Source of the DNA: Nocardia lijiangensis NBRC 108240
GTDB lineage: Bacteria > Actinomycetota > Actinomycetes > Mycobacteriales > Mycobacteriaceae
Length of the DNA: 64,000 nt
Assembly: GCF_001613045.1 (NCBI RefSeq)
Contig: NZ_BDBP01000027.1
Coordinates: 1 to 64,000 of the forward strand
Reading direction: 5' to 3'
This document shows positions 1-64,000 of the stretch, in pieces (position 1 is the stretch's first letter; the number at the start of each line of letters is the position of its first letter). The notes under the pieces are model-generated. The model did not search any database. It was not told the origin of the DNA and saw only the letters and a list, made by a program, of their open reading frames with translations. The position numbers were made by a program, and so were the translations under genes.

Positions 1-744
1 GGCCTCGCGGTTGAGTTCGTGGGCGATGGCCTTGTCGCCTCGGCCGGCGATGTAGTCGCGGAAGATTCGTTGGACTACCGGTGCGGTGGCCACGTCGAGT
101 GACAGTATCCGCAGTCTGAGGCCGTCGGATGCGCGATTGGGGTTCGGATGCGGTGGACCGTCGACGACCATGTATCCATAGGGTGCTCGGCCGCCTTGGT
201 GGCGGCCTTCGTTGAGGACTTGGGCGTCCATGCTGGCTCGGGTGCGCTGTTGGACGTGTTGGCGTTCGGACTCGCTCAGGCCGCCGAGCATGCTCATCAT
301 CATCGAGTGGGTCACGTTGCGTGGATCGAAGCGTCCACCTAGCTCTGGGACCCACACTTCGACCCCGTGCGCTTGAATGCGCGGTGCTACAAGGCTGAAC
401 TGATTGCCGAACCAGCAGCGCGTTCCCTCGCCAACCACGATCGCCGACCAGCCGCGGGTGTGACTCTTCAGGTCCGACAGCAGACGCGCGGCCTCCTCGC
501 GGCGATGCCACGGCACCGAGCGCGACTGGCCCACATCGAAGTAGTCCTCGACGATCGAGCCGTCTGCTACGAACTTCTCCGCGTTGCCGCGCTGCCACCG
601 GTACGAGGTTTCGGGGTCTTGGTTGTCCTCGGTGGAGCATCGCCCGTAGAAGGCGAACCGCCGATCCGTACTCGGCTCAACGGTTTCGGGGGCGAGCCCG
701 AGAAGTTCGTCGAGTACGGCCCATTCGTTGGACTCGGTCGGCAT
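1..744 (-). CDS. Large serine recombinase (partial, C-terminus off the window)
   Basis: Read on the minus strand, this frame is open from an ATG at 744 to the window edge (248 codons). The N-terminal resolvase domain begins near residue 22 with RRFAFYGRCSTEDNQ, where the Ser of GRCST is the expected nucleophile. It is followed by GLSESERQHVQQRTRASM, typical of the E-helix region, and by the start of the recombinase domain (GRAPYGYMVVDG, then RIFRDYIAGRGDKAIAHEL). This is the architecture of phiC31/Bxb1-type integrases and related transposon recombinases, which cut and rejoin att sites through a serine-DNA intermediate. The start at 744 is preceded by AGAGGA nine bases upstream. An in-frame ATG at 780 would add 12 codons. 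The missing C-terminus (zinc ribbon and coiled coil) decides whether the gene is intact. Family assignment is secure; the target site is unknown. Confidence 0.88.
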   Translation of the reverse strand, partial: MPTESNEWAVLDELLGLAPETVEPSTDRRFAFYGRCSTEDNQDPETSYRWQRGNAEKFVADGSIVEDYFDVGQSRSVPWHRREEAARLLSDLKSHTRGWSAIVVGEGTRCWFGNQFSLVAPRIQAHGVEVWVPELGGRFDPRNVTHSMMMSMLGGLSESERQHVQQRTRASMDAQVLNEGRHQGGRAPYGYMVVDGPPHPNPNRASDGLRLRILSLDVATAPVVQRIFRDYIAGRGDKAIAHELNREA

Positions 745-1774
745 CGTCTTTCTTCCTCTCACCAGAACCGTCACGGGCATGTCGAAGAAGCAGCTGAAGC
801 AGCAGCCTAGCTGCGGCAGGGGACAACTCCGGGGGCTCGTCTGGGCAGACAACCTCGATTGATCCAGCGGGGCGTCTGCGAGAAGGATGCGCAACCATCG
901 GCTTCAGCGCTCACGGCCACAGGGTAAGGCCAGCGCGGCAAGTCGAAAGCCGGTCGACTCGGTAGTCCCTTGGGCTGGTTGGTCATCGACGTTTCGATGT
1001 GACTGATGAGGGCGGTCTAAGTCCGGGGCGCATATGCGATCGGCATTCCAGGTATCTGGCGTGCTGTTGCCGAAGTGAGCGACAAACCGCTTGTTGTGAA
1101 TCAAAGGCATGGGACACCACATTCTGGCCCGTCTAGCCTGATTCACCCGCCTACATGAAACCTCATTTTCTGCTTCTGCGCTAGTGATGGCGACTGCGAT
1201 GCAACCTCGATAGCAGAAGCGACCGTCAAACTTAGTGTGTCCAACCACAATCTGCTGCGGTGCCGTCACTGCTGCTCAGTCGGCGAGTTCCGGGAGCAGA
1301 CCGTGCGTGCTTGCTCCAGATCGCATCGCGGCGACGTCCGCGCCTCGATCAGCCGGGGGAACCATCCGCTTTGCGGATGCCATCGACCGCCCGGTGGCCT
1401 CGCGGGTAGGCGGTTCGGTGGACACCTTGGGCGCTCGGCGGACGTACTGGCTCGGGCTGCTGGCCGGTTAAACGAAGCGTCCGCTGTCTAGGCGGAAGGA
1501 AAGCCCCTTACTTATGGGGACTCAGCCCAGTTTGCGGGCCGGAACGCGTCCTAGCTGCGTGATTGGGGTTGTAGCGCAGGAAGTGAAGTAGGACGCAGCG
1601 AGGAGGTCGAAAACAGCGGTTCTTTACGTTACTGCATCTGTAAGAGTCCACGGCGCGCTGCAAGCGTGCAACGCGAATGTGTTCATGTCGAGCGAGATTA
1701 CACCTCCGTTATTTTCTGGGGTGACTGCGAGGTCCGCGGCCCGCGACCGCAGGTCCCACACCGATGCTTCGAAG
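745..1774. other. About 1 kb without a convincing gene
   Basis: I find no open frame here with coding character. Short frames on both strands are low-complexity shadows. The stretch holds one copy of a repeat also found near 24.57 kb (1121-1180), and sequence leading directly into a degraded first CRISPR repeat at 1775. No sequence resembling the leaders of arrays 2 and 3 precedes array 1, which suggests that its leader side has been cut away. Confidence 0.5.
1121..1180. repeat. Imperfect direct repeat, copy A (partner at 24561-24612)
   Basis: A stretch containing CCCGTCTAGCCTGAT, then ATGAAACCT, then CTTCTGCG is repeated in the same order and orientation at 24561-24612, with a few small indels. 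The two copies lie about 23.4 kb apart and bracket all four CRISPR arrays, the cas genes and the kinase/amidinotransferase cluster. Possible origins are the ends of an inserted segment or paralogous debris of the same small gene. The match is visible by eye only. Confidence 0.5.
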
Positions 1775-2536
1775 AAGCGCCGGACCTCCGGGTCCGGCGA
1801 GAATCTCAACACGTCGACCGCGACGAAGTGCTCAACCTGGCGAAGGCAGCGCCGGACCTCCGGGTCCGGCGAGAATCTCAACTTCATCGCGACCACACCG
1901 CCCACTCCGCGGCCGTGCAGCGCCGGACCTCCGGGTCCGGCGAGAATCTCAACTGGGACAAGATCAAGGGAATCGCCACCGGCATCTGCAGCGCCGGACC
2001 TCCGGGTCCGGCGAGAATCTCAACGCGTAGCAGCTGAAGCACTTGGCCGACGGTCTCAGGGCAGCGCCGGGCCTCCGGGTCCGGCGAGAATCTCAACAGG
2101 TGCGTGGCGGCCTTGTCCATCAGGCGGCAGACCGCAGCGCCGGACCTCCGGGTCCGGCGAGAACCTCAACGATGTCCTGCCCGCAGGGCGGGAAGGTCAG
2201 CGGCGGGCGGCAGCGCTGGACCATCGGGTCCGGCGAGAATCTCAACGTGGAGCGGGAGGCGAGGATGCGGGCGATGGACCGTCGCAGCGCCGGACCTTCG
2301 GGTCCGGCGAGAATCTCAACACCGAACCGCTGGGGCTGAACTCGCTGTCGGACAAGGCAGCGCCGACCTTCGGGTCCAGCGAGAATCTCAACACCGCCGT
2401 GCCCGCCTGGTGCAAGCAGGCACCCATGCAGCGCAGGGCATTCGGGTCCGGCGAGGGCTCAGCCGGTCGGAGTACCGGGTTGACGGATGCGTCGTCGAGG
2501 CAGCGCTCGATCTCCGGGACCCGCGAGCAGTGTTTT
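1775..2536 (+). CRISPR. CRISPR array 1 (GGACC-stem repeat, 11 units, decaying)
   Basis: Eleven units of a 36-nt repeat (usually preceded by G) are spaced about 71-76 bp apart. The repeat reads CAGC, then the stem GCCGGACC-TCC-GGGTCCGGC, then GAGAATCTCAAC. Units start near 1775, 1847, 1918, 1989, 2062, 2135, 2211, 2285, 2358, 2429 and 2501. The first unit has lost its first bases, and units 7 to 11 become steadily more degenerate. The last keeps only scattered identity. Decay increases toward the cas3 side, so the leader would have been upstream, but no leader is recognisable there. The spacers are 35-40 nt. The orientation matches the other three arrays. Processing is expected from the Cas5c encoded downstream. 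Confidence 0.93.
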
Positions 2537-2628
2537 GTATTCATGGTGCCGTGCGTGCTGGACGTATCCAGTCAGCGGGCGACTTCCTGGTCTGACGGAA
2601 GCTCTTGACTGTAACTTCGTTCGAACCT
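2529..2628. repeat. Array 1 trailer, homologous to the array 3 trailer
   Basis: After the last degenerate repeat the sequence runs GTATTCATGGTG, then GACTTCCTGG, TCTGACGGA and ACTTCGTTCGAACCT. The same order of blocks, with substitutions and some length change, follows array 3 at 21970-22058. The similarity extends back into the last repeat and last spacer, so the two array ends are related by descent. Confidence 0.7.
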
Positions 2629-2709
2629 GCAGGTCGGGAGCTGTGGCGGAGAGGGACTTTGGTCTGATGTTCGTCCTTCGGCACCTTGCGCCTGTAATAG
2701 GCTGGCGTA

Positions 2710-4992
2710 GTGGATCTCTGGGCGCATAGCCGTAGTGAGATATCTGGGGTGCGGCATGGGTTGGCCGATCATTGCCGGTCGACGGCGTGGTGGGCTGCGC
2801 GGTTTGCGGATTCGTTCGGTGCCGGTGAGCTGGCATACGCAGTGGGGTTGTTTCACGACGCGGGGAAGGCGTCGTGTGAGTGGCAGGATCGGTTGGCTCT
2901 GGTCGACGGTACGCGGGCGCGGGTTGGTATACCGCACAAGGAGTTCGGTTCTCGGCTGCTGGCTCCTGTTGCAGGTGCTGCTGCGCTTACGGTGTTGGGA
3001 CATCATGGTGGTTTGACGAACGTCTCGCGGATGCGGGATGTGCTGAGGTCGCCGATGGATGTGGCCGATGCGCAGACCGCCGAGCGATTCTGGCGTGCGG
3101 TTCCTGAGGCGACGGCGGTGTTGTCCGGGAGAAGCCTGCTGCCTTCGGCCTGGGATGGGGAGGATGCGTGGGTGCGGGAGATGCGGGTGCGGATGCTGTT
3201 CTCCGCGCTCGTCGACGCTGATCACTTGGATACCGCCGCGCACCGTGCGGGGCTTGCCGGGCCGCAAGTAGCTGCGCCGACGGATATGGATGGCTTGGTC
3301 GCGTTGTTCGAAGCGCGGCGGCACGAGCGTATCAGTGGGAAGGCTACCGAGATCGGTGGCCTGCGTTCGGAGGTCTATCAGGCAGCGGTGGCGGCGGCGG
3401 GTAGGGAGCCGGGCATTTTCCGGCTTGCGGCCCCTACTGGTTTGGGGAAGACACTCGCGCAGGCGGGTTTTGGATTGCACCATGCGCGCGCGCATGGGAA
3501 GTCTCGTGTTGTCATCGCGGTTCCGTTCATCACGATCACCGAGCAGAACGCCGCGGTGTATCGCGAGATGCTCGACACTGAAGGGCGATCGGTGGTTCTG
3601 GAGCACCACTCCGGGGTGCGTTTCCGCGAGCACGATGAGGACGGACGATCGGAAGACGCTGCGGATCGCTGGGCGCGGCTGGCCGCGGAGAACTGGGATG
3701 CCCCATTCGTCGTGACGACGACGGTACAGCTTTTCGAATCGCTATTCGGGCGCAAGCCAACTCAGGTGCGCAAGCTGCATCGACTGGCGAACGCGGTGTT
3801 GATCCTGGACGAGGTCCAGGCGCTACCTGCTCGCCTGCTGCTGCCGATCCTCGATGGCCTGCGGGTGCTGACCGAACAGTTCAACACGACTGTCCTTCTG
3901 ACCTCGGCGACCCAACCGGATTTCGAATCGCTGTCGGTGTGGAACGAGGCAGGCAGATCTGGCGCGCGGCTGAATATCCGGGAAGTGATCAGCGAACCGC
4001 AATCGTTGTTCACCAGGGCGCGTCGAGTCCGCTATGAGTGGCGGCTGGATCCCAAGCCGACTTGGCAGGAGGTCGCGGATGAAGTAGGTGGTCTCGGCCA
4101 GGCGCTGGTCGTAGTCAATTCGATCGCCGACGCGGGGGAGTTGTATCGCCTGCTGGCGGATCGGCGTGCGGACGTGTGGCACCTGTCGACGATGATGTGC
4201 CCTCAGCATCGCCGGGGAGCCCTCGAACGCATCACCGAACGAATACGGACCGGTCAGCCCATCATCGTCGTGTCGACGCCCCTGATCGAAGCCGGAGTCG
4301 ATCTCAGTTTCCCCGTGGTGTGGCGCGCGATCGCCCCTGCGGACTCGCTGCAACAGGCCGGTGGTCGCGCCAACCGTGGCGGCGAATACCCTGACGGCGG
4401 CTTGGTGGTGATCTTCGATCCGGCAGGCGGGCGAGCCCCAGCCGACTACGCCACCCCCAGCGAACTGGCTGTGTCCTGCTTTGGTCCTGCCGGTCCCGAC
4501 TTGGACGATCAGGACGCCCTCGCTGGCTATTACCGGCAACTGTACGACCGGCTCGGACTCGACAACCAGACGGTGAATAGATCGAAAGAGACTGTCGGCC
4601 AAACGATTCAGAACAATCGCGCGAAGATGGACTACTTGGCAGTCGCCGACGGCCCCGAGGCAGGCAGCGGACACCGCGACCCGAAACGAGCGTTCCGCAT
4701 GATCACCGACGACACCGTCCCCATCGTTGTCGTCGACGACCAACACCAGCACAGAATCGAAAGCTGGCTGGCAGAACTCGCGGCCGGAACCGTCGCTGCC
4801 GCGGCGGCTCTGCGTGAGCTTCAGCCGTGGATCGTCCAGCTGCGCCGCTCCACCGCTGCACGACCGGAGATCGCGGGGCTGATCGACAATGTTGTCGGTG
4901 ACCTCGGCCGATGGAAAGGTACCTACGACTGGAACCCGTCGACCTGTCGCGGCTCCGGCATCGTGACAACGATGCCGGAGACGGTTTTCTGA
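2710..4992 (+). CDS. cas3: CRISPR-associated nuclease/helicase Cas3 (type I-C)
   Basis: This is a 760-residue fusion of an N-terminal HD nuclease and a C-terminal SF2 helicase. The HD part shows GLFHDAGKAS (about residue 46) and GHHGG (about 97). The helicase shows Walker A TGLGKT (about 243), LILDEVQAL as the Walker B/DExx box, LTSATQ as motif III, STPLIEAGVDLSF, and the motif VI-like QQAGGRANRGGE. After Cascade finds a target, Cas3 is recruited, nicks the displaced strand and degrades DNA while translocating. The GTG at 2710 gives a normal N-terminus ending just before the HD core. cas3 stands alone between array 1 and a 370-bp gap, so it is probably expressed from its own promoter and not with the cas5-cas2 operon. 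No inactivating change is visible. Confidence 0.97.
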   Translation: MDLWAHSRSEISGVRHGLADHCRSTAWWAARFADSFGAGELAYAVGLFHDAGKASCEWQDRLALVDGTRARVGIPHKEFGSRLLAPVAGAAALTVLGHHGGLTNVSRMRDVLRSPMDVADAQTAERFWRAVPEATAVLSGRSLLPSAWDGEDAWVREMRVRMLFSALVDADHLDTAAHRAGLAGPQVAAPTDMDGLVALFEARRHERISGKATEIGGLRSEVYQAAVAAAGREPGIFRLAAPTGLGKTLAQAGFGLHHARAHGKSRVVIAVPFITITEQNAAVYREMLDTEGRSVVLEHHSGVRFREHDEDGRSEDAADRWARLAAENWDAPFVVTTTVQLFESLFGRKPTQVRKLHRLANAVLILDEVQALPARLLLPILDGLRVLTEQFNTTVLLTSATQPDFESLSVWNEAGRSGARLNIREVISEPQSLFTRARRVRYEWRLDPKPTWQEVADEVGGLGQALVVVNSIADAGELYRLLADRRADVWHLSTMMCPQHRRGALERITERIRTGQPIIVVSTPLIEAGVDLSFPVVWRAIAPADSLQQAGGRANRGGEYPDGGLVVIFDPAGGRAPADYATPSELAVSCFGPAGPDLDDQDALAGYYRQLYDRLGLDNQTVNRSKETVGQTIQNNRAKMDYLAVADGPEAGSGHRDPKRAFRMITDDTVPIVVVDDQHQHRIESWLAELAAGTVAAAAALRELQPWIVQLRRSTAARPEIAGLIDNVVGDLGRWKGTYDWNPSTCRGSGIVTTMPETVF

Positions 4993-5073
4993 GAGCGTCG
5001 GACGTTTGCATCAGAGTGGATGATCGAAGCATCCTGAACAAGCAGCGTCTGGCGCGGCGATGATCCGTTTCCA

Positions 5074-5088
5074 GGCGAGAATCTCAAC
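5074..5088 (+). other. Solitary 3' half of a CRISPR repeat between cas3 and cas5
   Basis: GGCGAGAATCTCAAC, identical to the last 15 nt of the repeats in all four arrays, stands alone about 80 bp after the cas3 stop. The preceding sequence keeps a GCAGCG-like start (5042-5047) but no stem. It is followed 28 bp later by a strong hairpin at 5116. Known type I loci carry degenerate repeat elements of this kind inside cas operons, either as CreA-like antitoxin RNAs or as Cas-autoregulating RNAs. A plain relic is also possible. Confidence 0.55.
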
Positions 5089-5115
5089 ATCTATACCGAC
5101 GGGCTAGGTAGTCCT

Positions 5116-5148
5116 CAGTCGGGCAACACCCAGTGTGTTGCCCGACTG
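5116..5148 (+). terminator. Perfect 14-bp hairpin downstream of cas3
   Basis: CAGTCGGGCAACAC (5116-5129) pairs perfectly with GTGTTGCCCGACTG (5135-5148) across the loop CCAGT. There is no strong T-run after it. It could terminate cas3 transcription or form the 3' end of a small RNA that begins at the solitary repeat half at 5074. Confidence 0.6.
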
Positions 5149-5365
5149 CAGCGCACGCCTGAGTCCCTTCTGCTGACGGTGTAGCGCGTTCGCGTGTCCT
5201 CTCTTCCCGCGTCGAGCGCGCAGAAATTTTCGAGCAGACCGTACGGAATCTTTTCCTGCGCAACATCTTTCAAATTCAGGCTCTTGCGCTGTCGTGACGG
5301 CGGGCGATACCGTGGAAAAAGTTCACTGCCCCTCGGTTTAGATGAATCTGCTCAAGGAGAATTGG

Positions 5366-5662
5366 ATGATCTCGGCGTATCCCCCTGGGTTCCGGGAGTG
5401 TGCGGTCATGCTCATACGCGGCGGCGAGATTTCGATCCGGCAGCTGGCGCGGGCCCTGCCGGTCTCGGAGACGACATTGCGACGCTGGGCCGCTCCCGCA
5501 GTAGGTGAGGGCCACGGCTGTCGGCAGGCAAGTGCTTCCGGGGTAGGGGCTGAGGCCGAAGTGCTTCGGCTGCGACGTGAGGTACAGGCACTGCGCAGGG
5601 AGCGGGATGCGACGCGGGTGGCCGTGGCCAAGCTGGCGCGGGAAGTGGATCGGCCGACCTGA
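5366..5662 (+). CDS. IS3 OrfA-like HTH protein, orphan
   Basis: This 98-residue protein opens MISAYPPGFRECAVMLIRGG, followed by a helix-turn-helix (ISIRQLARALPVSETTLRRW). It ends in a heptad-rich Leu/Arg segment (EAEVLRLRREVQALRRERDA) typical of the leucine zipper of IS3-family OrfA. The start at 5366 is chosen because AAGGAG sits seven bases upstream; the earlier ATG at 5342 has no such site. No OrfB/DDE reading frame follows and I see no inverted repeats around it. It is either the remnant of an insertion sequence or a small DNA-binding protein kept next to the cas operon, about 270 bp before cas5. Functional status is uncertain. Confidence 0.6.
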   Translation: MISAYPPGFRECAVMLIRGGEISIRQLARALPVSETTLRRWAAPAVGEGHGCRQASASGVGAEAEVLRLRREVQALRRERDATRVAVAKLAREVDRPT

Positions 5663-5936
5663 ATCGAGCCAGACCGATGCCGGTCGCCAGTTCTCGTGGT
5701 ACTGGCTTCCCATGCAGGTCGGTACACCTGTGGCGTCTGGAGATGCCGGTTCAGGCTGGCCCGGAGTGGCCGCTCACTCCGGCATGTCCTCGATACGCGC
5801 GACGCTTCGCTGCGGGTCAGAAGTTGGATTCGGCCCGTTCTTGTCGGTGGTGTGGGGCATCATGCTTCGCGTCGTCTCTTGGTTCTGTATTGGGGCGCAG
5901 GGGTGTTCGGTCTGATTCGGATAGGAGGGGTGTTTT

Positions 5937-6560
5937 GTGCCAGTGGTGATTCAGGTGCGGGGGCCGGGGGCGTGTTTCACGCAGCCGGGGTTGTCGGCCG
6001 AGCGGGTGAGCTACCCGGTGATGACTCCGACGGCTGCGATGGGTGTGTTGAAGGCGGTGTACTGGAAGCCGGAGTTCGAGTATCGGATCGAGCGCATCGA
6101 AGTGCTGCGGCCGATCCGTCAGTTCACGTTGCGCCGTAACGAGACAACCGATGTCGTGTCGTTGGCCGAGGCGGTGACCGGCCAGCGGAGGGTGGATACC
6201 GCGGCGCATCGTGCGCAACGGAATGCCCTGTGCCTGAGGGATGTCGAGTATCGGATCCTGGCCCATATCGACCTGAATTCCCATGCTGACAAGCCGGAGG
6301 CGGCCTATCGCGATCAGTTCCGCCGTCGTGTGGCGAAGGGGCAGTGCTTCAGCCAGCCGTATCTGGGGACGCGTGAATTCGCAGCATATTTCGGTGAGGC
6401 GGATGATCGCCCGCCGATCGGTGTGTCCGCCGATCTGGGCATGGTGCTGCACAGTATCGACTATTCGACTACGCCGCGGCGGTCGCGGTGGTTCCGAGCC
6501 AGGCTCGACCGCGGGATCCTGCAGGTACCCCGACACGGCATCTCCGACGGGGAGGCGTGA
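5937..6560 (+). CDS. cas5c: Cas5c (Cas5d), crRNA-processing Cascade subunit
   Basis: This 207-residue type I-C Cas5 begins at GTG 5937 (MPVVIQVRGPGACFTQPG) and carries the characteristic SYPVMTPTAAMGVLKAVYW segment near residue 27. In subtype I-C, Cas5 replaces Cas6: it cleaves the repeat hairpin and stays bound to the 5' handle of the crRNA. It must therefore accept both stem variants seen in this locus, because no other processing nuclease is encoded in the window. The stop codon is immediately followed by the cas8c ATG, so the two are translationally coupled. The roughly 270-bp gap upstream probably contains the operon promoter. Confidence 0.95.
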   Translation: MPVVIQVRGPGACFTQPGLSAERVSYPVMTPTAAMGVLKAVYWKPEFEYRIERIEVLRPIRQFTLRRNETTDVVSLAEAVTGQRRVDTAAHRAQRNALCLRDVEYRILAHIDLNSHADKPEAAYRDQFRRRVAKGQCFSQPYLGTREFAAYFGEADDRPPIGVSADLGMVLHSIDYSTTPRRSRWFRARLDRGILQVPRHGISDGEA

Positions 6561-8426
6561 ATGCTGCTGGAACGTCTGGCCGCCTACGCCAACGACCATC
6601 GCGGTGCGGTGGCGCCGTTTCATCGTGACCGGGAGTTCCGGTGGAGCTTGGACATCCAGACTGACGGCGGCGTCGGGGTCCGGGCGGTGTCGCTGCTGCC
6701 GTTGCGAGATGTCGACAAGCCTCTGCGCGGTGTGGTGCATACGGTTCCCGCGGCGACCCGCACGGTCGGGGTTTCTGCGAACCTGGCAGCCGATGACGCC
6801 CAGTATGTGTTGGGGCGTGGTGACGAGAAGACCCATCCGTCCCGGGTGGCTCAGTGCCACGCGGCGTATGCGGATCTGATCCGGGCGTGGGCGGAGTCGG
6901 TTGCCTATGAGGAGGATCGGATCCCTCATGTGTTGGCCGCGTTCTACCGCGACGGCGGGTGTGAGCGTGTACCCGAGGTCGAGGGACTGCAGGCCAAGGA
7001 CGGTGTCCTCACCACCGTCGATGGTGGGCTGGCGCATCGCAGTACGAGCGCGGCTCGGTTCTGGTGCGATCGGGTGGCTTCGACGAAGGGCAGCGGTCGC
7101 AGCGGGCTGTGCCTGGTATGCCGTTTGGAGGCGCCGCTGGCGAACACCATCCCGGGGAAGGTTCCGGCCTCGCTGGTTCCGGGAGCCAGTAACGATGCCG
7201 CGCTGGTGAGTATCAACGAACGCAGCTTCGGCTACGACTTGACCACCCAGTTGACCCATACTCCGATCTGTATGACCTGTGCCGACGATGTGATGGTCGG
7301 ACTGACCGGGGCGCTGTCGTCGGAGCACACCAGGGCCTACAGCGGCCAGGACACCAGATTGGCGTGGTGGACCACTGGAACCAGCGAGTCGGACTACATG
7401 TCCTTGGTTTTCCAGCCGGACCCGCAGGACGTGAACGAGCTGTTCAGATCGCTACATACCGGTTCGCCGCCGGCGTCGGAACGTCTAGCTGGGCGGTTCT
7501 GCTGGCTGGCCGTTGGGGGGCATGTCGCCAGGATCATGGTTCGCGAGTGGGTCGACATGCCACTGGCCGCCGACGATCCCGACATCGTCAACCACGACGC
7601 CAACATCGCGGCCTGGTTCGCCGACCACGAGATCGTTCCCCGGCGCAGGGAAGCGTTCACCCTCCCCGACGGCACACAGGTCCCGGCCGGGCGGCGCTGG
7701 CACAGCGTGGGCGCGATGGCGGCAAGCCTCGGGCGATGGGATCCGGACCGCAACCGGTATCTGCCGTTCGTGGGGAAAAACTCCAAGAACTCCGGCCCGA
7801 ACCCTGACCGGCCCGACAGCGCGATGCGCCACATGCTCGACGTCGCCGTGCTCAATCGTCCGGTCCCGACGGCAATCCGCGCTCATTTGATCCACCGCGT
7901 CTGTAGCGACGGCCGCGTCGATGACGTGCGAGCGGCATTGATCCGTCTGAGCGCCACCCGCAGCCCTGACCGAAGGAGAACCATGTCCGTACCGATGGGT
8001 CTGGACGAATCCTGCACCGACCCCTCCTACGTCGCCGGACGTCTGTTCGCGGTGTTCGAACAGGTACAACGCGCCGCGCACCAACCGCCGCGAAAGAAGG
8101 GCGACAACAGCGAGGACACAGGAGATGAGAATTCGCGAACCTCGCTCAATTCGACCTATGCGGACAAGTACTTCCGCAGCGCGGTGACGAGCCCACGCCC
8201 GGCACTGATTCAGGGCCATCGATTGTCCTCGGCGTGGCTGAGCAAGATCCGCCGTCGCGACGGAGATGGCTTGGCGCACTGGCACAAGCAGCGTGTGGAG
8301 CAGCTGTGTCAGATCCTCGAGTGGCCGATCGGATGCCCATTGCGCAACGGGCTGCGGCAGCAGGAGTGGTTCGTCCTCGGCTACTACCACCAACTCGGCC
8401 ACTCCAGCAGCAAATCCGACAACTGA
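6561..8426 (+). CDS. cas8c: Cas8c (Csd1), large Cascade subunit
   Basis: At 621 residues, this is the expected large subunit of type I-C Cascade (Csd1 family), placed between cas5c and cas7c. The N-terminus (MLLERLAAYANDH) is family-typical. Two CxxC pairs (CLVC near residue 190 and CMTC near 234) could bind zinc. By family knowledge it recognises the PAM and the R-loop, and an internal start may yield a small-subunit Cas11c. A candidate in-frame ATG at 7983 follows AAGGAGAACC, an excellent ribosome binding site, and would give a C-terminal product of about 147 residues. That matches the Cas11c position and size known for other I-C systems. Confidence 0.95.
   Translation: MLLERLAAYANDHRGAVAPFHRDREFRWSLDIQTDGGVGVRAVSLLPLRDVDKPLRGVVHTVPAATRTVGVSANLAADDAQYVLGRGDEKTHPSRVAQCHAAYADLIRAWAESVAYEEDRIPHVLAAFYRDGGCERVPEVEGLQAKDGVLTTVDGGLAHRSTSAARFWCDRVASTKGSGRSGLCLVCRLEAPLANTIPGKVPASLVPGASNDAALVSINERSFGYDLTTQLTHTPICMTCADDVMVGLTGALSSEHTRAYSGQDTRLAWWTTGTSESDYMSLVFQPDPQDVNELFRSLHTGSPPASERLAGRFCWLAVGGHVARIMVREWVDMPLAADDPDIVNHDANIAAWFADHEIVPRRREAFTLPDGTQVPAGRRWHSVGAMAASLGRWDPDRNRYLPFVGKNSKNSGPNPDRPDSAMRHMLDVAVLNRPVPTAIRAHLIHRVCSDGRVDDVRAALIRLSATRSPDRRRTMSVPMGLDESCTDPSYVAGRLFAVFEQVQRAAHQPPRKKGDNSEDTGDENSRTSLNSTYADKYFRSAVTSPRPALIQGHRLSSAWLSKIRRRDGDGLAHWHKQRVEQLCQILEWPIGCPLRNGLRQQEWFVLGYYHQLGHSSSKSDN
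7983..8426 (+). CDS. cas11c: Probable internal Cas11c translated from within cas8c
   Basis: Inside cas8c, AAGGAGAACC directly precedes an in-frame ATG at 7983. Translation from it gives MSVPMGLDESCTDPSYVAGR and runs to the cas8c stop, 147 residues in all. Type I-C systems are known to make their small subunit Cas11c from an internal start in cas8c. The strong ribosome binding site in mid-gene is visible here; use of this start is inferred. Confidence 0.7.
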   Translation: MSVPMGLDESCTDPSYVAGRLFAVFEQVQRAAHQPPRKKGDNSEDTGDENSRTSLNSTYADKYFRSAVTSPRPALIQGHRLSSAWLSKIRRRDGDGLAHWHKQRVEQLCQILEWPIGCPLRNGLRQQEWFVLGYYHQLGHSSSKSDN

Positions 8427-8451
8427 CCTCACCTACCTGAAGGGGCCTGCA

Positions 8452-9345
8452 ATGACTACACCTGCGCATCTGAATCCCGCTGTGCGCCATGATCTGGTGT
8501 TTCTGTTCGACGTGACCGACGGCAATCCCAACGGTGATCCCGACGCGGGCAATCAGCCCCGCATGGACATCGAGTCCGGACACGGGCTGGTGACCGATGT
8601 GGCGTTGAAGCGAAAGATCCGTGACACCCTCGCACTGGCCGCCGCGGACAACCCGCGATACGGGATCTTCGTCGAAGCCGGTCACGCGTTGAACACGCGC
8701 CTGGCCGAGTCCTACACCGCCAACGGACTCAAACTCAAAGGCAAGCTCACCAAGGAGCAAGCCGACACAGCGCGACGGTGGTTGTGTGACCGCTACGCCG
8801 ACATCCGGTGGTTCGGTGCGGTCCTGTCCACCGGCGAGACCAACGCCCTCGGAAGTATCCGCGGTCCACTGCAATTCGGGATGGCCCGCTCCATCGATCC
8901 GATCCTGCCCGCGACACACGCCATCACCCGGGTTACCCAGACCCGCGAGGACGACATCGCTCGCGGTGAATCCACCGAGATGGGCTCGAAGTGGACGGTT
9001 CCGTATGCGCTGTACCGGGTCGAGATCAGCTACTCGGCCGCACGCGGCGCCCAAACCGGCGTCGACACCAAAGACTTCGAACTGCTGTATCAGGTGATGG
9101 AGATGATGTTCGACCACGACGCCTCCGCCGCCCGCGGCCGCATGACCGCCCGAGGACTGCATGTCTTCAGCCACGACAACACCTTCGGCAACGCCCCGGC
9201 CCAGAAACTCGTCGAACGCGTACGAGTGGTGCCTGCGGGCGATGCAGAGGAAGAGCGCAGCCCTCGACGGTTCAGCGACTACACCGTGACTGTCGACACC
9301 AACGACCTTCCCGAAGGCATCACCTATCACCAGGTCTTCAACTGA
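8452..9345 (+). CDS. cas7c: Cas7c (Csd2), Cascade backbone subunit
   Basis: This 297-residue Cas7 of the Csd2 type has the N-terminal LVFLFDVTDGNPNGDPDAGN motif near residue 15 and a conserved R-loop region ending GAVLSTGETNALGSIRGPLQ. Several copies coat the crRNA spacer in Cascade. The ATG at 8452 follows AAGGGG and lies 25 bp after cas8c. An upstream in-frame extension overlapping the end of cas8c is rejected because this start fits the family. cas4 follows after one base. Confidence 0.96.
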   Translation: MTTPAHLNPAVRHDLVFLFDVTDGNPNGDPDAGNQPRMDIESGHGLVTDVALKRKIRDTLALAAADNPRYGIFVEAGHALNTRLAESYTANGLKLKGKLTKEQADTARRWLCDRYADIRWFGAVLSTGETNALGSIRGPLQFGMARSIDPILPATHAITRVTQTREDDIARGESTEMGSKWTVPYALYRVEISYSAARGAQTGVDTKDFELLYQVMEMMFDHDASAARGRMTARGLHVFSHDNTFGNAPAQKLVERVRVVPAGDAEEERSPRRFSDYTVTVDTNDLPEGITYHQVFN

Positions 9346-9346
9346 C

Positions 9347-9978
9347 ATGCCTCTTGAGTCCGCTGCCGAGGAGCGGTGGAGCGTGCCGATCTCAGCTCTG
9401 GAACATCACGCCTACTGTCCTCGGCAAGCGGTACTCATTTGGCAGGAATCGTATTTCGAATCCAACGTCGACACCGTTCGCGGGGATCTAGCCCACGAAG
9501 CAGTCGACCGTGGCGGTGTGCTCACCGGACGGAACGGCGCGCGCATCTGGCGGTCGCTGCCCGTGCACAGCCAGCGCTTGGCGATCCACGGAATCTGCGA
9601 CACCGTGCACTGGACCGCCGAAGGGCCTGTACCCGTCGAACACAAGTCAGGGACCTACCGACCGGGTGGTCCTGCTGATCTCCAAGTCGCTGCACAGGTT
9701 CTATGCCTTCGGGAAATGTTCGACGACCGTGTGCCCCACGGAGAGATATTCGCTGGCCGGGATCGAAAACACCACATCGTAGTCGTCGATGACGAGATGG
9801 AATGCGCAGTACGGTCCGCTGTCGATGACCTTCGTCGGGCGGTTCTCGAGGGCACCGTGCCCAAGCCGGTCAACGATCGGCGCTGCCTTCGTTGCTCACT
9901 GCGCCCCGGCTGCATTCCAGAAACACACCCGCGGAGCGCGGTCGATCTCTTCACTCCGCGAGACTCGGGAGACTGTCC

Positions 9979-9982
<4 letters not shown>
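9347..9982 (+). CDS. cas4: Cas4 adaptation exonuclease
   Basis: This 211-residue RecB-like nuclease has the expected four Fe-S cysteines: one near residue 28 (YCPRQAV) and three clustered near 187-196 (CLRCSLRPGC). The nuclease core includes GICDTVHW and VPVEHKSGTYRP, where the E-x-K motif provides catalytic residues. In type I-C, Cas4 partners with Cas1-Cas2 to select PAM-containing prespacers and trim them. The gene overlaps cas1 by four bases, in line with a joint adaptation module. Confidence 0.95.
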
Positions 9983-11285
<1,303 letters not shown>

Positions 11286-11430
11286 GCGGTGTCGAGTCGC
11301 TTCGGAACCCCAGGTGCGACCGAATTCCCTGGAAGGTTCCGCAGTACCGACCTGGGTGAACAGACACCCACCAACGGCGCACCACACACCAAAACTGGAG
11401 CGTGCGGACAACACCGCAGGTCATCCAGGG
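11286..11430 (+). promoter_or_regulatory. Leader of array 2
   Basis: The 145 bp between the cas2 stop and the first repeat share an ordered set of blocks with the sequence before array 3. These are TTCGGAACC, then a GTGCG-GA segment, then a TTCC-GG-GGTTCCG block, then a GGG-AGAC block. Conserved leader sequence marks the integration side, so the newest spacers of array 2 should be at 11467 onward. Confidence 0.7.
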
Positions 11431-13735
11431 CAGCGCCGAGCCTCCGGGCTCGGCGAGAATCTCAACGAATGTCCAGAGACGTCCGCGAAAACCCTCGCGG
11501 AGCAGCGCCGAGCCTCCGGGCTCGGCGAGAATCTCAACACCACGATCATGGCGGCCAACCACAACGCCTACAAGGTGCAGCGCCGAGCCTCCGGGCTCGG
11601 CGAGAATCTCAACATCGGCTACGTCAACGGCGCGTACAAGTCCTCCGGAGGCAGCGCCGAGCCTCCGGGCTCGGCGAGAATCTCAACGATGCCGGGTGTG
11701 TGCCACCCATGGGTGTGAATCCAGGCAGCGCCGAGCCTCCGGGCTCGGCGAGAATCTCAACCCGCCCGATCAGGTCCGCCAGATCGCCTCGATCGCACAG
11801 GCAGCGCCGAGCCTCCGGGCTCGGCGAGAATCTCAACAGGGTGATCAGTCGCCGTATCGCCTCCACCTGACGCAGGGCAGCGCCGAGCCTCCGGGCTCGG
11901 CGAGAATCTCAACGTCCTCGGTAGGGGTGGTGTGCTCAGGGGTGGAGGCAGCGCCGAGCCTCCGGGCTCGGCGAGAATCTCAACAATCACGGGCGCGATC
12001 AGAGGACCGGCCAGGTCCCCAGCAGCGCCGAGCCTCCGGGCTCGGCGAGAATCTCAACTGTATCTGAACTCGATGTTCTTCGGGGTGCCGCAGTCGGCAG
12101 CGCCGAGCCTCCGGGCTCGGCGAGAATCTCAACCGCCGTGAACACCCCGAACTGGCCCGCGCCTACACGCAGCGCCGAGCCTCCGGGCTCGGCGAGAATC
12201 TCAACTTTCAGTACTCCTGCGAACAGGCCCATGCCCGGGGGGCAGCGCCGAGCCTCCGGGCTCGGCGAGAATCTCAACACGCCCCCCACGGACACCAACT
12301 ACCGAAAGGAAAAGCAGCGCCGAGCCTCCGGGCTCGGCGAGAATCTCAACCCAGTCGGACGACAAATGACACAGGGGTCACCCCCACGCAGCGCCGAGCC
12401 TCCGGGCTCGGCGAGAATCTCAACTGGACCATCTACGGCGCGCTGCTGTTCGCAGCGGCGTGGCAGCGCCGAGCCTCCGGGCTCGGCGAGAATCTCAACG
12501 GCAGCTGCTGGGACTTCTGCACACACTAGGGGGCAGCGCCGAGCCTCCGGGCTCGGCGAGAATCTCAACGTGCTGCTGACGCCGAGGTGGACGCCTTGAT
12601 GGGGAGGCAGCGCCGAGCCTCCGGGCTCGGCGAGAATCTCAACCAATGGGCGGAATGGTGCTGGGCTATCGCGACGGCTGGCAGCGCCGAGCCTCCGGGC
12701 TCGGCGAGAATCTCAACACAGTCGGAGGTGCAGGACGAGATCTGCTCGCGGCAGCAGCGCCGAGCCTCCGGGCTCGGCGAGAATCTCAACGCCTCGGCGC
12801 GCACGGCGTCGAGCTGGGCGCGCAGCTGACAGCGCCGAGCCTCCGGGCTCGGCGAGAATCTCAACATCGGATGGGACAAGTACCAACCGACTCGCGAGCA
12901 AGCAGCGCCGAGCCTCCGGGCTCGGCGAGAATCTCAACAGTTGACCAATACGTTCGGCGTCAGCACTCAAGTGCGGGCAGCGCCGAGCCTCCGGGCTCGG
13001 CGAGAATCTCAACGGTCACCGGTGCGACGACCTCGACCGGCAGGGGTGCGGGCAGCGCCGAGCCTCCGGGCTCGGCGAGAATCTCAACTTGTATGTGCCC
13101 ACCCCGTCACCGAACTGGCAGCGGCAGCGCCGAGCCTCCGGGCTCGGCGAGAATCTCAACCGCTTCGGCGATCTTCTAGAGCTGGCCGGTAAAGGGCAGC
13201 GCCGAGCCTCCGGGCTCGGCGAGAATCTCAACATTTCCACCCCGTCGCCCTGGCGCATCCGCTCGAGCAGCGCCGAGCCTCCGGGCTCGGCGAGAATCTC
13301 AACTATGGTCCCCGCGGGGTGGGGCGGGTGCGTGAGAGCAGCGCCGAGCCTCCGGGCTCGGCGAGAATCTCAACTTCTCACCAGCGCGGACTATGTACTT
13401 GGCCGCGTGCAGCGCCGAGCCTCCGGGCTCGGCGAGAATCTCAACACGTCGCGGAACGTGATCGGATTCCAGGTGGGGTCGCAGCGCCGAGCCTCCGGGC
13501 TCGGCGAGAATCTCAACAGGTTGGTCTGGGCGGTGCCGAAGCTGCCGAGTGTGGCAGCGCCGAGCCTCCGGGCTCGGCGAGAATCTCAACGCGAGCTGGC
13601 CGGGCTTAACCCATGTCGTGTCCACGCAGCGCCGAGCCTCCGGGCTCGGCGAGAATCTCAACCTTCTCTAGCGCGGAGATGACTTGCCGCACCTGGACGC
13701 AGCGCCGAGCCTCCGGGCTCGGCGAGAATCTCAAC
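11431..13735 (+). CRISPR. CRISPR array 2 (GAGCC-stem repeat, 32 repeats)
   Basis: I count 32 repeats of 36 nt (37 with the usual leading G) and 31 spacers of about 34-39 nt. The repeat reads CAGC, then the stem GCCGAGCC-TCC-GGGCTCGGC, then GAGAATCTCAAC. It is essentially invariant from first to last repeat, apart from one A for G in the leading base before 12830. Such uniformity and the adjacent leader and cas2 indicate the active array. It differs from arrays 1 and 3 by a GA-to-AG change in the left stem, matched by the complementary change in the right stem. Confidence 0.98.
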
Positions 13736-13947
13736 TCCAAGTTCGTCGAGAAGCTGCGGGCGGATCGGCCGTTCCCCGGGTGATGCCAGGGGTCGGATCG
13801 AAGTCAGGGTGTCGGCTGTACGGCAGGAAGGTTCCTCTGATCTGTGTACGCAACCGGTAACTCGGCGTTGGCGCAGGCGATGATCCGCTGTGTCGGGTGG
13901 GAGAATGGCACTCACGACTCCTCGCCCATATCAGGAGGGACTAGCCG

Positions 13948-14931
13948 ATGACGGCGCACAGTGCGGCCCACCCAGCCGCCGCCCCTGCCGGGGATCGGCC
14001 TGCGCCACATCGACTTCGGTGGCGCGACCTGCCTGATCGCGTGCGAGCAGCGGCATTGGGCCAGTGGGGTACTGACGTTGCGTCGGAGATGTCCATGGCC
14101 GGTGGGTATTCACCTGGTGTGGCGTCTCGGCTGGAGTTGCAGGATGGGCGGCGGCTGTTCGTGAAGGCGATCAGTGGGAGTCGGAATTCTCGGGCGCCGG
14201 GATTGTATCGGCGGGAGATCGAGGTGATGGCGGCTCTGCCTGCCGCGGCGCCTGCGCCGCGTTTGCAGTGGTCCTACGACGACGGCGACTGGGTGATGCT
14301 GGCCCTCGATGATGTCGACGGCCGTATGCCCGGCACACCGTGGCAGCCCCGAGACCTCACCTGCGCGATGACCGCGCTCGAACTGATGGCTGCGACGTTG
14401 ACCCCGGCACCGACCACCGCGATGCCGATCGCTGATGATCTGGACGAGAATTTCCGTTCGTGGGCGAGAATCGCGGCCGCCGCGGACCTTGCCGCGCGGG
14501 TAAATCCCTGGGCGCGTACCCATCTGGCTCGGTTGGTCGATCTCGAAACAGACTGGGCCAACGCAGCCTGCGGCGAGACGTTGCTGCATGCGGACCTGCG
14601 TGGCGACAACATGTTGCTGACGACCAACGGCCAAGTGGTCGTGGTGGACTGGCCCTACGCGGTGCTCGGCGCGGCGTGGGTCGACGGGTTGTTGTTTCTG
14701 CCGTCGGTGCCCGCCGACGGTGGCCCGACAGACCTCGAAGCCCTCTGGCTTGGATACGCACCGGGCCGGGCGGCCGACCCGGACGCGGTGAATGCGGTCC
14801 TGGCGGCGCTGGCGGGTGACTTCACGCTGCAGTCGCTGCTGCCGCCGCCGGACAACATTCCGACCCTACGTGCGCACCAGGCAGCGAAGGCTTCTGCGGC
14901 ACTGTCGTGGCTGCGGGCGAGGCTCAGCTGA
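13948..14931 (+). CDS. APH/choline-kinase-fold phosphotransferase
   Basis: This 327-residue protein kinase-like phosphotransferase of the aminoglycoside phosphotransferase family has the catalytic loop LLHADLRGDNMLL near residue 213 and a metal-binding VVVDWPYA near 230 (DW in place of DFG, common in this family). The ATG at 13948 follows AGGAGGGAC. Family members phosphorylate small molecules such as aminoglycosides, choline, homoserine or biosynthetic intermediates. Its 3' end overlaps the convergent second kinase by eight bases. It sits beside an amidinotransferase and a hydroxylase, so a role in making, or protecting against, a guanidino or amino-sugar-like product is plausible. The substrate is unknown. 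Confidence 0.8.
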   Translation: MTAHSAAHPAAAPAGDRPAPHRLRWRDLPDRVRAAALGQWGTDVASEMSMAGGYSPGVASRLELQDGRRLFVKAISGSRNSRAPGLYRREIEVMAALPAAAPAPRLQWSYDDGDWVMLALDDVDGRMPGTPWQPRDLTCAMTALELMAATLTPAPTTAMPIADDLDENFRSWARIAAAADLAARVNPWARTHLARLVDLETDWANAACGETLLHADLRGDNMLLTTNGQVVVVDWPYAVLGAAWVDGLLFLPSVPADGGPTDLEALWLGYAPGRAADPDAVNAVLAALAGDFTLQSLLPPPDNIPTLRAHQAAKASAALSWLRARLS

Positions 14932-15880
14932 TCGTTCCGAAATCACGTAACCCACTCAGCCCCAGTCGAATTAGAAAGGCTGTCTCGGTGTTGCGGTTGT
15001 CGTGGTGGTGCCATTCGGCGAGGGCGCCGAGCATCTCCATTGCCGCGGCGGCCCGGGTGAACACGGTCAGCGCCGTCCGTTCACGGTCATCGAGCGGAGC
15101 AACGGCGGTCCGAGAGTAGAGCTCGGCGATCCGGTCGGCGCGCTGGGGGAGCGGGTCGGTGTCGCCGTGGGTGAGGTTGGCGGCCACCATCGCGAGTTCC
15201 TGGATCCGGGGCGCGCGGATGGCGACGGCGAAGTCGAGCAGGGTCACCTGTCCGTCGGGTTCGATGAGGATGTTGCCTTTGGTGAGGTCGCCATGGATGA
15301 GTGCGTGCGGTAGCCCGGCCATGTCGATCGCAGCGAGCTGGTCGACGGCGGCGGTGACGTGGTGGCGCTGTTCGTCGTCGAGGACATCGGATAATTCGGC
15401 CGCGAGGCGGTTCAGGTTCGTGACCGCCCAGGGGTCGGCCACAGGGCTCGGGTGCAGGGCGAGGGAATGGATGCGGGCTGCGTCGGCGAGCACGGCGAAC
15501 AGTTCGGCGTCTGACGGTGCACGACTGTGGTCGTAGAGCGTGGTGCCGACGACCATGTCCATGACGAGTATCTGGTGGCCAGGAAGGTGGAATTCATGGA
15601 CGCCAGTTCTGGTGTGGTGTAGGCGCGGGTGTCGAACTCCAGCCCGGCGGGCGGCGGTGATCAGCGTCGCAGTGCGGGCGGCGATGCCGGGAGGTCGGGT
15701 GGGGCCGAACACCTTGATCACCACCGCCCCGGACGCGCTGGTCTCGGCGGCGATATTGCAGTCCTCATAGCCGGTGCTGAGCACGCGCCAGTCGGTGAGG
15801 TCACCGAGTTGGTAGGCATGGGCGATTTCGGCCAGCAGACCGGGCAGGTCAGCGGTGATGCGGGTGGTCGGGCTGGTCAT
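14924..15880 (-). CDS. APH-fold phosphotransferase, last gene of the minus-strand operon
   Basis: This is a second kinase of the same fold, 318 residues, with the catalytic loop LIHGDLTKGNILIEP near residue 195 and VTLLDFAVA near 212. The start is ATG 15880, which overlaps the stop of the amidinotransferase/LysRS-like fusion by four bases (ATGA), so the two proteins are co-translated. An ORF extending further upstream in this frame (to 16630) runs antisense-like through the fusion gene and is rejected. It is clearly diverged from the kinase at 13948. The coupling suggests that it acts on the product or intermediate of the fusion enzyme, or activates the guanidinylated compound; the reaction itself is not predictable. 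Confidence 0.8.
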   Translation of the reverse strand: MTSPTTRITADLPGLLAEIAHAYQLGDLTDWRVLSTGYEDCNIAAETSASGAVVIKVFGPTRPPGIAARTATLITAARRAGVRHPRLHHTRTGVHEFHLPGHQILVMDMVVGTTLYDHSRAPSDAELFAVLADAARIHSLALHPSPVADPWAVTNLNRLAAELSDVLDDEQRHHVTAAVDQLAAIDMAGLPHALIHGDLTKGNILIEPDGQVTLLDFAVAIRAPRIQELAMVAANLTHGDTDPLPQRADRIAELYSRTAVAPLDDRERTALTVFTRAAAAMEMLGALAEWHHHDNRNTETAFLIRLGLSGLRDFGTIS

Positions 15881-18030
15881 GTGCGCGGCAGGGGAAACGG
15901 GATGATCGCTGCGAGGTCGGCGCTGCCGGTCAAGGTGAGCAGCAGCCGTTCGAGGCCAATGCACAGCCCACCCGCCGGGGGCATCCCGCTGCCGAACACC
16001 TCTAGCCAGTCGTCGTCGAGCGTGGCGGCCTCGCTGGGCAGGATCCGGTCGCCGTCCGGCGCGAGTCTGCGGCGCAGCTCGACGGCGTCGTCGAGTTCGG
16101 TGTAGGCGGTGGCGATCTCGCGGCCACCGATGACCAGATCCCACTTCTGAGCCAGCCTCGGGTTGCGCGGGTGAGTGTGGGCCAACGGGGAGTGCCCGGC
16201 CGGGAAGTCGACGTGCAGGGTGGGCGTGACCACCGTCGGTTCGACCAGCCGGTCGTAGAGCTCGAGAGCGATCTCGTCGGCATCGGCGCCGGTCCGCACC
16301 GGCACCGCGCATCGGTGGGCGACATCTCGCAGCACGCAGGCTGGGGTATCGGTGGTTATCGACTGGCCGACTGCGGCGGTGAGTGCGGTGTAGAACGGGC
16401 GCACAGTCCATTCGGCAGCCAGGTCGACCTCGGTCCCGTCCGAGATGCGGATGACGGTGGTGCCCAGGGCGGCGCGGGCTGCGGTGGTGATGAGTTCGTG
16501 GGCCAGTGCGCGCAGGCTGTGGTAGTCCGCTTCGACCTGATAGAGCTCGACCAAGCTGTATTCCGGGGCGTGGGTGGCGTCGGCGGGCTCGTCGCGGAAG
16601 CTGCGGCCGATCTCGAACACGCGGGGCCACACGGTCACTGCGGCGCGTAGGTGCAGTGGGGAGGACCGCAGGTACAGGTGCGGGCCGACCGCGTCGGTGA
16701 GCGTGCGGAACGACCTGCCGGGAGCGGGCCTGGCGCGTTGCAGCAGTGGGGTATCGACCTCGACGTGGCCGCAGTCGTGGAGCGTCGACCGTAATGCCTG
16801 CACCACGCGTGAGCGCGCCTCGAGGCCGCTACGCGCAGCAGGATCTACACGCAGCCGCACGAACCTCTCGGCCAGCGATTGCCCGGGCACCTCGATGCCG
16901 GCGGTGCCTGAATCACCGCTGGCTGCCGGTGGCGACGCGGTGCGGCGCAGATCGAGTGTGACGCAGTGGATTCCGCCGCCGAGAGCACGGGAGTGGCGCA
17001 GGGTGTGCGGGATGACCCCGACGCCGCGACGCTCCAGCGCACCGATGAGATTGCGCTGGCTGGCGTCGACGATGGCGAGGTCGGGGCGCACCATGAGCAG
17101 GTTCATGCCGATCCACTCCGATGACAGCGGGTGTGGTGCGGTCACGGCCGTCGGCGCCATTGGTGGGCACCACAGGAGTTCACGGTCGCGCAGAGGGAAA
17201 GGCAGCTGGTCGAGATCGGTGATGCGGGCGGGGTTGACCAGCACCAGGTCCTCACGGATCAGGCTGATTGTGGAGTCGAGATGGGTTCCTGCGTACACAC
17301 CATGGATCGGATGCACGCGGTGCCCGCCGCCGAGAGCGTCCAGGGTGGTCTGCAGCCAGCGCAGGCCGAGTTCGTTGCCGGATCCAGACACCAAGTAGTA
17401 CAGATTCTGTCCGTCGCGCAGCACGTTGGCGGCCTCGAAAGCGGGCTCGGTATCGCCGAGTGTCGGGCGCCCGTCGGCATCGAGCGGATACAGCTCATCG
17501 GCCAGCTGCGGGACCGGCGCGGACAGCCACGTGGATCCGGCCAGCATCTTGGCCTGGAACAGCCCACGCAGCCCGCTCAGTTCGTGCGCGCGGGCACGCA
17601 TGGGGCTCGGGGTGGCGAGGATGGTCGATCCGACGATGAGTGCCAGGTCGCGTGGGCAGTAGGAGTAGAAGCCGGTCGAACGCCAATGGGGGGTGGCGAA
17701 CTCGGCGGCGTGATCGATCGGTGCCGGACGGTGCACCCTGACGCCGAGCCCGGACAGCAGTTGGGCAAGCGTGTCGAGGTCTTCGGTGGTCTCGGAAAGC
17801 ATGCGCGCGGGGAACGCACCGGCGCGAACCGCGGCCAGTTCGGTGGGTGACAGGTCCGGGTAGAGGTTCAGCCACGCCGACCGGTCCATCGGATCGGGGA
17901 TCCGCGCGTCGGCGGCGACGCCGATGACCACTTCGGTCAGTGGGGAGAACTCATCGTGCGAGCACGTGGGCAGCTCGGCCGGCGTCGCGTCGGCGGCGGA
18001 CTTCACGGCGGCAAGTGTGTTGAGCGACAT
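15877..18030 (-). CDS. Amidinotransferase fused to class II LysRS-like domain
   Basis: This is a 717-residue two-domain enzyme. Residues about 20-375 are an arginine:X amidinotransferase of the AGAT/StrB1 family. GTHLDSTISLI (about 260) supplies the His-x-Asp pair, and RALGGGIHCVTLDLRR (about 358) carries the catalytic Cys in the family-typical GGG-x-HC context. Residues about 400-717 match the catalytic core of class II lysyl-tRNA synthetase/EpmA (GenX). Motif 2 is RVFEIGRSFRDEP followed by HAPEYSLVELYQ, and motif 3 is GGLCIGLERLLLTLTG. No anticodon-binding OB domain is present, so an amino-acid-activating ligase is more likely than a tRNA synthetase. Both active sites look complete. The gene lies 36 bp after the hydroxylase and is coupled to a kinase. 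I do not recognise a described protein with this fusion. Confidence 0.88.
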   Translation of the reverse strand: MSLNTLAAVKSAADATPAELPTCSHDEFSPLTEVVIGVAADARIPDPMDRSAWLNLYPDLSPTELAAVRAGAFPARMLSETTEDLDTLAQLLSGLGVRVHRPAPIDHAAEFATPHWRSTGFYSYCPRDLALIVGSTILATPSPMRARAHELSGLRGLFQAKMLAGSTWLSAPVPQLADELYPLDADGRPTLGDTEPAFEAANVLRDGQNLYYLVSGSGNELGLRWLQTTLDALGGGHRVHPIHGVYAGTHLDSTISLIREDLVLVNPARITDLDQLPFPLRDRELLWCPPMAPTAVTAPHPLSSEWIGMNLLMVRPDLAIVDASQRNLIGALERRGVGVIPHTLRHSRALGGGIHCVTLDLRRTASPPAASGDSGTAGIEVPGQSLAERFVRLRVDPAARSGLEARSRVVQALRSTLHDCGHVEVDTPLLQRARPAPGRSFRTLTDAVGPHLYLRSSPLHLRAAVTVWPRVFEIGRSFRDEPADATHAPEYSLVELYQVEADYHSLRALAHELITTAARAALGTTVIRISDGTEVDLAAEWTVRPFYTALTAAVGQSITTDTPACVLRDVAHRCAVPVRTGADADEIALELYDRLVEPTVVTPTLHVDFPAGHSPLAHTHPRNPRLAQKWDLVIGGREIATAYTELDDAVELRRRLAPDGDRILPSEAATLDDDWLEVFGSGMPPAGGLCIGLERLLLTLTGSADLAAIIPFPLPRT

Positions 18031-18066
18031 CAGGTTTCGGGTCTTTCTCTCGAAGTGCGTGTCGGG

Positions 18067-19026
18067 TCAGGAGATGGTGCGCAGCGCTCGGCGTCGGCGG
18101 TGCGCGCGCACGGACGCGCAGGTCATCACCCGCAGCAGCCACCGGTCGGCGCCGTCGTAGCAAGGCTGGAATCGGGTGCGCCCGTGCACCACCCGACGGT
18201 TGTCGGCCAACAGAAGCTCACCCGGGCGAAGTTCGTGACCGAGCGCGGCCATGTCGATCGCGAGCGCCAGAGCAGCCAGCGCGTCGGCGGCGGCGCGGTC
18301 GGTGGGGTCGGCGGGTCTCTGATAGATCGCGTCGTAGCAGATCTCGGGGTCGGACGGGTCGCCGGAGAGCACCGGCATAGGGACGATGTCGCTGAGCGTG
18401 GGTAGCCCATGTGCCAGATCCGGCACAACGACGAACCGCGGCTGGCGCAGCACAACCGTGACCCTGTCATCGAGGGCCAGGTTGCGTGCGGGGGCAAGAA
18501 TCGTCGATGCGCCGAGATCACCACGCAGGCACAGCAATCCGAAGTAGTCGCAGCGAGCGTCGTGGAAGGCGTCTTCGACGTGCCAGTCCAGGTTTGCGCT
18601 GCCTTCGCTGGTCTGGGCGGCCTCCCGGCCGCGCACGGGGACGATGTGCTGCACCACGCGGCCTTCGTAGAGGTTGGCGAAGGTGAAGGCTTCACCGAGC
18701 ACACTGGTCACTGCGAGCAAAGTCAGCGCCGCCGCGTCGATGACAGCCGGACCCGGCGGCGGGGTCGTCGTCGCCGGAGTCGGCGGCAGCGTCGGCAACG
18801 CGGGCAGCAGGCCGCGCACGAGCATCGCGTTGTTCGTTGAACCGGTACTGCGGTAGCGATGCAGTGCCACGACCACGGCTCCAGGAAGCATCGTGACCAG
18901 CTCTGCAGCGTGGTCTATCGGGTCGCCGCCCCGCTCGACCAGCACCAATGCGGCACGATGAATACGTGCAGCGTCGGGGCAAGCGAGTTCGATGATTTCG
19001 GCGGGTGCAAGATGATGGTCGCGCAT
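18067..19026 (-). CDS. VioC-like Fe(II)/2-oxoglutarate amino-acid hydroxylase
   Basis: This 319-residue oxygenase is of the clavaminate synthase-like group that includes the arginine hydroxylases VioC and OrfP. The His-x-Glu of the facial triad lies in DWHVEDAFHDARCDYFGLL (about 159). The distal His is in LADNRRVVHGRTRF (about 283), with the 2-oxoglutarate-binding Arg in RWLLRVM. These enzymes hydroxylate free amino acids, usually arginine, at carbon 3 or 4. The start at ATG 19026 has a strong AAGGAGG site. It is the first gene of a three-gene minus operon with the fusion enzyme and a kinase, and is divergent from the XRE/PDF gene. Arginine or a relative as substrate is an inference from the family and from the amidinotransferase next door. 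Confidence 0.85.
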   Translation of the reverse strand: MRDHHLAPAEIIELACPDAARIHRAALVLVERGGDPIDHAAELVTMLPGAVVVALHRYRSTGSTNNAMLVRGLLPALPTLPPTPATTTPPPGPAVIDAAALTLLAVTSVLGEAFTFANLYEGRVVQHIVPVRGREAAQTSEGSANLDWHVEDAFHDARCDYFGLLCLRGDLGASTILAPARNLALDDRVTVVLRQPRFVVVPDLAHGLPTLSDIVPMPVLSGDPSDPEICYDAIYQRPADPTDRAAADALAALALAIDMAALGHELRPGELLLADNRRVVHGRTRFQPCYDGADRWLLRVMTCASVRAHRRRRALRTIS

Positions 19027-19109
19027 CAGACCTCCTTGACAACGATCCTCGGACGGGCGAGGGGCCCAGACACATCCATTTCCTCAGGCATGCAGGGTGT
19101 TTCGTCAGA

Positions 19110-19137
19110 GTGAGCGCATACTCACGGTGTACTCACG
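19110..19137. promoter_or_regulatory. Candidate operator between the hydroxylase and XRE/PDF genes
   Basis: In the 142-bp divergent gap, TACTCACG occurs twice as direct repeats spaced exactly 11 bp (19119 and 19130). The first overlaps an inverted repeat GTGAG-N6-CTCAC (19110-19125). Spacing by one helical turn suits cooperative binding. The obvious ligand is the XRE domain of the protein encoded at 19169. Confidence 0.5.
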
Positions 19138-19168
19138 CACACGCACACCCGGACAGGAGCGTTTGACA

Positions 19169-20674
19169 GTGACCCAGGCCGACATGCCGCTTCACCACGA
19201 CCCGGCGGCCGCGCAGAACAACGTCTTCGCGGCCGAGCTGCGCCACTGGCGCGATGTCCGGAGCCTGTCACTGACCGCGCTGGCCACGAAGCTCGGCTAC
19301 AGCCGCCCGTACGTTTCCAAGATCGAGTCCGGCGCCGAGAACCCCTCACGTCAGTTCGCCGCCCACGCCGATGCAACGCTGCAAGCCGGCGGCGCACTGC
19401 GCGCCGCCTACGCGGAGTTCAGCGCGCACCGCTCGGCCGCGGTGCGCGCACCTGTTGCTGTCGAGTCGTACGACTCGATCAGGTCGCTGGTCGTCGATCA
19501 CGACGATGCGAGCCTGTCCTTCGACGGGCACATCTACCGGCTCAGGCAAAGGCGACGTTTGATCAACGGCGGGTCCGAGCCGATCACCCGCTACCTGATC
19601 AGGATCTCGGTGGACCGCTACCCCGGCGATCCCGAACGATCCAACCAGCTCTACCAGGAAAACCCGTTGACCTGGGAGGAGATCGGACTGCACGCCTGGT
19701 ACGGCGAGGATCGCAGCGAGCCGATGGCTTGGGCTGCCCACCACGACCGTGACGCATTCAAAGAGGTCTGGCTGCAGTTCAGCGAACCCGAAGGCGGGCG
19801 GCGCTTCCCGTTGTACCCGGGCCAGTCCTGCTGGATCGACTACGAGTACACCGTCTCGGAGACCCACTGGGGGAACTGGTTTCAACGCGCAGTCCGTCTA
19901 CCCACCAACCGCTTGTCCGTGCGGTTGGACTTCCCGACCGAACTCGAACCGACGGTCTGGGGACTGCAGACATCGATGACCGCGGAAGGCCAGCCGTTCC
20001 GCACCCCGATTTCCCACCAGATCAGCGACGGCCGACACCAGTACTCCTGGTCCACCGACAACCCACCGCTGCACGCACGGTACCGCCTCGAATGGGACTT
20101 CCGCGGCCGTAGCGACGACGAACGCACCCCGCCGAGCAAAGTCATGGCAGGCCTGGGCATCGTCCAGGAGGGCGAGGAGATCCTGCGGCAGGTCGCGCGC
20201 CCGTTCGACCTGCCTACCGAGGCCGAAGACGCGCGTCGTGTTGTCGCCGAACTGAATTCGGCCGCCGAACGCGTTGCCCAAGCCCACGTGTTCGGTAAGG
20301 GAATGGGTGTGGCGGCACCTCAGATCGGTATCGGCAGGGCCGCCGCGATCGTGCGCACCCCCGACGGGGACACCATCACCCTGTTCAACCCGCGCATCGT
20401 GGAATCCGGTGCGGTCGAAGACGAACAGTACGAAGGATGTTTGTCGTTCTTCGACCTGCGTGGACGTGTGCCGCGCGCCTTGTCGATCACTGTCGAACAC
20501 ACCGACATCGACGGCAACACCCACATCACCGAGTTCGAACGAGGGGTGGCGCGCCTGGTCGCCCACGAGGTGGACCACCTGCATGGAAAGCTCTACCTCG
20601 ATCACATGCGCCCCGGAGCCGAACCCATACCTGTCGAGCAGTACCGAGCCACGGGCAAGAACTGGACCTACTGA
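19169..20674 (+). CDS. XRE regulator fused to peptide deformylase
   Basis: This 501-residue protein starts at GTG 19169 (GGAG eleven bases upstream). Residues about 22-75 form an XRE helix-turn-helix (LSLTALATKLGYSRPYVSKIE). Residues about 100-330 are a beta-rich, Trp-rich module of unknown role. Residues about 335-490 are a peptide deformylase with all three signatures: GKGMGVAAPQIG, YEGCLSF and LVAHEVDHLHGKLY (metal Cys and two His, catalytic Glu). PDF removes the formyl group from nascent proteins. A regulator-fused PDF in a biosynthetic context could sense or survive a PDF inhibitor, or deformylate a product. It is divergent from the hydroxylase operon and probably controls it through the repeats at 19110-19137. 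Confidence 0.85.
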   Translation: MTQADMPLHHDPAAAQNNVFAAELRHWRDVRSLSLTALATKLGYSRPYVSKIESGAENPSRQFAAHADATLQAGGALRAAYAEFSAHRSAAVRAPVAVESYDSIRSLVVDHDDASLSFDGHIYRLRQRRRLINGGSEPITRYLIRISVDRYPGDPERSNQLYQENPLTWEEIGLHAWYGEDRSEPMAWAAHHDRDAFKEVWLQFSEPEGGRRFPLYPGQSCWIDYEYTVSETHWGNWFQRAVRLPTNRLSVRLDFPTELEPTVWGLQTSMTAEGQPFRTPISHQISDGRHQYSWSTDNPPLHARYRLEWDFRGRSDDERTPPSKVMAGLGIVQEGEEILRQVARPFDLPTEAEDARRVVAELNSAAERVAQAHVFGKGMGVAAPQIGIGRAAAIVRTPDGDTITLFNPRIVESGAVEDEQYEGCLSFFDLRGRVPRALSITVEHTDIDGNTHITEFERGVARLVAHEVDHLHGKLYLDHMRPGAEPIPVEQYRATGKNWTY

Positions 20675-20807
20675 ACCACCCTGCCGCGATCGCGAGAACC
20701 AAACCTCGGGCACAGGAGGGTGTGCGCTTAGCTGCCGTAAGCACGTGTGCGGTCGACGCTGCGCGCGTTGGGCATTCAGCTTGGTGCGGCAGCGGGCGTT
20801 CGGCTGG

Positions 20808-21027
20808 CTACTGCCGCAGCCCCTGCCACAGCTGCAGCATCTGTTCGACTCGGTCGCTGTAGGCGCGCTGAGCGGCCAGCAGTCCGGTGCGGGCACGTTC
20901 ATCGCCGGGGTTCTCGGCATAGGTCAGCCACTGCGACCATCGCCGATACCAGCGTCCCGATCCCGATACCCGCGGCGGAGACGTTCACCATCGCCGCGCT
21001 TTTACGATCGACCGTATCGATGATCAA
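20808..21027 (-). pseudogene. Small membrane-protein ORF split by a frameshift
   Basis: From a TTG at 21027, overlapping the stop of the ORF at 21024-21113, a 42-codon frame encodes RKSAAMVNVSAAGIGIGTLV, a single membrane segment, and stops at 20899. A second frame, open from 20984 to 20808, has no start and continues in a sensible way (QWLTYAENPGDERARTGLLA to LQLWQGLRQ). Joining the two by one frameshift near 20920 gives an ordinary small membrane protein of about 75-80 residues. The family is unknown. Confidence 0.4.
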
Positions 21028-21113
21028 GCGATTTCCTCGTCGAGGGTCTCCCGTTCGGCGCTAGTGAGTTCGTTACGGCGGCGATGGGCTTCGATGAGGG
21101 AGGCCGAGAGCAT
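21024..21113 (-). CDS. 29-residue ORF coupled to the broken membrane protein
   Basis: ATG 21113 opens MLSASLIEAHRRRNELTSAE and ends ETLDEEIA. Its stop overlaps the TTG of the next minus-strand frame (TTGA). The charged, helix-forming composition and the coupling make it more credible than a random short frame, but no family is recognised. Confidence 0.35.
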   Translation of the reverse strand: MLSASLIEAHRRRNELTSAERETLDEEIA

Positions 21114-21199
21114 CGCGACCCAGTCTGGACTGTGGACGCTCTACTTGGGAGTCGCCTGAGCCTTGAGGTACGCGGTTGCAGGGTGGTGATGGGGTGGTT

Positions 21200-21349
21200 G
21201 TTCCGGGTTGTGTGTTCGGTTCGGAACCTGGGGTGCGGCTGAAGTTCCAGGAGGGTTCCGAGCTGGCGACGTGGGCAGACCTCGTCGGCGAGTTGTCTTT
21301 GACGTATCGGTGTACTGTCTCGCGGAGCATAACTGCAGCTCATGTAGGG
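21200..21349 (+). promoter_or_regulatory. Leader of array 3
   Basis: The blocks TTCGGAACC, GGTGCGGCTGAAGTTCC, GGAGGGTTCCGAG and GGGCAGACC occur in the same order as in the leader of array 2 (11286-11430). Array 3 therefore kept a leader although it carries the other repeat variant and has no cas genes beside it. Confidence 0.65.
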
Positions 21350-21971
21350 CAGCGCCGGACCTCCGGGTCCGGCGAGAATCTCAACGAAAATCCCTCGGGG
21401 GTTATTGGATATCGCGGACGGCCAGCAGCGCCGGACCTCCGGGTCCGGCGAGAATCTCAACTGTCTCTTTCGGCCGTACCCGTCAAGGTAGAGGCCGCAG
21501 CGCCGGACCTCCGGGTCCGGCGAGAATCTCAACCTCACCCTTCGAGGCGATCAATGCGTGACCTCCGTCGCAGCGCCGGACCTCCGGGTCCGGCGAGAAT
21601 CTCAACGTGGCCTGGGCGCCGCGCGCGGTCGCCTACGTGTCGCAGCGCCGGACCTCCGGGTCCGGCGAGAATCTCAACAACGTCAGGTAGCGCGCTTAGA
21701 ACGGCAGCTGACCGGCAGCGCCGGACCTGCGGGTCCGGCGAGAATCTCAACGAGCCTGCGGATCTCGTCCGGGCAGCGCGCGCCGCCGGCAGCGCCGGAT
21801 CTCCGGGTCCGGCGAGAATCTCAACGGTTTCGCAGATCGCGATGGCGTCGAGTGTGTCGCGGCAGCGTCGGGCCTTCGGGTCCGGCGAGAGTCTCAACCG
21901 GCCGGAGTGTCGGGTCGGCAATCGCGTCTTCGAGGCAGCGCGAGATCTCCGGGCGCAGAGAGAATTCTCGG
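21350..21971 (+). CRISPR. CRISPR array 3 (GGACC-stem repeat, 9 units)
   Basis: Units begin at about 21350, 21426, 21498, 21571, 21643, 21716, 21790, 21863 and 21936. The first five are perfect copies of the array 1 repeat. Later units accumulate changes, and the last is badly decayed (CAGCGCGAGATCTCCGGGCG). The last spacer (CGGAGT-N2-CGGGT-N9-CGTC-N-TCGAGG) is recognisably the same as the last spacer of array 1. The array has a leader but no adjacent cas genes, so it depends on the cas locus 8 kb upstream. Confidence 0.94.
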
Positions 21972-22058
21972 TATTCATGGTGATGGGCGCGCAGCACCAT
22001 CGAGGGTGGCGCTTCCTCGGCTGACGGAGGTCTCGACTGTTGACTTCGTTTGGAACCT
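21970..22058. repeat. Array 3 trailer, homologous to the array 1 trailer
   Basis: GTATTCATGGTG, then GCTTCCTCGG, CTGACGGAGG and TTGACTTCGTTTGGAACCT parallel the sequence after array 1. The similarity stops at about 22058, exactly where the first, 5'-truncated repeat of array 4 begins, which marks a recombination junction. Confidence 0.7.
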
Positions 22059-22672
22059 CGCCGAGCCTCCGGGCTCGGCGAGAATCTCAACAAACCGCAA
22101 GGGGCGCAACCGATCCCAGGCCGCGCGGCAGCGCCGAGCCTCCGGGCTCGGCGAGAATCTCAACGCCACCGAAACCGAGGTCGACGGCGATCCCGGCTAT
22201 AGCAGCGCCGAGCCTTGGGGCTCGGCGAGAATCTCAACTGGCAACAGGGATGGGCACCGGCACTCGAGCGCCTCGGCAGCGCCGAGCCTTGGGGCTCGGC
22301 GAGAATCTCAACGACAGGTAGATCGGTGCGTGCGTCCGCAGCAAAGGTGCAGCGCCGAGCCTCCGGCTCGGCAAGAATCTCAACGCCCAGCTGATCCGGC
22401 TGCTGATGACCGAGATGCTAGCGCCGAGCCTCCGGGCTCGGCGAGAATCTCAACCAGGACAGCCAGGACGTCGTCGGCGGCCGCCATCGCGCAGCGCCGA
22501 GCCTCCAGGCTCGGCGAGAATCTCAACGGCATGATGAACAGCTGCAGGAACTGGTCACCGGGCAGCGCCGAGCCTCCGGGCTCGGCGAGAGTCTCAACAG
22601 GCTCGGAAACTACGCTCACATCGAAGGCGGGGACGGCAGCGCCGAGTCTCCGGGCTCGGCGAGAATCTCAAC
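22056..22672 (+). CRISPR. CRISPR array 4 (GAGCC-stem repeat, 9 units, no leader)
   Basis: Nine repeats start near 22056, 22129, 22203, 22277, 22350, 22419, 22492, 22563 and 22637. The first lacks its GCAG start and is fused to the trailer of array 3. Units 3 and 4 share a CCTTGGGG loop variant, unit 5 has lost a loop base, and units 6 to 9 carry single changes. Apart from the variants these are array 2-type repeats. With no leader, the array cannot acquire spacers in the usual way. The shared variant of units 3 and 4 points to a local duplication or gene conversion. Confidence 0.93.
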
Positions 22673-22859
22673 GATCTGAAAGCGACACTCACAGAGGGTC
22701 GGCGAAGCGGGACATCGTGTTCGCAGCACAAGCAGAGTGATCCACCAGAGGATGAAGCGGCAGAAATCGTTTGGTAGGGAACAGGCTTGGTTCGACTCCT
22801 TCGGAGCCCTGTTTGGTCAGACTTTCTGGTTCGAGAAATTGTCGTTTCGGCCTTCGGTG

Positions 22860-23903
22860 TCAGGTTGGTTCCGCTGGGATCGGTTCATTGGCTCCCAACA
22901 GAGGATGGGGCTCGCCTGTAAGCGCGGTAAGGGCTTCGATGACCTCAGGGAGTCCGGCCTTGGTGTAGATGAGTGTGGTCCCGGATCCGGGAGCGGGTCC
23001 TGTGTGTCCGGCGTAGGCGCGCGCGACGGCGACGCCGAACTCTCGTTCCACGAAGGTCAGGGTGGTATGTCGGAACCAATGTGCGGAGACTTGAAGCGCA
23101 GCGGCCCAGCGTAATTCGGTGCGAAGACGTTGAGTGAGCGTGTCGTTGCGTCGGCGCCCCATCGCGCGGCCGTTGCGGTAGCGGAATACCCGATCGGTTT
23201 TCGTTGTGCCGCCTCGCTCGTGGACGTGCTGGACGAGATGCCGCATCAGAGTTGGTGATACCGGTTGCCATCGAAGAGTGCCTCCCTTCTCCCTGAGCCT
23301 GACTAGGCAGTGCTCGATGTTCAGATCCGCCACTCGCAGACGTAGCGCACCACCGCGGCGGCATGCCGTCTCGATGTGAAACCGGACCAGCAGCGCATCG
23401 AGTTGGCGGTCGTCACCAGTGGTCGACGCGACCCGTGCCAGTTCGTTGATCTGTTGGAGAGGGAGGGCATGGCGGGCACTCGCTAACTGCGCGGGCTTGC
23501 GTACGGCGGCGGCAGGGTTGCTGGACGGATGAATGAAGCCGTCTCGTTCGGCGTGTCGATAGAGATGCCGGATCGCGGATACGAACATGCGGGCCGCGCC
23601 TCGACCGTCCCGTGTGTTGGCGCGAACCGCCGCTTACTGACGATATTTCTCGATTACTGCCTCGATCTCGTTCGTGCTCGGACTATCTAAAACCCTGTCA
23701 CCCCAATACTTTTCGAGGAACCGCCAATATGGACCGTAGTTTCGCAGTGTGCTGTCGTTGGCCCTTTCGGAGACGGTGTGGATGTAGCTCTGGAGGGTCG
23801 GCATCGGATTTGGCACTCGAGGACTCGATTGCAGGTCGGCGACGGTCAGCCCGAGACGTGATAAAAGGTGTAGTGCGGTGCTGATGTCGTCGTCGGTAGT
23901 CAC
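22860..23903 (-). pseudogene. Tyrosine recombinase interrupted by one in-frame TAA
   Basis: The N-terminal SAM-like half starts at GTG 23903 (overlapping the stop of the AbrB-like ORF, GTGA) and runs 89 codons to EIEAVIEKYRQ, then TAA at 23634-23636. The same frame continues without a shift through AAVRANTRDGRGAARMFVSA to the catalytic half, which ends at 22860. The active-site residues are all present: Arg in ETACRRGGALRLR, the His-x-x-Arg in HWFRHT, GHT, and the Tyr in TTLIYTKAG. Only a single nonsense codon separates it from a normal protein of about 345 residues. The catalytic half could be re-initiated at the ATG at 23588. It lies directly downstream of array 4. Confidence 0.8.
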
Positions 23904-24085
23904 GGCTTGTGCTCCCAGACGTGACGACGGTAGGCCCACAGCGCTCCGGCGACAGCCTGCTGCGGATATATCACAACGACGTCTGAGACGGGTGCTGCCG
24001 CAAGAAGGACTCGTTCGCCGGCTGTGAGGTTGCAGTCGCGTCGCACCGCGGCAGGCAGATAGAGGTGGCCATTCGTGCGAATCAA
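23900..24085 (-). CDS. AbrB/SpoVT-like DNA-binding domain protein
   Basis: The frame encodes RTNGHLYLPAAVRRDCNLTA followed by GERVLLAAAPVSDVVVIYP, the swapped-hairpin AbrB fold found in small antitoxin-like regulators. It overlaps the recombinase start by four bases, so the pair is co-translated, as in other actinobacterial AbrB-integrase pairs. The start is doubtful. TTG 24085 gives 61 residues, but the frame stays open about 50 codons upstream (through DHLQITIDGQLPVIRR) to a stop near 24238 with no ATG or GTG. The 5' part may therefore have been lost to a frameshift. Function as a repressor of the recombinase is inferred. Confidence 0.55.
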   Translation of the reverse strand: MIRTNGHLYLPAAVRRDCNLTAGERVLLAAAPVSDVVVIYPQQAVAGALWAYRRHVWEHKP

Positions 24086-24645
24086 GAACCGACCCGTTTG
24101 AGAACGCCGGATGACCGGGAGCTGTCCGTCGATGGTGATCTGCAGATGATCAGCCGAGGTCCACGACAGCAGGCGGAAGAGTGATTGTTGCCGAGACGCC
24201 CACGACTGTCCAAAGTCGTGGTGGTATGGACTAACTCATCTATGGGTGTCGCTGGTAGCTCTGTAGGAAACTGAAATGGGACTGTGCCGGCCGTCTTGGC
24301 GTGTCGCTTTCGGGTATGGAACAAACCGTCGAACTGGAGGACCGGCTCACTGTCACGGTCGGATTCGCACTGGATGTCTTGCACCGCAAAGTGATCCGGC
24401 ACCTGCGGGCCAGGCCGTGGTTGGGTCGTGGTGGACGCCGTGGGAAGGTCGTCGTATTTCTTGCTCTTAGGACGAGATCTCGGCGGCCTGTGGTTGTGCG
24501 TGGACGCGTGCGGGTCGGGCTGTGGCTGGGCTGGAGGGATCGAAGGCACGGGACGTTCACTTTCTGCCCGTCTAGCCTGATCACCCCAATCCATGAAACC
24601 TGAACTTCTGCGTTGGCGCCACTACCCGCTGATGTTCGACCTCCC
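24086..24645. other. Gene-poor stretch with the second copy of the dispersed repeat
   Basis: Several overlapping frames are open but none has recognisable domains. The 5' extension of the AbrB-like frame runs to about 24238. The repeat partner of 1121-1180 lies at 24561-24612. I read the region as decayed sequence between two integration scars. Confidence 0.4.
24561..24612. repeat. Imperfect direct repeat, copy B (partner at 1121-1180)
   Basis: CCCGTCTAGCCTGAT, then CCATGAAACCTGAA and CTTCTGCG match copy A in order and orientation, with a 1-bp gap near the start and a 5-bp gap before the last block. It lies 34 bp before the tRNA fragment. Confidence 0.5.
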
Positions 24646-24674
24646 GTTGGGGGTTCGAGTCCCCTTAGCTCCAC
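24646..24674 (+). other. tRNA 3'-end fragment, probable attachment-site scar
   Basis: GGGGGTTCGAGTCCCCT forms a T arm with a TTCGAGT loop and is followed by TAGCTCCA, the 3' acceptor strand and discriminator of a tRNA, most like bacterial tRNA-Ala. No D arm, anticodon arm or matching 5' acceptor strand precedes it. Integrases of the tyrosine family recreate only the 3' part of a tRNA at one end of an inserted element. The truncated integrase 126 bp downstream fits that picture. Confidence 0.65.
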
Positions 24675-24799
24675 TCGGAAATGGCCTGGTCAACGACCGG
24701 GGCCATTAGTCCTGTTGCAGGTCCGCGTCACCACGGCGGTCACCACTTGGCGCTTCTCAGGCGACACGTCGACACGTCGCCGACCCGGGAGGCTACACA

Positions 24800-25186
24800 A
24801 TGCCCACACCACGTCCACGACCGCGCAAGGGCGGCACGGTCAGCTGGCAGGTTCCGTTCCACTACTACGACATCGACGGCCAACGTCAGCAGTCCTCGGA
24901 GACCTTCGACAACTACAGCGATGCCCAATGGTGGGCCGACCTCGCCGACAAGATCGGTATCGACCAGGCGCTCGAGGTCCTCGGGACCAAACGCGATACC
25001 GGCTCGGAAGTCGTGTCGTTGGTCGACTGGCTCAGCGCTCGAACCCGCGCCGCCGACGGAAGCGGGCCCTTTCGCCGGCGGACTCGCTCACGAACAAGGC
25101 ATTTCCGTGTTGGGCACTCCGACTCGGGCCTCGCGACCACACCACCGTGCGGTCCTCTCCAGCCGAATGGTTCTGCTCGACCATGA
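24800..25186 (+). pseudogene. Truncated phage/ICE-type tyrosine integrase (N-terminal part)
   Basis: Residues 1-80 or so look like the arm-binding N-terminus of actinobacterial phage integrases: VSWQVPFHYYDIDGQRQQSS, then ETFDNYSDAQWWADLADKIG, IDQALEVL and VVSLVDWL. After about 25045 the frame turns into Arg/Pro-rich sequence without integrase similarity and stops at 25186. The core-binding and catalytic domains are absent. Lying next to the tRNA fragment, it is best read as the leftover of an element integrated at that tRNA gene. From 25187 to 25475 I see no gene. Confidence 0.65.
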
Positions 25187-25475
25187 GACTGCTTAGCTTT
25201 GGCGCCACCGTCTCAACCCCGGCGGCAGAGGACCGATTCCGCAATACCCGACTCGGACCAGCCGACTCAGATCACCCGCCAGAGCAACCAGCCCCACCAC
25301 ACGTCGATCGCGGACCTCATCGAGGTCGGGTCGACGCGCCCACTTCGCGGCCCTCGACCAGGACGAGGAGATCGTTTCGAGCCAACAACGGGGGATCGAG
25401 TCCGCCCTCGATGCAGAAAGCCTCGGTCTCCCACACGTGGTCAGGAGACCGAGGTACTGGAGCAAGGTGCGCGCG

Positions 25476-26930
25476 CTATCCCACAGGATCGGGGACAAGA
25501 ACGCTGTCATCGGCAACGCCAGGTATTGCGAGGGCTCGCGTGGCGCGGTCGATGGGCGCGAGTTCGGGGATCGTCTTCTCGGAAACCTGCATCTCGTCGA
25601 CCCGGCGGGCTGTGACCAGCACGCGCCGTTCCAACGACCCGATCGCGTCGTTGTACGCCGAGACCGTGGAGTCGAGGTTCTTGCCGAGTTTGGCGATGCG
25701 CTCGACGGCGCCACGCAGCCGATCGGTCATCTCCTTGCAGAGCTTGACCATCGTCTCGATGTTCTCCCTGGCCGCTTCCTGCTGTCGGAGCTGGGCGACG
25801 GTGCGCAGGAGCATGACCAGACTGGTCGGGGTGGCCAGGACGACGTTGTGCCTGCACGCGTACTCCCACAGCGCCGGATCTTGTTCCTGAGCGGCGAACA
25901 AGAACACATCTGAGGGCACGAACATGACCACGAGCTGCGGGGAGCCCTCCACCTGCTCCCAATACTCCTTGCGTCTGAGGTCATCGACATGCTTGCGGAC
26001 GTGCTTGGCGTGCGCGGACAGCAGCTGGTGCCGCGCGGCGTCGTCGCGAGCCTCCTGAGCGTCGAGGAACGCTTTGAATGGCGACTTGGCGTCGACCACG
26101 ATCGACATTCCGGCACCCAGTTTGACCACCATGTCAGGGCGAAGGACACCCTCCTCGTCGGTGGTGAAGCTGGGTTGTGAGAGGAAATCGACCTGGTTGA
26201 GCATCCCGGCTGCTTCCACGGCGGTTCGCAGTTGCCGCTCGCCCCATTGCCCGCGAGTGATCGGCTGGCGCAGGGCGTTGACCAGCATGCTGGTTTCCTT
26301 GCGCACCAACTCGTTGGATGCGCACACCATTTCGTTGGTGGCCCGCATCATCTGCACCTGCTCGCCGAGCGAGGCGAACATGTGCACCCGGTCCTTCTCC
26401 ACCGACTGCATGAATCCGTTGACCTGCTCCAGCTTGGTGGTCAACGGCTTGACCACGTCATCGATCGCGACCCGGCGCAGATCCAGCTCACGTGCGGCAG
26501 CCTTGTCTCGTTGGTCGGCTTGCTCGGCGACCCGCTGGAGCACCTCTGGCATCGTCTGTTTCATCACCTGCGATGCCATCTGCTCGACGACCCTGTGCAC
26601 CTCGGCCTGCTCGGTGCGCAGCAGGGCGACCTGCTCGTCGAACCGTCGCTTTTCTCCTGCGAGCTCCGCCTCCAGCGCGGCTCGCGCTTCGGCACCCTCA
26701 CGAACTTGCTGCTGCATCACCTTCGCCTGCTCGGCGGCCGCGTCTCGTTCCCGCCGAGCATGTTCATCTGCGGCGTCACGTTCTTGCCGCATTTGCTCGG
26801 CGACCTTCTTTTCGTGCCGCGCCTGTTCCTCGGCGACCGCTGCGCGGCCACGCCCGACCATGAACCCCACACCACCGGCGAGGCCGGCCACCACGATCAC
26901 CATCACCACGAACACACCAATGCCGATCAA
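25476..26930 (-). CDS. rmuC: DNA recombination protein RmuC
   Basis: This 484-residue protein has an N-terminal membrane segment (GVFVVMVIVVAGLAGGVGF), a long coiled coil (about residues 30-150) and the RmuC nuclease-like domain (LRQPITRGQWGERQLRTAVE, then VVDAKSPFKAFLDA with its D-x-K, then LVVMFVPSDVFLFAA). RmuC proteins limit inversions and rearrangements at short repeats. The start is TTG 26930, chosen for GGAAGG seven bases upstream and because the membrane anchor then comes first. The frame is open further upstream to 27779, but that part lacks RmuC character. It is intact, in a region otherwise full of recombination debris. Confidence 0.9.
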   Translation of the reverse strand: MIGIGVFVVMVIVVAGLAGGVGFMVGRGRAAVAEEQARHEKKVAEQMRQERDAADEHARRERDAAAEQAKVMQQQVREGAEARAALEAELAGEKRRFDEQVALLRTEQAEVHRVVEQMASQVMKQTMPEVLQRVAEQADQRDKAAARELDLRRVAIDDVVKPLTTKLEQVNGFMQSVEKDRVHMFASLGEQVQMMRATNEMVCASNELVRKETSMLVNALRQPITRGQWGERQLRTAVEAAGMLNQVDFLSQPSFTTDEEGVLRPDMVVKLGAGMSIVVDAKSPFKAFLDAQEARDDAARHQLLSAHAKHVRKHVDDLRRKEYWEQVEGSPQLVVMFVPSDVFLFAAQEQDPALWEYACRHNVVLATPTSLVMLLRTVAQLRQQEAARENIETMVKLCKEMTDRLRGAVERIAKLGKNLDSTVSAYNDAIGSLERRVLVTARRVDEMQVSEKTIPELAPIDRATRALAIPGVADDSVLVPDPVG

Positions 26931-28014
26931 GTCGAAACCTTCCTGAACGTCAGATGCGACCCCGACCCCTTGCGGACCGGGGAAGTGGAACCGCGACCGG
27001 CCAGCAACCCGCCGAGCCGCGCACGAACATCTACCACGACCCACCGACAAGCAGGAGCAACGTTGTCCAGCGAAAACAGATGCGTTTTCTCGTCGAGCAA
27101 GTGGAAATTCATTGTCGCCCGTGTGTTGTCGTGATGCCTTGCGCAGCCCTGGATCCGGGCTCGACGGAGGTCGGCACCCAACTGCCACACCCTTGCGGGT
27201 GTCGCTGGCATGTGGAGAATGCTGAGAATTCAGGGCAAGGGCCGCCCCAGCGTGCGTTGGCTGCCCTACTTCTGGATATTCCGACGCGCGATCGCGTGGT
27301 TGGCGATATTGGCGATGCTGTCTATCGCAGTCGCAACGCAGGGTGAGGTTCCCCGCTAATCCGGAGAGCGGATTATCTGGTTCCGGCTGGAACCTGTTGA
27401 TGGTAGCTGGCTTCGAGCTCGTCCGGTGATCGCCAGCCCAGCTTCTTCTGCCTGCTTTGTGTCCGGGGAGACGTCCTGACCTGAGTTGCTGCTCGTACCA
27501 GCGGCGTGACTTGCGCAGTGCGCGGGCGCCCACTGACACCGGGTAGGTCGGCTCATGCGGTGGGGACGGTGCTGATTCGGCCCACTGGTGTCCGCGCAGC
27601 TCGGGGTTGTCGTCCACGGCGCGCTCCGGTGGCACGTTGGCGTCCACGGTGGGGGAACCGCCCGTTGCCGGTCGGGGCCGAGCCCCGCGGTATGCCTGTC
27701 GAGGGGTGAGGGGTGGTGCGGACCAGCGGTCAATCGAGTTCCGTTGGGCGCAATGTTCATGTCGCACGTACCTTTTCAAGACCTGCCATGGTTGCCTTTC
27801 CGTCTAATTGCTTGCATTTTTGTATCGCTGGCCAGGCAAATCAGAGTGAGGGTGATTGAGGAAGAGGCCTGTCGTCAGTGATCGGGCGTCGGCGTTGCCC
27901 TGCTGCGATGTGCCACTAATTTGCTACTGGCTGTTGCGCTCCGGCTTCGATGGCTACGGTGGGTTGGCGCGGGCTGTCTCGGACCGGGTGTAGCGCTCAT
28001 GGCGGAACGGAGGG
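26931..28014. other. Intergenic stretch with no intact gene
   Basis: About 1.1 kb between rmuC and the XRE/MmyB regulator. Open frames occur but are without family resemblance, apart from a short helix-turn-helix relic at 27438-27539. No tRNA, hairpin or repeat stands out. Confidence 0.5.
27438..27539 (-). pseudogene. Excisionase-like helix-turn-helix remnant
   Basis: On the minus strand, VSVGARALRKSRRWYEQQLR followed by SGRLPGHKAGRRSW resembles the winged-helix core of excisionase/MerR-type DNA-binding proteins (aa pattern W-x-x-x-x-L-R-x-G-x-L-P-G-x-x-x-G-R-R-W). No credible start or end surrounds it. It may be a leftover of an integrated element. Low confidence. Confidence 0.3.
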
Positions 28015-28863
28015 CTATCGGTGTGTCGCGCTAGCGTGTCGCGAGATGGATGGGCGGTGGCGCAGCGGAGGCCCGGAGTAGGGCTTGCGAATCGCGGTGA
28101 CGAGTAGCACATGCTCGGATTGAGTGACGTTGGAGATGCTGAGGCTGTAGGACACGGGTTCGTCGGTTGTCGGGTCGAGTAGATGCAGTAGATCGCCGGC
28201 GTTGCGGCCGTAGGCGACGCGAATGCTGGCGGTCCAGAAGCGGACGAACTCAGGATTCTGTCCCAGAATCTGCATGAAGTGCTGGGCTTGCTCGGAGTCG
28301 CGGTAGCGGCCGAGGATGGTCTTGTGGGAGGCGACGCCCTGGCGGGCTTCGCTGGGCCAGTCGAGGAAGAAGTCTCGGGCTGGCGGCTCGAACACCCACG
28401 CCGGGATCAGCTCGGTTTCGCCGAGTCCTGGCGTTGCGGCTCGGAAGGAGTCGTTGCAGGCCAGCATGTTCCACAGGGGGTCGAGGTAGGCGGCGGGGAC
28501 CCCGTGGTTGTCGAGGTCGCGCAGATGATCGATCGCGGCTGTGCTCTCGCGTACGCACTGGCGCAGGTAGTCGGTCGGAGGGAGAGCTTCGGCGGGAGCG
28601 CGCAATTCACGGAGGTGTCGCGCCATCAAGGGGTCGACATCGTAACCGTCGATCATCCTCTCGAGAGCTTCCAGCGAGGGCGGGCGGAGGTCCTTCTCGA
28701 TATCGGAGAGGTAGGACCGGGAGAGGTTGTGGAGATCGTAGGCCTTGGCGAAAGTGAGCTTCCGCTCACGGCGCAGGAGTCGGCAGGTGTGGCCGAGTGT
28801 GGGGATTCTGGCCTGTGGCTGAGGTCTTCTGATCGGTGATCGGTGTGCGGGATTCTGGCTCAT
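28015..28863 (-). CDS. XRE regulator with MmyB-type C-terminal domain
   Basis: This 282-residue protein has an N-terminal helix-turn-helix at about residues 25-70 (LTFAKAYDLHNLSRSYLSDI) and a C-terminal MmyB-like ligand-binding domain, with the family features VPAAYLDPLWNMLACNDSFR, then FFLDWPSEARQG and EFVRFW. MmyB-type domains are PAS-like and bind a small effector such as a fatty acid. It reads away from the conjugation operon and is the nearest regulator to it, so it may control transfer. The two palindromes at 29149 and 29375 are candidate operators. The effector is unknown. Confidence 0.8.
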   Translation of the reverse strand: MSQNPAHRSPIRRPQPQARIPTLGHTCRLLRRERKLTFAKAYDLHNLSRSYLSDIEKDLRPPSLEALERMIDGYDVDPLMARHLRELRAPAEALPPTDYLRQCVRESTAAIDHLRDLDNHGVPAAYLDPLWNMLACNDSFRAATPGLGETELIPAWVFEPPARDFFLDWPSEARQGVASHKTILGRYRDSEQAQHFMQILGQNPEFVRFWTASIRVAYGRNAGDLLHLLDPTTDEPVSYSLSISNVTQSEHVLLVTAIRKPYSGPPLRHRPSISRHASATHR

Positions 28864-29148
28864 GCCAGGCTTCCCCCCTTCGCGATTTTGCTTCCGTTGC
28901 AGGGCTGGTCGATATACGATGAACGGTTACCCCCGAGGTGATGGTTCGTTCCTACCAGATGGGATAGCGCCCGGCAAGGGAGTTGCCAACCAAGGGCCTA
29001 CACGGCGGTAGCTGACCCAGACATACTCGGACCTGCGATCCCACTCGTTCGGCATGCGGCGCCAGAAGGTTTCGCCCAGGGCGGTCAAGTAATCGAACGA
29101 TCCGCAAATACCCTGCGTGCCACGGGTGGTTGCGTACCCGGCGAAAAA

Positions 29149-29166
29149 TGTCCGATATTTCGGACA
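29149..29166. promoter_or_regulatory. Palindrome TGTCCGA-N4-TCGGACA
   Basis: A perfect 7-bp inverted repeat with a 4-bp centre, AT-rich in the middle, lies in the 617-bp gap between the XRE regulator and the conjugation operon. Its size fits a dimeric helix-turn-helix repressor. Confidence 0.45.
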
Positions 29167-29374
29167 GTCGAACCCCTAGCGCTTCAACGGGTTTCAAGGT
29201 TTGGATAGAAGGGCAAGTCCGAACCGATTGAAGGGAAACAGTCTTGGACCCGTACGTGATTCTAGGTTGGGTGAACGCCGGTTTATCGGTGTTGTCCAAC
29301 GGCCTGACCTTGGCAGCGCAGGCACTGACGCTCGTCCTGCCATTCATCTGACCAGTACGCCTGAGATGCGCTCT

Positions 29375-29398
29375 CCCAGAGGTGATCTCACCTCTGGG
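29375..29398. promoter_or_regulatory. Perfect 24-bp palindrome upstream of the conjugation operon
   Basis: CCCAGAGGTGA and TCACCTCTGGG flank a 2-bp centre (TC). The 2-bp centre makes a hairpin terminator less likely than a protein-binding site. It lies about 80 bp before the first ORF of the long operon. Confidence 0.45.
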
Positions 29399-29480
29399 GG
29401 ACCCTAGGCCGACGAAGCGGCCACCCCTCTCGTGACTTAGTTCACCATCTTCTCCTTTTAGCGTCGAAGGGTTATTCGGC

Positions 29481-30431
29481 ATGCCCAAATACAGGAAATT
29501 GAGCACCTCGCAGACCATTTCCCCGGGAATGGTCAACAGGTTCGACGGTGGTCTCGGTCGGCGAATCATGTTGAGCCGTAGCGTGGTTTGCAGCAGCCGC
29601 GTGCTACTTGCCGGGGCGGTTCCCATGGCCATGGTGATCGCCGCCGCCGGTGCGGCGAGCGCCGCGGACAACCCGGCGGTCATCGCAGACCAGCCCGGGG
29701 TGACCGGGCCCGCGCAGCCGGGCACGACCCCGCCCCCGGTGCCACCCGCACCTCCGATACCCGACCCGGAGCCCGCGCCGCAACCATCACCGCCGCCGGT
29801 CGTGTACTACTCCCAGCCGCCGCAGGTCCGCAACGAAGCCCCCTCGCGCCCGGCGCCGCCGCCGGAGGCGCCGGTCGAGCCGATCCGGGTCGAGGAGCTG
29901 CATCTGCCCGAGCCGGTGGCGCCGGTCGCGCCGATCGAAGCGCCGGAGAACACGATCCGCATCGGCCAGTGGCAGACCCCGCGCCCGGAATGGGTGCCAC
30001 CGCAATGCGCGGACGTGATCAACGACGCCGCTGCGGGTGCCGAGGCGCAGGTCGCGACCGCACTGGACTCGATCGGTATCCCGGCCGGGCGCTCGGACCG
30101 GGTCAGTGGCGCCACTCTGGCTGGTGCCGGGATCGGTGGTGCGGCAGGCGCGACGCTGGCCGGGGTACCCGTCGGCACCGCCGGCGCGGTCGTCGGCGGC
30201 TTGATCGGCGGCACCATCGGCGGTATCGCCGGAGCCGCGCTCGGCACCCTCGTCCCGGTACCGGTGATCGGCACCGTCACGTCGGGGGTTGCCGGGACCG
30301 CGCTCGGTGCCGCCGCCGGTGCCGCGGCGGGTGCCGTGGTGGTCGGTGTCCCGGCCGCGGCCGTCGGTGCGGTCGCCGGTGGCACCGTCGGGGCGGGTTT
30401 CGGTGCCGGAGTGGGGGTCGGTCAGCCATGA
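29481..30431 (+). CDS. Secreted Pro-rich protein with Gly/Ala hydrophobic C-terminal region
   Basis: This 316-residue protein carries a signal peptide (SRVLLAGAVPMAMVIAAAGA, then ASAAD) and a Pro-rich linker (about residues 70-140). Its C-terminal third is an almost unbroken Gly/Ala/Val repeat like that of glycine-zipper membrane-inserting proteins (GGAAGATLAGVPVGTAGAVV). An ATG at 29568 would place the signal sequence at the very N-terminus and may be the true start. It is the first gene of the conjugation operon and overlaps the following cutinase by four bases. A cell-envelope or mating-contact role is a guess from export and position. Confidence 0.65.
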   Translation: MPKYRKLSTSQTISPGMVNRFDGGLGRRIMLSRSVVCSSRVLLAGAVPMAMVIAAAGAASAADNPAVIADQPGVTGPAQPGTTPPPVPPAPPIPDPEPAPQPSPPPVVYYSQPPQVRNEAPSRPAPPPEAPVEPIRVEELHLPEPVAPVAPIEAPENTIRIGQWQTPRPEWVPPQCADVINDAAAGAEAQVATALDSIGIPAGRSDRVSGATLAGAGIGGAAGATLAGVPVGTAGAVVGGLIGGTIGGIAGAALGTLVPVPVIGTVTSGVAGTALGAAAGAAAGAVVVGVPAAAVGAVAGGTVGAGFGAGVGVGQP

Positions 30432-31678
30432 ACACCTCGACCAACACCCGTGCACGCGCTGCTGCGGCTGCCGCTTCGGTGATGGCCACCGTCGGCTTGG
30501 CTGCGGCTACGACCGGCACCGGCCCTGCTTCGGCGGTGCCCATCGGGCCGGGCTGCCCGGCACTGTATGTGCTTGGCATTCAAGGCACCGGCCAGTCCTC
30601 GCCCACCGCGGATCCGCTGGCTGACACCGGTGTGGTCGGTGCTCTGATCGCGCCGGTGCTGTCGGCGGCACCGGGGTTGGTGCAGCGTAGCTACATCCCC
30701 TACGGCGCCGGATTCGGTGGGGCGGTCCCCGGCGGCGGGCCTGACCCGTACGTGGCATCGGTGAGCGATGCCCGCGCCCAGCTGGATGCCGCCGTCATCC
30801 AGATCGCCGAGCAATGCCCCGCCACCATGATCGCTGGCATCGGCTATTCCCAAGGTGCACAAGCGATGTCGTCCTTCGCCGCCGACGTCGGCGCCGGAGC
30901 CGGACCGGTCGAACCCGACCGCATCGCTGGGATTGCGTTGTACGCGCACGCCGACCGCGCGATCGGGGCCCCGATCTTCCCGGGCCGCCCCGGCCAGATG
31001 GTGCCCGACCCCGCACCGGGAACCAGCGGGGTCGCGGTGTCGGCGGTGCAGATCACCAACCCACCCGCCGCCGGTGGCGGTATCGCCGACGGTGCGACCA
31101 GCTACGGCACGCTGACCGGGCGGGTAGCCGACATCTGCACCGACGGTGACCTGGCCTGCTCGGCACCGGACCGTGCCGCACTGCTGCGCGTGGGAGCTGA
31201 GATCGCCGCCCAAGCCGACCTGCGCGACCCGATCGCCGCGCTCGGCTCGCTCAATGGCTTGTTCCACGCCGCACTCGGTGATGCGTGGACGACGGTGGTG
31301 CTCAATGACTTTCAGGTCGGCGGCGGCAACGTCGACTACGCCCCCCAGCTGCCGCTGGCCGGGCGGCTGATCGACGCCGCCGATCCCCGAATCCCCGAAC
31401 CTTCCCCGGAAGAGGTTGGTGCGGCGGCGGCGCGGTGGAACGAGATCACCGCCACCGTCGCGGCGAACCCGATCGGGTTGCTACCGAAGCTTGCCGGACA
31501 GCTGGGTGCGGCGTGGGGGCAGCTGGTTGCCGACAACGCCGATCTGGTCAACCCGGCGATCTGGCTGCGTTACGCCGACACCGTCGCCCGCCACAACGGT
31601 TACGCGCTGACCGGGCAACTGAATTCGGGCGTGGCGTGGATGGTCGCCCTCGCTCACGACATCGCAGGAAGCCAATAA
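30428..31678 (+). CDS. Secreted cutinase-family serine hydrolase (intact nucleophile)
   Basis: This 416-residue protein has a signal peptide ending near PASAVPIG, a cutinase domain from CPALYVLGIQGTGQS (about residue 40), and the nucleophile motif IAGIGYSQGAQAM near 137. The extra C-terminal 170 residues are Ala-rich and helical. Cutinase-like enzymes of Corynebacteriales hydrolyse esters, including cell-envelope lipids, so one in a conjugation operon could remodel the mycolate envelope for mating. It starts at ATG 30428, overlapping the previous stop, and its TAA overlaps the next ATG. Confidence 0.85.
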   Translation: MNTSTNTRARAAAAAASVMATVGLAAATTGTGPASAVPIGPGCPALYVLGIQGTGQSSPTADPLADTGVVGALIAPVLSAAPGLVQRSYIPYGAGFGGAVPGGGPDPYVASVSDARAQLDAAVIQIAEQCPATMIAGIGYSQGAQAMSSFAADVGAGAGPVEPDRIAGIALYAHADRAIGAPIFPGRPGQMVPDPAPGTSGVAVSAVQITNPPAAGGGIADGATSYGTLTGRVADICTDGDLACSAPDRAALLRVGAEIAAQADLRDPIAALGSLNGLFHAALGDAWTTVVLNDFQVGGGNVDYAPQLPLAGRLIDAADPRIPEPSPEEVGAAAARWNEITATVAANPIGLLPKLAGQLGAAWGQLVADNADLVNPAIWLRYADTVARHNGYALTGQLNSGVAWMVALAHDIAGSQ

Positions 31679-32817
31679 TGACCAACCCGACATCATCTCC
31701 GGAACCCAGCATCGACGAGTTCTACACCGGCGCGCAGATTGGCTTCGAACCCAAGCCCGGCGACATACTGCGCCAGCGAAGCATCGACCTGACCGGGCTC
31801 GATGCGGCTGGGCGCGCCTGGCAGCTCGTCTACGCCAGCCGCGCCTCATTCTCCGCTCCTATCCCCGCCTCGGGAACCGTGATCACCCCAGCCAGCACCA
31901 AAGAAGCCGGTGCGAATCCGGTTCTGGTGTACTGCCCGACCTTTCACGGTCTGGGCGGGCGATGCGCGCCATCCCACCTGCTCACCGCCGGTGTCGAACC
32001 CGAAGCAGTCTTCATCAGCGCCGCCCTGACGCGTGGCTGGACCGTCGCGGTGCCCGACGGGCTCGGCTTGGGAATGACCGGGCTGGGCCCGCACCAATTC
32101 CTTGCCGGGCGCGCCGCTGCCCACGCAGTCTTGGACTTGGCCCGCGCGACTCGTCTGCTGCCTGAAGCCGAGGCAGTTGATGCACCGATCGTGGCGTGGG
32201 GATATGCAGACGGCGGGCGCGGCGCGGTCTGGGCCGCCGAACACCAGCCCCAGTACGCGCCCGAACTGGACCTGCGCGGTGTCGCCGCCGGTGCGGTGGT
32301 CGCTGATCCCGGCGCCCTCGTCGACAGGATCGACGGCGGAGCATGGGCAGGGCTGGCGCTGGCCGGTCTTACCGGACTGGGCCGCGCGTACGCGCATTTG
32401 CCGGTCGGGCACATCCTCACCGACGACGGTCAGCAAACCGTGGCCGCGGCGGCCGGCCTTGATGTCCTCATGCTGCTGGGTACTTACCGTGACCTGCCGC
32501 TGGCCCGCTGGTGCGAACGCCCGGATCCCTGGAACGACCCGATCTGGCGCTATGTGCTGGCCAACGAAACCGGTGCACGGGAAACCCCGGAGGTGCCAGT
32601 GCATCTTTACCACGGAACCGAAGACACCCTCATCCCGGTCGGGACAGGGAGGCAGCTGTTCGCCGAATACCGCGCCCTCGGCGTTGATTTGAACTGGCGT
32701 GAATACCCCTGTGGCCACCGCGGTGCCGCCCAAGCTGGCGCCGGAGAAGCCATCAACCGGCTGGCCAGCTACCTAATGCGCCGCCCTACCGCGCGCTCGG
32801 CTCCCCAGTCCACCTGA
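31678..32817 (+). CDS. Secretory-lipase-fold protein lacking the nucleophile serine
   Basis: This 379-residue alpha/beta hydrolase is of the secretory lipase (LIP) type. The strand-turn-helix that should carry the catalytic Ser reads IVAWGYADGGRGAVW (about residue 176), with Ala (codon GCA) in place of Ser. The expected acid (HGTEDTLIPV) and His (YPCGHRGAAQ) are present. No signal peptide is visible. By the family rules it should be inactive as an esterase. It may bind ligands, regulate its neighbours, or be decaying, although the frame is intact. It is co-translated with the preceding active cutinase. Confidence 0.75.
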   Translation: MTNPTSSPEPSIDEFYTGAQIGFEPKPGDILRQRSIDLTGLDAAGRAWQLVYASRASFSAPIPASGTVITPASTKEAGANPVLVYCPTFHGLGGRCAPSHLLTAGVEPEAVFISAALTRGWTVAVPDGLGLGMTGLGPHQFLAGRAAAHAVLDLARATRLLPEAEAVDAPIVAWGYADGGRGAVWAAEHQPQYAPELDLRGVAAGAVVADPGALVDRIDGGAWAGLALAGLTGLGRAYAHLPVGHILTDDGQQTVAAAAGLDVLMLLGTYRDLPLARWCERPDPWNDPIWRYVLANETGARETPEVPVHLYHGTEDTLIPVGTGRQLFAEYRALGVDLNWREYPCGHRGAAQAGAGEAINRLASYLMRRPTARSAPQST

Positions 32818-32896
32818 ATCGCCTGCCCGCACCCCAGGACCCCTCGCCGCGGGTGCGGGCAGGCACACCAGCCACCACCAACGCCGAGGTACCACC

Positions 32897-34411
32897 ATGC
32901 AGCGCAACTACTTTCACACTCCCACGGCGGTGATGAGCCGTGCTCTGGCGGTGACGGCGACGGTGGCCGCGATCGCGACGGCGCAGCAAACGAGCGCCAG
33001 CGCGGACACCGACGTACCGATCGCCGCGAACTGTCCGAGCCTGTATGTCTTCGGTGTCCAGGGCAGCGAGGAATCCTCGGCGGCCGGGGTGAGCACCAGT
33101 GACTCGGGTGCGCTGGGGCAGGTGTTCGGACCGCTGATCGCCACGGCCGGAGAGGTCGTGCAGCGCGCCTACGTCCCCTATGGCCGCAGTGCCGACGGAC
33201 AACAGCTGCCTTACGACCACGCCGTGGCTGCGGCGGCCGAGCGGCTCGAGCAGATGGCGGCCGAGGTCGTGACCCGCTGCCCGGACACCAAGATCGCCGC
33301 AGTCGGCTACGCCCATGGTGCCCCGGCGGTCTCACAGTTCGCCCACCGCGTCGGAACCGGCACCGCCGAGGTCGACGCGCAACAGGTCGCGGCAGTGGCG
33401 TTGCTGGCCAACCCGACACGGACAGCAGGCACATCGGTGCTGCCTGGCCTGCCGGCCACAACACCAGCTCCGGCCCCCGGCACGGGCGGGGAGAAGGTCT
33501 CGGCGATCACCCTGACCAACCCGCCCCTGGCGGGGGCGGGAATCAGCGCAGCCCGGCACTCGGTCGGGTACGGGGTGTTGACCGGTCGGGTCGCGGATCT
33601 GTGTGTGCCCGGCGATGCCACCTGCGATGCTCCGGTCGGCGCAGCGCTGACGACCACGGTGGCCAACATCGCCGCGCGATCGGACCTGCGCGACCCGATC
33701 ACGGCGATTTCCACTGTCGCTGAAGCGATGTCGACGACGATTTACTCGACCGCGGTGGATGTGGTCAACGAAGATCTCACCGGCACGAGCCTGGACCAGC
33801 TCTCCTACGACCCGGCAAAACCCCTTGGCCAGCGCCTGGCCGAAGCCTCCCAACCGAACGCGACCGCACCTGCTGGCCACGAAGCGCTGGCGGCGCTGTT
33901 CAAGATCGGCACGATCGGGCTGAACGCGGTGGTGTCGGTGGCACAGAAGGTGTTCACGCCCGCTACCGTCGCCGAGCTGGCGGCCGTCGGGCTGGCCAAC
34001 CCCTGGGCGGCGGTCGCGGCGCTGGGCGCAAAGCTGGCTGGAGCGGTGGTGGAGCTGGTGCCGCCGCAGACCGCGGTGGGCTGGGTCAACGACGCCTTCG
34101 AGGCGATCACCTCCACGATCACCGACCCGAGCCAGCTCTACACCGTGGCTGCCTCGGCCCAATACAGCGACACCACCGGCCGCCACGGCTCCTACCGCAC
34201 GGTCGCCTCCACCCCGGATGGTCGCTCGGTCCTGGCCGTGACCGCCGACTGGATCGCCGCGGTGGCCGACGACCTCGCCGCCACAACCTCCCGGCCAGCT
34301 CCCGGTGCGCCCAAGCCCCGCCCCAGCACTACGACCATGACTCCGCCGACCACAGCCACCGTGACCAGCACCGCGCCGACGGCGGCAACGACGCCGCCCG
34401 GCGGGCCCTAG
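32897..34411 (+). CDS. Secreted cutinase-family protein lacking the nucleophile serine
   Basis: This 504-residue exported protein (signal peptide TATVAAIATAQQTSASAD) is paralogous to the cutinase at 30428: compare CPSLYVFGVQGSEES and the long helical C-terminal half. The nucleophile elbow reads IAAVGYAHGAPAV near residue 137, with Ala (GCC) where the sister has Ser in GYSQGA. It ends in a Pro/Thr-rich tail of about 45 residues that could span the cell wall. It is 79 bp after the lipase-fold gene. Loss of the same residue in two neighbouring genes suggests selection for non-catalytic function. Confidence 0.78.
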   Translation: MQRNYFHTPTAVMSRALAVTATVAAIATAQQTSASADTDVPIAANCPSLYVFGVQGSEESSAAGVSTSDSGALGQVFGPLIATAGEVVQRAYVPYGRSADGQQLPYDHAVAAAAERLEQMAAEVVTRCPDTKIAAVGYAHGAPAVSQFAHRVGTGTAEVDAQQVAAVALLANPTRTAGTSVLPGLPATTPAPAPGTGGEKVSAITLTNPPLAGAGISAARHSVGYGVLTGRVADLCVPGDATCDAPVGAALTTTVANIAARSDLRDPITAISTVAEAMSTTIYSTAVDVVNEDLTGTSLDQLSYDPAKPLGQRLAEASQPNATAPAGHEALAALFKIGTIGLNAVVSVAQKVFTPATVAELAAVGLANPWAAVAALGAKLAGAVVELVPPQTAVGWVNDAFEAITSTITDPSQLYTVAASAQYSDTTGRHGSYRTVASTPDGRSVLAVTADWIAAVADDLAATTSRPAPGAPKPRPSTTTMTPPTTATVTSTAPTAATTPPGGP

Positions 34412-34413
34412 AC

Positions 34414-34495
34414 CCCTTCGGGCGGAAAGGCCGAATCAGACGACCAATTCAACCTTCCTGCCGCCTGATTCTCCGGGGCAGATCCGCCCGAAGGG
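34414..34495 (+). repeat. Inverted repeat pair upstream of the 81-residue ORF
   Basis: CCCTTCGGGCGGA (34414-34426) and TCCGCCCGAAGGG (34483-34495) are perfectly complementary over 13 bp and separated by 56 bp. The same stem sequence, one base shifted and two bases longer, recurs at 34790-34858 beyond the small ORF. This gives a duplicated hairpin that can fold each side or pair across the ORF. Confidence 0.6.
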
Positions 34496-34541
34496 CCATT
34501 CCCGGCATCGCTGCCGCAATTCAAGGAGGTGAACATCCCCC

Positions 34542-34787
34542 ATGTCGAATACACAACCCTGCACCTGTACCCGGCCGAGCGCGGCTCAGCGTGGTTGCAA
34601 TCCATCGACTTTGGAGGGCTTGGATGCAGGGCCATCCGAGACCGGAGACTTCACCCGTCAGCGTGAAACACGCTCATCAGCTGCTCCGTCGACGCGCCTG
34701 AGCGCTGCGGCTTCGACGCGGAGCGCAGAAACCACTCCAACCAGTAGCGCGCCAGCGGCGACGGCCACGCCGCCGGGCGCGCCCTGA
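34542..34787 (+). CDS. Small Ser/Thr/Ala-rich protein of unknown function
   Basis: This 81-residue protein starts at ATG 34542 after a good AAGGAGG site. It has an N-terminal Cys pair (CTCTR) and a low-complexity, Ser/Thr/Ala/Pro-rich remainder with no membrane segment. It is flanked on both sides by related long inverted repeats. It resembles no family that I know. The ribosome binding site supports expression. Confidence 0.45.
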   Translation: MSNTQPCTCTRPSAAQRGCNPSTLEGLDAGPSETGDFTRQRETRSSAAPSTRLSAAASTRSAETTPTSSAPAATATPPGAP

Positions 34788-34789
34788 TC

Positions 34790-34858
34790 CCCTTCGGGCG
34801 GGAGCCTCAGCCAGCTAGGGGCCCGTCTAGCACTGATCCGGCACTCCCGCCCGAAGGG
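34790..34858 (+). repeat. Inverted repeat pair downstream of the 81-residue ORF
   Basis: CCCTTCGGGCGGGAG (34790-34804) pairs with CTCCCGCCCGAAGGG (34844-34858) over 15 bp. The left and right arms repeat those at 34414-34495. The enclosed sequence contains GCCCGTCTAGCACTGATCC, close to the core of the repeat at 1127 and 24566. Confidence 0.6.
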
Positions 34859-34906
34859 CCCCAAATGATCACCTTGAACCGCACACCGAGGAGGTGGGCA
34901 CCCGAC

Positions 34907-35641
34907 ATGACCGACAACCACACCCACCGCCAGGAAGCTGATCCCCATCCCGAACAGGGCTGGGGATGGTTGGAGACCGCCGAACCGGCTGTGCTGCAGG
35001 CGTTTCCAACGAACAACGCCGAACGTCACGCGCACGGGAGCACGAACGAGTGGCAGTGGATCGCACACCCACCCGCTGCCATAGACACCGCCGCTACACC
35101 GCCACGCCGCGCCCGGCTGCCACGCAGGGCCTGGATCGCCGTGGTCGCTGCACTCGGTGTCGCTGGGGTGCTGGTGGTTGCGGGCATCGTCTCGATCGCC
35201 GACCGCGACTACACCGCCGCAGTGATCCCGACCGTGACGGCGAGCCCACCGGCAGCGACCTCGACCTCGGCGGTTGGTGCGTGTGCGGGGTTGTCGGGGC
35301 AGACCGTGACCGACGGAGCGGGCGACACCGGGAGTGCGGCAGGGGTGATCGCGGCGTTCGAACACGCCTACTACGTGCAACGCGACCACGAGGCCGCACT
35401 GCGGCTGGTAGCGCCTGAGATCGGGATCGTGCCCGAAGCGCTGGCCGTCGGGATCGCTTCCATCCCGGCGGGCACCACCCACTGCGTGGCGATCACCCCG
35501 ATCGCCCCGGGCACAGCCGAGGTGCACCTGGTCGAGCTACACCCGAACGGGCAGCGCATCGACTACCTGCAACTGATCAACCTCGCGCACCACCCAGACC
35601 GCGGCGCCATGGTCATCACCAACATCCAGAAGCGGGGCTGA
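34907..35641 (+). CDS. Bitopic membrane protein, possible VirB8-like subunit
   Basis: This 244-residue protein has a cytoplasmic N-terminus, one membrane segment near residues 75-97 (AWIAVVAALGVAGVLVVAGI), a short Thr/Ser/Pro linker and an outer domain of about 115 residues that begins GVIAAFEHAYYVQRDHEAAL. This arrangement is typical of NTF2-fold VirB8/TcpC proteins that line T4SS assembly sites. A second, similar protein is encoded at 38397. The start at 34907 is chosen for the GAGGAGG upstream; an in-frame ATG at 34865 is possible. Confidence 0.55.
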   Translation: MTDNHTHRQEADPHPEQGWGWLETAEPAVLQAFPTNNAERHAHGSTNEWQWIAHPPAAIDTAATPPRRARLPRRAWIAVVAALGVAGVLVVAGIVSIADRDYTAAVIPTVTASPPAATSTSAVGACAGLSGQTVTDGAGDTGSAAGVIAAFEHAYYVQRDHEAALRLVAPEIGIVPEALAVGIASIPAGTTHCVAITPIAPGTAEVHLVELHPNGQRIDYLQLINLAHHPDRGAMVITNIQKRG

Positions 35642-35643
35642 CG

Positions 35644-36324
35644 ATGGCCGCACCGCTTGGACTCAACGCCGACCACCACCCGCACTACCCGGCCCAGGGC
35701 CGCCGCATCGATCCCGCCACGGTCAGCGCTCCCCCGCGTGAGCGAAGGGCGCCGGTACGTGAGACACCGTTGCCGATCACCGGCCCCCATCCGCCGCTTT
35801 GGGCGGTGCTGGGCGCGCACGGCGGCGCCGGGGCCTCGACCTTGGCGCGGTGGTGGGCTCCGGCCGCCGACAGCGGGCTGGCCTGGCCGGGTTCACCGTT
35901 GACGACCCAACGTGTGCTGATCGCGGCTCGACTGTGCATGCCGGGGTTGACCGCGGCGGCGGAGCGGCTGCGGGAATACCACGCCGGACTCGCACCCCCT
36001 GGTGTCACCGTAATCGGGCTGGCGCTGACCGCAGCTCGGCCGGGGAAGGTGCCCGCAGTGGTGCGCCGGTATCGCAGCGTCGTCGCCGAGCTGGCCGAGA
36101 CGGTCTACGAGATCGACTGGCACGACGAACTCATCGTCCGCGAGCTGACCGAGCTGGCGCAGTACCTGCCGTTCGACCCACCACCGCCGCCGCGGCGTCG
36201 GCGTCCCGCGCTGACCGAGGCGGTGCCCGCCGACGTGCACGCCGCGGGCACACAGATCATCACCCATCTCGCCGCCACAAAGAAAGTTTCTGCGGCACAA
36301 CCTGATTCGGAGACCATGTCATGA
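35644..36324 (+). CDS. P-loop-like protein of actinobacterial conjugation operons
   Basis: This 226-residue protein has LGAHGGAGASTLARWW near residue 57, a deviant Walker A of the ParA/MinD kind in which the usual Lys before Ser/Thr is replaced by Ala. The rest resembles a compact Rossmann-like NTPase domain. Such proteins (annotated DUF6668 in related elements) accompany SCO6880-type T4SS genes. A role in positioning or regulating the machinery is inferred from family and context. Its end overlaps the next ATG by four bases. Confidence 0.55.
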   Translation: MAAPLGLNADHHPHYPAQGRRIDPATVSAPPRERRAPVRETPLPITGPHPPLWAVLGAHGGAGASTLARWWAPAADSGLAWPGSPLTTQRVLIAARLCMPGLTAAAERLREYHAGLAPPGVTVIGLALTAARPGKVPAVVRRYRSVVAELAETVYEIDWHDELIVRELTELAQYLPFDPPPPPRRRRPALTEAVPADVHAAGTQIITHLAATKKVSAAQPDSETMS

Positions 36325-36614
36325 CCACCGCCTACGCGGTCGGCGAGACGCTGACCGTCCTCGCACAAGAAATACGGATCACCCCCACCGAGCCGCCGGG
36401 TGCACCAGCACTGACCAACCTGGTCAACTACCTGTCTTGGCTGGTCATGCTCGCCGGCATCGCTGCTCTGATCTACGCAGGCGGCAAATTCGGCTGGGAA
36501 CGATTCCACGGCGGCGCGGTCGAGTCACCCAAGATCATCCTCGCCGCGCTGGTCGGCGGCATCATCGCCACCAGCGCCGGAACGATCATGAACGCCGTCG
36601 TCACCGCCCGATAG
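36321..36614 (+). CDS. Small two-TM protein, VirB2/TrbC-like
   Basis: The 97-residue protein has two membrane segments (YLSWLVMLAGIAALIYAGG and ILAALVGGIIATSAGTIMNA) joined by a short charged loop. This is the topology of VirB2/TrbC pilin-like subunits and of their actinobacterial counterparts. It is related in layout to the protein encoded at 37489. Placement two genes before the channel components supports a T4SS role. Confidence 0.6.
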   Translation: MTTAYAVGETLTVLAQEIRITPTEPPGAPALTNLVNYLSWLVMLAGIAALIYAGGKFGWERFHGGAVESPKIILAALVGGIIATSAGTIMNAVVTAR

Positions 36615-36616
36615 CC

Positions 36617-37492
36617 ATGGCCGAGTTCGGAATTCACCCCGCCAGCCCGATCGGTGCGTATCGAGACGCCAGCGCGCTACCGCTATCGACCTCGGGCGGG
36701 GAATCGCTGGCAGTGACACGCCTCGGCCCGGCCTCCTCACCGGCGAGCGTGGTCTACGTCCACGGCATGCTGGCTGACTCCCGTTACTGGACGCCGCTGG
36801 TCGAACACCTGCATGCGCGTCTCGACGGCGCGATCACCCAGATCGTCTACGACCAGCGCGGTCACGGTCACTCCCCACGCCCGACTGGGGGAGGGGGCAT
36901 GGGGTTGGCGGTGTTCCTCGAGGACCTGGATACGGTGGTTGCCCACGCGCCCGGTGCGGTGGTGTTGGTAGCGCACTCGGTGGCGATATCGCTGGCAACC
37001 GCGTGGGTCGCGCGCTATCGCCCGCGCGCCCGCACGCTGGCAGGGCTCGTACTATTCAACGGCTGCCCCGACTTCCCGCCGCGGCTGCCGTCGGTGATGT
37101 CCGCCGGTCGCGCGACACGACGCCGATTTCTCCGCCGCGGCCAGCGCGTCGCCGACCTACTCAGCTCCGGCATCGCCGACGCTGTCGCGGGCGAAGGCAA
37201 CCTCGACGCCGCACTGGATGTGCTGGCCGCCTACGGGCGATTGCCCCTCACCGAAGACGCGACCAGCACGCTGCGAAGCATCCCGACCTGGGTGCTGGCC
37301 GGTCGAGAAGACCCGGTCGTGGCCGCTGGCAGCGCTGCGCGGTTGGCCGAACAGATCTGGGCCGACTTCGACAGCGTGCCCGACGCTGGGCATTCCCTGC
37401 CCTTCATCGACCCGGTTCGCGCCGCCGCGCCGGTCCTGGCCGCCCTCGAAGTCGCCTACCGCAGCCAACGCCAGGACGGTGTCCCGTGGTGA
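36617..37492 (+). CDS. Alpha/beta hydrolase
   Basis: This 291-residue alpha/beta hydrolase of the epoxide-hydrolase/peroxidase-like group has the oxyanion strand VVYVHGMLADSRYW, the nucleophile elbow VVLVAHSVAIS (Ser near residue 122, in an atypical A-H-S-V-A context), an acid in LAGREDPVV and a His in DAGHSLPF. There is no signal peptide. It sits between two pilin-like genes and overlaps the second by four bases. Its substrate and link to conjugation are unknown; it could modify lipids or a signal molecule. Confidence 0.75.
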   Translation: MAEFGIHPASPIGAYRDASALPLSTSGGESLAVTRLGPASSPASVVYVHGMLADSRYWTPLVEHLHARLDGAITQIVYDQRGHGHSPRPTGGGGMGLAVFLEDLDTVVAHAPGAVVLVAHSVAISLATAWVARYRPRARTLAGLVLFNGCPDFPPRLPSVMSAGRATRRRFLRRGQRVADLLSSGIADAVAGEGNLDAALDVLAAYGRLPLTEDATSTLRSIPTWVLAGREDPVVAAGSAARLAEQIWADFDSVPDAGHSLPFIDPVRAAAPVLAALEVAYRSQRQDGVPW

Positions 37493-37719
37493 TCGCCGAA
37501 CCCCTTCCCCCGCAGGTGATCTCACCGCTGACGCAGGTGCTGAGCTGGTTTGCCTGGCTGGTGATGCTGCTGTGCGTCGCGCGCGCGGTCTGGGTCGGTG
37601 GCCTGCTGGCCATTCGTAGCTACCGCGAGGAAAGCCTCGAAGGACTCCTCGGCGCCCTGCTTGGTGCCGCCGTGCTCGGCGCGGCCAGCTCGATCGCCAT
37701 CGCCGTCCTACCCAACTGA
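37489..37719 (+). CDS. Small two-TM protein, VirB2/TrbC-like
   Basis: The 76-residue protein, GTG start at 37489, has segments LSWFAWLVMLLCVARAVWVG and GLLGALLGAAVLGAASSIAI, with a charged loop (RSYREESLE) between. It mirrors the 97-residue protein at 36321, so the operon encodes two pilin-like paralogs separated by a hydrolase. Confidence 0.55.
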   Translation: MIAEPLPPQVISPLTQVLSWFAWLVMLLCVARAVWVGGLLAIRSYREESLEGLLGALLGAAVLGAASSIAIAVLPN

Positions 37720-37741
37720 CGATCCTCAGGAGAACCCCATT

Positions 37742-38380
37742 GTGAACCCCACCAGCCGATACCGCCTCGGCGTCCTCGCCGTGGTCGCCTTCACCGGACC
37801 GATCGCCGCCGCCGGACTCTTGGCTTGCAGCAGCACCGAACCCACCGCATCGAACCCAGAGACCTCGGCCGCGGTCGCGACCGCACCGACCGGATTGCAC
37901 TGGCAGTCCTTCCAGGGCCTGGAACTGCCGGTGACCGATCAAGGGCCACAACACGCGGACGGGGCGGTTGTTCGCGGGTTCGAGCGCTCCCCGGCCGGTG
38001 CCGCGCTGGCCGCAGTCCACGCCAGTGTGCGGATGTCGATCGCCCTCGACAGCGCCTGGGCCGCGGTGGGCCAGCAAATGCTCGCACCCGGCCCCGGCCG
38101 CGACGCTTGGGCGACCGCGCGCGCCCAGATCTCGATCACCGCCCCGATCACCGAGGGCGCCCCGAAACTCCTGGGCTACCGAGTAACCCGCTACACCCCC
38201 GATGCCAGCGACATCGAGGTCTACAGCCTGCATCCGGACAACTCCGCCACCTGCCACGACACCCAGGTGCTGTGGCAGCGCGAGGACTGGCGACTGCACC
38301 TGCCCGAGAACCCGACCACCAGCCCAATCACCGCAGTGACATCCCCGCCGACCGACATGGTCGCCTTCACGCCCCGCTGA
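37742..38380 (+). CDS. Lipoprotein of the conjugation operon
   Basis: This 212-residue protein has a GTG start and a lipobox (AAAGLLACSS, Cys near residue 29). The mature domain contains GFERSPAGAALAAVHASVRM, closely like a segment of the next gene's product (AFARTPQGAALAAFDAMARA). The two probably share a fold and assemble together on the outer face of the membrane. No enzymatic motif is seen. Confidence 0.65.
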   Translation: MNPTSRYRLGVLAVVAFTGPIAAAGLLACSSTEPTASNPETSAAVATAPTGLHWQSFQGLELPVTDQGPQHADGAVVRGFERSPAGAALAAVHASVRMSIALDSAWAAVGQQMLAPGPGRDAWATARAQISITAPITEGAPKLLGYRVTRYTPDASDIEVYSLHPDNSATCHDTQVLWQREDWRLHLPENPTTSPITAVTSPPTDMVAFTPR

Positions 38381-38396
38381 GGAGAACCGCGCGATC

Positions 38397-39200
38397 ATGA
38401 AATCCCAACGCCTACTGATCATCCTGCTCGTCAGCATCACCGTCGTCGTCATCGCCGCGTTCGTGCTCACCGTCACCCGCGACAACCCCGGCGCCCGCGA
38501 CATCCCCACCGACCCCGGCCACGGCCCCACCGAACGCACCTACCCCGAACCGACACCAACGCCAACACCGCCGCTGCCGCCGAGCAGCGACCTGTTCGGC
38601 AACCGCCTCGAAACCCCGGCATCTGAAACCGGTGTCATACTGCCCCAGGACTTCACTGCCCGGCCCGACCCGGCGCGCCCCGACTACCTGAGCGCGGCAC
38701 CGGCGAGGATGCAGTGGCAGCGCGGATGGGGCGGTGCGGCGTTGCCGTTCTCGGGCAGCGACGGCCCCACCGCGGTCTTCGACGGTGTCGCGATCGCGTT
38801 CGCGCGCACACCGCAGGGCGCGGCGCTGGCCGCGTTCGACGCGATGGCACGGGCGCTATCCGCGCCGGAAGGCGTCTGGCAGCAGGTGGTGCGCGAGCGC
38901 TACTACGGCGGCGGCCAAGACCTGCTGGACCGATTCGCCCGATCCCGCCGCACCATCGGAGCGGCCCGCTACGTCGTGGTCCCCGACGGCGTGCGGATCC
39001 AACCCGGCTACGCCGACGACTTAGCCGTCGTCGAGTTCGCCACCCGCGACGACATCGGCTACACGGTCGCGACTTGGCCGATGACCTGGATCGACGGCGA
39101 CTGGCGCGTCCGCGTAACCGACAACATCGAAACCCTCTGGGGGGCAGGGACTTCGGTAGCAACCTTGACCGGATTCGGGTCATGGAAGGGACAGCCATGA
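38397..39200 (+). CDS. Bitopic membrane protein, VirB8-like, paralogous to the preceding lipoprotein
   Basis: This 267-residue protein has an N-terminal anchor (LLIILLVSITVVVIAAFVLT), a Pro/Thr-rich linker and an outer domain. Within it, FDGVAIAFARTPQGAALAAF and an ending with WIDGDWRVRV resemble the lipoprotein before it. An anchored NTF2-like domain in this position is what VirB8/TrbF-type scaffold proteins look like. The stop overlaps the next ATG (ATGA). Confidence 0.6.
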   Translation: MKSQRLLIILLVSITVVVIAAFVLTVTRDNPGARDIPTDPGHGPTERTYPEPTPTPTPPLPPSSDLFGNRLETPASETGVILPQDFTARPDPARPDYLSAAPARMQWQRGWGGAALPFSGSDGPTAVFDGVAIAFARTPQGAALAAFDAMARALSAPEGVWQQVVRERYYGGGQDLLDRFARSRRTIGAARYVVVPDGVRIQPGYADDLAVVEFATRDDIGYTVATWPMTWIDGDWRVRVTDNIETLWGAGTSVATLTGFGSWKGQP

Positions 39201-40657
39201 CCCACCGCCTCATCGCCTACGCCCCCCGCGGATCCGGAAGCTGGCGGACACAGTTGCCCGGACCCAATCTGTGTGACTTGCCCCTGGGTCCGAGGCAAGC
39301 GTGCGAGGAACTCCAGCAGACCGCTTCCGAAGCCGCGAGTTCGGCCTTCGATGATCTCGCCGACATGCTTCTCGAGGCCTTCGGTCGGCTCCTTCGGATG
39401 GCGATGGCGTGGTGGACCGATCTTCCCGCTCCAGAGCTGACCGGGCCTGGGGGCGAATTGGGCCCGGCGCTGTCGGCGGTGCGCGGCTACACCAGTGGTC
39501 TGCAGGTGGTGTTGCTGACGACCGGCATCATGTTCGCCGCCGCCCGCTTGGCGTTGGCCAAGCGAGGCGGTCTCGCCGGCGAGGCTCAAGAAAGCTTCCT
39601 GATGCTGGCGCGGGCGGTATTCGCGTCGATGAGCTTCGCCGCGGTGGTCGCGGCCGGAACTCGAGCCGGGGATGCGTTCGCCAACTGGGTGATCTTCGAT
39701 GCCAGCAGCGGAGACTGGGCAGGGGTGGTCAACCGGCTGACCGACTTCGACGCCGAAACCCGTTCGGGCCTCGGGACCGGCGTCCTGGTGGTGGTCGGCG
39801 TGCTCGGCTTGATCAGCACTCTGATTCAGCTGGTGATGCTGGTGATTCGGCAGGCGCTGTTGATCGTGGTTGTCGCGGTGATCCCGATGGCCGCTGCCGC
39901 ATCCGGGACCGGTCCTGGGTCGCAGGCCTACAAGCGGTTGCTGGCGTGGTCACTGGCTTTCGTGCTGTGGAAGCCCGTGGGTGCGCTGGTGTACGCGGTC
40001 GCATTCGCGGTCATCGGGAACGAGGACCAACGCGATCCGCAGCTGGTGCTGCTGGGGCTGATCCTGCTGGTGATGAGCGTGGTCGTCCTGCCCGCTCTGA
40101 TCCGGCTCGTCGCCCCCGCGGTCGCGACGCTGGGCGGAGGTGGCGGGGCGACGGCAGTGCTGGCCGGTGGGGCGGCCGGAGTCGCGATGGCTTCCCTCGG
40201 CGGACGCGGGGAAGGCCGCAAGGTCAGCGAGGGGGAGAACGCGCCGAGCGGATCATCAGCAACCGGTTCCGCACCGGGACCGACCGCCAGCGGTGGTGGT
40301 GGTGGTGGTGGACGTTCGATGTCAGGTGGCGGAGGTTCGCCAGGTTCGGGTCTCGGTACCGCCGGTGGTGCCCAGTCCGGCACGAGCGGGCCGGGTGGCG
40401 GAGGCGGTGTGCGGCCTAGCGGCGGAGGGGCGGGGAAGTCTGCGGGCGCCAAGGCTGCTGGCGCTGGTGTTGGCGGTGGTGGCGCTGGCGCGGGTGCTGC
40501 TGCCGGTGCAGGCGCGGCCGGTGCGGTGGTGATGGGTGCGCAGATGGGCGCCAATGCGGCTCAGCACGGGGTCGCGGCTGTCGACAGCCAGGTGCGCGAC
40601 GCGAGCGAAGCCGGATGGGATCCCGATGCCCTCGGCCCGGGTGAGGTACGGCGATGA
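39197..40657 (+). CDS. Polytopic T4SS channel protein (VirB6/TrbL-like)
   Basis: This 486-residue protein has about six membrane segments between residues 95 and 320, for example GLQVVLLTTGIMFAAARLAL and VLVVVGVLGLISTLIQLVML. It ends in a long Gly/Ser/Ala low-complexity tail of about 140 residues. This matches VirB6/TrbL inner-membrane channel subunits of Gram-positive conjugation systems. It is co-translated with the SCO6880 gene. The tail is unusually Gly-rich and may be disordered in the cytoplasm. Confidence 0.75.
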   Translation: MTHRLIAYAPRGSGSWRTQLPGPNLCDLPLGPRQACEELQQTASEAASSAFDDLADMLLEAFGRLLRMAMAWWTDLPAPELTGPGGELGPALSAVRGYTSGLQVVLLTTGIMFAAARLALAKRGGLAGEAQESFLMLARAVFASMSFAAVVAAGTRAGDAFANWVIFDASSGDWAGVVNRLTDFDAETRSGLGTGVLVVVGVLGLISTLIQLVMLVIRQALLIVVVAVIPMAAAASGTGPGSQAYKRLLAWSLAFVLWKPVGALVYAVAFAVIGNEDQRDPQLVLLGLILLVMSVVVLPALIRLVAPAVATLGGGGGATAVLAGGAAGVAMASLGGRGEGRKVSEGENAPSGSSATGSAPGPTASGGGGGGGRSMSGGGGSPGSGLGTAGGAQSGTSGPGGGGGVRPSGGGAGKSAGAKAAGAGVGGGGAGAGAAAGAGAAGAVVMGAQMGANAAQHGVAAVDSQVRDASEAGWDPDALGPGEVRR

Positions 40658-42126
40658 CCGCGCGCATGTACGGCCGCTGGGAACGGCCCCGCTCCGCTGG
40701 CTTTTACGGGCTGACGTGGGGTGTGTCGATGCTGGGGCTCGGACTGATCGTCATGGTGATGGTCGGGTTTATGCTCACCCGATCCCTGACCGTCGCGGGT
40801 GGGATGATCGCGGTCGCGGCGGTGATGTTCACGCCATTAGCGATCACCCGAAACGGTCGCACCGGCTGGGAAATCCTGTTGCTGCGGGTGCAGTTCGCCG
40901 CCGCTCAAGCCCGCGGGGAGCACCTCTACCGCGCGGGCCGGTTTTCCAGAATCCCCGGTATCGCGAAACTTCCTGGGCTGCTGGCTGATTCGCGGCTCAG
41001 TGAGTACGAGACCGCCGGTGGAAAGCGGTTCGCGATGCTCCACATCCGCCGCAGCGACCACTACACAGTGGTGCTGCGGGTGATCCCGCGCGGCAAGGAA
41101 CTCGTCGACCAGGCCCAGATCGACGCGTGGGTCGAAGGATACGGGCAGTTCCTGGCCACCCAGAGTCGCGGCGGGGAAGTCGTGGCGGTGACCGCGGTGC
41201 TGGAGAACGCCGTCGAAACCCGACTCAAGCAAGCTCGTGAGGTCGCCCGCCTGGTCCGCCCGGACGCCCCCGCATTCGCTCAGACGGTGATGCGGGAAGC
41301 CGCCGCCGCCATCGGCGGGGTCGGGGTTCGCATCGAAGCGCGCATCGCGATCACCTACCGCGCCATCGGCAAAGGCAGGATCCGCCGCGACGAAGCCGAG
41401 CAGGCCCGCGAGATCGGCCAACGCCTGCAAGGGGTCCTGTCCCAGCTTGCCCGCGCCGGGCTTCCGGCGACCCCGTTGCAGGCGTGGGAAGTGCTGGGGT
41501 TGGTGCGCAGCCGCTACGACCTGGCCTCTCAACGCGATGCCGAATCCGCGGGCGCGGACATCACGTCGAGTCAGTCGTGGGATTCGGTCGGTCCACTCGC
41601 CCATCAGGATCGGTGGGATCACTACGTGCACGACGGCGCGCGGTCGATCACCTGGGAGATGGACGCGGCCCCGCGTGGGGCGGTGATGGAGACCGTGCTC
41701 GAGGAGCTGTTGCGCCCCCGTGCGGACGTGCCGCGCAAGCGGGTCGCGATCGTCTACCGGCTGCACTCGGCCGCCGAGGCCACCAGCCTCGTGGACTCCG
41801 ACTTCCGCGACGCGATCGCCGCGGAGCAAACCGAACGCGGAATCTCTACCGCCTCCGCACGTATCCGGGTCGGCAACACCCAAGCCGCTCGCGAAGAGCA
41901 AGCCCGCGGCGCCGGGCTGACGCGGTTCGGGGTGCTGGTGACGGTGACCGATCACCTCGACGCCGACCTGCCCGGGATCGAAGCCTCGGTCAAGGGGATG
42001 GCGGCGGCCTCACGGTTGGGGGTGCGGCGCTGCTACGGCAGCCAAGCTGCCGCCTTCGCCGCCTCGCTCGGGATCGGGTTGGTCCTGCCCGAGCACATCT
42101 CGATCTCGAAGCGGGTGTCGGCATGA
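40654..42126 (+). CDS. SCO6880-family conjugation membrane protein
   Basis: This 490-residue protein opens MTARMYGRWERPRSAGFYGL, has two membrane segments at about residues 20-65, and a long soluble domain (RRSDHYTVVLRVIPRGKE, EVVAVTAVLENAVETRLKQ). This is the signature of SCO6880-type proteins, which combine a VirB3-like anchor with the N-terminal half of a VirB4-like protein. The adjacent gene supplies the ATPase half. It overlaps that gene by four bases. Confidence 0.85.
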   Translation: MTARMYGRWERPRSAGFYGLTWGVSMLGLGLIVMVMVGFMLTRSLTVAGGMIAVAAVMFTPLAITRNGRTGWEILLLRVQFAAAQARGEHLYRAGRFSRIPGIAKLPGLLADSRLSEYETAGGKRFAMLHIRRSDHYTVVLRVIPRGKELVDQAQIDAWVEGYGQFLATQSRGGEVVAVTAVLENAVETRLKQAREVARLVRPDAPAFAQTVMREAAAAIGGVGVRIEARIAITYRAIGKGRIRRDEAEQAREIGQRLQGVLSQLARAGLPATPLQAWEVLGLVRSRYDLASQRDAESAGADITSSQSWDSVGPLAHQDRWDHYVHDGARSITWEMDAAPRGAVMETVLEELLRPRADVPRKRVAIVYRLHSAAEATSLVDSDFRDAIAAEQTERGISTASARIRVGNTQAAREEQARGAGLTRFGVLVTVTDHLDADLPGIEASVKGMAAASRLGVRRCYGSQAAAFAASLGIGLVLPEHISISKRVSA

Positions 42127-43832
42127 AAGCCCGCCGCGCCAATGCTTCTCGTCCTGCCCGTATCGAGATCGTCGCGGGCGTGCGTGTGCTCACCTCCCAG
42201 GCGCGTGCCGCGGTCGAGGCCGCCGCCGCCCGGCCTGGTCTGCGTGGTTGGCGGGCGCGGCTGGCGATATCGAGCGATGATCATCGACGTGCCACCGCCG
42301 CTCGCCGTGCGGAAGATATCGGTGGCGATGGCTTCGACCGATCGCTGACCACTCTGACCGATCGCGGATATCGCGGGCTGGGAGGCGGTCGCGCCGCGGT
42401 CGTCGCGGCCACCCCGGAATGGCGGGCCACCACCGTCCAAGTCGCTGGGTTGTGGCCGTTCAGTGTCGGCGCGAGTGCTCCCACGGTCGGCACCCCGGTG
42501 GGTGCGCACTACATCACCGGCGCCCCAGTGCATTTCGACCCCATGTCCTGGTTCCTGCGCGGCTATATCACCGCCCCGATCGCGTTTGTGTTGGCGCTCA
42601 ACGGTTTCGGCAAATCGAGCCTGATTCGTCGGATGGTGACCGGTGCGGTCGCGGCGGGAGAGACGGTGCTGTGCATGGGCGACACCAAACCCGACTACCG
42701 CGACCTGGTGGAGCGTCTCGGTGGTCAGGTCGTCGATGTCGGGTATGGGCACGGCACCCTGAACCCGCTTGATGTCGGCGCGTTGGGCGCGGTCGTGTCA
42801 CGGCTCACCGACCCCGATCAACGCCGCCAGGTCACCGCACGGGTCGAAGCCGGGCAGGTCAACATCGTCGCCGGACTCATCGAACTGGTGCGCGGGTCGG
42901 CGGTCGCGGACTACGAAGAAGTCCTGATCGCCGCCGGATTGCGCAAACTCTACAGCCCCACAAGTGGTTTCAGCTACGAGCGCCCGCCGCTGCTGTCAGA
43001 CCTGCTCGAGGTCATCTCCGGCGGGGCCGAGCAACTGCGCCGGTTCGCCGAGGAAGACGATAGCTCCGCCTACCGGGCCAGCACGAAAACCCTGCGCCGC
43101 TCGCTGCGTGCGCTGGTGGAGGGCCCGTTCGGGGCGATCTTCAATGCCCCCAGCGCCACCCGGCTCGATCTGGCCAGCCCAGCGGTGTGCATCGACGTCT
43201 CCCGCATTCCCGAGGGCGACACGAAACTGCTGGCCGCGGTGCTGATGGTCTGCTGGAGCGAAGGGTTCGGCGCCGTGGCGGCAGCGCATGCTCTGGCCGA
43301 TGCGGGTCTGGCCCCGCCGCGCACGTTCGAAGTCGTCATGGACGAGATCTGGCGCGTCCTCGGGGTCGGCGAATTCATGGTCGACCGGGTCGACGCCCTG
43401 ACCCGTCTCAACCGTGGCCTGGGCACCGGGTTGATCATGTGCTCGCACACGATCAAAGATCTCGCCGCCTTCGACTCCGCTGCCGCACAGGCCAAAGCGC
43501 TGGGGTTCTTCGAGAGGTCGCGTGCGAAGTTGATCGGCCCGGTGGGCCCGGAGGAGATCAACCGCATCCGTAACGCGGTCGGTATCACCGACACCGAGAA
43601 ACTGCTGGTTACTTCTTGGGCGGCTCCACGCCCACCTTCCGATGACGACCTGGACCCATCACGGCGGGAAACCCCGCCTGGCACAGGCTGCTTCCTGCTC
43701 AAAACTGGCGAAGCCGCAGAGCCCGGCATCCCCTTCCGGATGGTGTTCACTCCGAGCGAGCGCGAGACGGATGTGCACAACACCAACCGTCGCTTCGACC
43801 ACCTGCCCGCCGTCGGTGAGGCGAGCAGGTGA
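42123..43832 (+). CDS. VirB4/TraE-type T4SS ATPase
   Basis: This 569-residue ATPase has Walker A in ALNGFGKSSLIRRM (about residue 160) and Walker B in TFEVVMDEIWRVL (about 404). The C-terminal motor includes RLNRGLGTGLIMCSHTIKDL. With the SCO6880 protein it reconstitutes a VirB4-like energiser for pilus or substrate movement. The first Gly of the classical P-loop is replaced by Ala, as is usual for this actinobacterial group. Confidence 0.85.
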   Translation: MKARRANASRPARIEIVAGVRVLTSQARAAVEAAAARPGLRGWRARLAISSDDHRRATAARRAEDIGGDGFDRSLTTLTDRGYRGLGGGRAAVVAATPEWRATTVQVAGLWPFSVGASAPTVGTPVGAHYITGAPVHFDPMSWFLRGYITAPIAFVLALNGFGKSSLIRRMVTGAVAAGETVLCMGDTKPDYRDLVERLGGQVVDVGYGHGTLNPLDVGALGAVVSRLTDPDQRRQVTARVEAGQVNIVAGLIELVRGSAVADYEEVLIAAGLRKLYSPTSGFSYERPPLLSDLLEVISGGAEQLRRFAEEDDSSAYRASTKTLRRSLRALVEGPFGAIFNAPSATRLDLASPAVCIDVSRIPEGDTKLLAAVLMVCWSEGFGAVAAAHALADAGLAPPRTFEVVMDEIWRVLGVGEFMVDRVDALTRLNRGLGTGLIMCSHTIKDLAAFDSAAAQAKALGFFERSRAKLIGPVGPEEINRIRNAVGITDTEKLLVTSWAAPRPPSDDDLDPSRRETPPGTGCFLLKTGEAAEPGIPFRMVFTPSERETDVHNTNRRFDHLPAVGEASR

Positions 43833-43838
43833 TGGCTG

Positions 43839-44984
43839 GTGGATACCTCCTCGCGCGCGGTGATCGCCACCGCGCTGGGCCTACCGGCGGTACTGCTGCT
43901 GTTGTTGCTGATCGTCGTCGGCGCCGAGCCCACGCTCACCTGCACGACACCGCTGGCTTCCGGTGGTGCGGCGGGGGTGAGTGGCCCGACAGGGCAGACG
44001 GTGGCCGGTTTGTCGGAGCGGCAGTTGCAGCTGGCCCGCAACGGGGTCGCGATCGGCAAGCAGCGGGGGATGCCGGAGTCGGTGATCATCGCCGAGTTGG
44101 CCGCCCAAGCGACCGAGTCCAGCTTCCGGAACTTGGCCAATCCGGCGGTACCGGAGTCGTTGAACTATGCCAACGACGGGCTCGGCTACGACAACGACTC
44201 GGTTGGCCCGCACCAGATGCGCGCCGCCGTGTGGGGGGCGGTCGGCATCGCGGCCCTGATGGATCCGGTCTATCAGATCAACTGGTTCTACGACCAAGCC
44301 GAACAGTTAGGTGCCGCTGCGGGGGTGATGTCCCCGGCCGAGCTGGCTCAGGAGATCGAGCGGTCGGCTCCCAACGCCTATGCGGGGCAGTTGGATTTGG
44401 CGCGTCGGCTGTATGCGTTGTTCGCCGACATCGACCCTGCTTCGATGCCCCGCACACCGGGCGGTGCGCCGGCGGCGGGTTGCGGGCCGAACGGATCCGG
44501 CACACCGCTACCGGGCGAGGTGAGCGAGTTCGGGCGCGCGGTGATCGAGCACGCCGCCCGCTGGATGGGCACCCCCTACGTCTGGGGCGGCGGCGATGTG
44601 AACGGTCCGACCGGCGGCGGATTCGACTGCAGCGGATTGACCCTCTACGCGGTCTACCACGCCTCGGGTGGCCGAATCCGGTTGCCACACTACACCCAAG
44701 CCCAGCAAGACCACTCCACCGCCCAGATCGTCCCGTTCGCCGAGCGGGCGCCGGGGGACCTGATCTTCTTCACCGCTCCCGGCGACGTCGATTCCCATCA
44801 TGTCGGCATCTACTACGGCCGCGACGACCAGGGCCGCGACTTGCTGCTGCATGCCCCGCAGTCCGGGCAAACCGTGACGCTCACCCCGCTGTCGGCGTGG
44901 GACGGCGAGCACATCGACGTGCGCCGCTATTCGGTCCCCGCCACGTCGAGTCCCGACACCAGCCTCCCAGGAGGTCGCACATGA
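43839..44984 (+). CDS. Peptidoglycan hydrolase: lysozyme-like plus NlpC/P60
   Basis: This 381-residue protein has an N-terminal anchor (LPAVLLLLLLIVVGAEPTL). Residues about 60-185 are transglycosylase-like, with a candidate catalytic Glu in AQATESSFRNLANP and a VGPHQM turn. The C-terminal NlpC/P60 domain shows Cys in GGGFDCSGLTLYAVYH (about 268), His in SHHVGIYYG and a third polar residue in LLLHAP. It opens the cell wall for T4SS assembly, the VirB1 role. GTG 43839 is seven bases after the VirB4 stop. Both catalytic sets look complete. Confidence 0.88.
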   Translation: MDTSSRAVIATALGLPAVLLLLLLIVVGAEPTLTCTTPLASGGAAGVSGPTGQTVAGLSERQLQLARNGVAIGKQRGMPESVIIAELAAQATESSFRNLANPAVPESLNYANDGLGYDNDSVGPHQMRAAVWGAVGIAALMDPVYQINWFYDQAEQLGAAAGVMSPAELAQEIERSAPNAYAGQLDLARRLYALFADIDPASMPRTPGGAPAAGCGPNGSGTPLPGEVSEFGRAVIEHAARWMGTPYVWGGGDVNGPTGGGFDCSGLTLYAVYHASGGRIRLPHYTQAQQDHSTAQIVPFAERAPGDLIFFTAPGDVDSHHVGIYYGRDDQGRDLLLHAPQSGQTVTLTPLSAWDGEHIDVRRYSVPATSSPDTSLPGGRT

Positions 44985-45649
44985 ATACCCACCCCCGATC
45001 ATCGGTCACCGGTGGCCAGATCACCCCGGAAATGGTCGTGCGCGTGCGCTCCGCCGAACTGCGAAAGTTCACCCGGAAACGGCAATTCGATCAGGTCGCG
45101 GTCCAACACGGCTTCAGCGACTCGCGCAGCTTCGAGCGGTTCGTGACCGCGTTACACGATGTCGCCGGGATCGACTACGAAGGGTTGCGTCAAGTCGAGG
45201 CGGCACGGCGTAGCGTGCACCGACGACTGGTGGCCATGGCGCGGCGGGGTCCGCGATTGATGTTGTGGTCAGCGGCCACCATGGAAGCCTTCACCGTCTG
45301 CCGAGCCGACGGGCGAGTCATCTGGCACGACCGCTTTCCGCGCGAGTTCCCGGTTGCTACCGGCGTTGCGGCTGCGGAAACCTCGGCACGGCAGGCGATT
45401 TGGCTGGCAGGCCAAGCCCGCGTCCAGTGGGGCGCTGAAGCGGCGACACTGCACCTGATCTTGGCTCGTAGCCGTGGCGTCGAGCTGATCACGCTGCATC
45501 ACGCGGCCGTCACCGCGGCGCTGGTGCTGGATGTGGTCACCGAGCCGGTACACAATCCCGCCGCCGAACAATGCACCCGCCCCGATCCCATCGACTGGCA
45601 CCGCACCGACCTGGGCACGCTGATCCATCCACCCCGGGAATCGGCATGA
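44981..45649 (+). CDS. Soluble protein of unknown function
   Basis: This 222-residue protein has a strong AGGAGG site before ATG 44981, which overlaps the hydrolase stop. The N-terminal third is helical and basic (SAELRKFTRKRQFDQVAVQH). The rest is an alpha/beta segment (MEAFTVCRADGRVIWHDRF, then ATLHLILARSRGVELITLHH). I recognise no domain. Coupling to the hydrolase and to the next lipoprotein suggests a component or regulator of the apparatus. Confidence 0.6.
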   Translation: MNTHPRSSVTGGQITPEMVVRVRSAELRKFTRKRQFDQVAVQHGFSDSRSFERFVTALHDVAGIDYEGLRQVEAARRSVHRRLVAMARRGPRLMLWSAATMEAFTVCRADGRVIWHDRFPREFPVATGVAAAETSARQAIWLAGQARVQWGAEAATLHLILARSRGVELITLHHAAVTAALVLDVVTEPVHNPAAEQCTRPDPIDWHRTDLGTLIHPPRESA

Positions 45650-46188
45650 ATACCACCGCCTCCGTCCTCGTCGTGGCCGTCACGCTGGGCCTGGCCGCGT
45701 GCTCGTCCACCCCTGTCGACACCACGCTGGCCACCCCCGCCCCGTGCCGCGCCGATCGGTTCGCCTCGCCCTTTCACGAACTGGATCCGTGCCAGGCCGA
45801 GGCGGTCCTGACCGCGGCGGTGAGCACGATTTTCGGTTACCGCCCGCGCGAGCACGCCGACCCGCGCGCTGCGTTCCGCGCTGCCTCTGCGCTGATGGAC
45901 CCCCGATTCGCCGAGCGTGCCGAACCGGCCGCGTTGGTGTGGTCGCCGATCACCGCCGAGCAATTCCAGCGCTGGCAGCACGAGGGCGTCGAGCTCGCCA
46001 CGACGGTGCGGATCACTGCTGATGATCATCCGGCCGCCACCGCCACCGCCACCGCCGCCAGTCGAGTTCTCGCCGTCACCGTCCAACCAGAAGACCAGCC
46101 GGGCATCGAATTCGCTGTCTACGCCCACGCCAGCCGCGCCAGCGACGCATCGGCGTGGCTGCTGACGGGGATGGAGGTGGCGGCGTGA
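45646..46188 (+). CDS. Lipoprotein, NTF2-like
   Basis: The 180-residue lipoprotein has a lipobox in VTLGLAACSST (Cys near residue 19). The mature part contains CQAEAVLTAAVSTIFGYRP and DPRAAFRAASALMDPRF, the helical start of an NTF2-like fold similar to that of the proteins at 34907 and 38397, and ends in beta strands. Its stop overlaps the next GTG. It is a probable outer-face T4SS component. Confidence 0.6.
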   Translation: MNTTASVLVVAVTLGLAACSSTPVDTTLATPAPCRADRFASPFHELDPCQAEAVLTAAVSTIFGYRPREHADPRAAFRAASALMDPRFAERAEPAALVWSPITAEQFQRWQHEGVELATTVRITADDHPAATATATAASRVLAVTVQPEDQPGIEFAVYAHASRASDASAWLLTGMEVAA

Positions 46189-47171
46189 GCGGGGATCCGG
46201 TCGAGGAAAGCAGCCAAGTCATGCGACAGGGCTTCGTCCAAGCGTTGCAGACCGCGCACACCACCGCCGCGCTGATGCGCGGACGCGGAGGCGAGGCACG
46301 CACCAAAGCCGAACACCACCAACGCATGAACCACGCCACCGCCAAGGAACAACGCTCGATCACCGAACACCAGATCCGGGTAATCGATTCGATCGAATCC
46401 GCCCGCCAGACGCAGGATTTGAATTCCGCCAGGGTTCAGGAAGTCCGCGCCCGTATCTGGCGCGGTGGGCAGCTGCACGAGCTGGACACACGGCACAAGA
46501 TCCGTCAGAACGCGAGGGCTGATGCCGACCTGGCCCGCCGCAACGCTGCCGGGAAGTTGGAGCGCGAGCAGAAGACCGCGATCCACCAGCATCAAGTCGA
46601 CGGCTACGTCAGCAGGGAAGCTCGCGCGGTCGAGGTGCACGACCTGGAGGTGGAGTACAAGAAGCTGCTCATCGATATCCAGCGTCGCGCGGCCGGTTTC
46701 AGCGATTCGCTCACCGATCTCGGTGACTCAGGGACGGCGATGGCTTCGGCGGCGGCGTTCGCCAACGCCGAGAGTGCAGAGGGTCTCTCGGATCAGCATC
46801 AGCAGGCCGCGGCCGCTTACCGGGCGCGGCTTGCCGAGGACGCCGGTCTCGATGTCGATGACTTCGAGGCTCTGGCCGACCTCGCGGCCGCGTGGGAGCA
46901 GGCGGGACCGTGGATGGGGGCCCTCGATGATGTTGCCGGGCTGATCGAACAGCTGGGCTTCGCAACGCAGCTCGAGCACGAAACCGGCGACGTCGTAGTC
47001 GAAGCCGAGGTCGTCGACACCGGGGCCCTCGATGGCTCGCTCACCGAGGCAGCCGTCGAGGCCGCGGGGTTGACCGGTGTGGACTACGACGCGGTCATCG
47101 ACGTGGACATCGAGAGCGATTCGGTCGAGATTCCGCTGGGGCCCGTGACAGACGTCGGGGTCGAGAGATGA
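46185..47171 (+). CDS. Coiled-coil protein with the shared C-terminal tail
   Basis: This 328-residue protein starts at GTG 46185 (overlapping the previous stop). Residues about 15-165 are a charged, almost uninterrupted coiled coil (RTKAEHHQRMNHATAKEQRS). From about residue 285 the sequence SLTEAAVEAAG is followed by a strongly acidic tail ending DVGVER. The same tail type occurs in six other proteins of this operon with different cores. A cytoplasmic, possibly T4SS-exported, protein is suggested; there is no signal peptide or membrane segment. Confidence 0.6.
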   Translation: MSGDPVEESSQVMRQGFVQALQTAHTTAALMRGRGGEARTKAEHHQRMNHATAKEQRSITEHQIRVIDSIESARQTQDLNSARVQEVRARIWRGGQLHELDTRHKIRQNARADADLARRNAAGKLEREQKTAIHQHQVDGYVSREARAVEVHDLEVEYKKLLIDIQRRAAGFSDSLTDLGDSGTAMASAAAFANAESAEGLSDQHQQAAAAYRARLAEDAGLDVDDFEALADLAAAWEQAGPWMGALDDVAGLIEQLGFATQLEHETGDVVVEAEVVDTGALDGSLTEAAVEAAGLTGVDYDAVIDVDIESDSVEIPLGPVTDVGVER

Positions 47172-47208
47172 ACACACCAACAGTTTCGCTGCTGCTGGGT
47201 GTGGGCGG

Positions 47209-48132
47209 GTGCCGGTGATGGCGGCTCCGACTCCGTTGCAGGCGCATCTGCTCAAAGCGGTGCAGAACCTCGCCTATGACAATCAGCAGCTGCGGGAGCG
47301 GGCTCGCGCCGCCAGCGAGGCCGATCCGTCGCCGGAGGTGGTGCGCACTCTCGATATCGGTGAGCGCTCTGGTGAGCAGCTCGAAGGCGTCGCGCTCGGG
47401 ATCGGGGTGCCCAAGGCGTGGATTGATTACGCCCGCGCGGCTGGGCAGCGCGGTGTTCTGTGGCAGCCGGGGCAGGTGATGCTCGGCTCGGGGTACGTGC
47501 CGCGCGAGACCGTGATCGCGGCGCTGGCCCGGGAGATCCACGGATTGCAGGACATGGCCGGAGTCGGCGCCGCCCACGTCGGTCGCGAGGAGGTCAGCGC
47601 CGACGCGGTCGCGGCATTCCGGCGGGTCATGGGAATGACCTGGCAACGCCTGGGTGCGGTTTCGCATGCACTGACGCTGAGCGAAGAGGAACGCCATCAG
47701 GTCTGGAGTCGCGGTTCTCAGCATTGGTCGACCGTGGTCGCCGCACGGGTGCGCGGCTACAGCGACCATGACCTGCTGACGCGCTGGAACACGGTGGCGG
47801 GCACGGACTTTTCCGTGGTGGCTGCGCCGGTGCTGGTGTTGCAGTGGGCCGGGATCACCCAGGAAGACATCACCGCCCAGATGCCAGCCTCGCCGGATCG
47901 CATGGTCGAGCTCGCCGCCACCGCGCTGACCGAACCCACGTCGAACGCCGCTCCGTTGGCCGTCGCCGCGCCCGGCCGCGACCACGACACCACGACCGCG
48001 ATCACCGCCGCGATCGACGCGACGGGGGTGAACGCCTCAGGTGCGGGGCAACTCGATTCCGCCGACGACGCGGTCGAGCCCGCTGCCGATCAGCGTGAAC
48101 TCGGCCCAGGGGCAGGGGCGGAGCTGCCATGA
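47209..48132 (+). CDS. Helical five-member family protein with the shared tail (paralog 1)
   Basis: This 307-residue protein shares with four others in the operon the core landmarks LLKAVQNLAYDN, then GIGVPKAWIDYARAAGQRG, IHGLQDMAGVGAAH and LTLSEEERHQVWSRG, and a Trp-ended helix (DLLTRWN). From residue 264 it has AITAAIDATG and an acidic end. It is cytosolic and mostly helical, with no catalytic motif. GTG 47209 or ATG 47218 could be the start. Confidence 0.6.
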   Translation: MPVMAAPTPLQAHLLKAVQNLAYDNQQLRERARAASEADPSPEVVRTLDIGERSGEQLEGVALGIGVPKAWIDYARAAGQRGVLWQPGQVMLGSGYVPRETVIAALAREIHGLQDMAGVGAAHVGREEVSADAVAAFRRVMGMTWQRLGAVSHALTLSEEERHQVWSRGSQHWSTVVAARVRGYSDHDLLTRWNTVAGTDFSVVAAPVLVLQWAGITQEDITAQMPASPDRMVELAATALTEPTSNAAPLAVAAPGRDHDTTTAITAAIDATGVNASGAGQLDSADDAVEPAADQRELGPGAGAELP

Positions 48133-48181
48133 GTCGCGAAAGGCACTGCTGTGAAACGTTTTCCACCGAAAGGAACACCTG

Positions 48182-49117
48182 ATGAATCAACCGCTATCGG
48201 AGTTGGAGCGACTGCCGAGCTGGAAAGTGCGGCTGCTCGAAGGCATCCAGAACCTCTCCGCCACCCACGCTCGAGTGCTGCTGCAAGGGCATCCGGAATA
48301 TCAACCGCACTACGGTGAGGGCACCATCGCGATCCAAACCTGGCGGGCGCATCTGCGCGCGTTGGAAGCCGACCGCGGCGAGCTCGAAATCCACGCCACC
48401 GCCGTCGGAGTCCCCGCCACCGCGATCGCCGAGGCGCGGGCGGCCGGGCAGCGGGGACTGCAGTGGGAGGAGGTTTCCCGTGCCGCGCCCACGCTGCGGC
48501 ACGGTGAGGACCCGGTGCGCGCGCAGCTGGTCGACGCAGTTGCCTCGGATGTGTGGCAGCTCGAGCACATGGCCGTGATCGCGGTGGAGCACCGGCTGCG
48601 TGGGTTCGACGGTCGAGTGGCACGCGATGGCGGGGCCGATGCGCAGTTCGATGCGAACATGGTCGCGTTGTGGGCACGCGCCAACACCACTGCCCATGTC
48701 ATCGGCCTGACCACCGGGGAAGCCGCCGAGTTGTGGGAGCGCGACCCCGCGGGGTGGCAGCAGTTGGCGGTGGCCGTGCGTGGCTACGACGACGCCGAAC
48801 TGCACGAGCGGTGGCGCACCTACGCCTGGCCCGGTATCGAACACCAAGCTCGCCGCGGCAGTGATCACCTCGTCTTCGCTCACCAAACCCAAGCCGAGCT
48901 CGACCTCGCGCCACCCACCCCGCATGTGTTGATCCACCATGCGACGCAAGCAATCGTCACCATCGATCCTGCGCTGTCGGGCACCACCAGGGGGATCGGT
49001 GCGGCGGTCGAGGCCGCACTCCCCGATGACACGGGCCGGGATTGGGTCAGCGAAACCAGTACCGAAACCGAGCACCGGGCAACCGATTCCGGTCCAGCGC
49101 GCGGCTACGAGCTCTGA
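48182..49117 (+). CDS. Helical five-member family protein with the shared tail (paralog 2)
   Basis: This 311-residue protein has the core landmarks VRLLEGIQNLSATHARVLL, AVGVPATAIAEARAAGQRGL, VWQLEHMAVIAVEH, LTTGEAAELWERD and ELHERWRTY. GIGAAVEAALP at about residue 271 opens the acidic tail. It is one of five tandemly arranged relatives. Divergence between them is high, so the duplications are old or fast-evolving. Confidence 0.6.
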   Translation: MNQPLSELERLPSWKVRLLEGIQNLSATHARVLLQGHPEYQPHYGEGTIAIQTWRAHLRALEADRGELEIHATAVGVPATAIAEARAAGQRGLQWEEVSRAAPTLRHGEDPVRAQLVDAVASDVWQLEHMAVIAVEHRLRGFDGRVARDGGADAQFDANMVALWARANTTAHVIGLTTGEAAELWERDPAGWQQLAVAVRGYDDAELHERWRTYAWPGIEHQARRGSDHLVFAHQTQAELDLAPPTPHVLIHHATQAIVTIDPALSGTTRGIGAAVEAALPDDTGRDWVSETSTETEHRATDSGPARGYEL

Positions 49118-49125
49118 GCACCGCG

Positions 49126-50103
49126 ATGAGCAGCCCCGATTCCTCACCGGCGGACACCGTGGCCGGCTGGCACGCCCAGCTGCTGCTGCAAATCCGCATG
49201 CTCGAGGCCGAACACACCCGCGTGCGCGACGTCGGCTACGAAACCTCCGACGACCCCGACCTCAACGACGAGCGACGCAGCGCCTACCTGGCGCACCTGG
49301 ACACCCTGGAAGCCGCCCGCGAGCACGCCGAGCAGACCGCGCTGTCGGCGGGGGTCGAGCCCACCTGGATCGAAGACATCCGCGAACTCGGCATCCGCGA
49401 CGTCCACCCACCCGTGCGAGCCGCGGCGCGCCGGGCACCCGCGCGCGAGAACGCCGCCCAAGAAATGTATGTCGACATGCTCGGGCTGGACTTGTGGCAC
49501 CTCGAGCGCATGGCCTCCCTGGTGACCGCGCGCGCGGACCGCATCGATACCGGCCGGTGGAGCTTCGGCACCAACCCGATCGCCGAACAACGCTTCGCCC
49601 ACAACATGGCGCTGCGTCACCAGCGTGTCACCGCCCTGGCCCACGCCGCCGACCTCACCGCCGTCGAGGCCGAAGCCCTCTGGGGCACCAGCGCGGAAGG
49701 CGCGCGCCGTGGGCATGCGGTGTTCGTCGAAACCTACGACGAGCTGAAGTTGGCCGCCGAATGGACCTCCTACGCCACCGCCAGCCCGGAACTGGCGATC
49801 CCGCCCTACCTGCCCGAGGTCGCTACCGCCACCCCGGGCGTTGGCGTCACGCCACCGACACCGCAGCAGATGATCAACGCCGCAGGCGCCTCGCTGCACG
49901 CACACCTCGTCGACGCCGCCGTCCGGGATCCCGGCGAATTCGACCCCGTCGAAGGCACCGCAATCACCACCGCCATCGACGCCGCACTACCCGAGGGCGG
50001 CGAAGCCGCGCTACCCGACGGCGCCGCCTGGGCCGATGAACCCGACCACGTGATCGAGCCGCACGAGCCCCAGCCCGCCACCGAGCTCGACACCGAGATA
50101 TGA
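49126..50103 (+). CDS. Helical five-member family protein with the shared tail (paralog 3)
   Basis: At 325 residues from ATG 49126, this member has LLLQIRMLEAEHTRVRD, SAGVEPTWIEDIRELGIRD, LWHLERMASLVTARAD, LTAVEAEALWGTS and KLAAEWTSY in the same order as its relatives. The tail starts AITTAIDAALPEGG near residue 279 and ends in TELDTEI. It lacks the canonical GQRG after the Trp-Ile motif. Confidence 0.6.
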   Translation: MSSPDSSPADTVAGWHAQLLLQIRMLEAEHTRVRDVGYETSDDPDLNDERRSAYLAHLDTLEAAREHAEQTALSAGVEPTWIEDIRELGIRDVHPPVRAAARRAPARENAAQEMYVDMLGLDLWHLERMASLVTARADRIDTGRWSFGTNPIAEQRFAHNMALRHQRVTALAHAADLTAVEAEALWGTSAEGARRGHAVFVETYDELKLAAEWTSYATASPELAIPPYLPEVATATPGVGVTPPTPQQMINAAGASLHAHLVDAAVRDPGEFDPVEGTAITTAIDAALPEGGEAALPDGAAWADEPDHVIEPHEPQPATELDTEI

Positions 50104-50358
50104 CCACCCGAAGGAGGGCTCGCTGTGGACAGGTGAACTGAAACGACCACCATTGCAACGCTTTTCGTCGGCGTCCGGTTACGGGCCAAAGCAGCCGTGA
50201 CGTCGAACCGTTTCGCCGGGACATCCACCGCAGGACCGCCGCCACAGCGCGGACCGCGGACTACGTCTTCTCCTCCTCCGGAGGTCGTCGATGTCCACCA
50301 CCACTGCACCACCACCTCATCCACGCGCATCGGTGAGCGCTGAGCCCGGGATTCGGGC
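50104..50358. other. Longest gap inside the conjugation operon
   Basis: The 255 bp between paralog 3 and the next gene hold no credible ORF, hairpin or repeat that I can see. It could contain an internal promoter for the coupling-protein genes. Confidence 0.4.
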
Positions 50359-51471
50359 ATGAGCTGGCCCGATCCGCCGCGCGGACCCACCGACCCCGCC
50401 TACTACCGCGACGCCGCCACCAGTCTCGAAGCCGAGGTCCGCGCCGATTTCGCGCTCCACTACCAGCTGCGGGAGATCGCCCCGTACGGCGAAACCCCCG
50501 AACAGGTACAAGAACTCACCGCCCGCGCCGACGAGCTGGCCGCCACGCGGGGCCGGAGTGAATCGGTCGAGGCTCGCACACTGTGGGGGCAGCTGCAGGC
50601 CGCGGTCGCCGGATATGAAGCCCGCCCCGAGACCACCCGTCAACTCTTCGCCCGCCTCGACCAAGCGAAAGCAGCCGGTGATCTCCCGGTCGACGAGCTG
50701 GCGTGGCGCAACCTGCGCCAGGCCGCCGAAGTCACCGGCCACCTGGAAGCCACGGTCACCGGCTCGGACCAGGACGGCGCTCGCTGGCAACCAGCGCAAC
50801 GCTCCCGTGACCGCGAGGCACACCGCGCGACCGCGTTCGATCGGGCTCTCGGTGGGCGGGGACCCGAGTTGACCACCCTGGCCGAGGTCGACGCGGTCAT
50901 CGCCGAAACCGATCGGCTGCTGGCGGCCGAAGAAGAACTCGGCGACCTCGACCGCGGCGAGCACGAGCACGCCTCGTTGCTGCCCGAGCGGCTGCGCTCG
51001 GCGCCGGTCGCTGACACCTACGCCGGCGAACCCGGTCGCGAGCCCGCGCAGATCGCCGCGCTGCGCGAGGTGCAGGACTTCACCGCCGAGCACGCACGGC
51101 TGGTCGAGGCATGGGAGGGCTCACCAGAACACGATCAAGCCCAGATCGCGCGCCTGGAATCCCTGCTCGCCGCCGCGCGCACCGCGCGAATGAACGCCGC
51201 TGACGCCGGGGTGGCGCTGGCAGATATCGAAGCGGTCTACCTCGCCGGGCGTGAGGGCACCTACTGGCACCAACAACCCGGCGACCCCCAGCTGACCAAC
51301 CGTGACCGGCAACCCAGCGAACCAGACCCCCTCCCAGAAGGCGCGGCGATCGAGGCCGCCATCGAGGCCGCGATACCCGACGGCGAGGTCGCCGACTGGA
51401 GCACCACAGAACACGCCGAAGACGCCGCCGTGGTGGAGCACCGCGACCTCGGCGTCGATCTCGCCTCGTGA
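50359..51471 (+). CDS. Helical protein with the shared C-terminal tail
   Basis: The 370-residue, highly charged, all-helical protein differs in its core from the five-member family (LEAEVRADFALHYQLREIAP, then ELTTLAEVDAVIAETDRLLA). It ends with AIEAAIEAAIPDGEVADW (from about residue 330) and an acidic tail. It lies directly upstream of the coupling protein. There are no catalytic motifs and no membrane segments. Confidence 0.6.
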   Translation: MSWPDPPRGPTDPAYYRDAATSLEAEVRADFALHYQLREIAPYGETPEQVQELTARADELAATRGRSESVEARTLWGQLQAAVAGYEARPETTRQLFARLDQAKAAGDLPVDELAWRNLRQAAEVTGHLEATVTGSDQDGARWQPAQRSRDREAHRATAFDRALGGRGPELTTLAEVDAVIAETDRLLAAEEELGDLDRGEHEHASLLPERLRSAPVADTYAGEPGREPAQIAALREVQDFTAEHARLVEAWEGSPEHDQAQIARLESLLAAARTARMNAADAGVALADIEAVYLAGREGTYWHQQPGDPQLTNRDRQPSEPDPLPEGAAIEAAIEAAIPDGEVADWSTTEHAEDAAVVEHRDLGVDLAS

Positions 51472-51516
51472 AAACCATCCCACCCCAAAGCAACCCACAA
51501 CCAAGGAGTTCTGTTC

Positions 51517-53391
51517 ATGATCTCGACCCGGGAAACGCGCCGCCGCACCAAACGCGGGATCGGTGAGGAAACCGCCCTGCTGTTGCTGGCGTTGGCGGTG
51601 ATCGTCGTGGCGCTGATGGCGTGGGCGGCATTGTGCGTGGGTCGCTGGTGGGCGGGACAACCTGTCATCGCCCACCCATCCCGCGCGCTGCTGGCGGTGA
51701 TCTCCGGCCAACATCGTTGGCCTTGGCAGTCGAGCGTGCTGCTGGTCGCGTTCCTTGCCGCCGGTCTCGCTGCGGCGGTCGCAGGGTGGCGGGCGCTGTC
51801 GGCCGGTAGCGAAATCGACGCCGCCGCGCGCACCATGCAACGGCCCGGCCAGATCCGGCTCGCGCGAGCACGCGACAACGCCGCCGCCAATCGGCGGCTG
51901 CTGCGCGACGCCAGCCCCGCCATCCAAGCGATGAAAGGCCCACCGCTGGGAAGAACCGTGATCGGCGGGGTCGAGCTGTACGTACCCACCGAGCTCGGTG
52001 TCACGATCGCCGCGGGCACCCGCACCGGCAAAACCATGGCCTGGGCCATCCCTGCGGTGATGGCCGCGTGGGGGCCGTGCCTGGCTACCAGCATTCGACC
52101 AGACCTCTACCGGCACACCGTTTATGGGCGTGAACAGGCCGGCCGGGTCTGGCTGTGCGACCTGCAAGCGGTCACCGGAAAGGTCGAGTGTGGGTTCTGG
52201 GTGGACTTGCTCGCCCAGGTCACCAATTTGCCTGCTGCCCGCAAGCTGGCTGGGTTCTTCGTCTCCGCGGCCTCTGGCAGCGCTACCCAGGCCGCGAACG
52301 CCAAGGTGGACAGCTATTTCGACGGCGGCGCCCAGGAGTTGTTGGCGCTGTATATGTATGCCGCTGCCTGCGCGGAAGGTGATCTGCTGCACGTGGCCGA
52401 ATGGCTCGGCCGCGACCAGGATCAGACTCCGGCGCTGATCCTGCGCAGCTACGGCCACCCCCGGCCCGCTGAACGCATCCTGGAATCCCAGGCCCTCTAT
52501 GCGCGTCAACGTGACGGTCTCTACGACATGGCGCGCCGCTACCTCAACGTGTTGACCGATGAGGGCTACGCCCTGATGGTCACCCCACCCCGGCGGAAGA
52601 AACTGCAGGTACAGGAGAAACCTGACAAGGACGCGCGAGGCAAAACCCGCCTCGTCGTGGTCAAAACCGAACAGGACCCGACCCACAGCCTGCCGCAGTT
52701 CTTTCCGCTGAATTTCGTCACCTCCACCGACACGCTCTACGCACTGTCGAAAGCTGGGCCCGACAGTGCGGCACCACTGACCTCTGCACTGGTCGGGCAG
52801 ATCCTCGAAGCAGCGCTCGATACCGCCCGGGCCCGCCCCGATGGCCGTTTGAAGGTGCCATTGCTGGGGGTGCTCGACGAGGCCGCCAACTGCGCCCGCA
52901 TCGCCGATTTGCCGTTGTACTACACCTACGCCGGAGGGTCGGGAGTCATCCTGATGGCAATCCTCCAGGTCCTCGAACAAGGCGAAGACCTCTGGGGCGC
53001 AAACGGTCTCAAGACCATGCGGGCGCAGTCGATCGAGGTCTACGGCGGCGGGATCGCCGCCACCGACTACCTCGAACACTGGTCGGCGATGACCGGCCCC
53101 CACGATGTGTCCGACCGGTCCCGCAGCCACGGCGCCCAAGGCATCCAACGCAGCCTGTCGTGGCGCTCGGAGCCGATCCTGGACGTCGCCCTGCTCGGCG
53201 CGCTCCCGAAAGACCGTGCCCTGGTACGGCTGCCGAACCACGCGCCGGTGGTGGTGCGCAAGATCTGGTGGCAAGACACCGAATACGCGCCCCTGATCTA
53301 TAAGTCGTTGGCCCGCTTCGACAAAGCCGCGCAACCGATCCCACTCCCGCAGGCCAACACCGGACCCGCGGCGGGGGAGCAGCAGCCATGA
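51517..53391 (+). CDS. VirD4/TraG-type coupling ATPase
   Basis: This 624-residue ATPase has two N-terminal membrane segments (LLLLALAVIVVALMAWAALC and SVLLVAFLAAGLAAAVAGWR), Walker A in TIAAGTRTGKTMAWAI (about residue 168) and Walker B in LLGVLDEAANCARIADLPLY (about 450). GGSGVILMAILQVLEQGEDL completes the FtsK/TraD-like motor. Coupling proteins recruit the relaxosome and protein substrates to the T4SS. It is the natural receptor for any C-terminal signal in the surrounding proteins. The ATG at 51517 follows AAGGAG. Confidence 0.9.
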   Translation: MISTRETRRRTKRGIGEETALLLLALAVIVVALMAWAALCVGRWWAGQPVIAHPSRALLAVISGQHRWPWQSSVLLVAFLAAGLAAAVAGWRALSAGSEIDAAARTMQRPGQIRLARARDNAAANRRLLRDASPAIQAMKGPPLGRTVIGGVELYVPTELGVTIAAGTRTGKTMAWAIPAVMAAWGPCLATSIRPDLYRHTVYGREQAGRVWLCDLQAVTGKVECGFWVDLLAQVTNLPAARKLAGFFVSAASGSATQAANAKVDSYFDGGAQELLALYMYAAACAEGDLLHVAEWLGRDQDQTPALILRSYGHPRPAERILESQALYARQRDGLYDMARRYLNVLTDEGYALMVTPPRRKKLQVQEKPDKDARGKTRLVVVKTEQDPTHSLPQFFPLNFVTSTDTLYALSKAGPDSAAPLTSALVGQILEAALDTARARPDGRLKVPLLGVLDEAANCARIADLPLYYTYAGGSGVILMAILQVLEQGEDLWGANGLKTMRAQSIEVYGGGIAATDYLEHWSAMTGPHDVSDRSRSHGAQGIQRSLSWRSEPILDVALLGALPKDRALVRLPNHAPVVVRKIWWQDTEYAPLIYKSLARFDKAAQPIPLPQANTGPAAGEQQP

Positions 53392-54269
53392 CCACCCCCA
53401 ACGCAGCCTCCGCGGCGGGCGCGAAGAAGCCGAAACCACCGGAGTATTCGGATTTCACCGAGTTCGTCGAGCGATGGCTGTTGCCGTTCATCAACGTGCG
53501 CCTTGCCTCGGCGAATCGCGAGAACACCTACACCTGGTGTGCCCAGTGGTGGGCCCACCGTGGGGTCGCGGTGCGTGTGGCTCACCTGCACAGCGCTTTC
53601 GAAGCCCAACGCCGAGCCCGAACCGGCAACGCGCTGAGCAGCTACCTGCTCTCCCACGTCGACGCCCACTTCAAGGTCATCCTCGACGCGGCAAACGGAC
53701 CTCTGTACCGCTGCACCCGCACCACCCATGTGTCAACGCCGTCACTGCCGTTCGACCCCGCACCACGGCCCCAGCTCAAACCGGCGAAACCGGTGACCCC
53801 CACCGACGACGGCGAAACGCAGGACAAGAAGCCGCCGCCACGGTTCGCACACTACAGCCAGTTCGTCCAAGGCTGGCTGCTGCCAGTCACTTCCGTGCGG
53901 ATCGCGGCCAACAACCGTGAAGGCCAATACACCTGGTGTCGACAGTGGTGGAGCCACCACGCGGTCGCCGTGCGCTTCGCCGGGCTGCATGCGGTGTTCG
54001 AAGCCGCCCTGCGCGCTGAGGACAAGTCGGCGATGAGCACGTTGTTCACCCGTCACATCGACCCGCACATGCGCTACATCCTGGACGCGGCGAACGGGCC
54101 GCTACACCGCTGCACCCCCGACCAGCACATCACCACACCCGGTCTGTCCGCGGCACCGATTCCCGAGAACTGGTTCGGCACGCCAGGAGCGAAGACACCG
54201 ATCGATCGCCTCGGGTTCGGACCCGACTTCCGCGCATTCGGGAATTCGACACACGGGGCCGGGTCGTGA
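53388..54269 (+). CDS. Tandem DUF4913 protein
   Basis: This 293-residue protein has two copies of a DUF4913-like module, about residues 20-115 and 150-245. Each has F-V-x-x-W-L-L-P, then NREN/NREG-x-YTWC-x-QWW (YTWCAQWW and YTWCRQWW), then a helix ending in LDAANGPLYRC or LDAANGPLHRC. Single DUF4913 proteins are common in actinobacterial conjugative elements. The duplication within one protein is less usual. It overlaps both the coupling-protein stop and the next GTG, so it is tightly linked to them. Function unknown. Confidence 0.75.
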   Translation: MTTPNAASAAGAKKPKPPEYSDFTEFVERWLLPFINVRLASANRENTYTWCAQWWAHRGVAVRVAHLHSAFEAQRRARTGNALSSYLLSHVDAHFKVILDAANGPLYRCTRTTHVSTPSLPFDPAPRPQLKPAKPVTPTDDGETQDKKPPPRFAHYSQFVQGWLLPVTSVRIAANNREGQYTWCRQWWSHHAVAVRFAGLHAVFEAALRAEDKSAMSTLFTRHIDPHMRYILDAANGPLHRCTPDQHITTPGLSAAPIPENWFGTPGAKTPIDRLGFGPDFRAFGNSTHGAGS

Positions 54270-55168
54270 GGGCGCCGACGCGGGCGCAGGTCAAGGTGCT
54301 CAAGAGTTTGCAGAACCAGTCGGTGACGGTCAGCGGCATGCTCGCCACCGCCACCGAACACCAGCAGCGGACCGGCCAACCACCCTCACGGGCCTGGTAT
54401 GCCGACTATCACGACCATGCGGTGGCCCGGGAGGCGTTGACCGAGGCCGCTCTCGCCGGTGGGGTACCACGGGCGTGGATCGACCACGTGCGCGAACGCG
54501 GCGCCCGCGGTATCAGCTGGCGCGCCGATCTGTACCTGCGCGCACCGGAACCAGTCGACTGGGACCGGGTACTGGGCGGGCTGGACAACGATGTACTGAG
54601 GCTGCGCGAATGGACCGCCCTCGATGCCGCCCACCCCCAGCCCGGCCACACCCACCCCACGGGGCTCGACCACAACCTGCACGCGCTGCACACCAGGATC
54701 ACCGGCGTGGCCAACCTGCTCGGCCTCACCACCGAGCAAGGCCAGCAGTTGTGGGGCAGCGACCAGGAGTGGGTGCAGGCATCGGTGGCGATGCTCGACG
54801 GCGTTCCCGCCGAAGCCGTCGCGCAGCGCTGGCAGCAGGCCGCGCGGACCGTTACCAGCGGCTATACGCTACAAGCCCGTACGCTCGCCGAGGCCGGAAT
54901 ACCGACCGACACCGCGGCAGCGCTGCCACAACTCGATGATCTGACGCCCCGAATCGCTGCGACAGTGAAGCCGCCGCAGCCGTTGTTCCGGTCAGCGCTC
55001 AGCGTTGACGAGGAAATCGAGGCTGCGGTCGACGCCGCAAACCTCACCTACGATCCTGACTTGGACGTCGAAAACGCCGCAGCGATACCGATATTCAGTG
55101 ATCCAGAAGGCGCCGATCCCTGGACCGAGGTCACTGTCATGTCCTCGGCGGACGGGCTCGAGCGATGA
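54266..55168 (+). CDS. Helical five-member family protein with the shared tail (paralog 4)
   Basis: This 300-residue protein, GTG start, has VLKSLQNQSVTVSGML, GGVPRAWIDHVRERGARGIS, VLRLREWTALDAAH, LTTEQGQQLWGSDQEW and AVAQRWQQAA in family order. From residue 250 EIEAAVDAAN leads an acidic tail of about 40 residues. It is separated from paralogs 1-3 by the coupling protein and DUF4913 genes. Confidence 0.6.
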   Translation: MRAPTRAQVKVLKSLQNQSVTVSGMLATATEHQQRTGQPPSRAWYADYHDHAVAREALTEAALAGGVPRAWIDHVRERGARGISWRADLYLRAPEPVDWDRVLGGLDNDVLRLREWTALDAAHPQPGHTHPTGLDHNLHALHTRITGVANLLGLTTEQGQQLWGSDQEWVQASVAMLDGVPAEAVAQRWQQAARTVTSGYTLQARTLAEAGIPTDTAAALPQLDDLTPRIAATVKPPQPLFRSALSVDEEIEAAVDAANLTYDPDLDVENAAAIPIFSDPEGADPWTEVTVMSSADGLER

Positions 55169-56103
55169 GCGGCCCGAACACCGATGTGCGGGTCGCTGAT
55201 CTCCCGCCCGAGCACGCCATACTGCTGGGCGAGGTCTACCGTTTCGCCGCCGAAGGTGCGCGTCTGCGACACGCCATGCAGACCACGCGTCTGACCGCCG
55301 CCGATAGTGTGCAGCTGCTCGAGCGGCTCGGTGAGGTGGATCGGGATCGGGAATTGACCGAGATCCAGGCCCGCGGCGAGGGCGTCCCGGGCAGTTGGGT
55401 CGATCAGGCACGACAGGCCGGGCAGTCCGGGCGGGAATGGCGCCGCGAGCAGCTGCTGCGCGCACCGACACGCACACAGGCCGGTCGACGGACGGTCAAA
55501 CGGGTTGTCGCAGACACCCGCCAGCTCACCGACATGGCCGCGATCACTGCCGCCCGGGAACGCCTTCTCACCTCCAGTGGCGTCACCAATGATCCGGAAC
55601 CCGCTGCCGCCCAACAGCTCCGACGAAACATGGACGCCTTGTGGACCCGCGCTACACGCACCGCGGCAGCAATCGGGATGAGCGAGAAGGAGCGGGCTCG
55701 CGCGTTCACCGTCACCGACGAGCAGTTGCGGCAACAGATCGCCCACTACCTGGACTACCCGCTCGATGAGCTCAATGCGCTGTGGCACAGGCACACGACC
55801 CCGGACATCGCCGCCAGCGTTCGACGCTCTCTGTCGAGCCTGCGCCGCAGTCCCAGCCCGAACGCAGCACCAATCCCAGACCTCGACCAAGAGCTGCCCA
55901 AACCGGCACAGCTGAGAGAACGCGCCCGCACGGCCCTGGGCGAAGCGGTGGCCGATCAGCCGAGTTCTGCCACCGCTATCGAGGAAGCGATCGCCGCAGC
56001 GATGCCCGACCGCGACGACCTCGAGCTGAACACCGCGGCGAGCGTCGATGAGGCCGAACCCGTTACCAGCGAGGCGTTTCCCGACGCCGGACCCGACCCC
56101 TAA
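55165..56103 (+). CDS. Helical five-member family protein with the shared tail (paralog 5)
   Basis: This 312-residue protein, the most diverged member, has GVPGSWVDQARQAGQSGREW, then TRQLTDMAAITAARE, MSEKERARAFTVT and ELNALWHRHT. AIEEAIAAAMPDRDD opens the tail at about residue 271. It overlaps paralog 4 by four bases and is the last gene of the T4SS operon proper. Confidence 0.6.
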   Translation: MSGPNTDVRVADLPPEHAILLGEVYRFAAEGARLRHAMQTTRLTAADSVQLLERLGEVDRDRELTEIQARGEGVPGSWVDQARQAGQSGREWRREQLLRAPTRTQAGRRTVKRVVADTRQLTDMAAITAARERLLTSSGVTNDPEPAAAQQLRRNMDALWTRATRTAAAIGMSEKERARAFTVTDEQLRQQIAHYLDYPLDELNALWHRHTTPDIAASVRRSLSSLRRSPSPNAAPIPDLDQELPKPAQLRERARTALGEAVADQPSSATAIEEAIAAAMPDRDDLELNTAASVDEAEPVTSEAFPDAGPDP

Positions 56104-56300
56104 CCCCGGCGGCGGATCCGTCGTACGCCGCCTCCACACCGCCTCAGCCGATCCGACCCCCACTGGGCGTGGACACCGACTCGCCTTCCGACATGACCAG
56201 ACCACCTCAACGCCGCGACCCGCGCCGCCCGCCACCTCTAGGCCGCCATCGACGGTCGCGACCACGCCTCATCCATCTCGCACGAACAGGAGCACCCGCT

Positions 56301-57164
56301 ATGACCCTCAGCCTTGGCCGCAGCACGCGGCCCGCCACCGTGCACCGCCACCAGCTCGGCGACCACAGGATCACCTACCTGCCCGACGGTGTCGCCCTGC
56401 TCGAACCCGCAGCGTGGCTGCCTGATTCGGACGAGCAGGTGTGGGCCCAGCACGCGAACCTGATCAACCCCGACGGGTTCCTCGTCGCCAGCGTCGGCGC
56501 ACTGCTCGTCGAGCACGGCGAGCGCGCGATGCTCATCGACGCCGGCTTCGGCCCCCTCGCGGTCCCCACCAACGTCGGGCTGCTGCGCGGTGGACAGTTG
56601 CTCGACAGCCTCGCCGCCGTCGGCAAAACCCCCGCCGACATCGATCTCATCGCCGTCACCCACCTGCACATGGACCACATCGGCTGGCTTTGGGCCCACC
56701 CGCCCGGGCACACGCGCCCCCCGTTCGCTGACACCCCGGTCGTGGTCGGGCGCACCGAATGGGAACACCCCGAACTCGCCGCAGCCGACGGCACACCCGG
56801 CGAGGTCCTCGACATCTTCGCCCACCAAGTGCGCACCATCGGTTCCGGCGAGGAGATCTTTCCCAGCGTCACCACGATGGCCACCCCCGGCCACAGCCTC
56901 GGCCACACCAGCTACCTCATCGAATCCGTTGGGCAGCGGCTGATCGCTTTCGGCGACGCGCTGACCACCCCCGTCCAGATCACCCACCCGCATCTGACCA
57001 CGGTCACCGACGATGAGCCCGCCCTCGCCCGCGCGACCGCAATGCGCCTGATCAACGAACTGTCCCGCTCCGACACGGTCGGCTTCGGTGTCCATTTCGC
57101 CGACATCCAACTCGGCCGCGTCACCACCCACGCTGGCGGACAGTGCGCGTGGCAGCCCGAATAG
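56301..57164 (+). CDS. Metallo-beta-lactamase-fold hydrolase
   Basis: This 287-residue MBL protein has THLHMDHIGW (the H-x-H-x-D-H core, about residue 117), a zinc His in TMATPGHSLGHTSY, a bridging Asp in IAFGDAL and a last His in GVHFAD. Its arrangement is that of AHL-lactonase/glyoxalase-II-like enzymes. The ATG at 56301 follows AGGAG; the open frame upstream of it lacks family similarity. It may be cargo that degrades a lactone or ester. The substrate cannot be predicted. Confidence 0.82.
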   Translation: MTLSLGRSTRPATVHRHQLGDHRITYLPDGVALLEPAAWLPDSDEQVWAQHANLINPDGFLVASVGALLVEHGERAMLIDAGFGPLAVPTNVGLLRGGQLLDSLAAVGKTPADIDLIAVTHLHMDHIGWLWAHPPGHTRPPFADTPVVVGRTEWEHPELAAADGTPGEVLDIFAHQVRTIGSGEEIFPSVTTMATPGHSLGHTSYLIESVGQRLIAFGDALTTPVQITHPHLTTVTDDEPALARATAMRLINELSRSDTVGFGVHFADIQLGRVTTHAGGQCAWQPE

Positions 57165-57243
57165 CGCTGTGGCCCAAGCAAGTTCGGTGTCCCTGCCGCT
57201 GGACCCGTCGCCAGTGGCTTCCCTCTCACGCACAGGAGATCAC

Positions 57244-57903
57244 ATGACCCTCCCTCCCAATTCCCGCGCTGGGACCGTTGAGGTCCGACCCGCCCGTTTC
57301 CGAGCCGAGCTGCGCGAGTTCCAGCGATGGCATCGGCTCTGCGGTGTCCCACACGCCCGCCGGGCGGCACGAAACCTTCTCCACGCCCACGACGACAAGG
57401 TGTTGTCGACCGGCTTGACCCGCGACTACGGCCCCTCGGCACGCGACGACATCAGCGCGGTCGGTGGCGTATCCACGGTGCTGGCCGCGCGAACGATGGC
57501 GCTGGTCGCCCTCGCCGAGGACCGGGTGGTCGGCGGGTTGGCGGCCGGGCCCTCGATCCACCTGGTCTCCCAGCTAGCCGTCCTGAGCCAGGCCGCGGTC
57601 GTGCAAGCGGCGCTAGCGACGATCAAAATCCATGCTCTCGCAGTTCTACCCGCCTACCGGGGTCGCGGCCTCGGGCGGGCGCTGCTGACCGAAGCGCTCA
57701 CCATCGCCGCAAACAGCGGTGCCCGAATCATCTACGGCCAGTTCCCCACCTACGCCACCGGTGTGGCGGCGTTCTACCGCCGCTGCGGGATGAACCTATG
57801 CGCACCCGGCTTACCAGTGGACCTGCGAGCCTGGGCCGACCTGCCCGCCGTCGTCGCCCCCTTACCCGAGGAAACCCTGTTCCACCGGGCGGTGACACAG
57901 TGA
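57244..57903 (+). CDS. GNAT N-acetyltransferase (paralog A)
   Basis: This 219-residue acyltransferase has an acetyl-CoA-binding motif A in IHALAVLPAYRGRGLGRALL (Q/R-x-x-G-x-G/A, about residue 130) and a C-terminal GVAAFYRRCGMNLCAP. It shares with the gene at 58191 an unusual central block (AARTMALVALAEDRVVGGLA, then GPSI). The ATG at 57244 follows AGGAG. The substrate is unknown. Confidence 0.8.
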   Translation: MTLPPNSRAGTVEVRPARFRAELREFQRWHRLCGVPHARRAARNLLHAHDDKVLSTGLTRDYGPSARDDISAVGGVSTVLAARTMALVALAEDRVVGGLAAGPSIHLVSQLAVLSQAAVVQAALATIKIHALAVLPAYRGRGLGRALLTEALTIAANSGARIIYGQFPTYATGVAAFYRRCGMNLCAPGLPVDLRAWADLPAVVAPLPEETLFHRAVTQ

Positions 57904-58190
57904 GCGCTCTATCGGTGCAGCCGCGCCGGGGGAGCGATACCTCGACCGGTGAGGGCTCGGTGTTGCAAAACATCCCACCGGCCGCATCACCAACCCTTGG
58001 CCGGCCAGCTTCCGCCAATTCCAGCGCCTGCTGCGTCGTCATGCTCCCGCGCGAACCTTCACCGCCCACCGCACCCGCCCCATCGCGGCCACCCCGAACT
58101 CCATCCCAGCACGACAACACCAACCCGAAAACCCCTCCGTTCACCGACGAACGGCGTGCTGACCCACCCCTCCACAGAAAGAGAAAGACC

Positions 58191-58892
58191 ATGTCCATAC
58201 ACCACGACAACACCAGCCGCGCCCCAGCACGCCAGAACGCCGATCGCTGGCCAGCCGATCTGGCTGCGCGGCCGATCGTTCGCCGCGCCGAAGACGACGA
58301 CGAGCTGATCGGCTTCCATGACCTGGCCGTGCTGGCAGGCGTCAGCGACCCGAACCTGCTGGTGCGCCAGCTACTCACCCACAGCCACGACCAGATCCTC
58401 GGCGCCAGCCTCGACGGCACCGACCCTGGCCGAGTCATACACGCCCTGCACAACGATGGCCTGCCCGCCACGGTGGCCAGGCGCACCATGGCGCTGGCGG
58501 CAGTGGTGGACGGGCAGCTGGTCGGCGGGCTCGTCGCCGGGCCGTCGGTACAGACGCTGCTCCAGCCCGCGGTGCAAGGCCGACGTGACACGCTCACCGC
58601 CGCACTGCTGCGCACGATCGAAATCCAAATCGTCGCGGTCAACGCCGAACACCGCCACCTCGGCGTCGGGACCGCACTGGTCCGCGCCGCCATCGACCAA
58701 GCCCGCCGCGCGAACGCCCACCTGGTGCACGGGCAGTTCGACACAGAACGAACCAACCTCGCGTCCTTCTTCCGCGGGTGCGGGTTCAGCGTGGACCTAC
58801 CCACCGCGGGCCTGGACTTCGCCACACTCGCCGACATCGACCTGCAACTGACCACCACACCCGAACAACGGTACTTCTCCCTGACCTTCTAA
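58191..58892 (+). CDS. GNAT N-acetyltransferase (paralog B)
   Basis: This 233-residue protein is a clear relative of the previous gene: ARRTMALAAVVDGQLVGGLV, then GPSV, then IQIVAVNAEHRHLGVGTALV as the acetyl-CoA motif. The motif has HRHLGVG in place of YRGRGLG, so one Arg contact is altered. It ends with FFRGCGFSVDLP. The 287 bp before it are low-complexity Pro-rich sequence without a gene that I trust. Confidence 0.78.
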   Translation: MSIHHDNTSRAPARQNADRWPADLAARPIVRRAEDDDELIGFHDLAVLAGVSDPNLLVRQLLTHSHDQILGASLDGTDPGRVIHALHNDGLPATVARRTMALAAVVDGQLVGGLVAGPSVQTLLQPAVQGRRDTLTAALLRTIEIQIVAVNAEHRHLGVGTALVRAAIDQARRANAHLVHGQFDTERTNLASFFRGCGFSVDLPTAGLDFATLADIDLQLTTTPEQRYFSLTF

Positions 58893-58934
58893 CACTGACC
58901 GAATTCCCTTGCAGGTGCGGCATACTGGCCCGCT

Positions 58935-59120
58935 GTGTCGATGACCTTGGCAGACCTCGCCGCACACGCCCGTCGCAGCGGTGCCGACACCGTGAGGCTG
59001 AGCATGCCCACGGTGCGGTACCGCAGCCTCAACATCAGCGAATACGACGCCGCCCTAGACTGGTGCGCGCAACTGACGATGAGCGTGGACGACCCCGCTG
59101 TGGTTTTGTCCGTCATGTCT
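58935..59120 (+). pseudogene. N-terminal piece of a GNAT-like gene cut by an ISL3 element
   Basis: GTG 58935 or ATG 58941 opens MTLADLAAHARRSGADTVRL, with TVRYRSLNISEYDAALDWCA following. The frame enters the left inverted repeat of the insertion element after VVLSVMS. The matching C-terminal part is at 61716-62301. Together they would make a protein of about 255 residues. Confidence 0.65.
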
Positions 59121-59385
59121 GGGTTCTGGCCCAGTTTCCGTGATCAGGTCTGGAGCCGTGGCTCCGTGCGAGTACCTTGCTACAGCCCGTGGCTGCAGAC
59201 AAAGCCCATGCCCCGGTTCGATCCGAGCCAGATTTTGGACACTCGACCAGCATGCGGTCAGCGGCATTCCAGCGTGTTCGAACTCGGAAGTTTCGGCTGC
59301 TGTGTTGTGGTGGTGCAAGCGGCTGACAGTGCGGGGCCTGGTCTGTCGGGCTCGTGTGTACGACGTGAAGCTGACTGCCAATTTC

Positions 59386-59919
59386 ATGGATCTCACAGCT
59401 TTAGCGACAGGCAAGCACCAGAATCAGCTGATGCAGGTCAGTCTCGCTGCCGCTCTCGTGTCACTTGTAGGTGTTGCCCTTGGCGGTGGGCTCACATTCT
59501 TTTCCCAGCGGCAGACCCTGCGCTCGACGCGGGCACTTGAGGACCTACGGCAGAATCGACAACGTCTGGAAGCACGGCGTCTCGAGCGCATCGGTGCGAT
59601 CGAAAAATTCCTGATCAGCGCTCAGGACGCCGAACGGGTGGCCGTCAACTGCCATGACAACGGTGAGAGTGGACCCGAGTGGCGCAAGGCCGCTGACCAG
59701 GCGACTGACAGCCTTTGGATCGGTCAGAAGAGAATCGAAGTGCTGTGTAGTCACGAGTTGCACAAGGCTGCAGAAGCTTTCGCAAGTGCTTCAGTGGACG
59801 CGATCTGGAAGAAGCCCCCGCACGTGAAGGTGTGGGACTTCCTGCAGCCGACTCGCGCGCGATTTCTGCAAACCGCCCGTGCCGAACTTGGAGAAGACGG
59901 AGCATCACCACAGCCCTGA
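59386..59919 (+). CDS. Passenger membrane-anchored coiled-coil protein inside the IS
   Basis: This protein of about 177 residues has one membrane segment near the start (VSLAAALVSLVGVALGGGLT), a basic coiled coil (LRSTRALEDLRQNRQRLEAR) and a helical remainder. It is not a transposase or known regulator. The layout resembles small phage or plasmid proteins with a single anchor. The start is uncertain; GTG codons exist upstream. Confidence 0.5.
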   Translation: MDLTALATGKHQNQLMQVSLAAALVSLVGVALGGGLTFFSQRQTLRSTRALEDLRQNRQRLEARRLERIGAIEKFLISAQDAERVAVNCHDNGESGPEWRKAADQATDSLWIGQKRIEVLCSHELHKAAEAFASASVDAIWKKPPHVKVWDFLQPTRARFLQTARAELGEDGASPQP

Positions 59920-60079
59920 GCGTCGGCGCCGAGTTCATCCTCTGCCGTTGCTGCAGGATGCAAAGCCAGCCAGCAACATCAGATAATCAGCATATCGTGC
60001 ACTGTCGGACAGGATGATCGGTTGGAAATGCGGACCGCTGCTTGAGGTTTGATCATGGTTCGGGTGTTCTGATCTTGAT

Positions 60080-61651
60080 TTGGTGGCTGTTCTGTTGCCG
60101 CATCTGGCAGGGGTGGCTGTTGAGGAGGTTGCAGAGGCCGGTGGGGTGGTGTGCATCCGGGCGTCCGCGCGGGCGGCGTCTGTGGCCTGCGTTCGTTGCG
60201 GGCACGCCGCGTCCAGGGTGCACAGCCGGTATGAACGCTGTCTGGCCGACGCGCCGGTGGGTGGACGGCTGTTGGTGGTGCGGCTGCGGGTACGGCGCTG
60301 GTTTTGCGATCAACCATCTTGCGGTGTAAGGACTTTCGCGGAGCAGGTCGAGGGGGTGACGGTCCGGCACGGGCGCCGAACGCCGCTACTGCGGGCGATG
60401 CTGGAGGGTATCGCGGTCGCGTTGGCGGGCCGGGCAGGTGCGCGGCTGGCCGCCAAGATCCATGCGCCGGTCGGCCGGTCTACTCTGCTGCGGCTGCTTG
60501 CGGCGTTGCCCGATCCTGCGGCGCAAACGCCTCGGGTGTTGGGGGTGGACGACTTCGCGTTGCTGCGCGGCCAGAACTACGGCACCGTGTTGATCGACTG
60601 TGAGACGGGCGCACCTGTGGAGTTGTTGCCAGGCAGGGACGCCCAGACTCTGGCGAATTGGCTGGACACCCACCCCGGGGTGGAAGTTGTATGCCGAGAC
60701 CGCTCCGGGTCGTACGCGGAGGGAGTTCGCATTGGCGCTCCCGACGCGGTGCAGGTCGCGGACAGGTTTCACCTCTGGCAGAACGTGGGCAAGGCCGTCG
60801 AGCGTTGCGTGGCTCGCCACCGCGACTGCCTGCGCGCCACCGAGCCTGTGCCGGCCGACTCGACAATCTCTCAGCCTTCCAGCGAAGAGCCTGTCGGCAG
60901 GTTCGCCCAGCGCGCGCAAAGACACCACGCGAAAGTGCACGATCTACTCAGGCAGGGACATAGCATCCGCGGCATCGCTCGCGGCCTGGGCTGGGGTCAG
61001 CGCACAGTGCAGCGCTACGCCCACGCCGCCACATGGCAGGAATTGGTCGATGGCAAATGGAAAGGCCCGCGTCCCAGCAAACTCGACCCATTCAAACCCT
61101 ACCTGGATCAACGCTGGGAATCGGGCTGCTCCAACGCTTTACAGCTCTACCGTGAGATCGCCGAACTGGGCTATCCTGGCAGCTACGGCCGGGTGCGCGC
61201 CTATCTGGAACAACGCCGCACCAGACCAGGCCTCATCGCCGCATCGCCACCGACTGTCCGACAGTTCACCAGGTGGCTCACCTGCCACCCCGACAAGCTC
61301 ACCGAGGACGATCGGTCACGGTTGAAAGCCGTGCTGGATCAGTGCCCAGAGCTTCGAGCCGCTGCCGTGCACGTCCGTGCGTTCGGTGAAATGCTCACTA
61401 TGTTGCAAGGCCAACTTTTGCCCGCATGGATTACGGCCGTCCGGGCCGATGACCTGCCCGGTCTGAGCTCCTTCGCCAACGGGCTCGAGTCCGACCTGAA
61501 CGCCGTCAGCGCCGGTCTGACCATGCGCTGGAACTCCGGTCCGGTCGAGGGCCGGGTCAACCACATCAAAATGATCAAAAGGCAGATGTTCGGCAGGGCT
61601 GGCCTTGCACTGCTTCGCAAACGTGTCCTTCTCACTGCCGCGCAACGGTGA
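60080..61651 (+). CDS. ISL3-family transposase
   Basis: This 523-residue transposase has an N-terminal zinc-binding HTH region with Cys pairs (CVRCGHAA, then FCDQPSCGVRTF) and a DDE catalytic domain: Asp in LGVDDFALLRGQNYG, Asp in VCRDRSGSYAEG, and Glu in NSGPVEGRVNHIKMIKRQMF. Full length and without interruption, so the element may still be mobile. It starts at GTG 60080. Confidence 0.92.
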   Translation: MVAVLLPHLAGVAVEEVAEAGGVVCIRASARAASVACVRCGHAASRVHSRYERCLADAPVGGRLLVVRLRVRRWFCDQPSCGVRTFAEQVEGVTVRHGRRTPLLRAMLEGIAVALAGRAGARLAAKIHAPVGRSTLLRLLAALPDPAAQTPRVLGVDDFALLRGQNYGTVLIDCETGAPVELLPGRDAQTLANWLDTHPGVEVVCRDRSGSYAEGVRIGAPDAVQVADRFHLWQNVGKAVERCVARHRDCLRATEPVPADSTISQPSSEEPVGRFAQRAQRHHAKVHDLLRQGHSIRGIARGLGWGQRTVQRYAHAATWQELVDGKWKGPRPSKLDPFKPYLDQRWESGCSNALQLYREIAELGYPGSYGRVRAYLEQRRTRPGLIAASPPTVRQFTRWLTCHPDKLTEDDRSRLKAVLDQCPELRAAAVHVRAFGEMLTMLQGQLLPAWITAVRADDLPGLSSFANGLESDLNAVSAGLTMRWNSGPVEGRVNHIKMIKRQMFGRAGLALLRKRVLLTAAQR

Positions 61652-61715
61652 CAATGCAGACCTGTGGCCCAGCGGCACAACACCTTTCGTCACGGAAAGT
61701 GAGCCAGAACCCAGA

Positions 61716-62301
61716 GATCGCGAACAAAGCCACCGCTGAAGTCGAAGACGCACGAGTATGTGTCGGCTGCATCGACTTCCTCACCATCCGACTCGGCCAG
61801 GAACTCGTCGCCGACAACGTGCTCGACTCCTACTCCCAAACCGCCGAGGAATTCTCCCCAGGCTTCGACGGCGACTGGCTCGATGACGACGTGCAGGAAT
61901 TCGACGCGACACCGATCAACTATGTTGTCGTGGTCCTGCACGCCGAAGTGGTTCCGCCGCTACGGGGCCATCAGCTCGGAGCCTGGATGCTCACCGAGAT
62001 CGCCTACCGGATGCTGTCCTCCCACGACGGACTGATCGTGCTATCCCCAACCCCCGACGATGCCGACCCCACCAGCCTCGCCGGTCAGCGGGCTACTCGC
62101 CGACTGTCGGGCTACTGGCGAAGCTGCGGCCTGGTCCCGATTCCCACGCATCCGGGCTTTCTCGCACAAGCCAGCGCCTACACCGCACTCGGCGCCGCCC
62201 GCCGTGCCCTCACCTCGGTCGCCGACCACCAAATCACGCTCACCGCTGCCGAACTCGCGCGCTGGTCGCAGCCTTTCGGTAGCCACGACGAGTGGAGCTG
62301 A
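61716..62301 (+). pseudogene. C-terminal piece of the GNAT-like gene cut by the ISL3 element
   Basis: Beyond the right inverted repeat the frame continues EIANKATAEVEDARVCVGCI, then HAEVVPPLRGHQLGAWMLTE as a GNAT-like acetyl-CoA motif, and ends at 62301. An ATG inside the IS (61651) could start a fusion, but the natural 5' part lies at 58935-59120. Confidence 0.65.
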
Positions 62302-62305
62302 CAGA

Positions 62306-63487
62306 TTACGGCGATGGGAATCGCACTGCGGTGAGGGATTCTGGCCCCCCGATGGTGGGGCCGTGCGGCCAGAGTTGTTGGAGCTCGGTGGGGGTGAGTG
62401 GGCTGCGGTAGGCGTTGTGCAGGACCGTTTCGATGGTGGTGGGTGCGGCAGTGGCGAGGTGGGTGAACCAGTCGATGCCTGCTGAGTATGCCCACATGTA
62501 GCTGCGTAGCTGCGGGTTTGTGCTGCGGTCGGTGAGGATGTCGGCGATGTGGTTGTCGCTCCACCATGGAATGCGTGCGTGAGCGCGCGCGGCGCAGTCC
62601 TCGATTGGTGCGCCGGCGTTGAGGGTGAGGTGGAGTTCGGCGCGCACGAGTTGGGTGTAGTGGTCCAGACGCACTCGGGTGATGAGTTGTTCGTCGTCGG
62701 GGGTGATGAACAGAGGCATGGCTTGGGCCCAGCCTTCGAGCAATACCTGTTGGGGGCCATGCACGGACAGCAGTCTCACCCACGGGACGTCCTCGGTGGA
62801 GCAGCGGGCGGCGATGCTGGCGCTTTGGAGGCCGTGGCCGAGAACTTCGTGCAGTGCGAACTGGCGGGCTTGGACTTTGGTGTAGCTGGCGTTGCGGATG
62901 TTGAGGCGAAGCCGGACGCGGTCACCGGCGCCGTCGAGCCAGTAGGCCCAGTAGGCGTCGATGTCGGCGGTTTCGATGGTGAGGTCGTAGGGTGCAGACG
63001 AGCCGGTGGCGGCGCGGACGGCGGCCTCGTATTCGATGGCGGCGTCGCGGATGGCATCGGGTGCGTCGGCCGCATGCAGAGGGCCTTCGGCTGCGGCGAG
63101 ATCGGCCATGGTGTTCGCGCCCCATGCAACCCCGAGACGGTCGAGGCATTCGCGGGCGATCTCGCCTCGGGCGGTGATGTAGTCGGGTGGCCAGCCGTTC
63201 GCGGGGCATCCCTGGGTCACACGGATGTAGTCATCGAGCGCAGCTCGTTCGCCCATGAGTGCCCGCAGATAGGCCAGGTCGGCGTTGATGCGCTGGAGGA
63301 CGGCGGGTTCGGTGGTGTCCTCGCGCAGTTGAGTGAGTCGCCGGAAGGTGGTGAGGCGATCGGCGGGATCGTGGTGTCGGGTTGCACGTGGGTGGAAGTC
63401 GAAGTCGATGACCGCGGGTGCACCTCGGTCGATCTCGTGCTGGTTCCATGCCCGAATAGCTGCCTCGACGGCGTCACGGGTGCTCAC
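62306..63487 (-). CDS. Zincin-like metallopeptidase, DUF885-related
   Basis: This 393-residue protein starts at GTG 63487 with GGGAGG six bases upstream. ALHEVLGHGLQS (about residue 222) followed by LLEGWAQAMP (about 260) resembles the H-E-x-x-P-G-H-H-x-Q and E-G-W-A motifs of DUF885 gluzincin peptidases, with the Pro missing so that the spacing is H-E-x-x-G-H. The rest is helical, as in M2/M3/M32-like enzymes. There is no signal peptide. Whether the shortened motif still binds zinc is uncertain. It overlaps the upstream gene by 14 bases. Confidence 0.6.
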   Translation of the reverse strand: MSTRDAVEAAIRAWNQHEIDRGAPAVIDFDFHPRATRHHDPADRLTTFRRLTQLREDTTEPAVLQRINADLAYLRALMGERAALDDYIRVTQGCPANGWPPDYITARGEIARECLDRLGVAWGANTMADLAAAEGPLHAADAPDAIRDAAIEYEAAVRAATGSSAPYDLTIETADIDAYWAYWLDGAGDRVRLRLNIRNASYTKVQARQFALHEVLGHGLQSASIAARCSTEDVPWVRLLSVHGPQQVLLEGWAQAMPLFITPDDEQLITRVRLDHYTQLVRAELHLTLNAGAPIEDCAARAHARIPWWSDNHIADILTDRSTNPQLRSYMWAYSAGIDWFTHLATAAPTTIETVLHNAYRSPLTPTELQQLWPHGPTIGGPESLTAVRFPSP

Positions 63488-64000
63488 GCGTAACCTCCCA
63501 ATGCAAGGTGACCGACTGATTCGGGCGAAGGTGGTCACGGGTGAGGGTAGCGACGACGTCGCGGCCGTCGTGATCCCAGATCAAGCCTTCAGCCGCGGAG
63601 TTCTCCGCGCCGTCGGGGTGTTCCTCGGTCGCCGAGCAGCTCAGCATCCTCCCGGCCCCCGCGTGACGCAGGTGAATGCTCAGTCGTCGGGTATGACGGT
63701 AGATCGACTGCCGCCAGTACAGGGCATCGACGAAACGACCACCTACGCAACAGTATCCGATCCTGGCGGCCTCACCTGGCTTGATCGATGGCGAGATTTG
63801 GCAGGCGAACTTGGCCAGATTCGGGGTGTCGTGGATGCGCTGAATCGCGACCTGCCGGGAGCTCGACGTCAGCGGTTCGATTCTCAGTCCACCGGCGGTG
63901 TACTCGAACCACAACTCGCGTGACATCCGCGTCAGCGGGCGGTCGGTGAGGTTCACCGTCTCGTAGCAGTAGAGCACCCGCGCCGCGCCATCGTCGCTGA
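63474..64000 (-). CDS. Unknown protein, 5' end off the window
   Basis: The frame is open from the window edge to 63474 (about 175 codons). GTG 63977 is a possible internal start, but the frame continues upstream with acceptable sequence. Features include WFEYTAGGLRIEPL, a beta-rich middle (GYCCVGGRFVDALYWRQSIY) and an ending in VTLHWEVTREHP. It looks like a beta-sandwich protein. It overlaps the zincin-like gene, so the two are co-translated. No family recognised. Confidence 0.6.
   Translation of the reverse strand, partial: SDDGAARVLYCYETVNLTDRPLTRMSRELWFEYTAGGLRIEPLTSSSRQVAIQRIHDTPNLAKFACQISPSIKPGEAARIGYCCVGGRFVDALYWRQSIYRHTRRLSIHLRHAGAGRMLSCSATEEHPDGAENSAAEGLIWDHDGRDVVATLTRDHLRPNQSVTLHWEVTREHP

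Follow-up and report, generated by a model that had tools for sequence, protein, structure and literature searches.

A plasmid-type four-gene cassette with an amidinotransferase-LysRS-core fusion in Nocardia lijiangensis, probably for a small guanidine-bearing amino-acid compound

A compact group of genes in Nocardia lijiangensis NBRC 108240 encodes an amino-acid hydroxylase, an amidinotransferase fused to a lysyl-tRNA synthetase (LysRS) catalytic core, two kinases and a regulator-like XRE-deformylase protein, which raises the question of whether these genes form one pathway and, if so, what it makes. The DNA studied, referred to as the window, is a stretch of 64,000 nt (contig NZ_BDBP01000027.1, positions 1 to 64,000); its relevant features are listed in the table. 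All five genes were found where an earlier note on this DNA had placed them, with KinA convergent on a tight operon of the hydroxylase, fusion and KinB genes, and the XRE-deformylase gene divergent from it. The operon genes run in the same direction, with 36 nt between the hydroxylase and fusion genes and 4 nt shared by the fusion and KinB genes; the 3' ends of KinA and KinB overlap by 8 nt. In all four cassette enzymes the catalytic motifs, read by eye from alignments, are preserved. The cassette interior contains no exporter and no pathway regulator. The surrounding contig carries conjugation, CRISPR and integrase genes, and the setting is a plasmid-like stretch. The five-gene block is flanked on both sides by CRISPR arrays belonging to a type I-C system, which the earlier note had not pointed out.

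Table. Features of the locus (positions in the window).
Feature	Position	Strand	Details
CRISPR array, type I-C system	11430..13735	+	end 0.2 kb before KinA
Kinase A (KinA), APH-type phosphotransferase	13948..14931	+	327 aa; Pfam APH 3e-12
Kinase B (KinB), APH-type; operon gene 3	14924..15880	-	318 aa; APH 5e-16
Amidinotransferase-LysRS-core fusion	15877..18030	-	717 aa
Class II LysRS catalytic core of fusion	15883..16875	-	residues 386-716
Amidinotransferase domain of fusion, StrB1-like	16933..17961	-	residues 24-366
Fe(II)/2-oxoglutarate amino-acid hydroxylase, GntD/VioC/AsnO family; operon gene 1	18067..19026	-	319 aa
Intergenic region, divergent operon to XRE-deformylase gene; likely promoter/operator (inferred)	19027..19096	.	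gene coordinates
XRE HTH + unknown middle domain + peptide deformylase	19097..20674	+	525 aa; start codon uncertain
Second CRISPR array, mixed repeat variants	21349..22672	+	0.7 kb after XRE-deformylase gene

The Amycolatopsis plasmid NZ_CP091380 encodes the same four enzymes in the same order (58-69% protein identity), including a full-length relative of the fusion (67-69% identity) and the 8-bp stop overlap. A Saccharopolyspora plasmid carries a remnant with the KRS core, KinB, KinA and part of the amidinotransferase, and lacks the hydroxylase. When the whole window was compared with the 26.5-kb Amycolatopsis region (BLASTN, E <= 1e-3), the common DNA formed one block (14097-18910) inside the four genes. 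The dN/dS values of the cassette genes were 0.24-0.43 (NG86, one pair, dS 0.83-1.16), and all four look constrained. As the same enzymes recur in the same arrangement on the Amycolatopsis plasmid, with these ratios, the gene set goes beyond chance. The co-occurrence claimed by the earlier note has thus held up: the neighbourhood search it had proposed recovered the four-gene set in full on the Amycolatopsis plasmid and in part on the Saccharopolyspora plasmid.

The fusion itself was found in 2 of 72,556 plasmid records (one of the two broken), in none of 395 other genomes sampled from the phylum besides the window's own (E <= 1e-75) and in none of 354 genomes of a family in the same order, f15, possibly Pseudonocardiaceae (E <= 1e-85). 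In the collections searched and at the thresholds used, the fusion pairing thus occurs in three places only: the plasmids of two soil actinobacteria and a plasmid-like stretch of a third. A phage origin was rejected, since none of the phage records matches the fusion over 80% of its length; the two IMG/VR loci carry just an amidinotransferase at 38-39%. Anti-phage defence, an idea arising from the CRISPR setting, was likewise rejected for lack of PADLOC support and because the DNA shared with Amycolatopsis ends inside the cassette. At E <= 0.01, KinA, the fusion and the hydroxylase had no PADLOC match, KinB had only weak kinase-core matches and the XRE-deformylase only HTH-region matches.

The XRE-deformylase gene, which the earlier note had counted as part of the pathway, was rejected as a cassette member: it was not found on either cassette plasmid (one weak HTH match only), and elsewhere it lies next to unrelated operons. 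At 13 of the 16 plasmid loci opened it was divergent from an enzyme operon, with about nine kinds of operon represented (sorted by hand from record annotation, on a sample of plasmids). The protein looks like a portable divergent regulator, a putative role that would make its gene a simple search handle for further plasmid-borne mini-pathways and raises the question of why a peptide deformylase is fused to a regulator of such operons.

Residues 24-366 of the fusion match inosamine-phosphate amidinotransferase 1bwd (StrB1) as the best-scoring solved structure (E 6e-94). The catalytic residues of the amidinotransferase superfamily are a Cys, a His and an acidic residue; the alignment shows that the domain keeps the D/E, H and C, with Glu replacing the StrB1 Asp, as also in relatives. 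StrB1 falls outside the 33-row clade that holds the domain (SH-aLRT 99; quick tree, to be read with a long-branch warning). The tree comprised 67 rows, with the window counted twice (L031), and left out 19 loci judged to be repeats, three window copies, the partial L030 and the broken L074. A streptomycin-type pathway was rejected, because the tree separates StrB1 from the fusion's domain. The locus has no cyclitol genes. The best NCBIfam match of the hydroxylase is GntD (209 bits, cut-off 345), followed by VioC (162 bits, cut-off 418.6); it keeps the HxE...H iron triad and belongs to the same fold family as VioC, with a score below that of the equivalog. A second aspartate has a role in VioC-type enzymes and is missing here, the alignment reading 'ydaiy' against 'vdgdf'. 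Since arginine is the usual amidino donor for amidinotransferases of this class and this aspartate is absent, arginine is doubtful as the substrate of hydroxylation; the earlier note had proposed an arginine-like amino acid.

Residues 386-716 of the fusion match LysRS cores (tRNA-synt_2, 7e-50). No match to an OB anticodon domain was found in the fusion, whose residues 1-385 comprise the amidinotransferase and a linker. In the alignment, the Glu at LysU 241, in the (A/S)PE motif, is deleted in all three fusions and retained in LysU, EpmA, LysX and LysS, while the second pocket Glu (LysU Glu279) and the residues of motifs 2 and 3 are kept in 3/3 fusions. The deletion could point either to a weakened enzyme or to a substrate that has no ordinary alpha-amino group. 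Scored against the EpmA model, the core reaches 138 bits (cut-off 286.9). In a LysRS-core tree (24 rows, the window counted twice as L031, and five loci left out, namely three window copies and two copies of loci already included), the cores of the fusions make up a separate clade on a long branch, with a long-branch warning attached. A normal second LysRS was rejected, because the fusion lacks the anticodon domain and its core stands in a clade of its own.

KinA keeps the HADLRxDN and VDW motifs in the alignment and is present on both cassette plasmids; homologues with ~40% identity occur on other plasmids, and the one neighbourhood opened lacked the cassette. KinB is closest to the homoserine kinase family (thrB_alt, 56.6 bits against a cut-off of 255.9) and the PRK06148 family, a resemblance by which it is proposed to be a hydroxy-amino-acid-type kinase. 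KinB homologues precede a fusion-type amidinotransferase at two loci of one further genome, in one case within a single 891-codon frame, downstream of which lie genes for a GntA-like guanidine N-hydroxylase, a hydroxylase and Dap-synthase-like proteins. The earlier note saw phosphorylation as a possible protective step. Because KinB homologues adjoin this amidinotransferase type in another genome, a pathway step fits better for KinB than resistance alone. The KinB alignment shows two G897 loci twice (L084/L097, L093/L098), and an AlphaFold model from the single sequence (pLDDT 41) was left out of the analysis.

From the genes, domains, motifs, conserved order and constraint described above, we infer substrates, an order of steps, a ligation and a biological role as follows. 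The cassette probably makes a small guanidine-bearing amino-acid compound. We give roughly even odds to a more specific reading, in which the four genes (13948-19026) constitute a mobile, plasmid-type mini-pathway to a hydroxylated, guanidinylated and phosphorylated lysine-like amino acid that is activated and ligated without tRNA. The amidinotransferase half would transfer the amidino group from L-arginine to a diamino acid of the host, at the side-chain amine, giving a homoarginine-type product (step 1). The acceptor would most likely be lysine: transfer to ornithine would simply give arginine back, and no synthase for Dap or Dab is encoded in the cassette. Relatives may use Dap or Dab as the acceptor, so that lysine is no more than the likeliest candidate in the short cassette. 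The 2-oxoglutarate hydroxylase would add a hydroxyl to the same amino acid, before or after this transfer (step 2), and KinB would phosphorylate that hydroxyl (step 3). With no tRNA involved, the fused LysRS core would adenylate the basic amino acid at its carboxylate and pass it to an amine, yielding an amide or small conjugate (step 4), and KinA would add a second phosphate or serve in self-protection (step 5). A diffusible antimetabolite of the arginine/lysine type would result. In the logic put forward by the earlier note, hydroxylation, amidino transfer, activation and phosphorylation still fit the domains, whereas arginine itself as the hydroxylated substrate is doubtful.

Hydroxylase and amidinotransferase genes also occur as a pair outside the cassette, a module of wider distribution among actinobacteria, though not a universal one. 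The hydroxylase adjoins the amidinotransferase in seven of seven close Nocardia relatives (L044-L050) and at 7 of 15 loci of another set, the remaining 8/15 having no hydroxylase; four of the seven paired loci are the same DNA as four of L044-L050. At 14 of 19 f15 loci, no hydroxylase was found beside the amidinotransferase (1.5-kb flanks). Gene calls in the comparison genomes were made with a simple GC-frame script. The other Nocardia pairs show no kinase or synthetase core in the neighbourhoods viewed, so that steps 3-5 are not required for steps 1-2. Elsewhere, the same hydroxylase and amidinotransferase types lie near Dap-synthase-like, Dab-aminotransferase-like, carbamoyltransferase or condensation-domain genes. 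In seven Nocardia genomes (L033 type), an amidinotransferase gene is accompanied by a stand-alone LysRS-like core that starts within 0.1 kb, a spacing that leaves no room for an OB domain. As both halves fall in other clades than those of the fusion and the neighbours differ (JmjC_2, DUF3865 and a desaturase in L033), the comparison suggests that this pairing is independent of the fusion.

A broader reading, which we rate as less likely than not, is that the fusion itself supplies the unusual amino acid that it goes on to use: its amidinotransferase half would build a guanidino (homoarginine-type) acid, and the re-shaped LysRS half, unable to hold a normal alpha-amino group but with its acidic side-chain pocket kept, would activate this acid for amide formation with no need of tRNA. 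The cassette would then be one of many swappable mini-pathways on actinobacterial plasmids (7-deazapurine, NRPS, sugar and radical-SAM types included) that share a portable XRE-deformylase regulator, which in three observed cases lies beside plasmid CRISPR-Cas. A role in plasmid maintenance or competition, with a toxin-like metabolite that harms plasmid-free or neighbouring cells and one kinase as the immunity factor, appears unlikely. Two plasmid records and a contig bearing conjugation, CRISPR and integrase genes carry it, KinA is convergent, outside the operon and conserved in all three, and agrocin 84 provides a plasmid-borne precedent; yet KinA homologues occur on other plasmids, with no cassette in the single neighbourhood opened, and competition is a role compatible with the mini-pathway rather than a mechanism.

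Resistance or detoxification, in which the kinases, and the other enzymes too, would act on an antibiotic or toxic amino-acid analogue from outside instead of producing one, is improbable. The APH family, home of both kinases, includes antibiotic kinases, and the plasmid-like setting would suit a resistance cassette, but a synthetase core combined with enzymes for amidino transfer and amino-acid hydroxylation is what one typically sees in synthesis; the neighbours of the same enzyme types elsewhere also speak against resistance. Quite improbable, too, is protein or tRNA modification, in which an EpmA-like core would attach a hydroxylated, guanidinylated lysine-type residue on which the kinases act. 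EpmA (325 residues) likewise has no OB domain, shares the motif 2 residues and has a model that matches the core; against this stand the hydroxylase of the free-amino-acid VioC/GntD/AsnO family, the two small-molecule-type kinases, the absence of an EpmB or EF-P gene from the cassette and the retention in EpmA of the Glu lost from the fusions. That separate, unrelated operons were joined by chance is hardly credible: KinA does lie on the opposite strand and the XRE-deformylase gene is independent, but all four genes recur in another genus, Amycolatopsis, in unchanged order and with both the fusion and the 8-bp overlap of stops. Chance assembly is contradicted for the four-gene cassette and holds for the XRE-deformylase gene only.

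The preferred mini-pathway resembles several known systems in part. EpmA and LysX/LysS share the class II LysRS core and the Glu at LysU 279, but the fusion cores form their own long-branch clade and lack the Glu that those proteins keep. The phaseolotoxin ligase is not known to be a synthetase core or part of a fusion. The likeness to this antimetabolite pathway lies, according to PMC3927611, in the transfer of an amidino group from Arg to Lys by AmtA and in an ATP-dependent L-amino acid ligase that accepts homoarginine. The phaseolotoxin cluster is, however, larger than the cassette. To our knowledge, the guanitoxin pathway has no amidinotransferase and no synthetase core, and GntA, GntC, GntE, GntF and GntG are absent from the cassette, whose four genes belong to other families. 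GntD is nevertheless the best family match of the hydroxylase, and PMC10673588 describes the phosphorylation by GntI of a hydroxyl on a guanidine, in a route that starts from arginine and proceeds through a cyclic guanidine intermediate with other enzymes.

Searches of an open-access library found no description of an amidinotransferase fused to a tRNA-synthetase core. From the fusion one would expect a ligase that joins guanidino amino acids independently of tRNA, and a new small metabolite made by only four genes, few enough to be expressed and tested at once. Truncated synthetases have apparently been joined to amidinotransferases twice, which makes the chemical logic worth solving. The conjugal plasmid pAgK84 encodes, in a 17-gene operon, AgnA, a truncated AsnRS-type synthetase homologue without anticodon domain (PMC4392301). 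In this respect agrocin 84, a small antimetabolite from a plasmid-borne pathway, is similar to the putatively biosynthetic cassette; its hallmarks (AsnRS-type AgnA, the self-immune LeuRS AgnB2 and nucleotide-forming agn genes) were not found in the cassette. With a LysRS-type core fused to an amidinotransferase, four genes and no nucleotide chemistry, the cassette would operate along the lines of agrocin 84 but fall outside the agrocin 84 type.

The window opens a 99.8-kb contig, of which it covers the initial 64 kb, and all five genes claimed by the earlier note were recovered at the positions it had assigned them (see table). The genome is a Nocardia, since DNA identity links four loci from further genomes of the genus to named Nocardia records. 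Because the window also holds type I-C Cas genes, a conjugation coupling protein, a phage-type integrase and an ISL3 transposase, its gene content looks like that of a plasmid or integrative element. Three CRISPR arrays with two main repeat variants were detected, the stems of which differ by paired changes (GAGCC/GGCTC vs GGACC/GGTCC).

Coordinates of the features discussed, in the window and in loci of other genomes
Sequence	Feature	Coordinates	Strand	Assignment
Window	KinA	13948-14931	+	APH kinase (family search)
Window	KinB	14924-15880	-	APH kinase (family search)
Window	Fusion, 717 residues	15877-18030	-	Residues 24-366 match inosamine-phosphate amidinotransferase; 386-716 match LysRS catalytic cores
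Window	Hydroxylase	18067-19026	-	Fe(II)/2-oxoglutarate amino-acid hydroxylase (family search)
Window	XRE-deformylase	19097-20674	+	XRE-peptide deformylase protein (family search)
Window	Block shared with NZ_CP091380	14097-18910		69% (BLASTN)
Window	CRISPR array	1774-2320
Window	CRISPR array	11430-13735
Window	Second CRISPR array	21349-22672		Both repeat variants, in blocks
Window	Type I-C system	2710-13735		Flanks the XRE-deformylase gene
L033 (Nocardia)	Second pairing	5640-11299		Amidinotransferase beside LysRS-like core
L097 (family f15)	Predicted pathway	7569-14142		KinB-amidinotransferase frame, GntA-like N-hydroxylase, hydroxylase and Dap-synthase-like genes together
L124 (Streptomyces plasmid)	Type I-E cas genes	9021-13452		Follow XRE-deformylase gene
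L127 (Streptomyces plasmid)	Type I-E cas genes	9481-12936		Follow XRE-deformylase gene
L139 (Nocardia)	PLP-decarboxylase-like and methyltransferase-like genes and, at more distance, the arginyl-tRNA synthetase-like protein	4289-9426 (reverse-strand numbering 5575-10712)		Diverge from XRE-deformylase gene

The proposal that these genes form one unit held for the four enzymes but not for the XRE-deformylase gene, for which the two plasmids carrying the cassette yielded one weak HTH match only. The linear plasmid NZ_CP091380 of Amycolatopsis sp. FU40 carries genes for the hydroxylase, the fusion, KinB and a convergent KinA in the arrangement of the window (60%, 69%, 58% and 64% protein identity, respectively), with the same 8-base overlap of the kinase stop regions. 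When the whole window was compared by BLASTN with the 26.5-kb region around this cassette, a single shared block was obtained, and detectable similarity stopped within the cassette at both ends. Domains, motifs, gene order and constraint were observed, the dN/dS values (NG86) being 0.43 for the hydroxylase, 0.30 for the fusion, 0.42 for KinB and 0.24 for KinA, which are rough because they derive from one pair with a dS of 0.83-1.16. Plasmid NZ_CP031144 of Saccharopolyspora pogona retains the LysRS half, KinB and KinA; its amidinotransferase lacks the first part, contains a frame change and is partly overlapped by an annotated recombinase gene, and no hydroxylase was found with this remnant. 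Among 72,556 plasmid records, these two alone had a KinB match (E <= 1e-5); within the genus, KinB was matched in the window's own genome alone (1/148, E <= 1e-15). The fusion was likewise found in one of 396 phylum genomes, the window's own (E <= 1e-75), and in none of 354 genomes from family f15, which belongs to the same order (E <= 1e-85); each of the 19 matches listed there spans the amidinotransferase half only. The four-gene set, a predicted mini-pathway, is real and conserved.

No OB anticodon domain was matched in the fusion protein by domain searches. An alignment set the synthetase halves of three fusions against LysU and EpmA of E. coli, a chromosomal LysX and two LysS proteins. 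In motif 2, all three fusions retain Arg, Glu and His; they also retain the Glu at LysU position 279 and a later pocket Glu, and the motif 3 region is kept as well. The Glu at LysU position 241, present in every reference protein, is deleted in 3/3 fusions, and the GG loop close to it is altered. From LysU structures, we take this residue to face the alpha-amino group and the other pocket Glu residues to face the side-chain amine. In the synthetase tree, the fusion cores form their own clade (support 99/98) on a long branch.

From the enzyme families, we infer substrates, order of steps, ligation and role as follows. Enzymes of the StrB1 and AmtA types usually take the amidino group from arginine. 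Since the cassette carries no Dap or Dab synthase, this group should pass to a primary diamino acid, and of these lysine would be the one yielding something new. The hydroxylase would place a hydroxyl group on the amino acid and KinB, whose nearest families are homoserine kinases and the PRK06148 family (far below cut-offs), would phosphorylate it. The LysRS core would catalyse adenylation and then ligation, with KinA providing a final step or protection. We give this scheme as a whole, from amidino transfer through the KinA step, an even chance.

Relatives of the amidinotransferase half with 67-69% identity were found in seven other genomes (150 of the genus searched), each with a 55-60% identical hydroxylase directly upstream. 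In another 15-locus amidinotransferase set, a hydroxylase adjoins in seven loci, four of which repeat these Nocardia relatives, and none adjoins in eight. Among the 19 family f15 loci (1.5-kb flanks), five contain a hydroxylase, 14 none, and two a KinB homologue. In one, L097, KinB and amidinotransferase share a frame of 891 codons that no stop interrupts; since a purine-rich stretch precedes an ATG inside it, the two may be translated separately, or an assembly error may have produced the single frame. L097 also encodes a GntA-like protein, which scores 143.7 bits against a cut-off of 145, together with SbnA- and SbnB-like proteins scoring below their cut-offs, whose predicted product would be Dap; the locus is a probable N-hydroxyguanidine pathway. 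Loci L099-L102 all contain an OTCase-like gene and three an EctB-like gene, which was not found within the L102 stretch. Near the hydroxylase-amidinotransferase pair of L019 and L029 lie another hydroxylase of that family and a condensation-domain protein, identified by family search in L019 and by similarity in L029, a setting like that of a nonribosomal peptide cluster.

The amidinotransferase tree unites the window with the Amycolatopsis fusion and the Nocardia pairs in a single supported group of 13 rows (SH-aLRT 99), and StrB1 falls outside the 33-row clade. A different amidinotransferase adjoins a LysRS-like core in seven Nocardia genomes, among 26 with an amidinotransferase match of 150 searched (L033, L034, L054, L056, L058, L070 and L071). 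Since both parts fall in other clades than the fusion halves, the two seem to have been joined twice, independently, with long-branch warnings on both trees. JmjC_2, DUF3865 and desaturase-type neighbours were seen in L033 (Pfam) and L034 (BLAST clusters).

For the XRE-deformylase gene, 16 records (H23-H28, H30-H37, H39, H40; plasmid loci L094-L096 and L115-L127) from actinobacterial plasmids were opened among 20 plasmid records listed, of 816 matched. In 13, the gene, or a split pair, diverges from an annotated small-molecule enzyme operon (in H31 with an IS between them); in H24, H37 and H39 it does not. Downstream, the first gene is an annotated small-molecule enzyme at one of the same 13 loci (aldo/keto reductase, H26), and H33 has enzymes farther downstream as well. 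The operons are of about nine kinds by hand classification: radical SAM, creatininase and sulfotransferase; dTDP-sugar dehydratase, ATP-grasp and aminotransferase; 7-deazapurine genes (two versions); glycosyltransferase sets (two kinds); methyltransferase, AMP ligase and ketosynthase; D-Ala-D-Ala ligase; and racemase with NRPS. The protein was matched in 20/148 genomes of the genus (E <= 1e-80), near full length in 15, including the window's own, and without the deformylase half in five. The 14 other full-length neighbourhoods, judged by eye on script gene calls, comprised seven radical-SAM-type operons, four of the sugar-dehydratase type, one decarboxylase-like and two with none. Given this variety, the protein looks like a pathway-independent portable regulator of swappable operons, with the window cassette as one predicted cargo. 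The association of a plasmid mini-pathway with CRISPR-Cas recurs in the window and two Streptomyces plasmids. Farther out in L139 lies a protein resembling, by eye, arginyl-tRNA synthetase.

In the open-access literature, with most subscription journals outside it, no paper was found that brings together an amidinotransferase, a lysyl-tRNA synthetase and a biosynthetic gene cluster, and by that measure the domain fusion is new. For each known pathway tried, membership was rejected on a tested feature. Phaseolotoxin synthesis, described in excerpts of PMC3927611 as involving an Arg:Lys amidinotransferase and a ligase accepting homoarginine, supplies precedent for the proposed amidinotransferase and ligase steps. 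In guanitoxin synthesis, according to part of PMC10673588, a kinase acts on the hydroxyl of a guanidine; the cassette hydroxylase is GntD-like by family name. The nearest working analogy is agrocin 84, whose plasmid antibiotic operon encodes AgnA, a truncated synthetase homologue without anticodon domain (PMC4392301, in part). The cassette is no member of that system, from which it differs in synthetase class and in its genes, but it resembles it in its proposed working.
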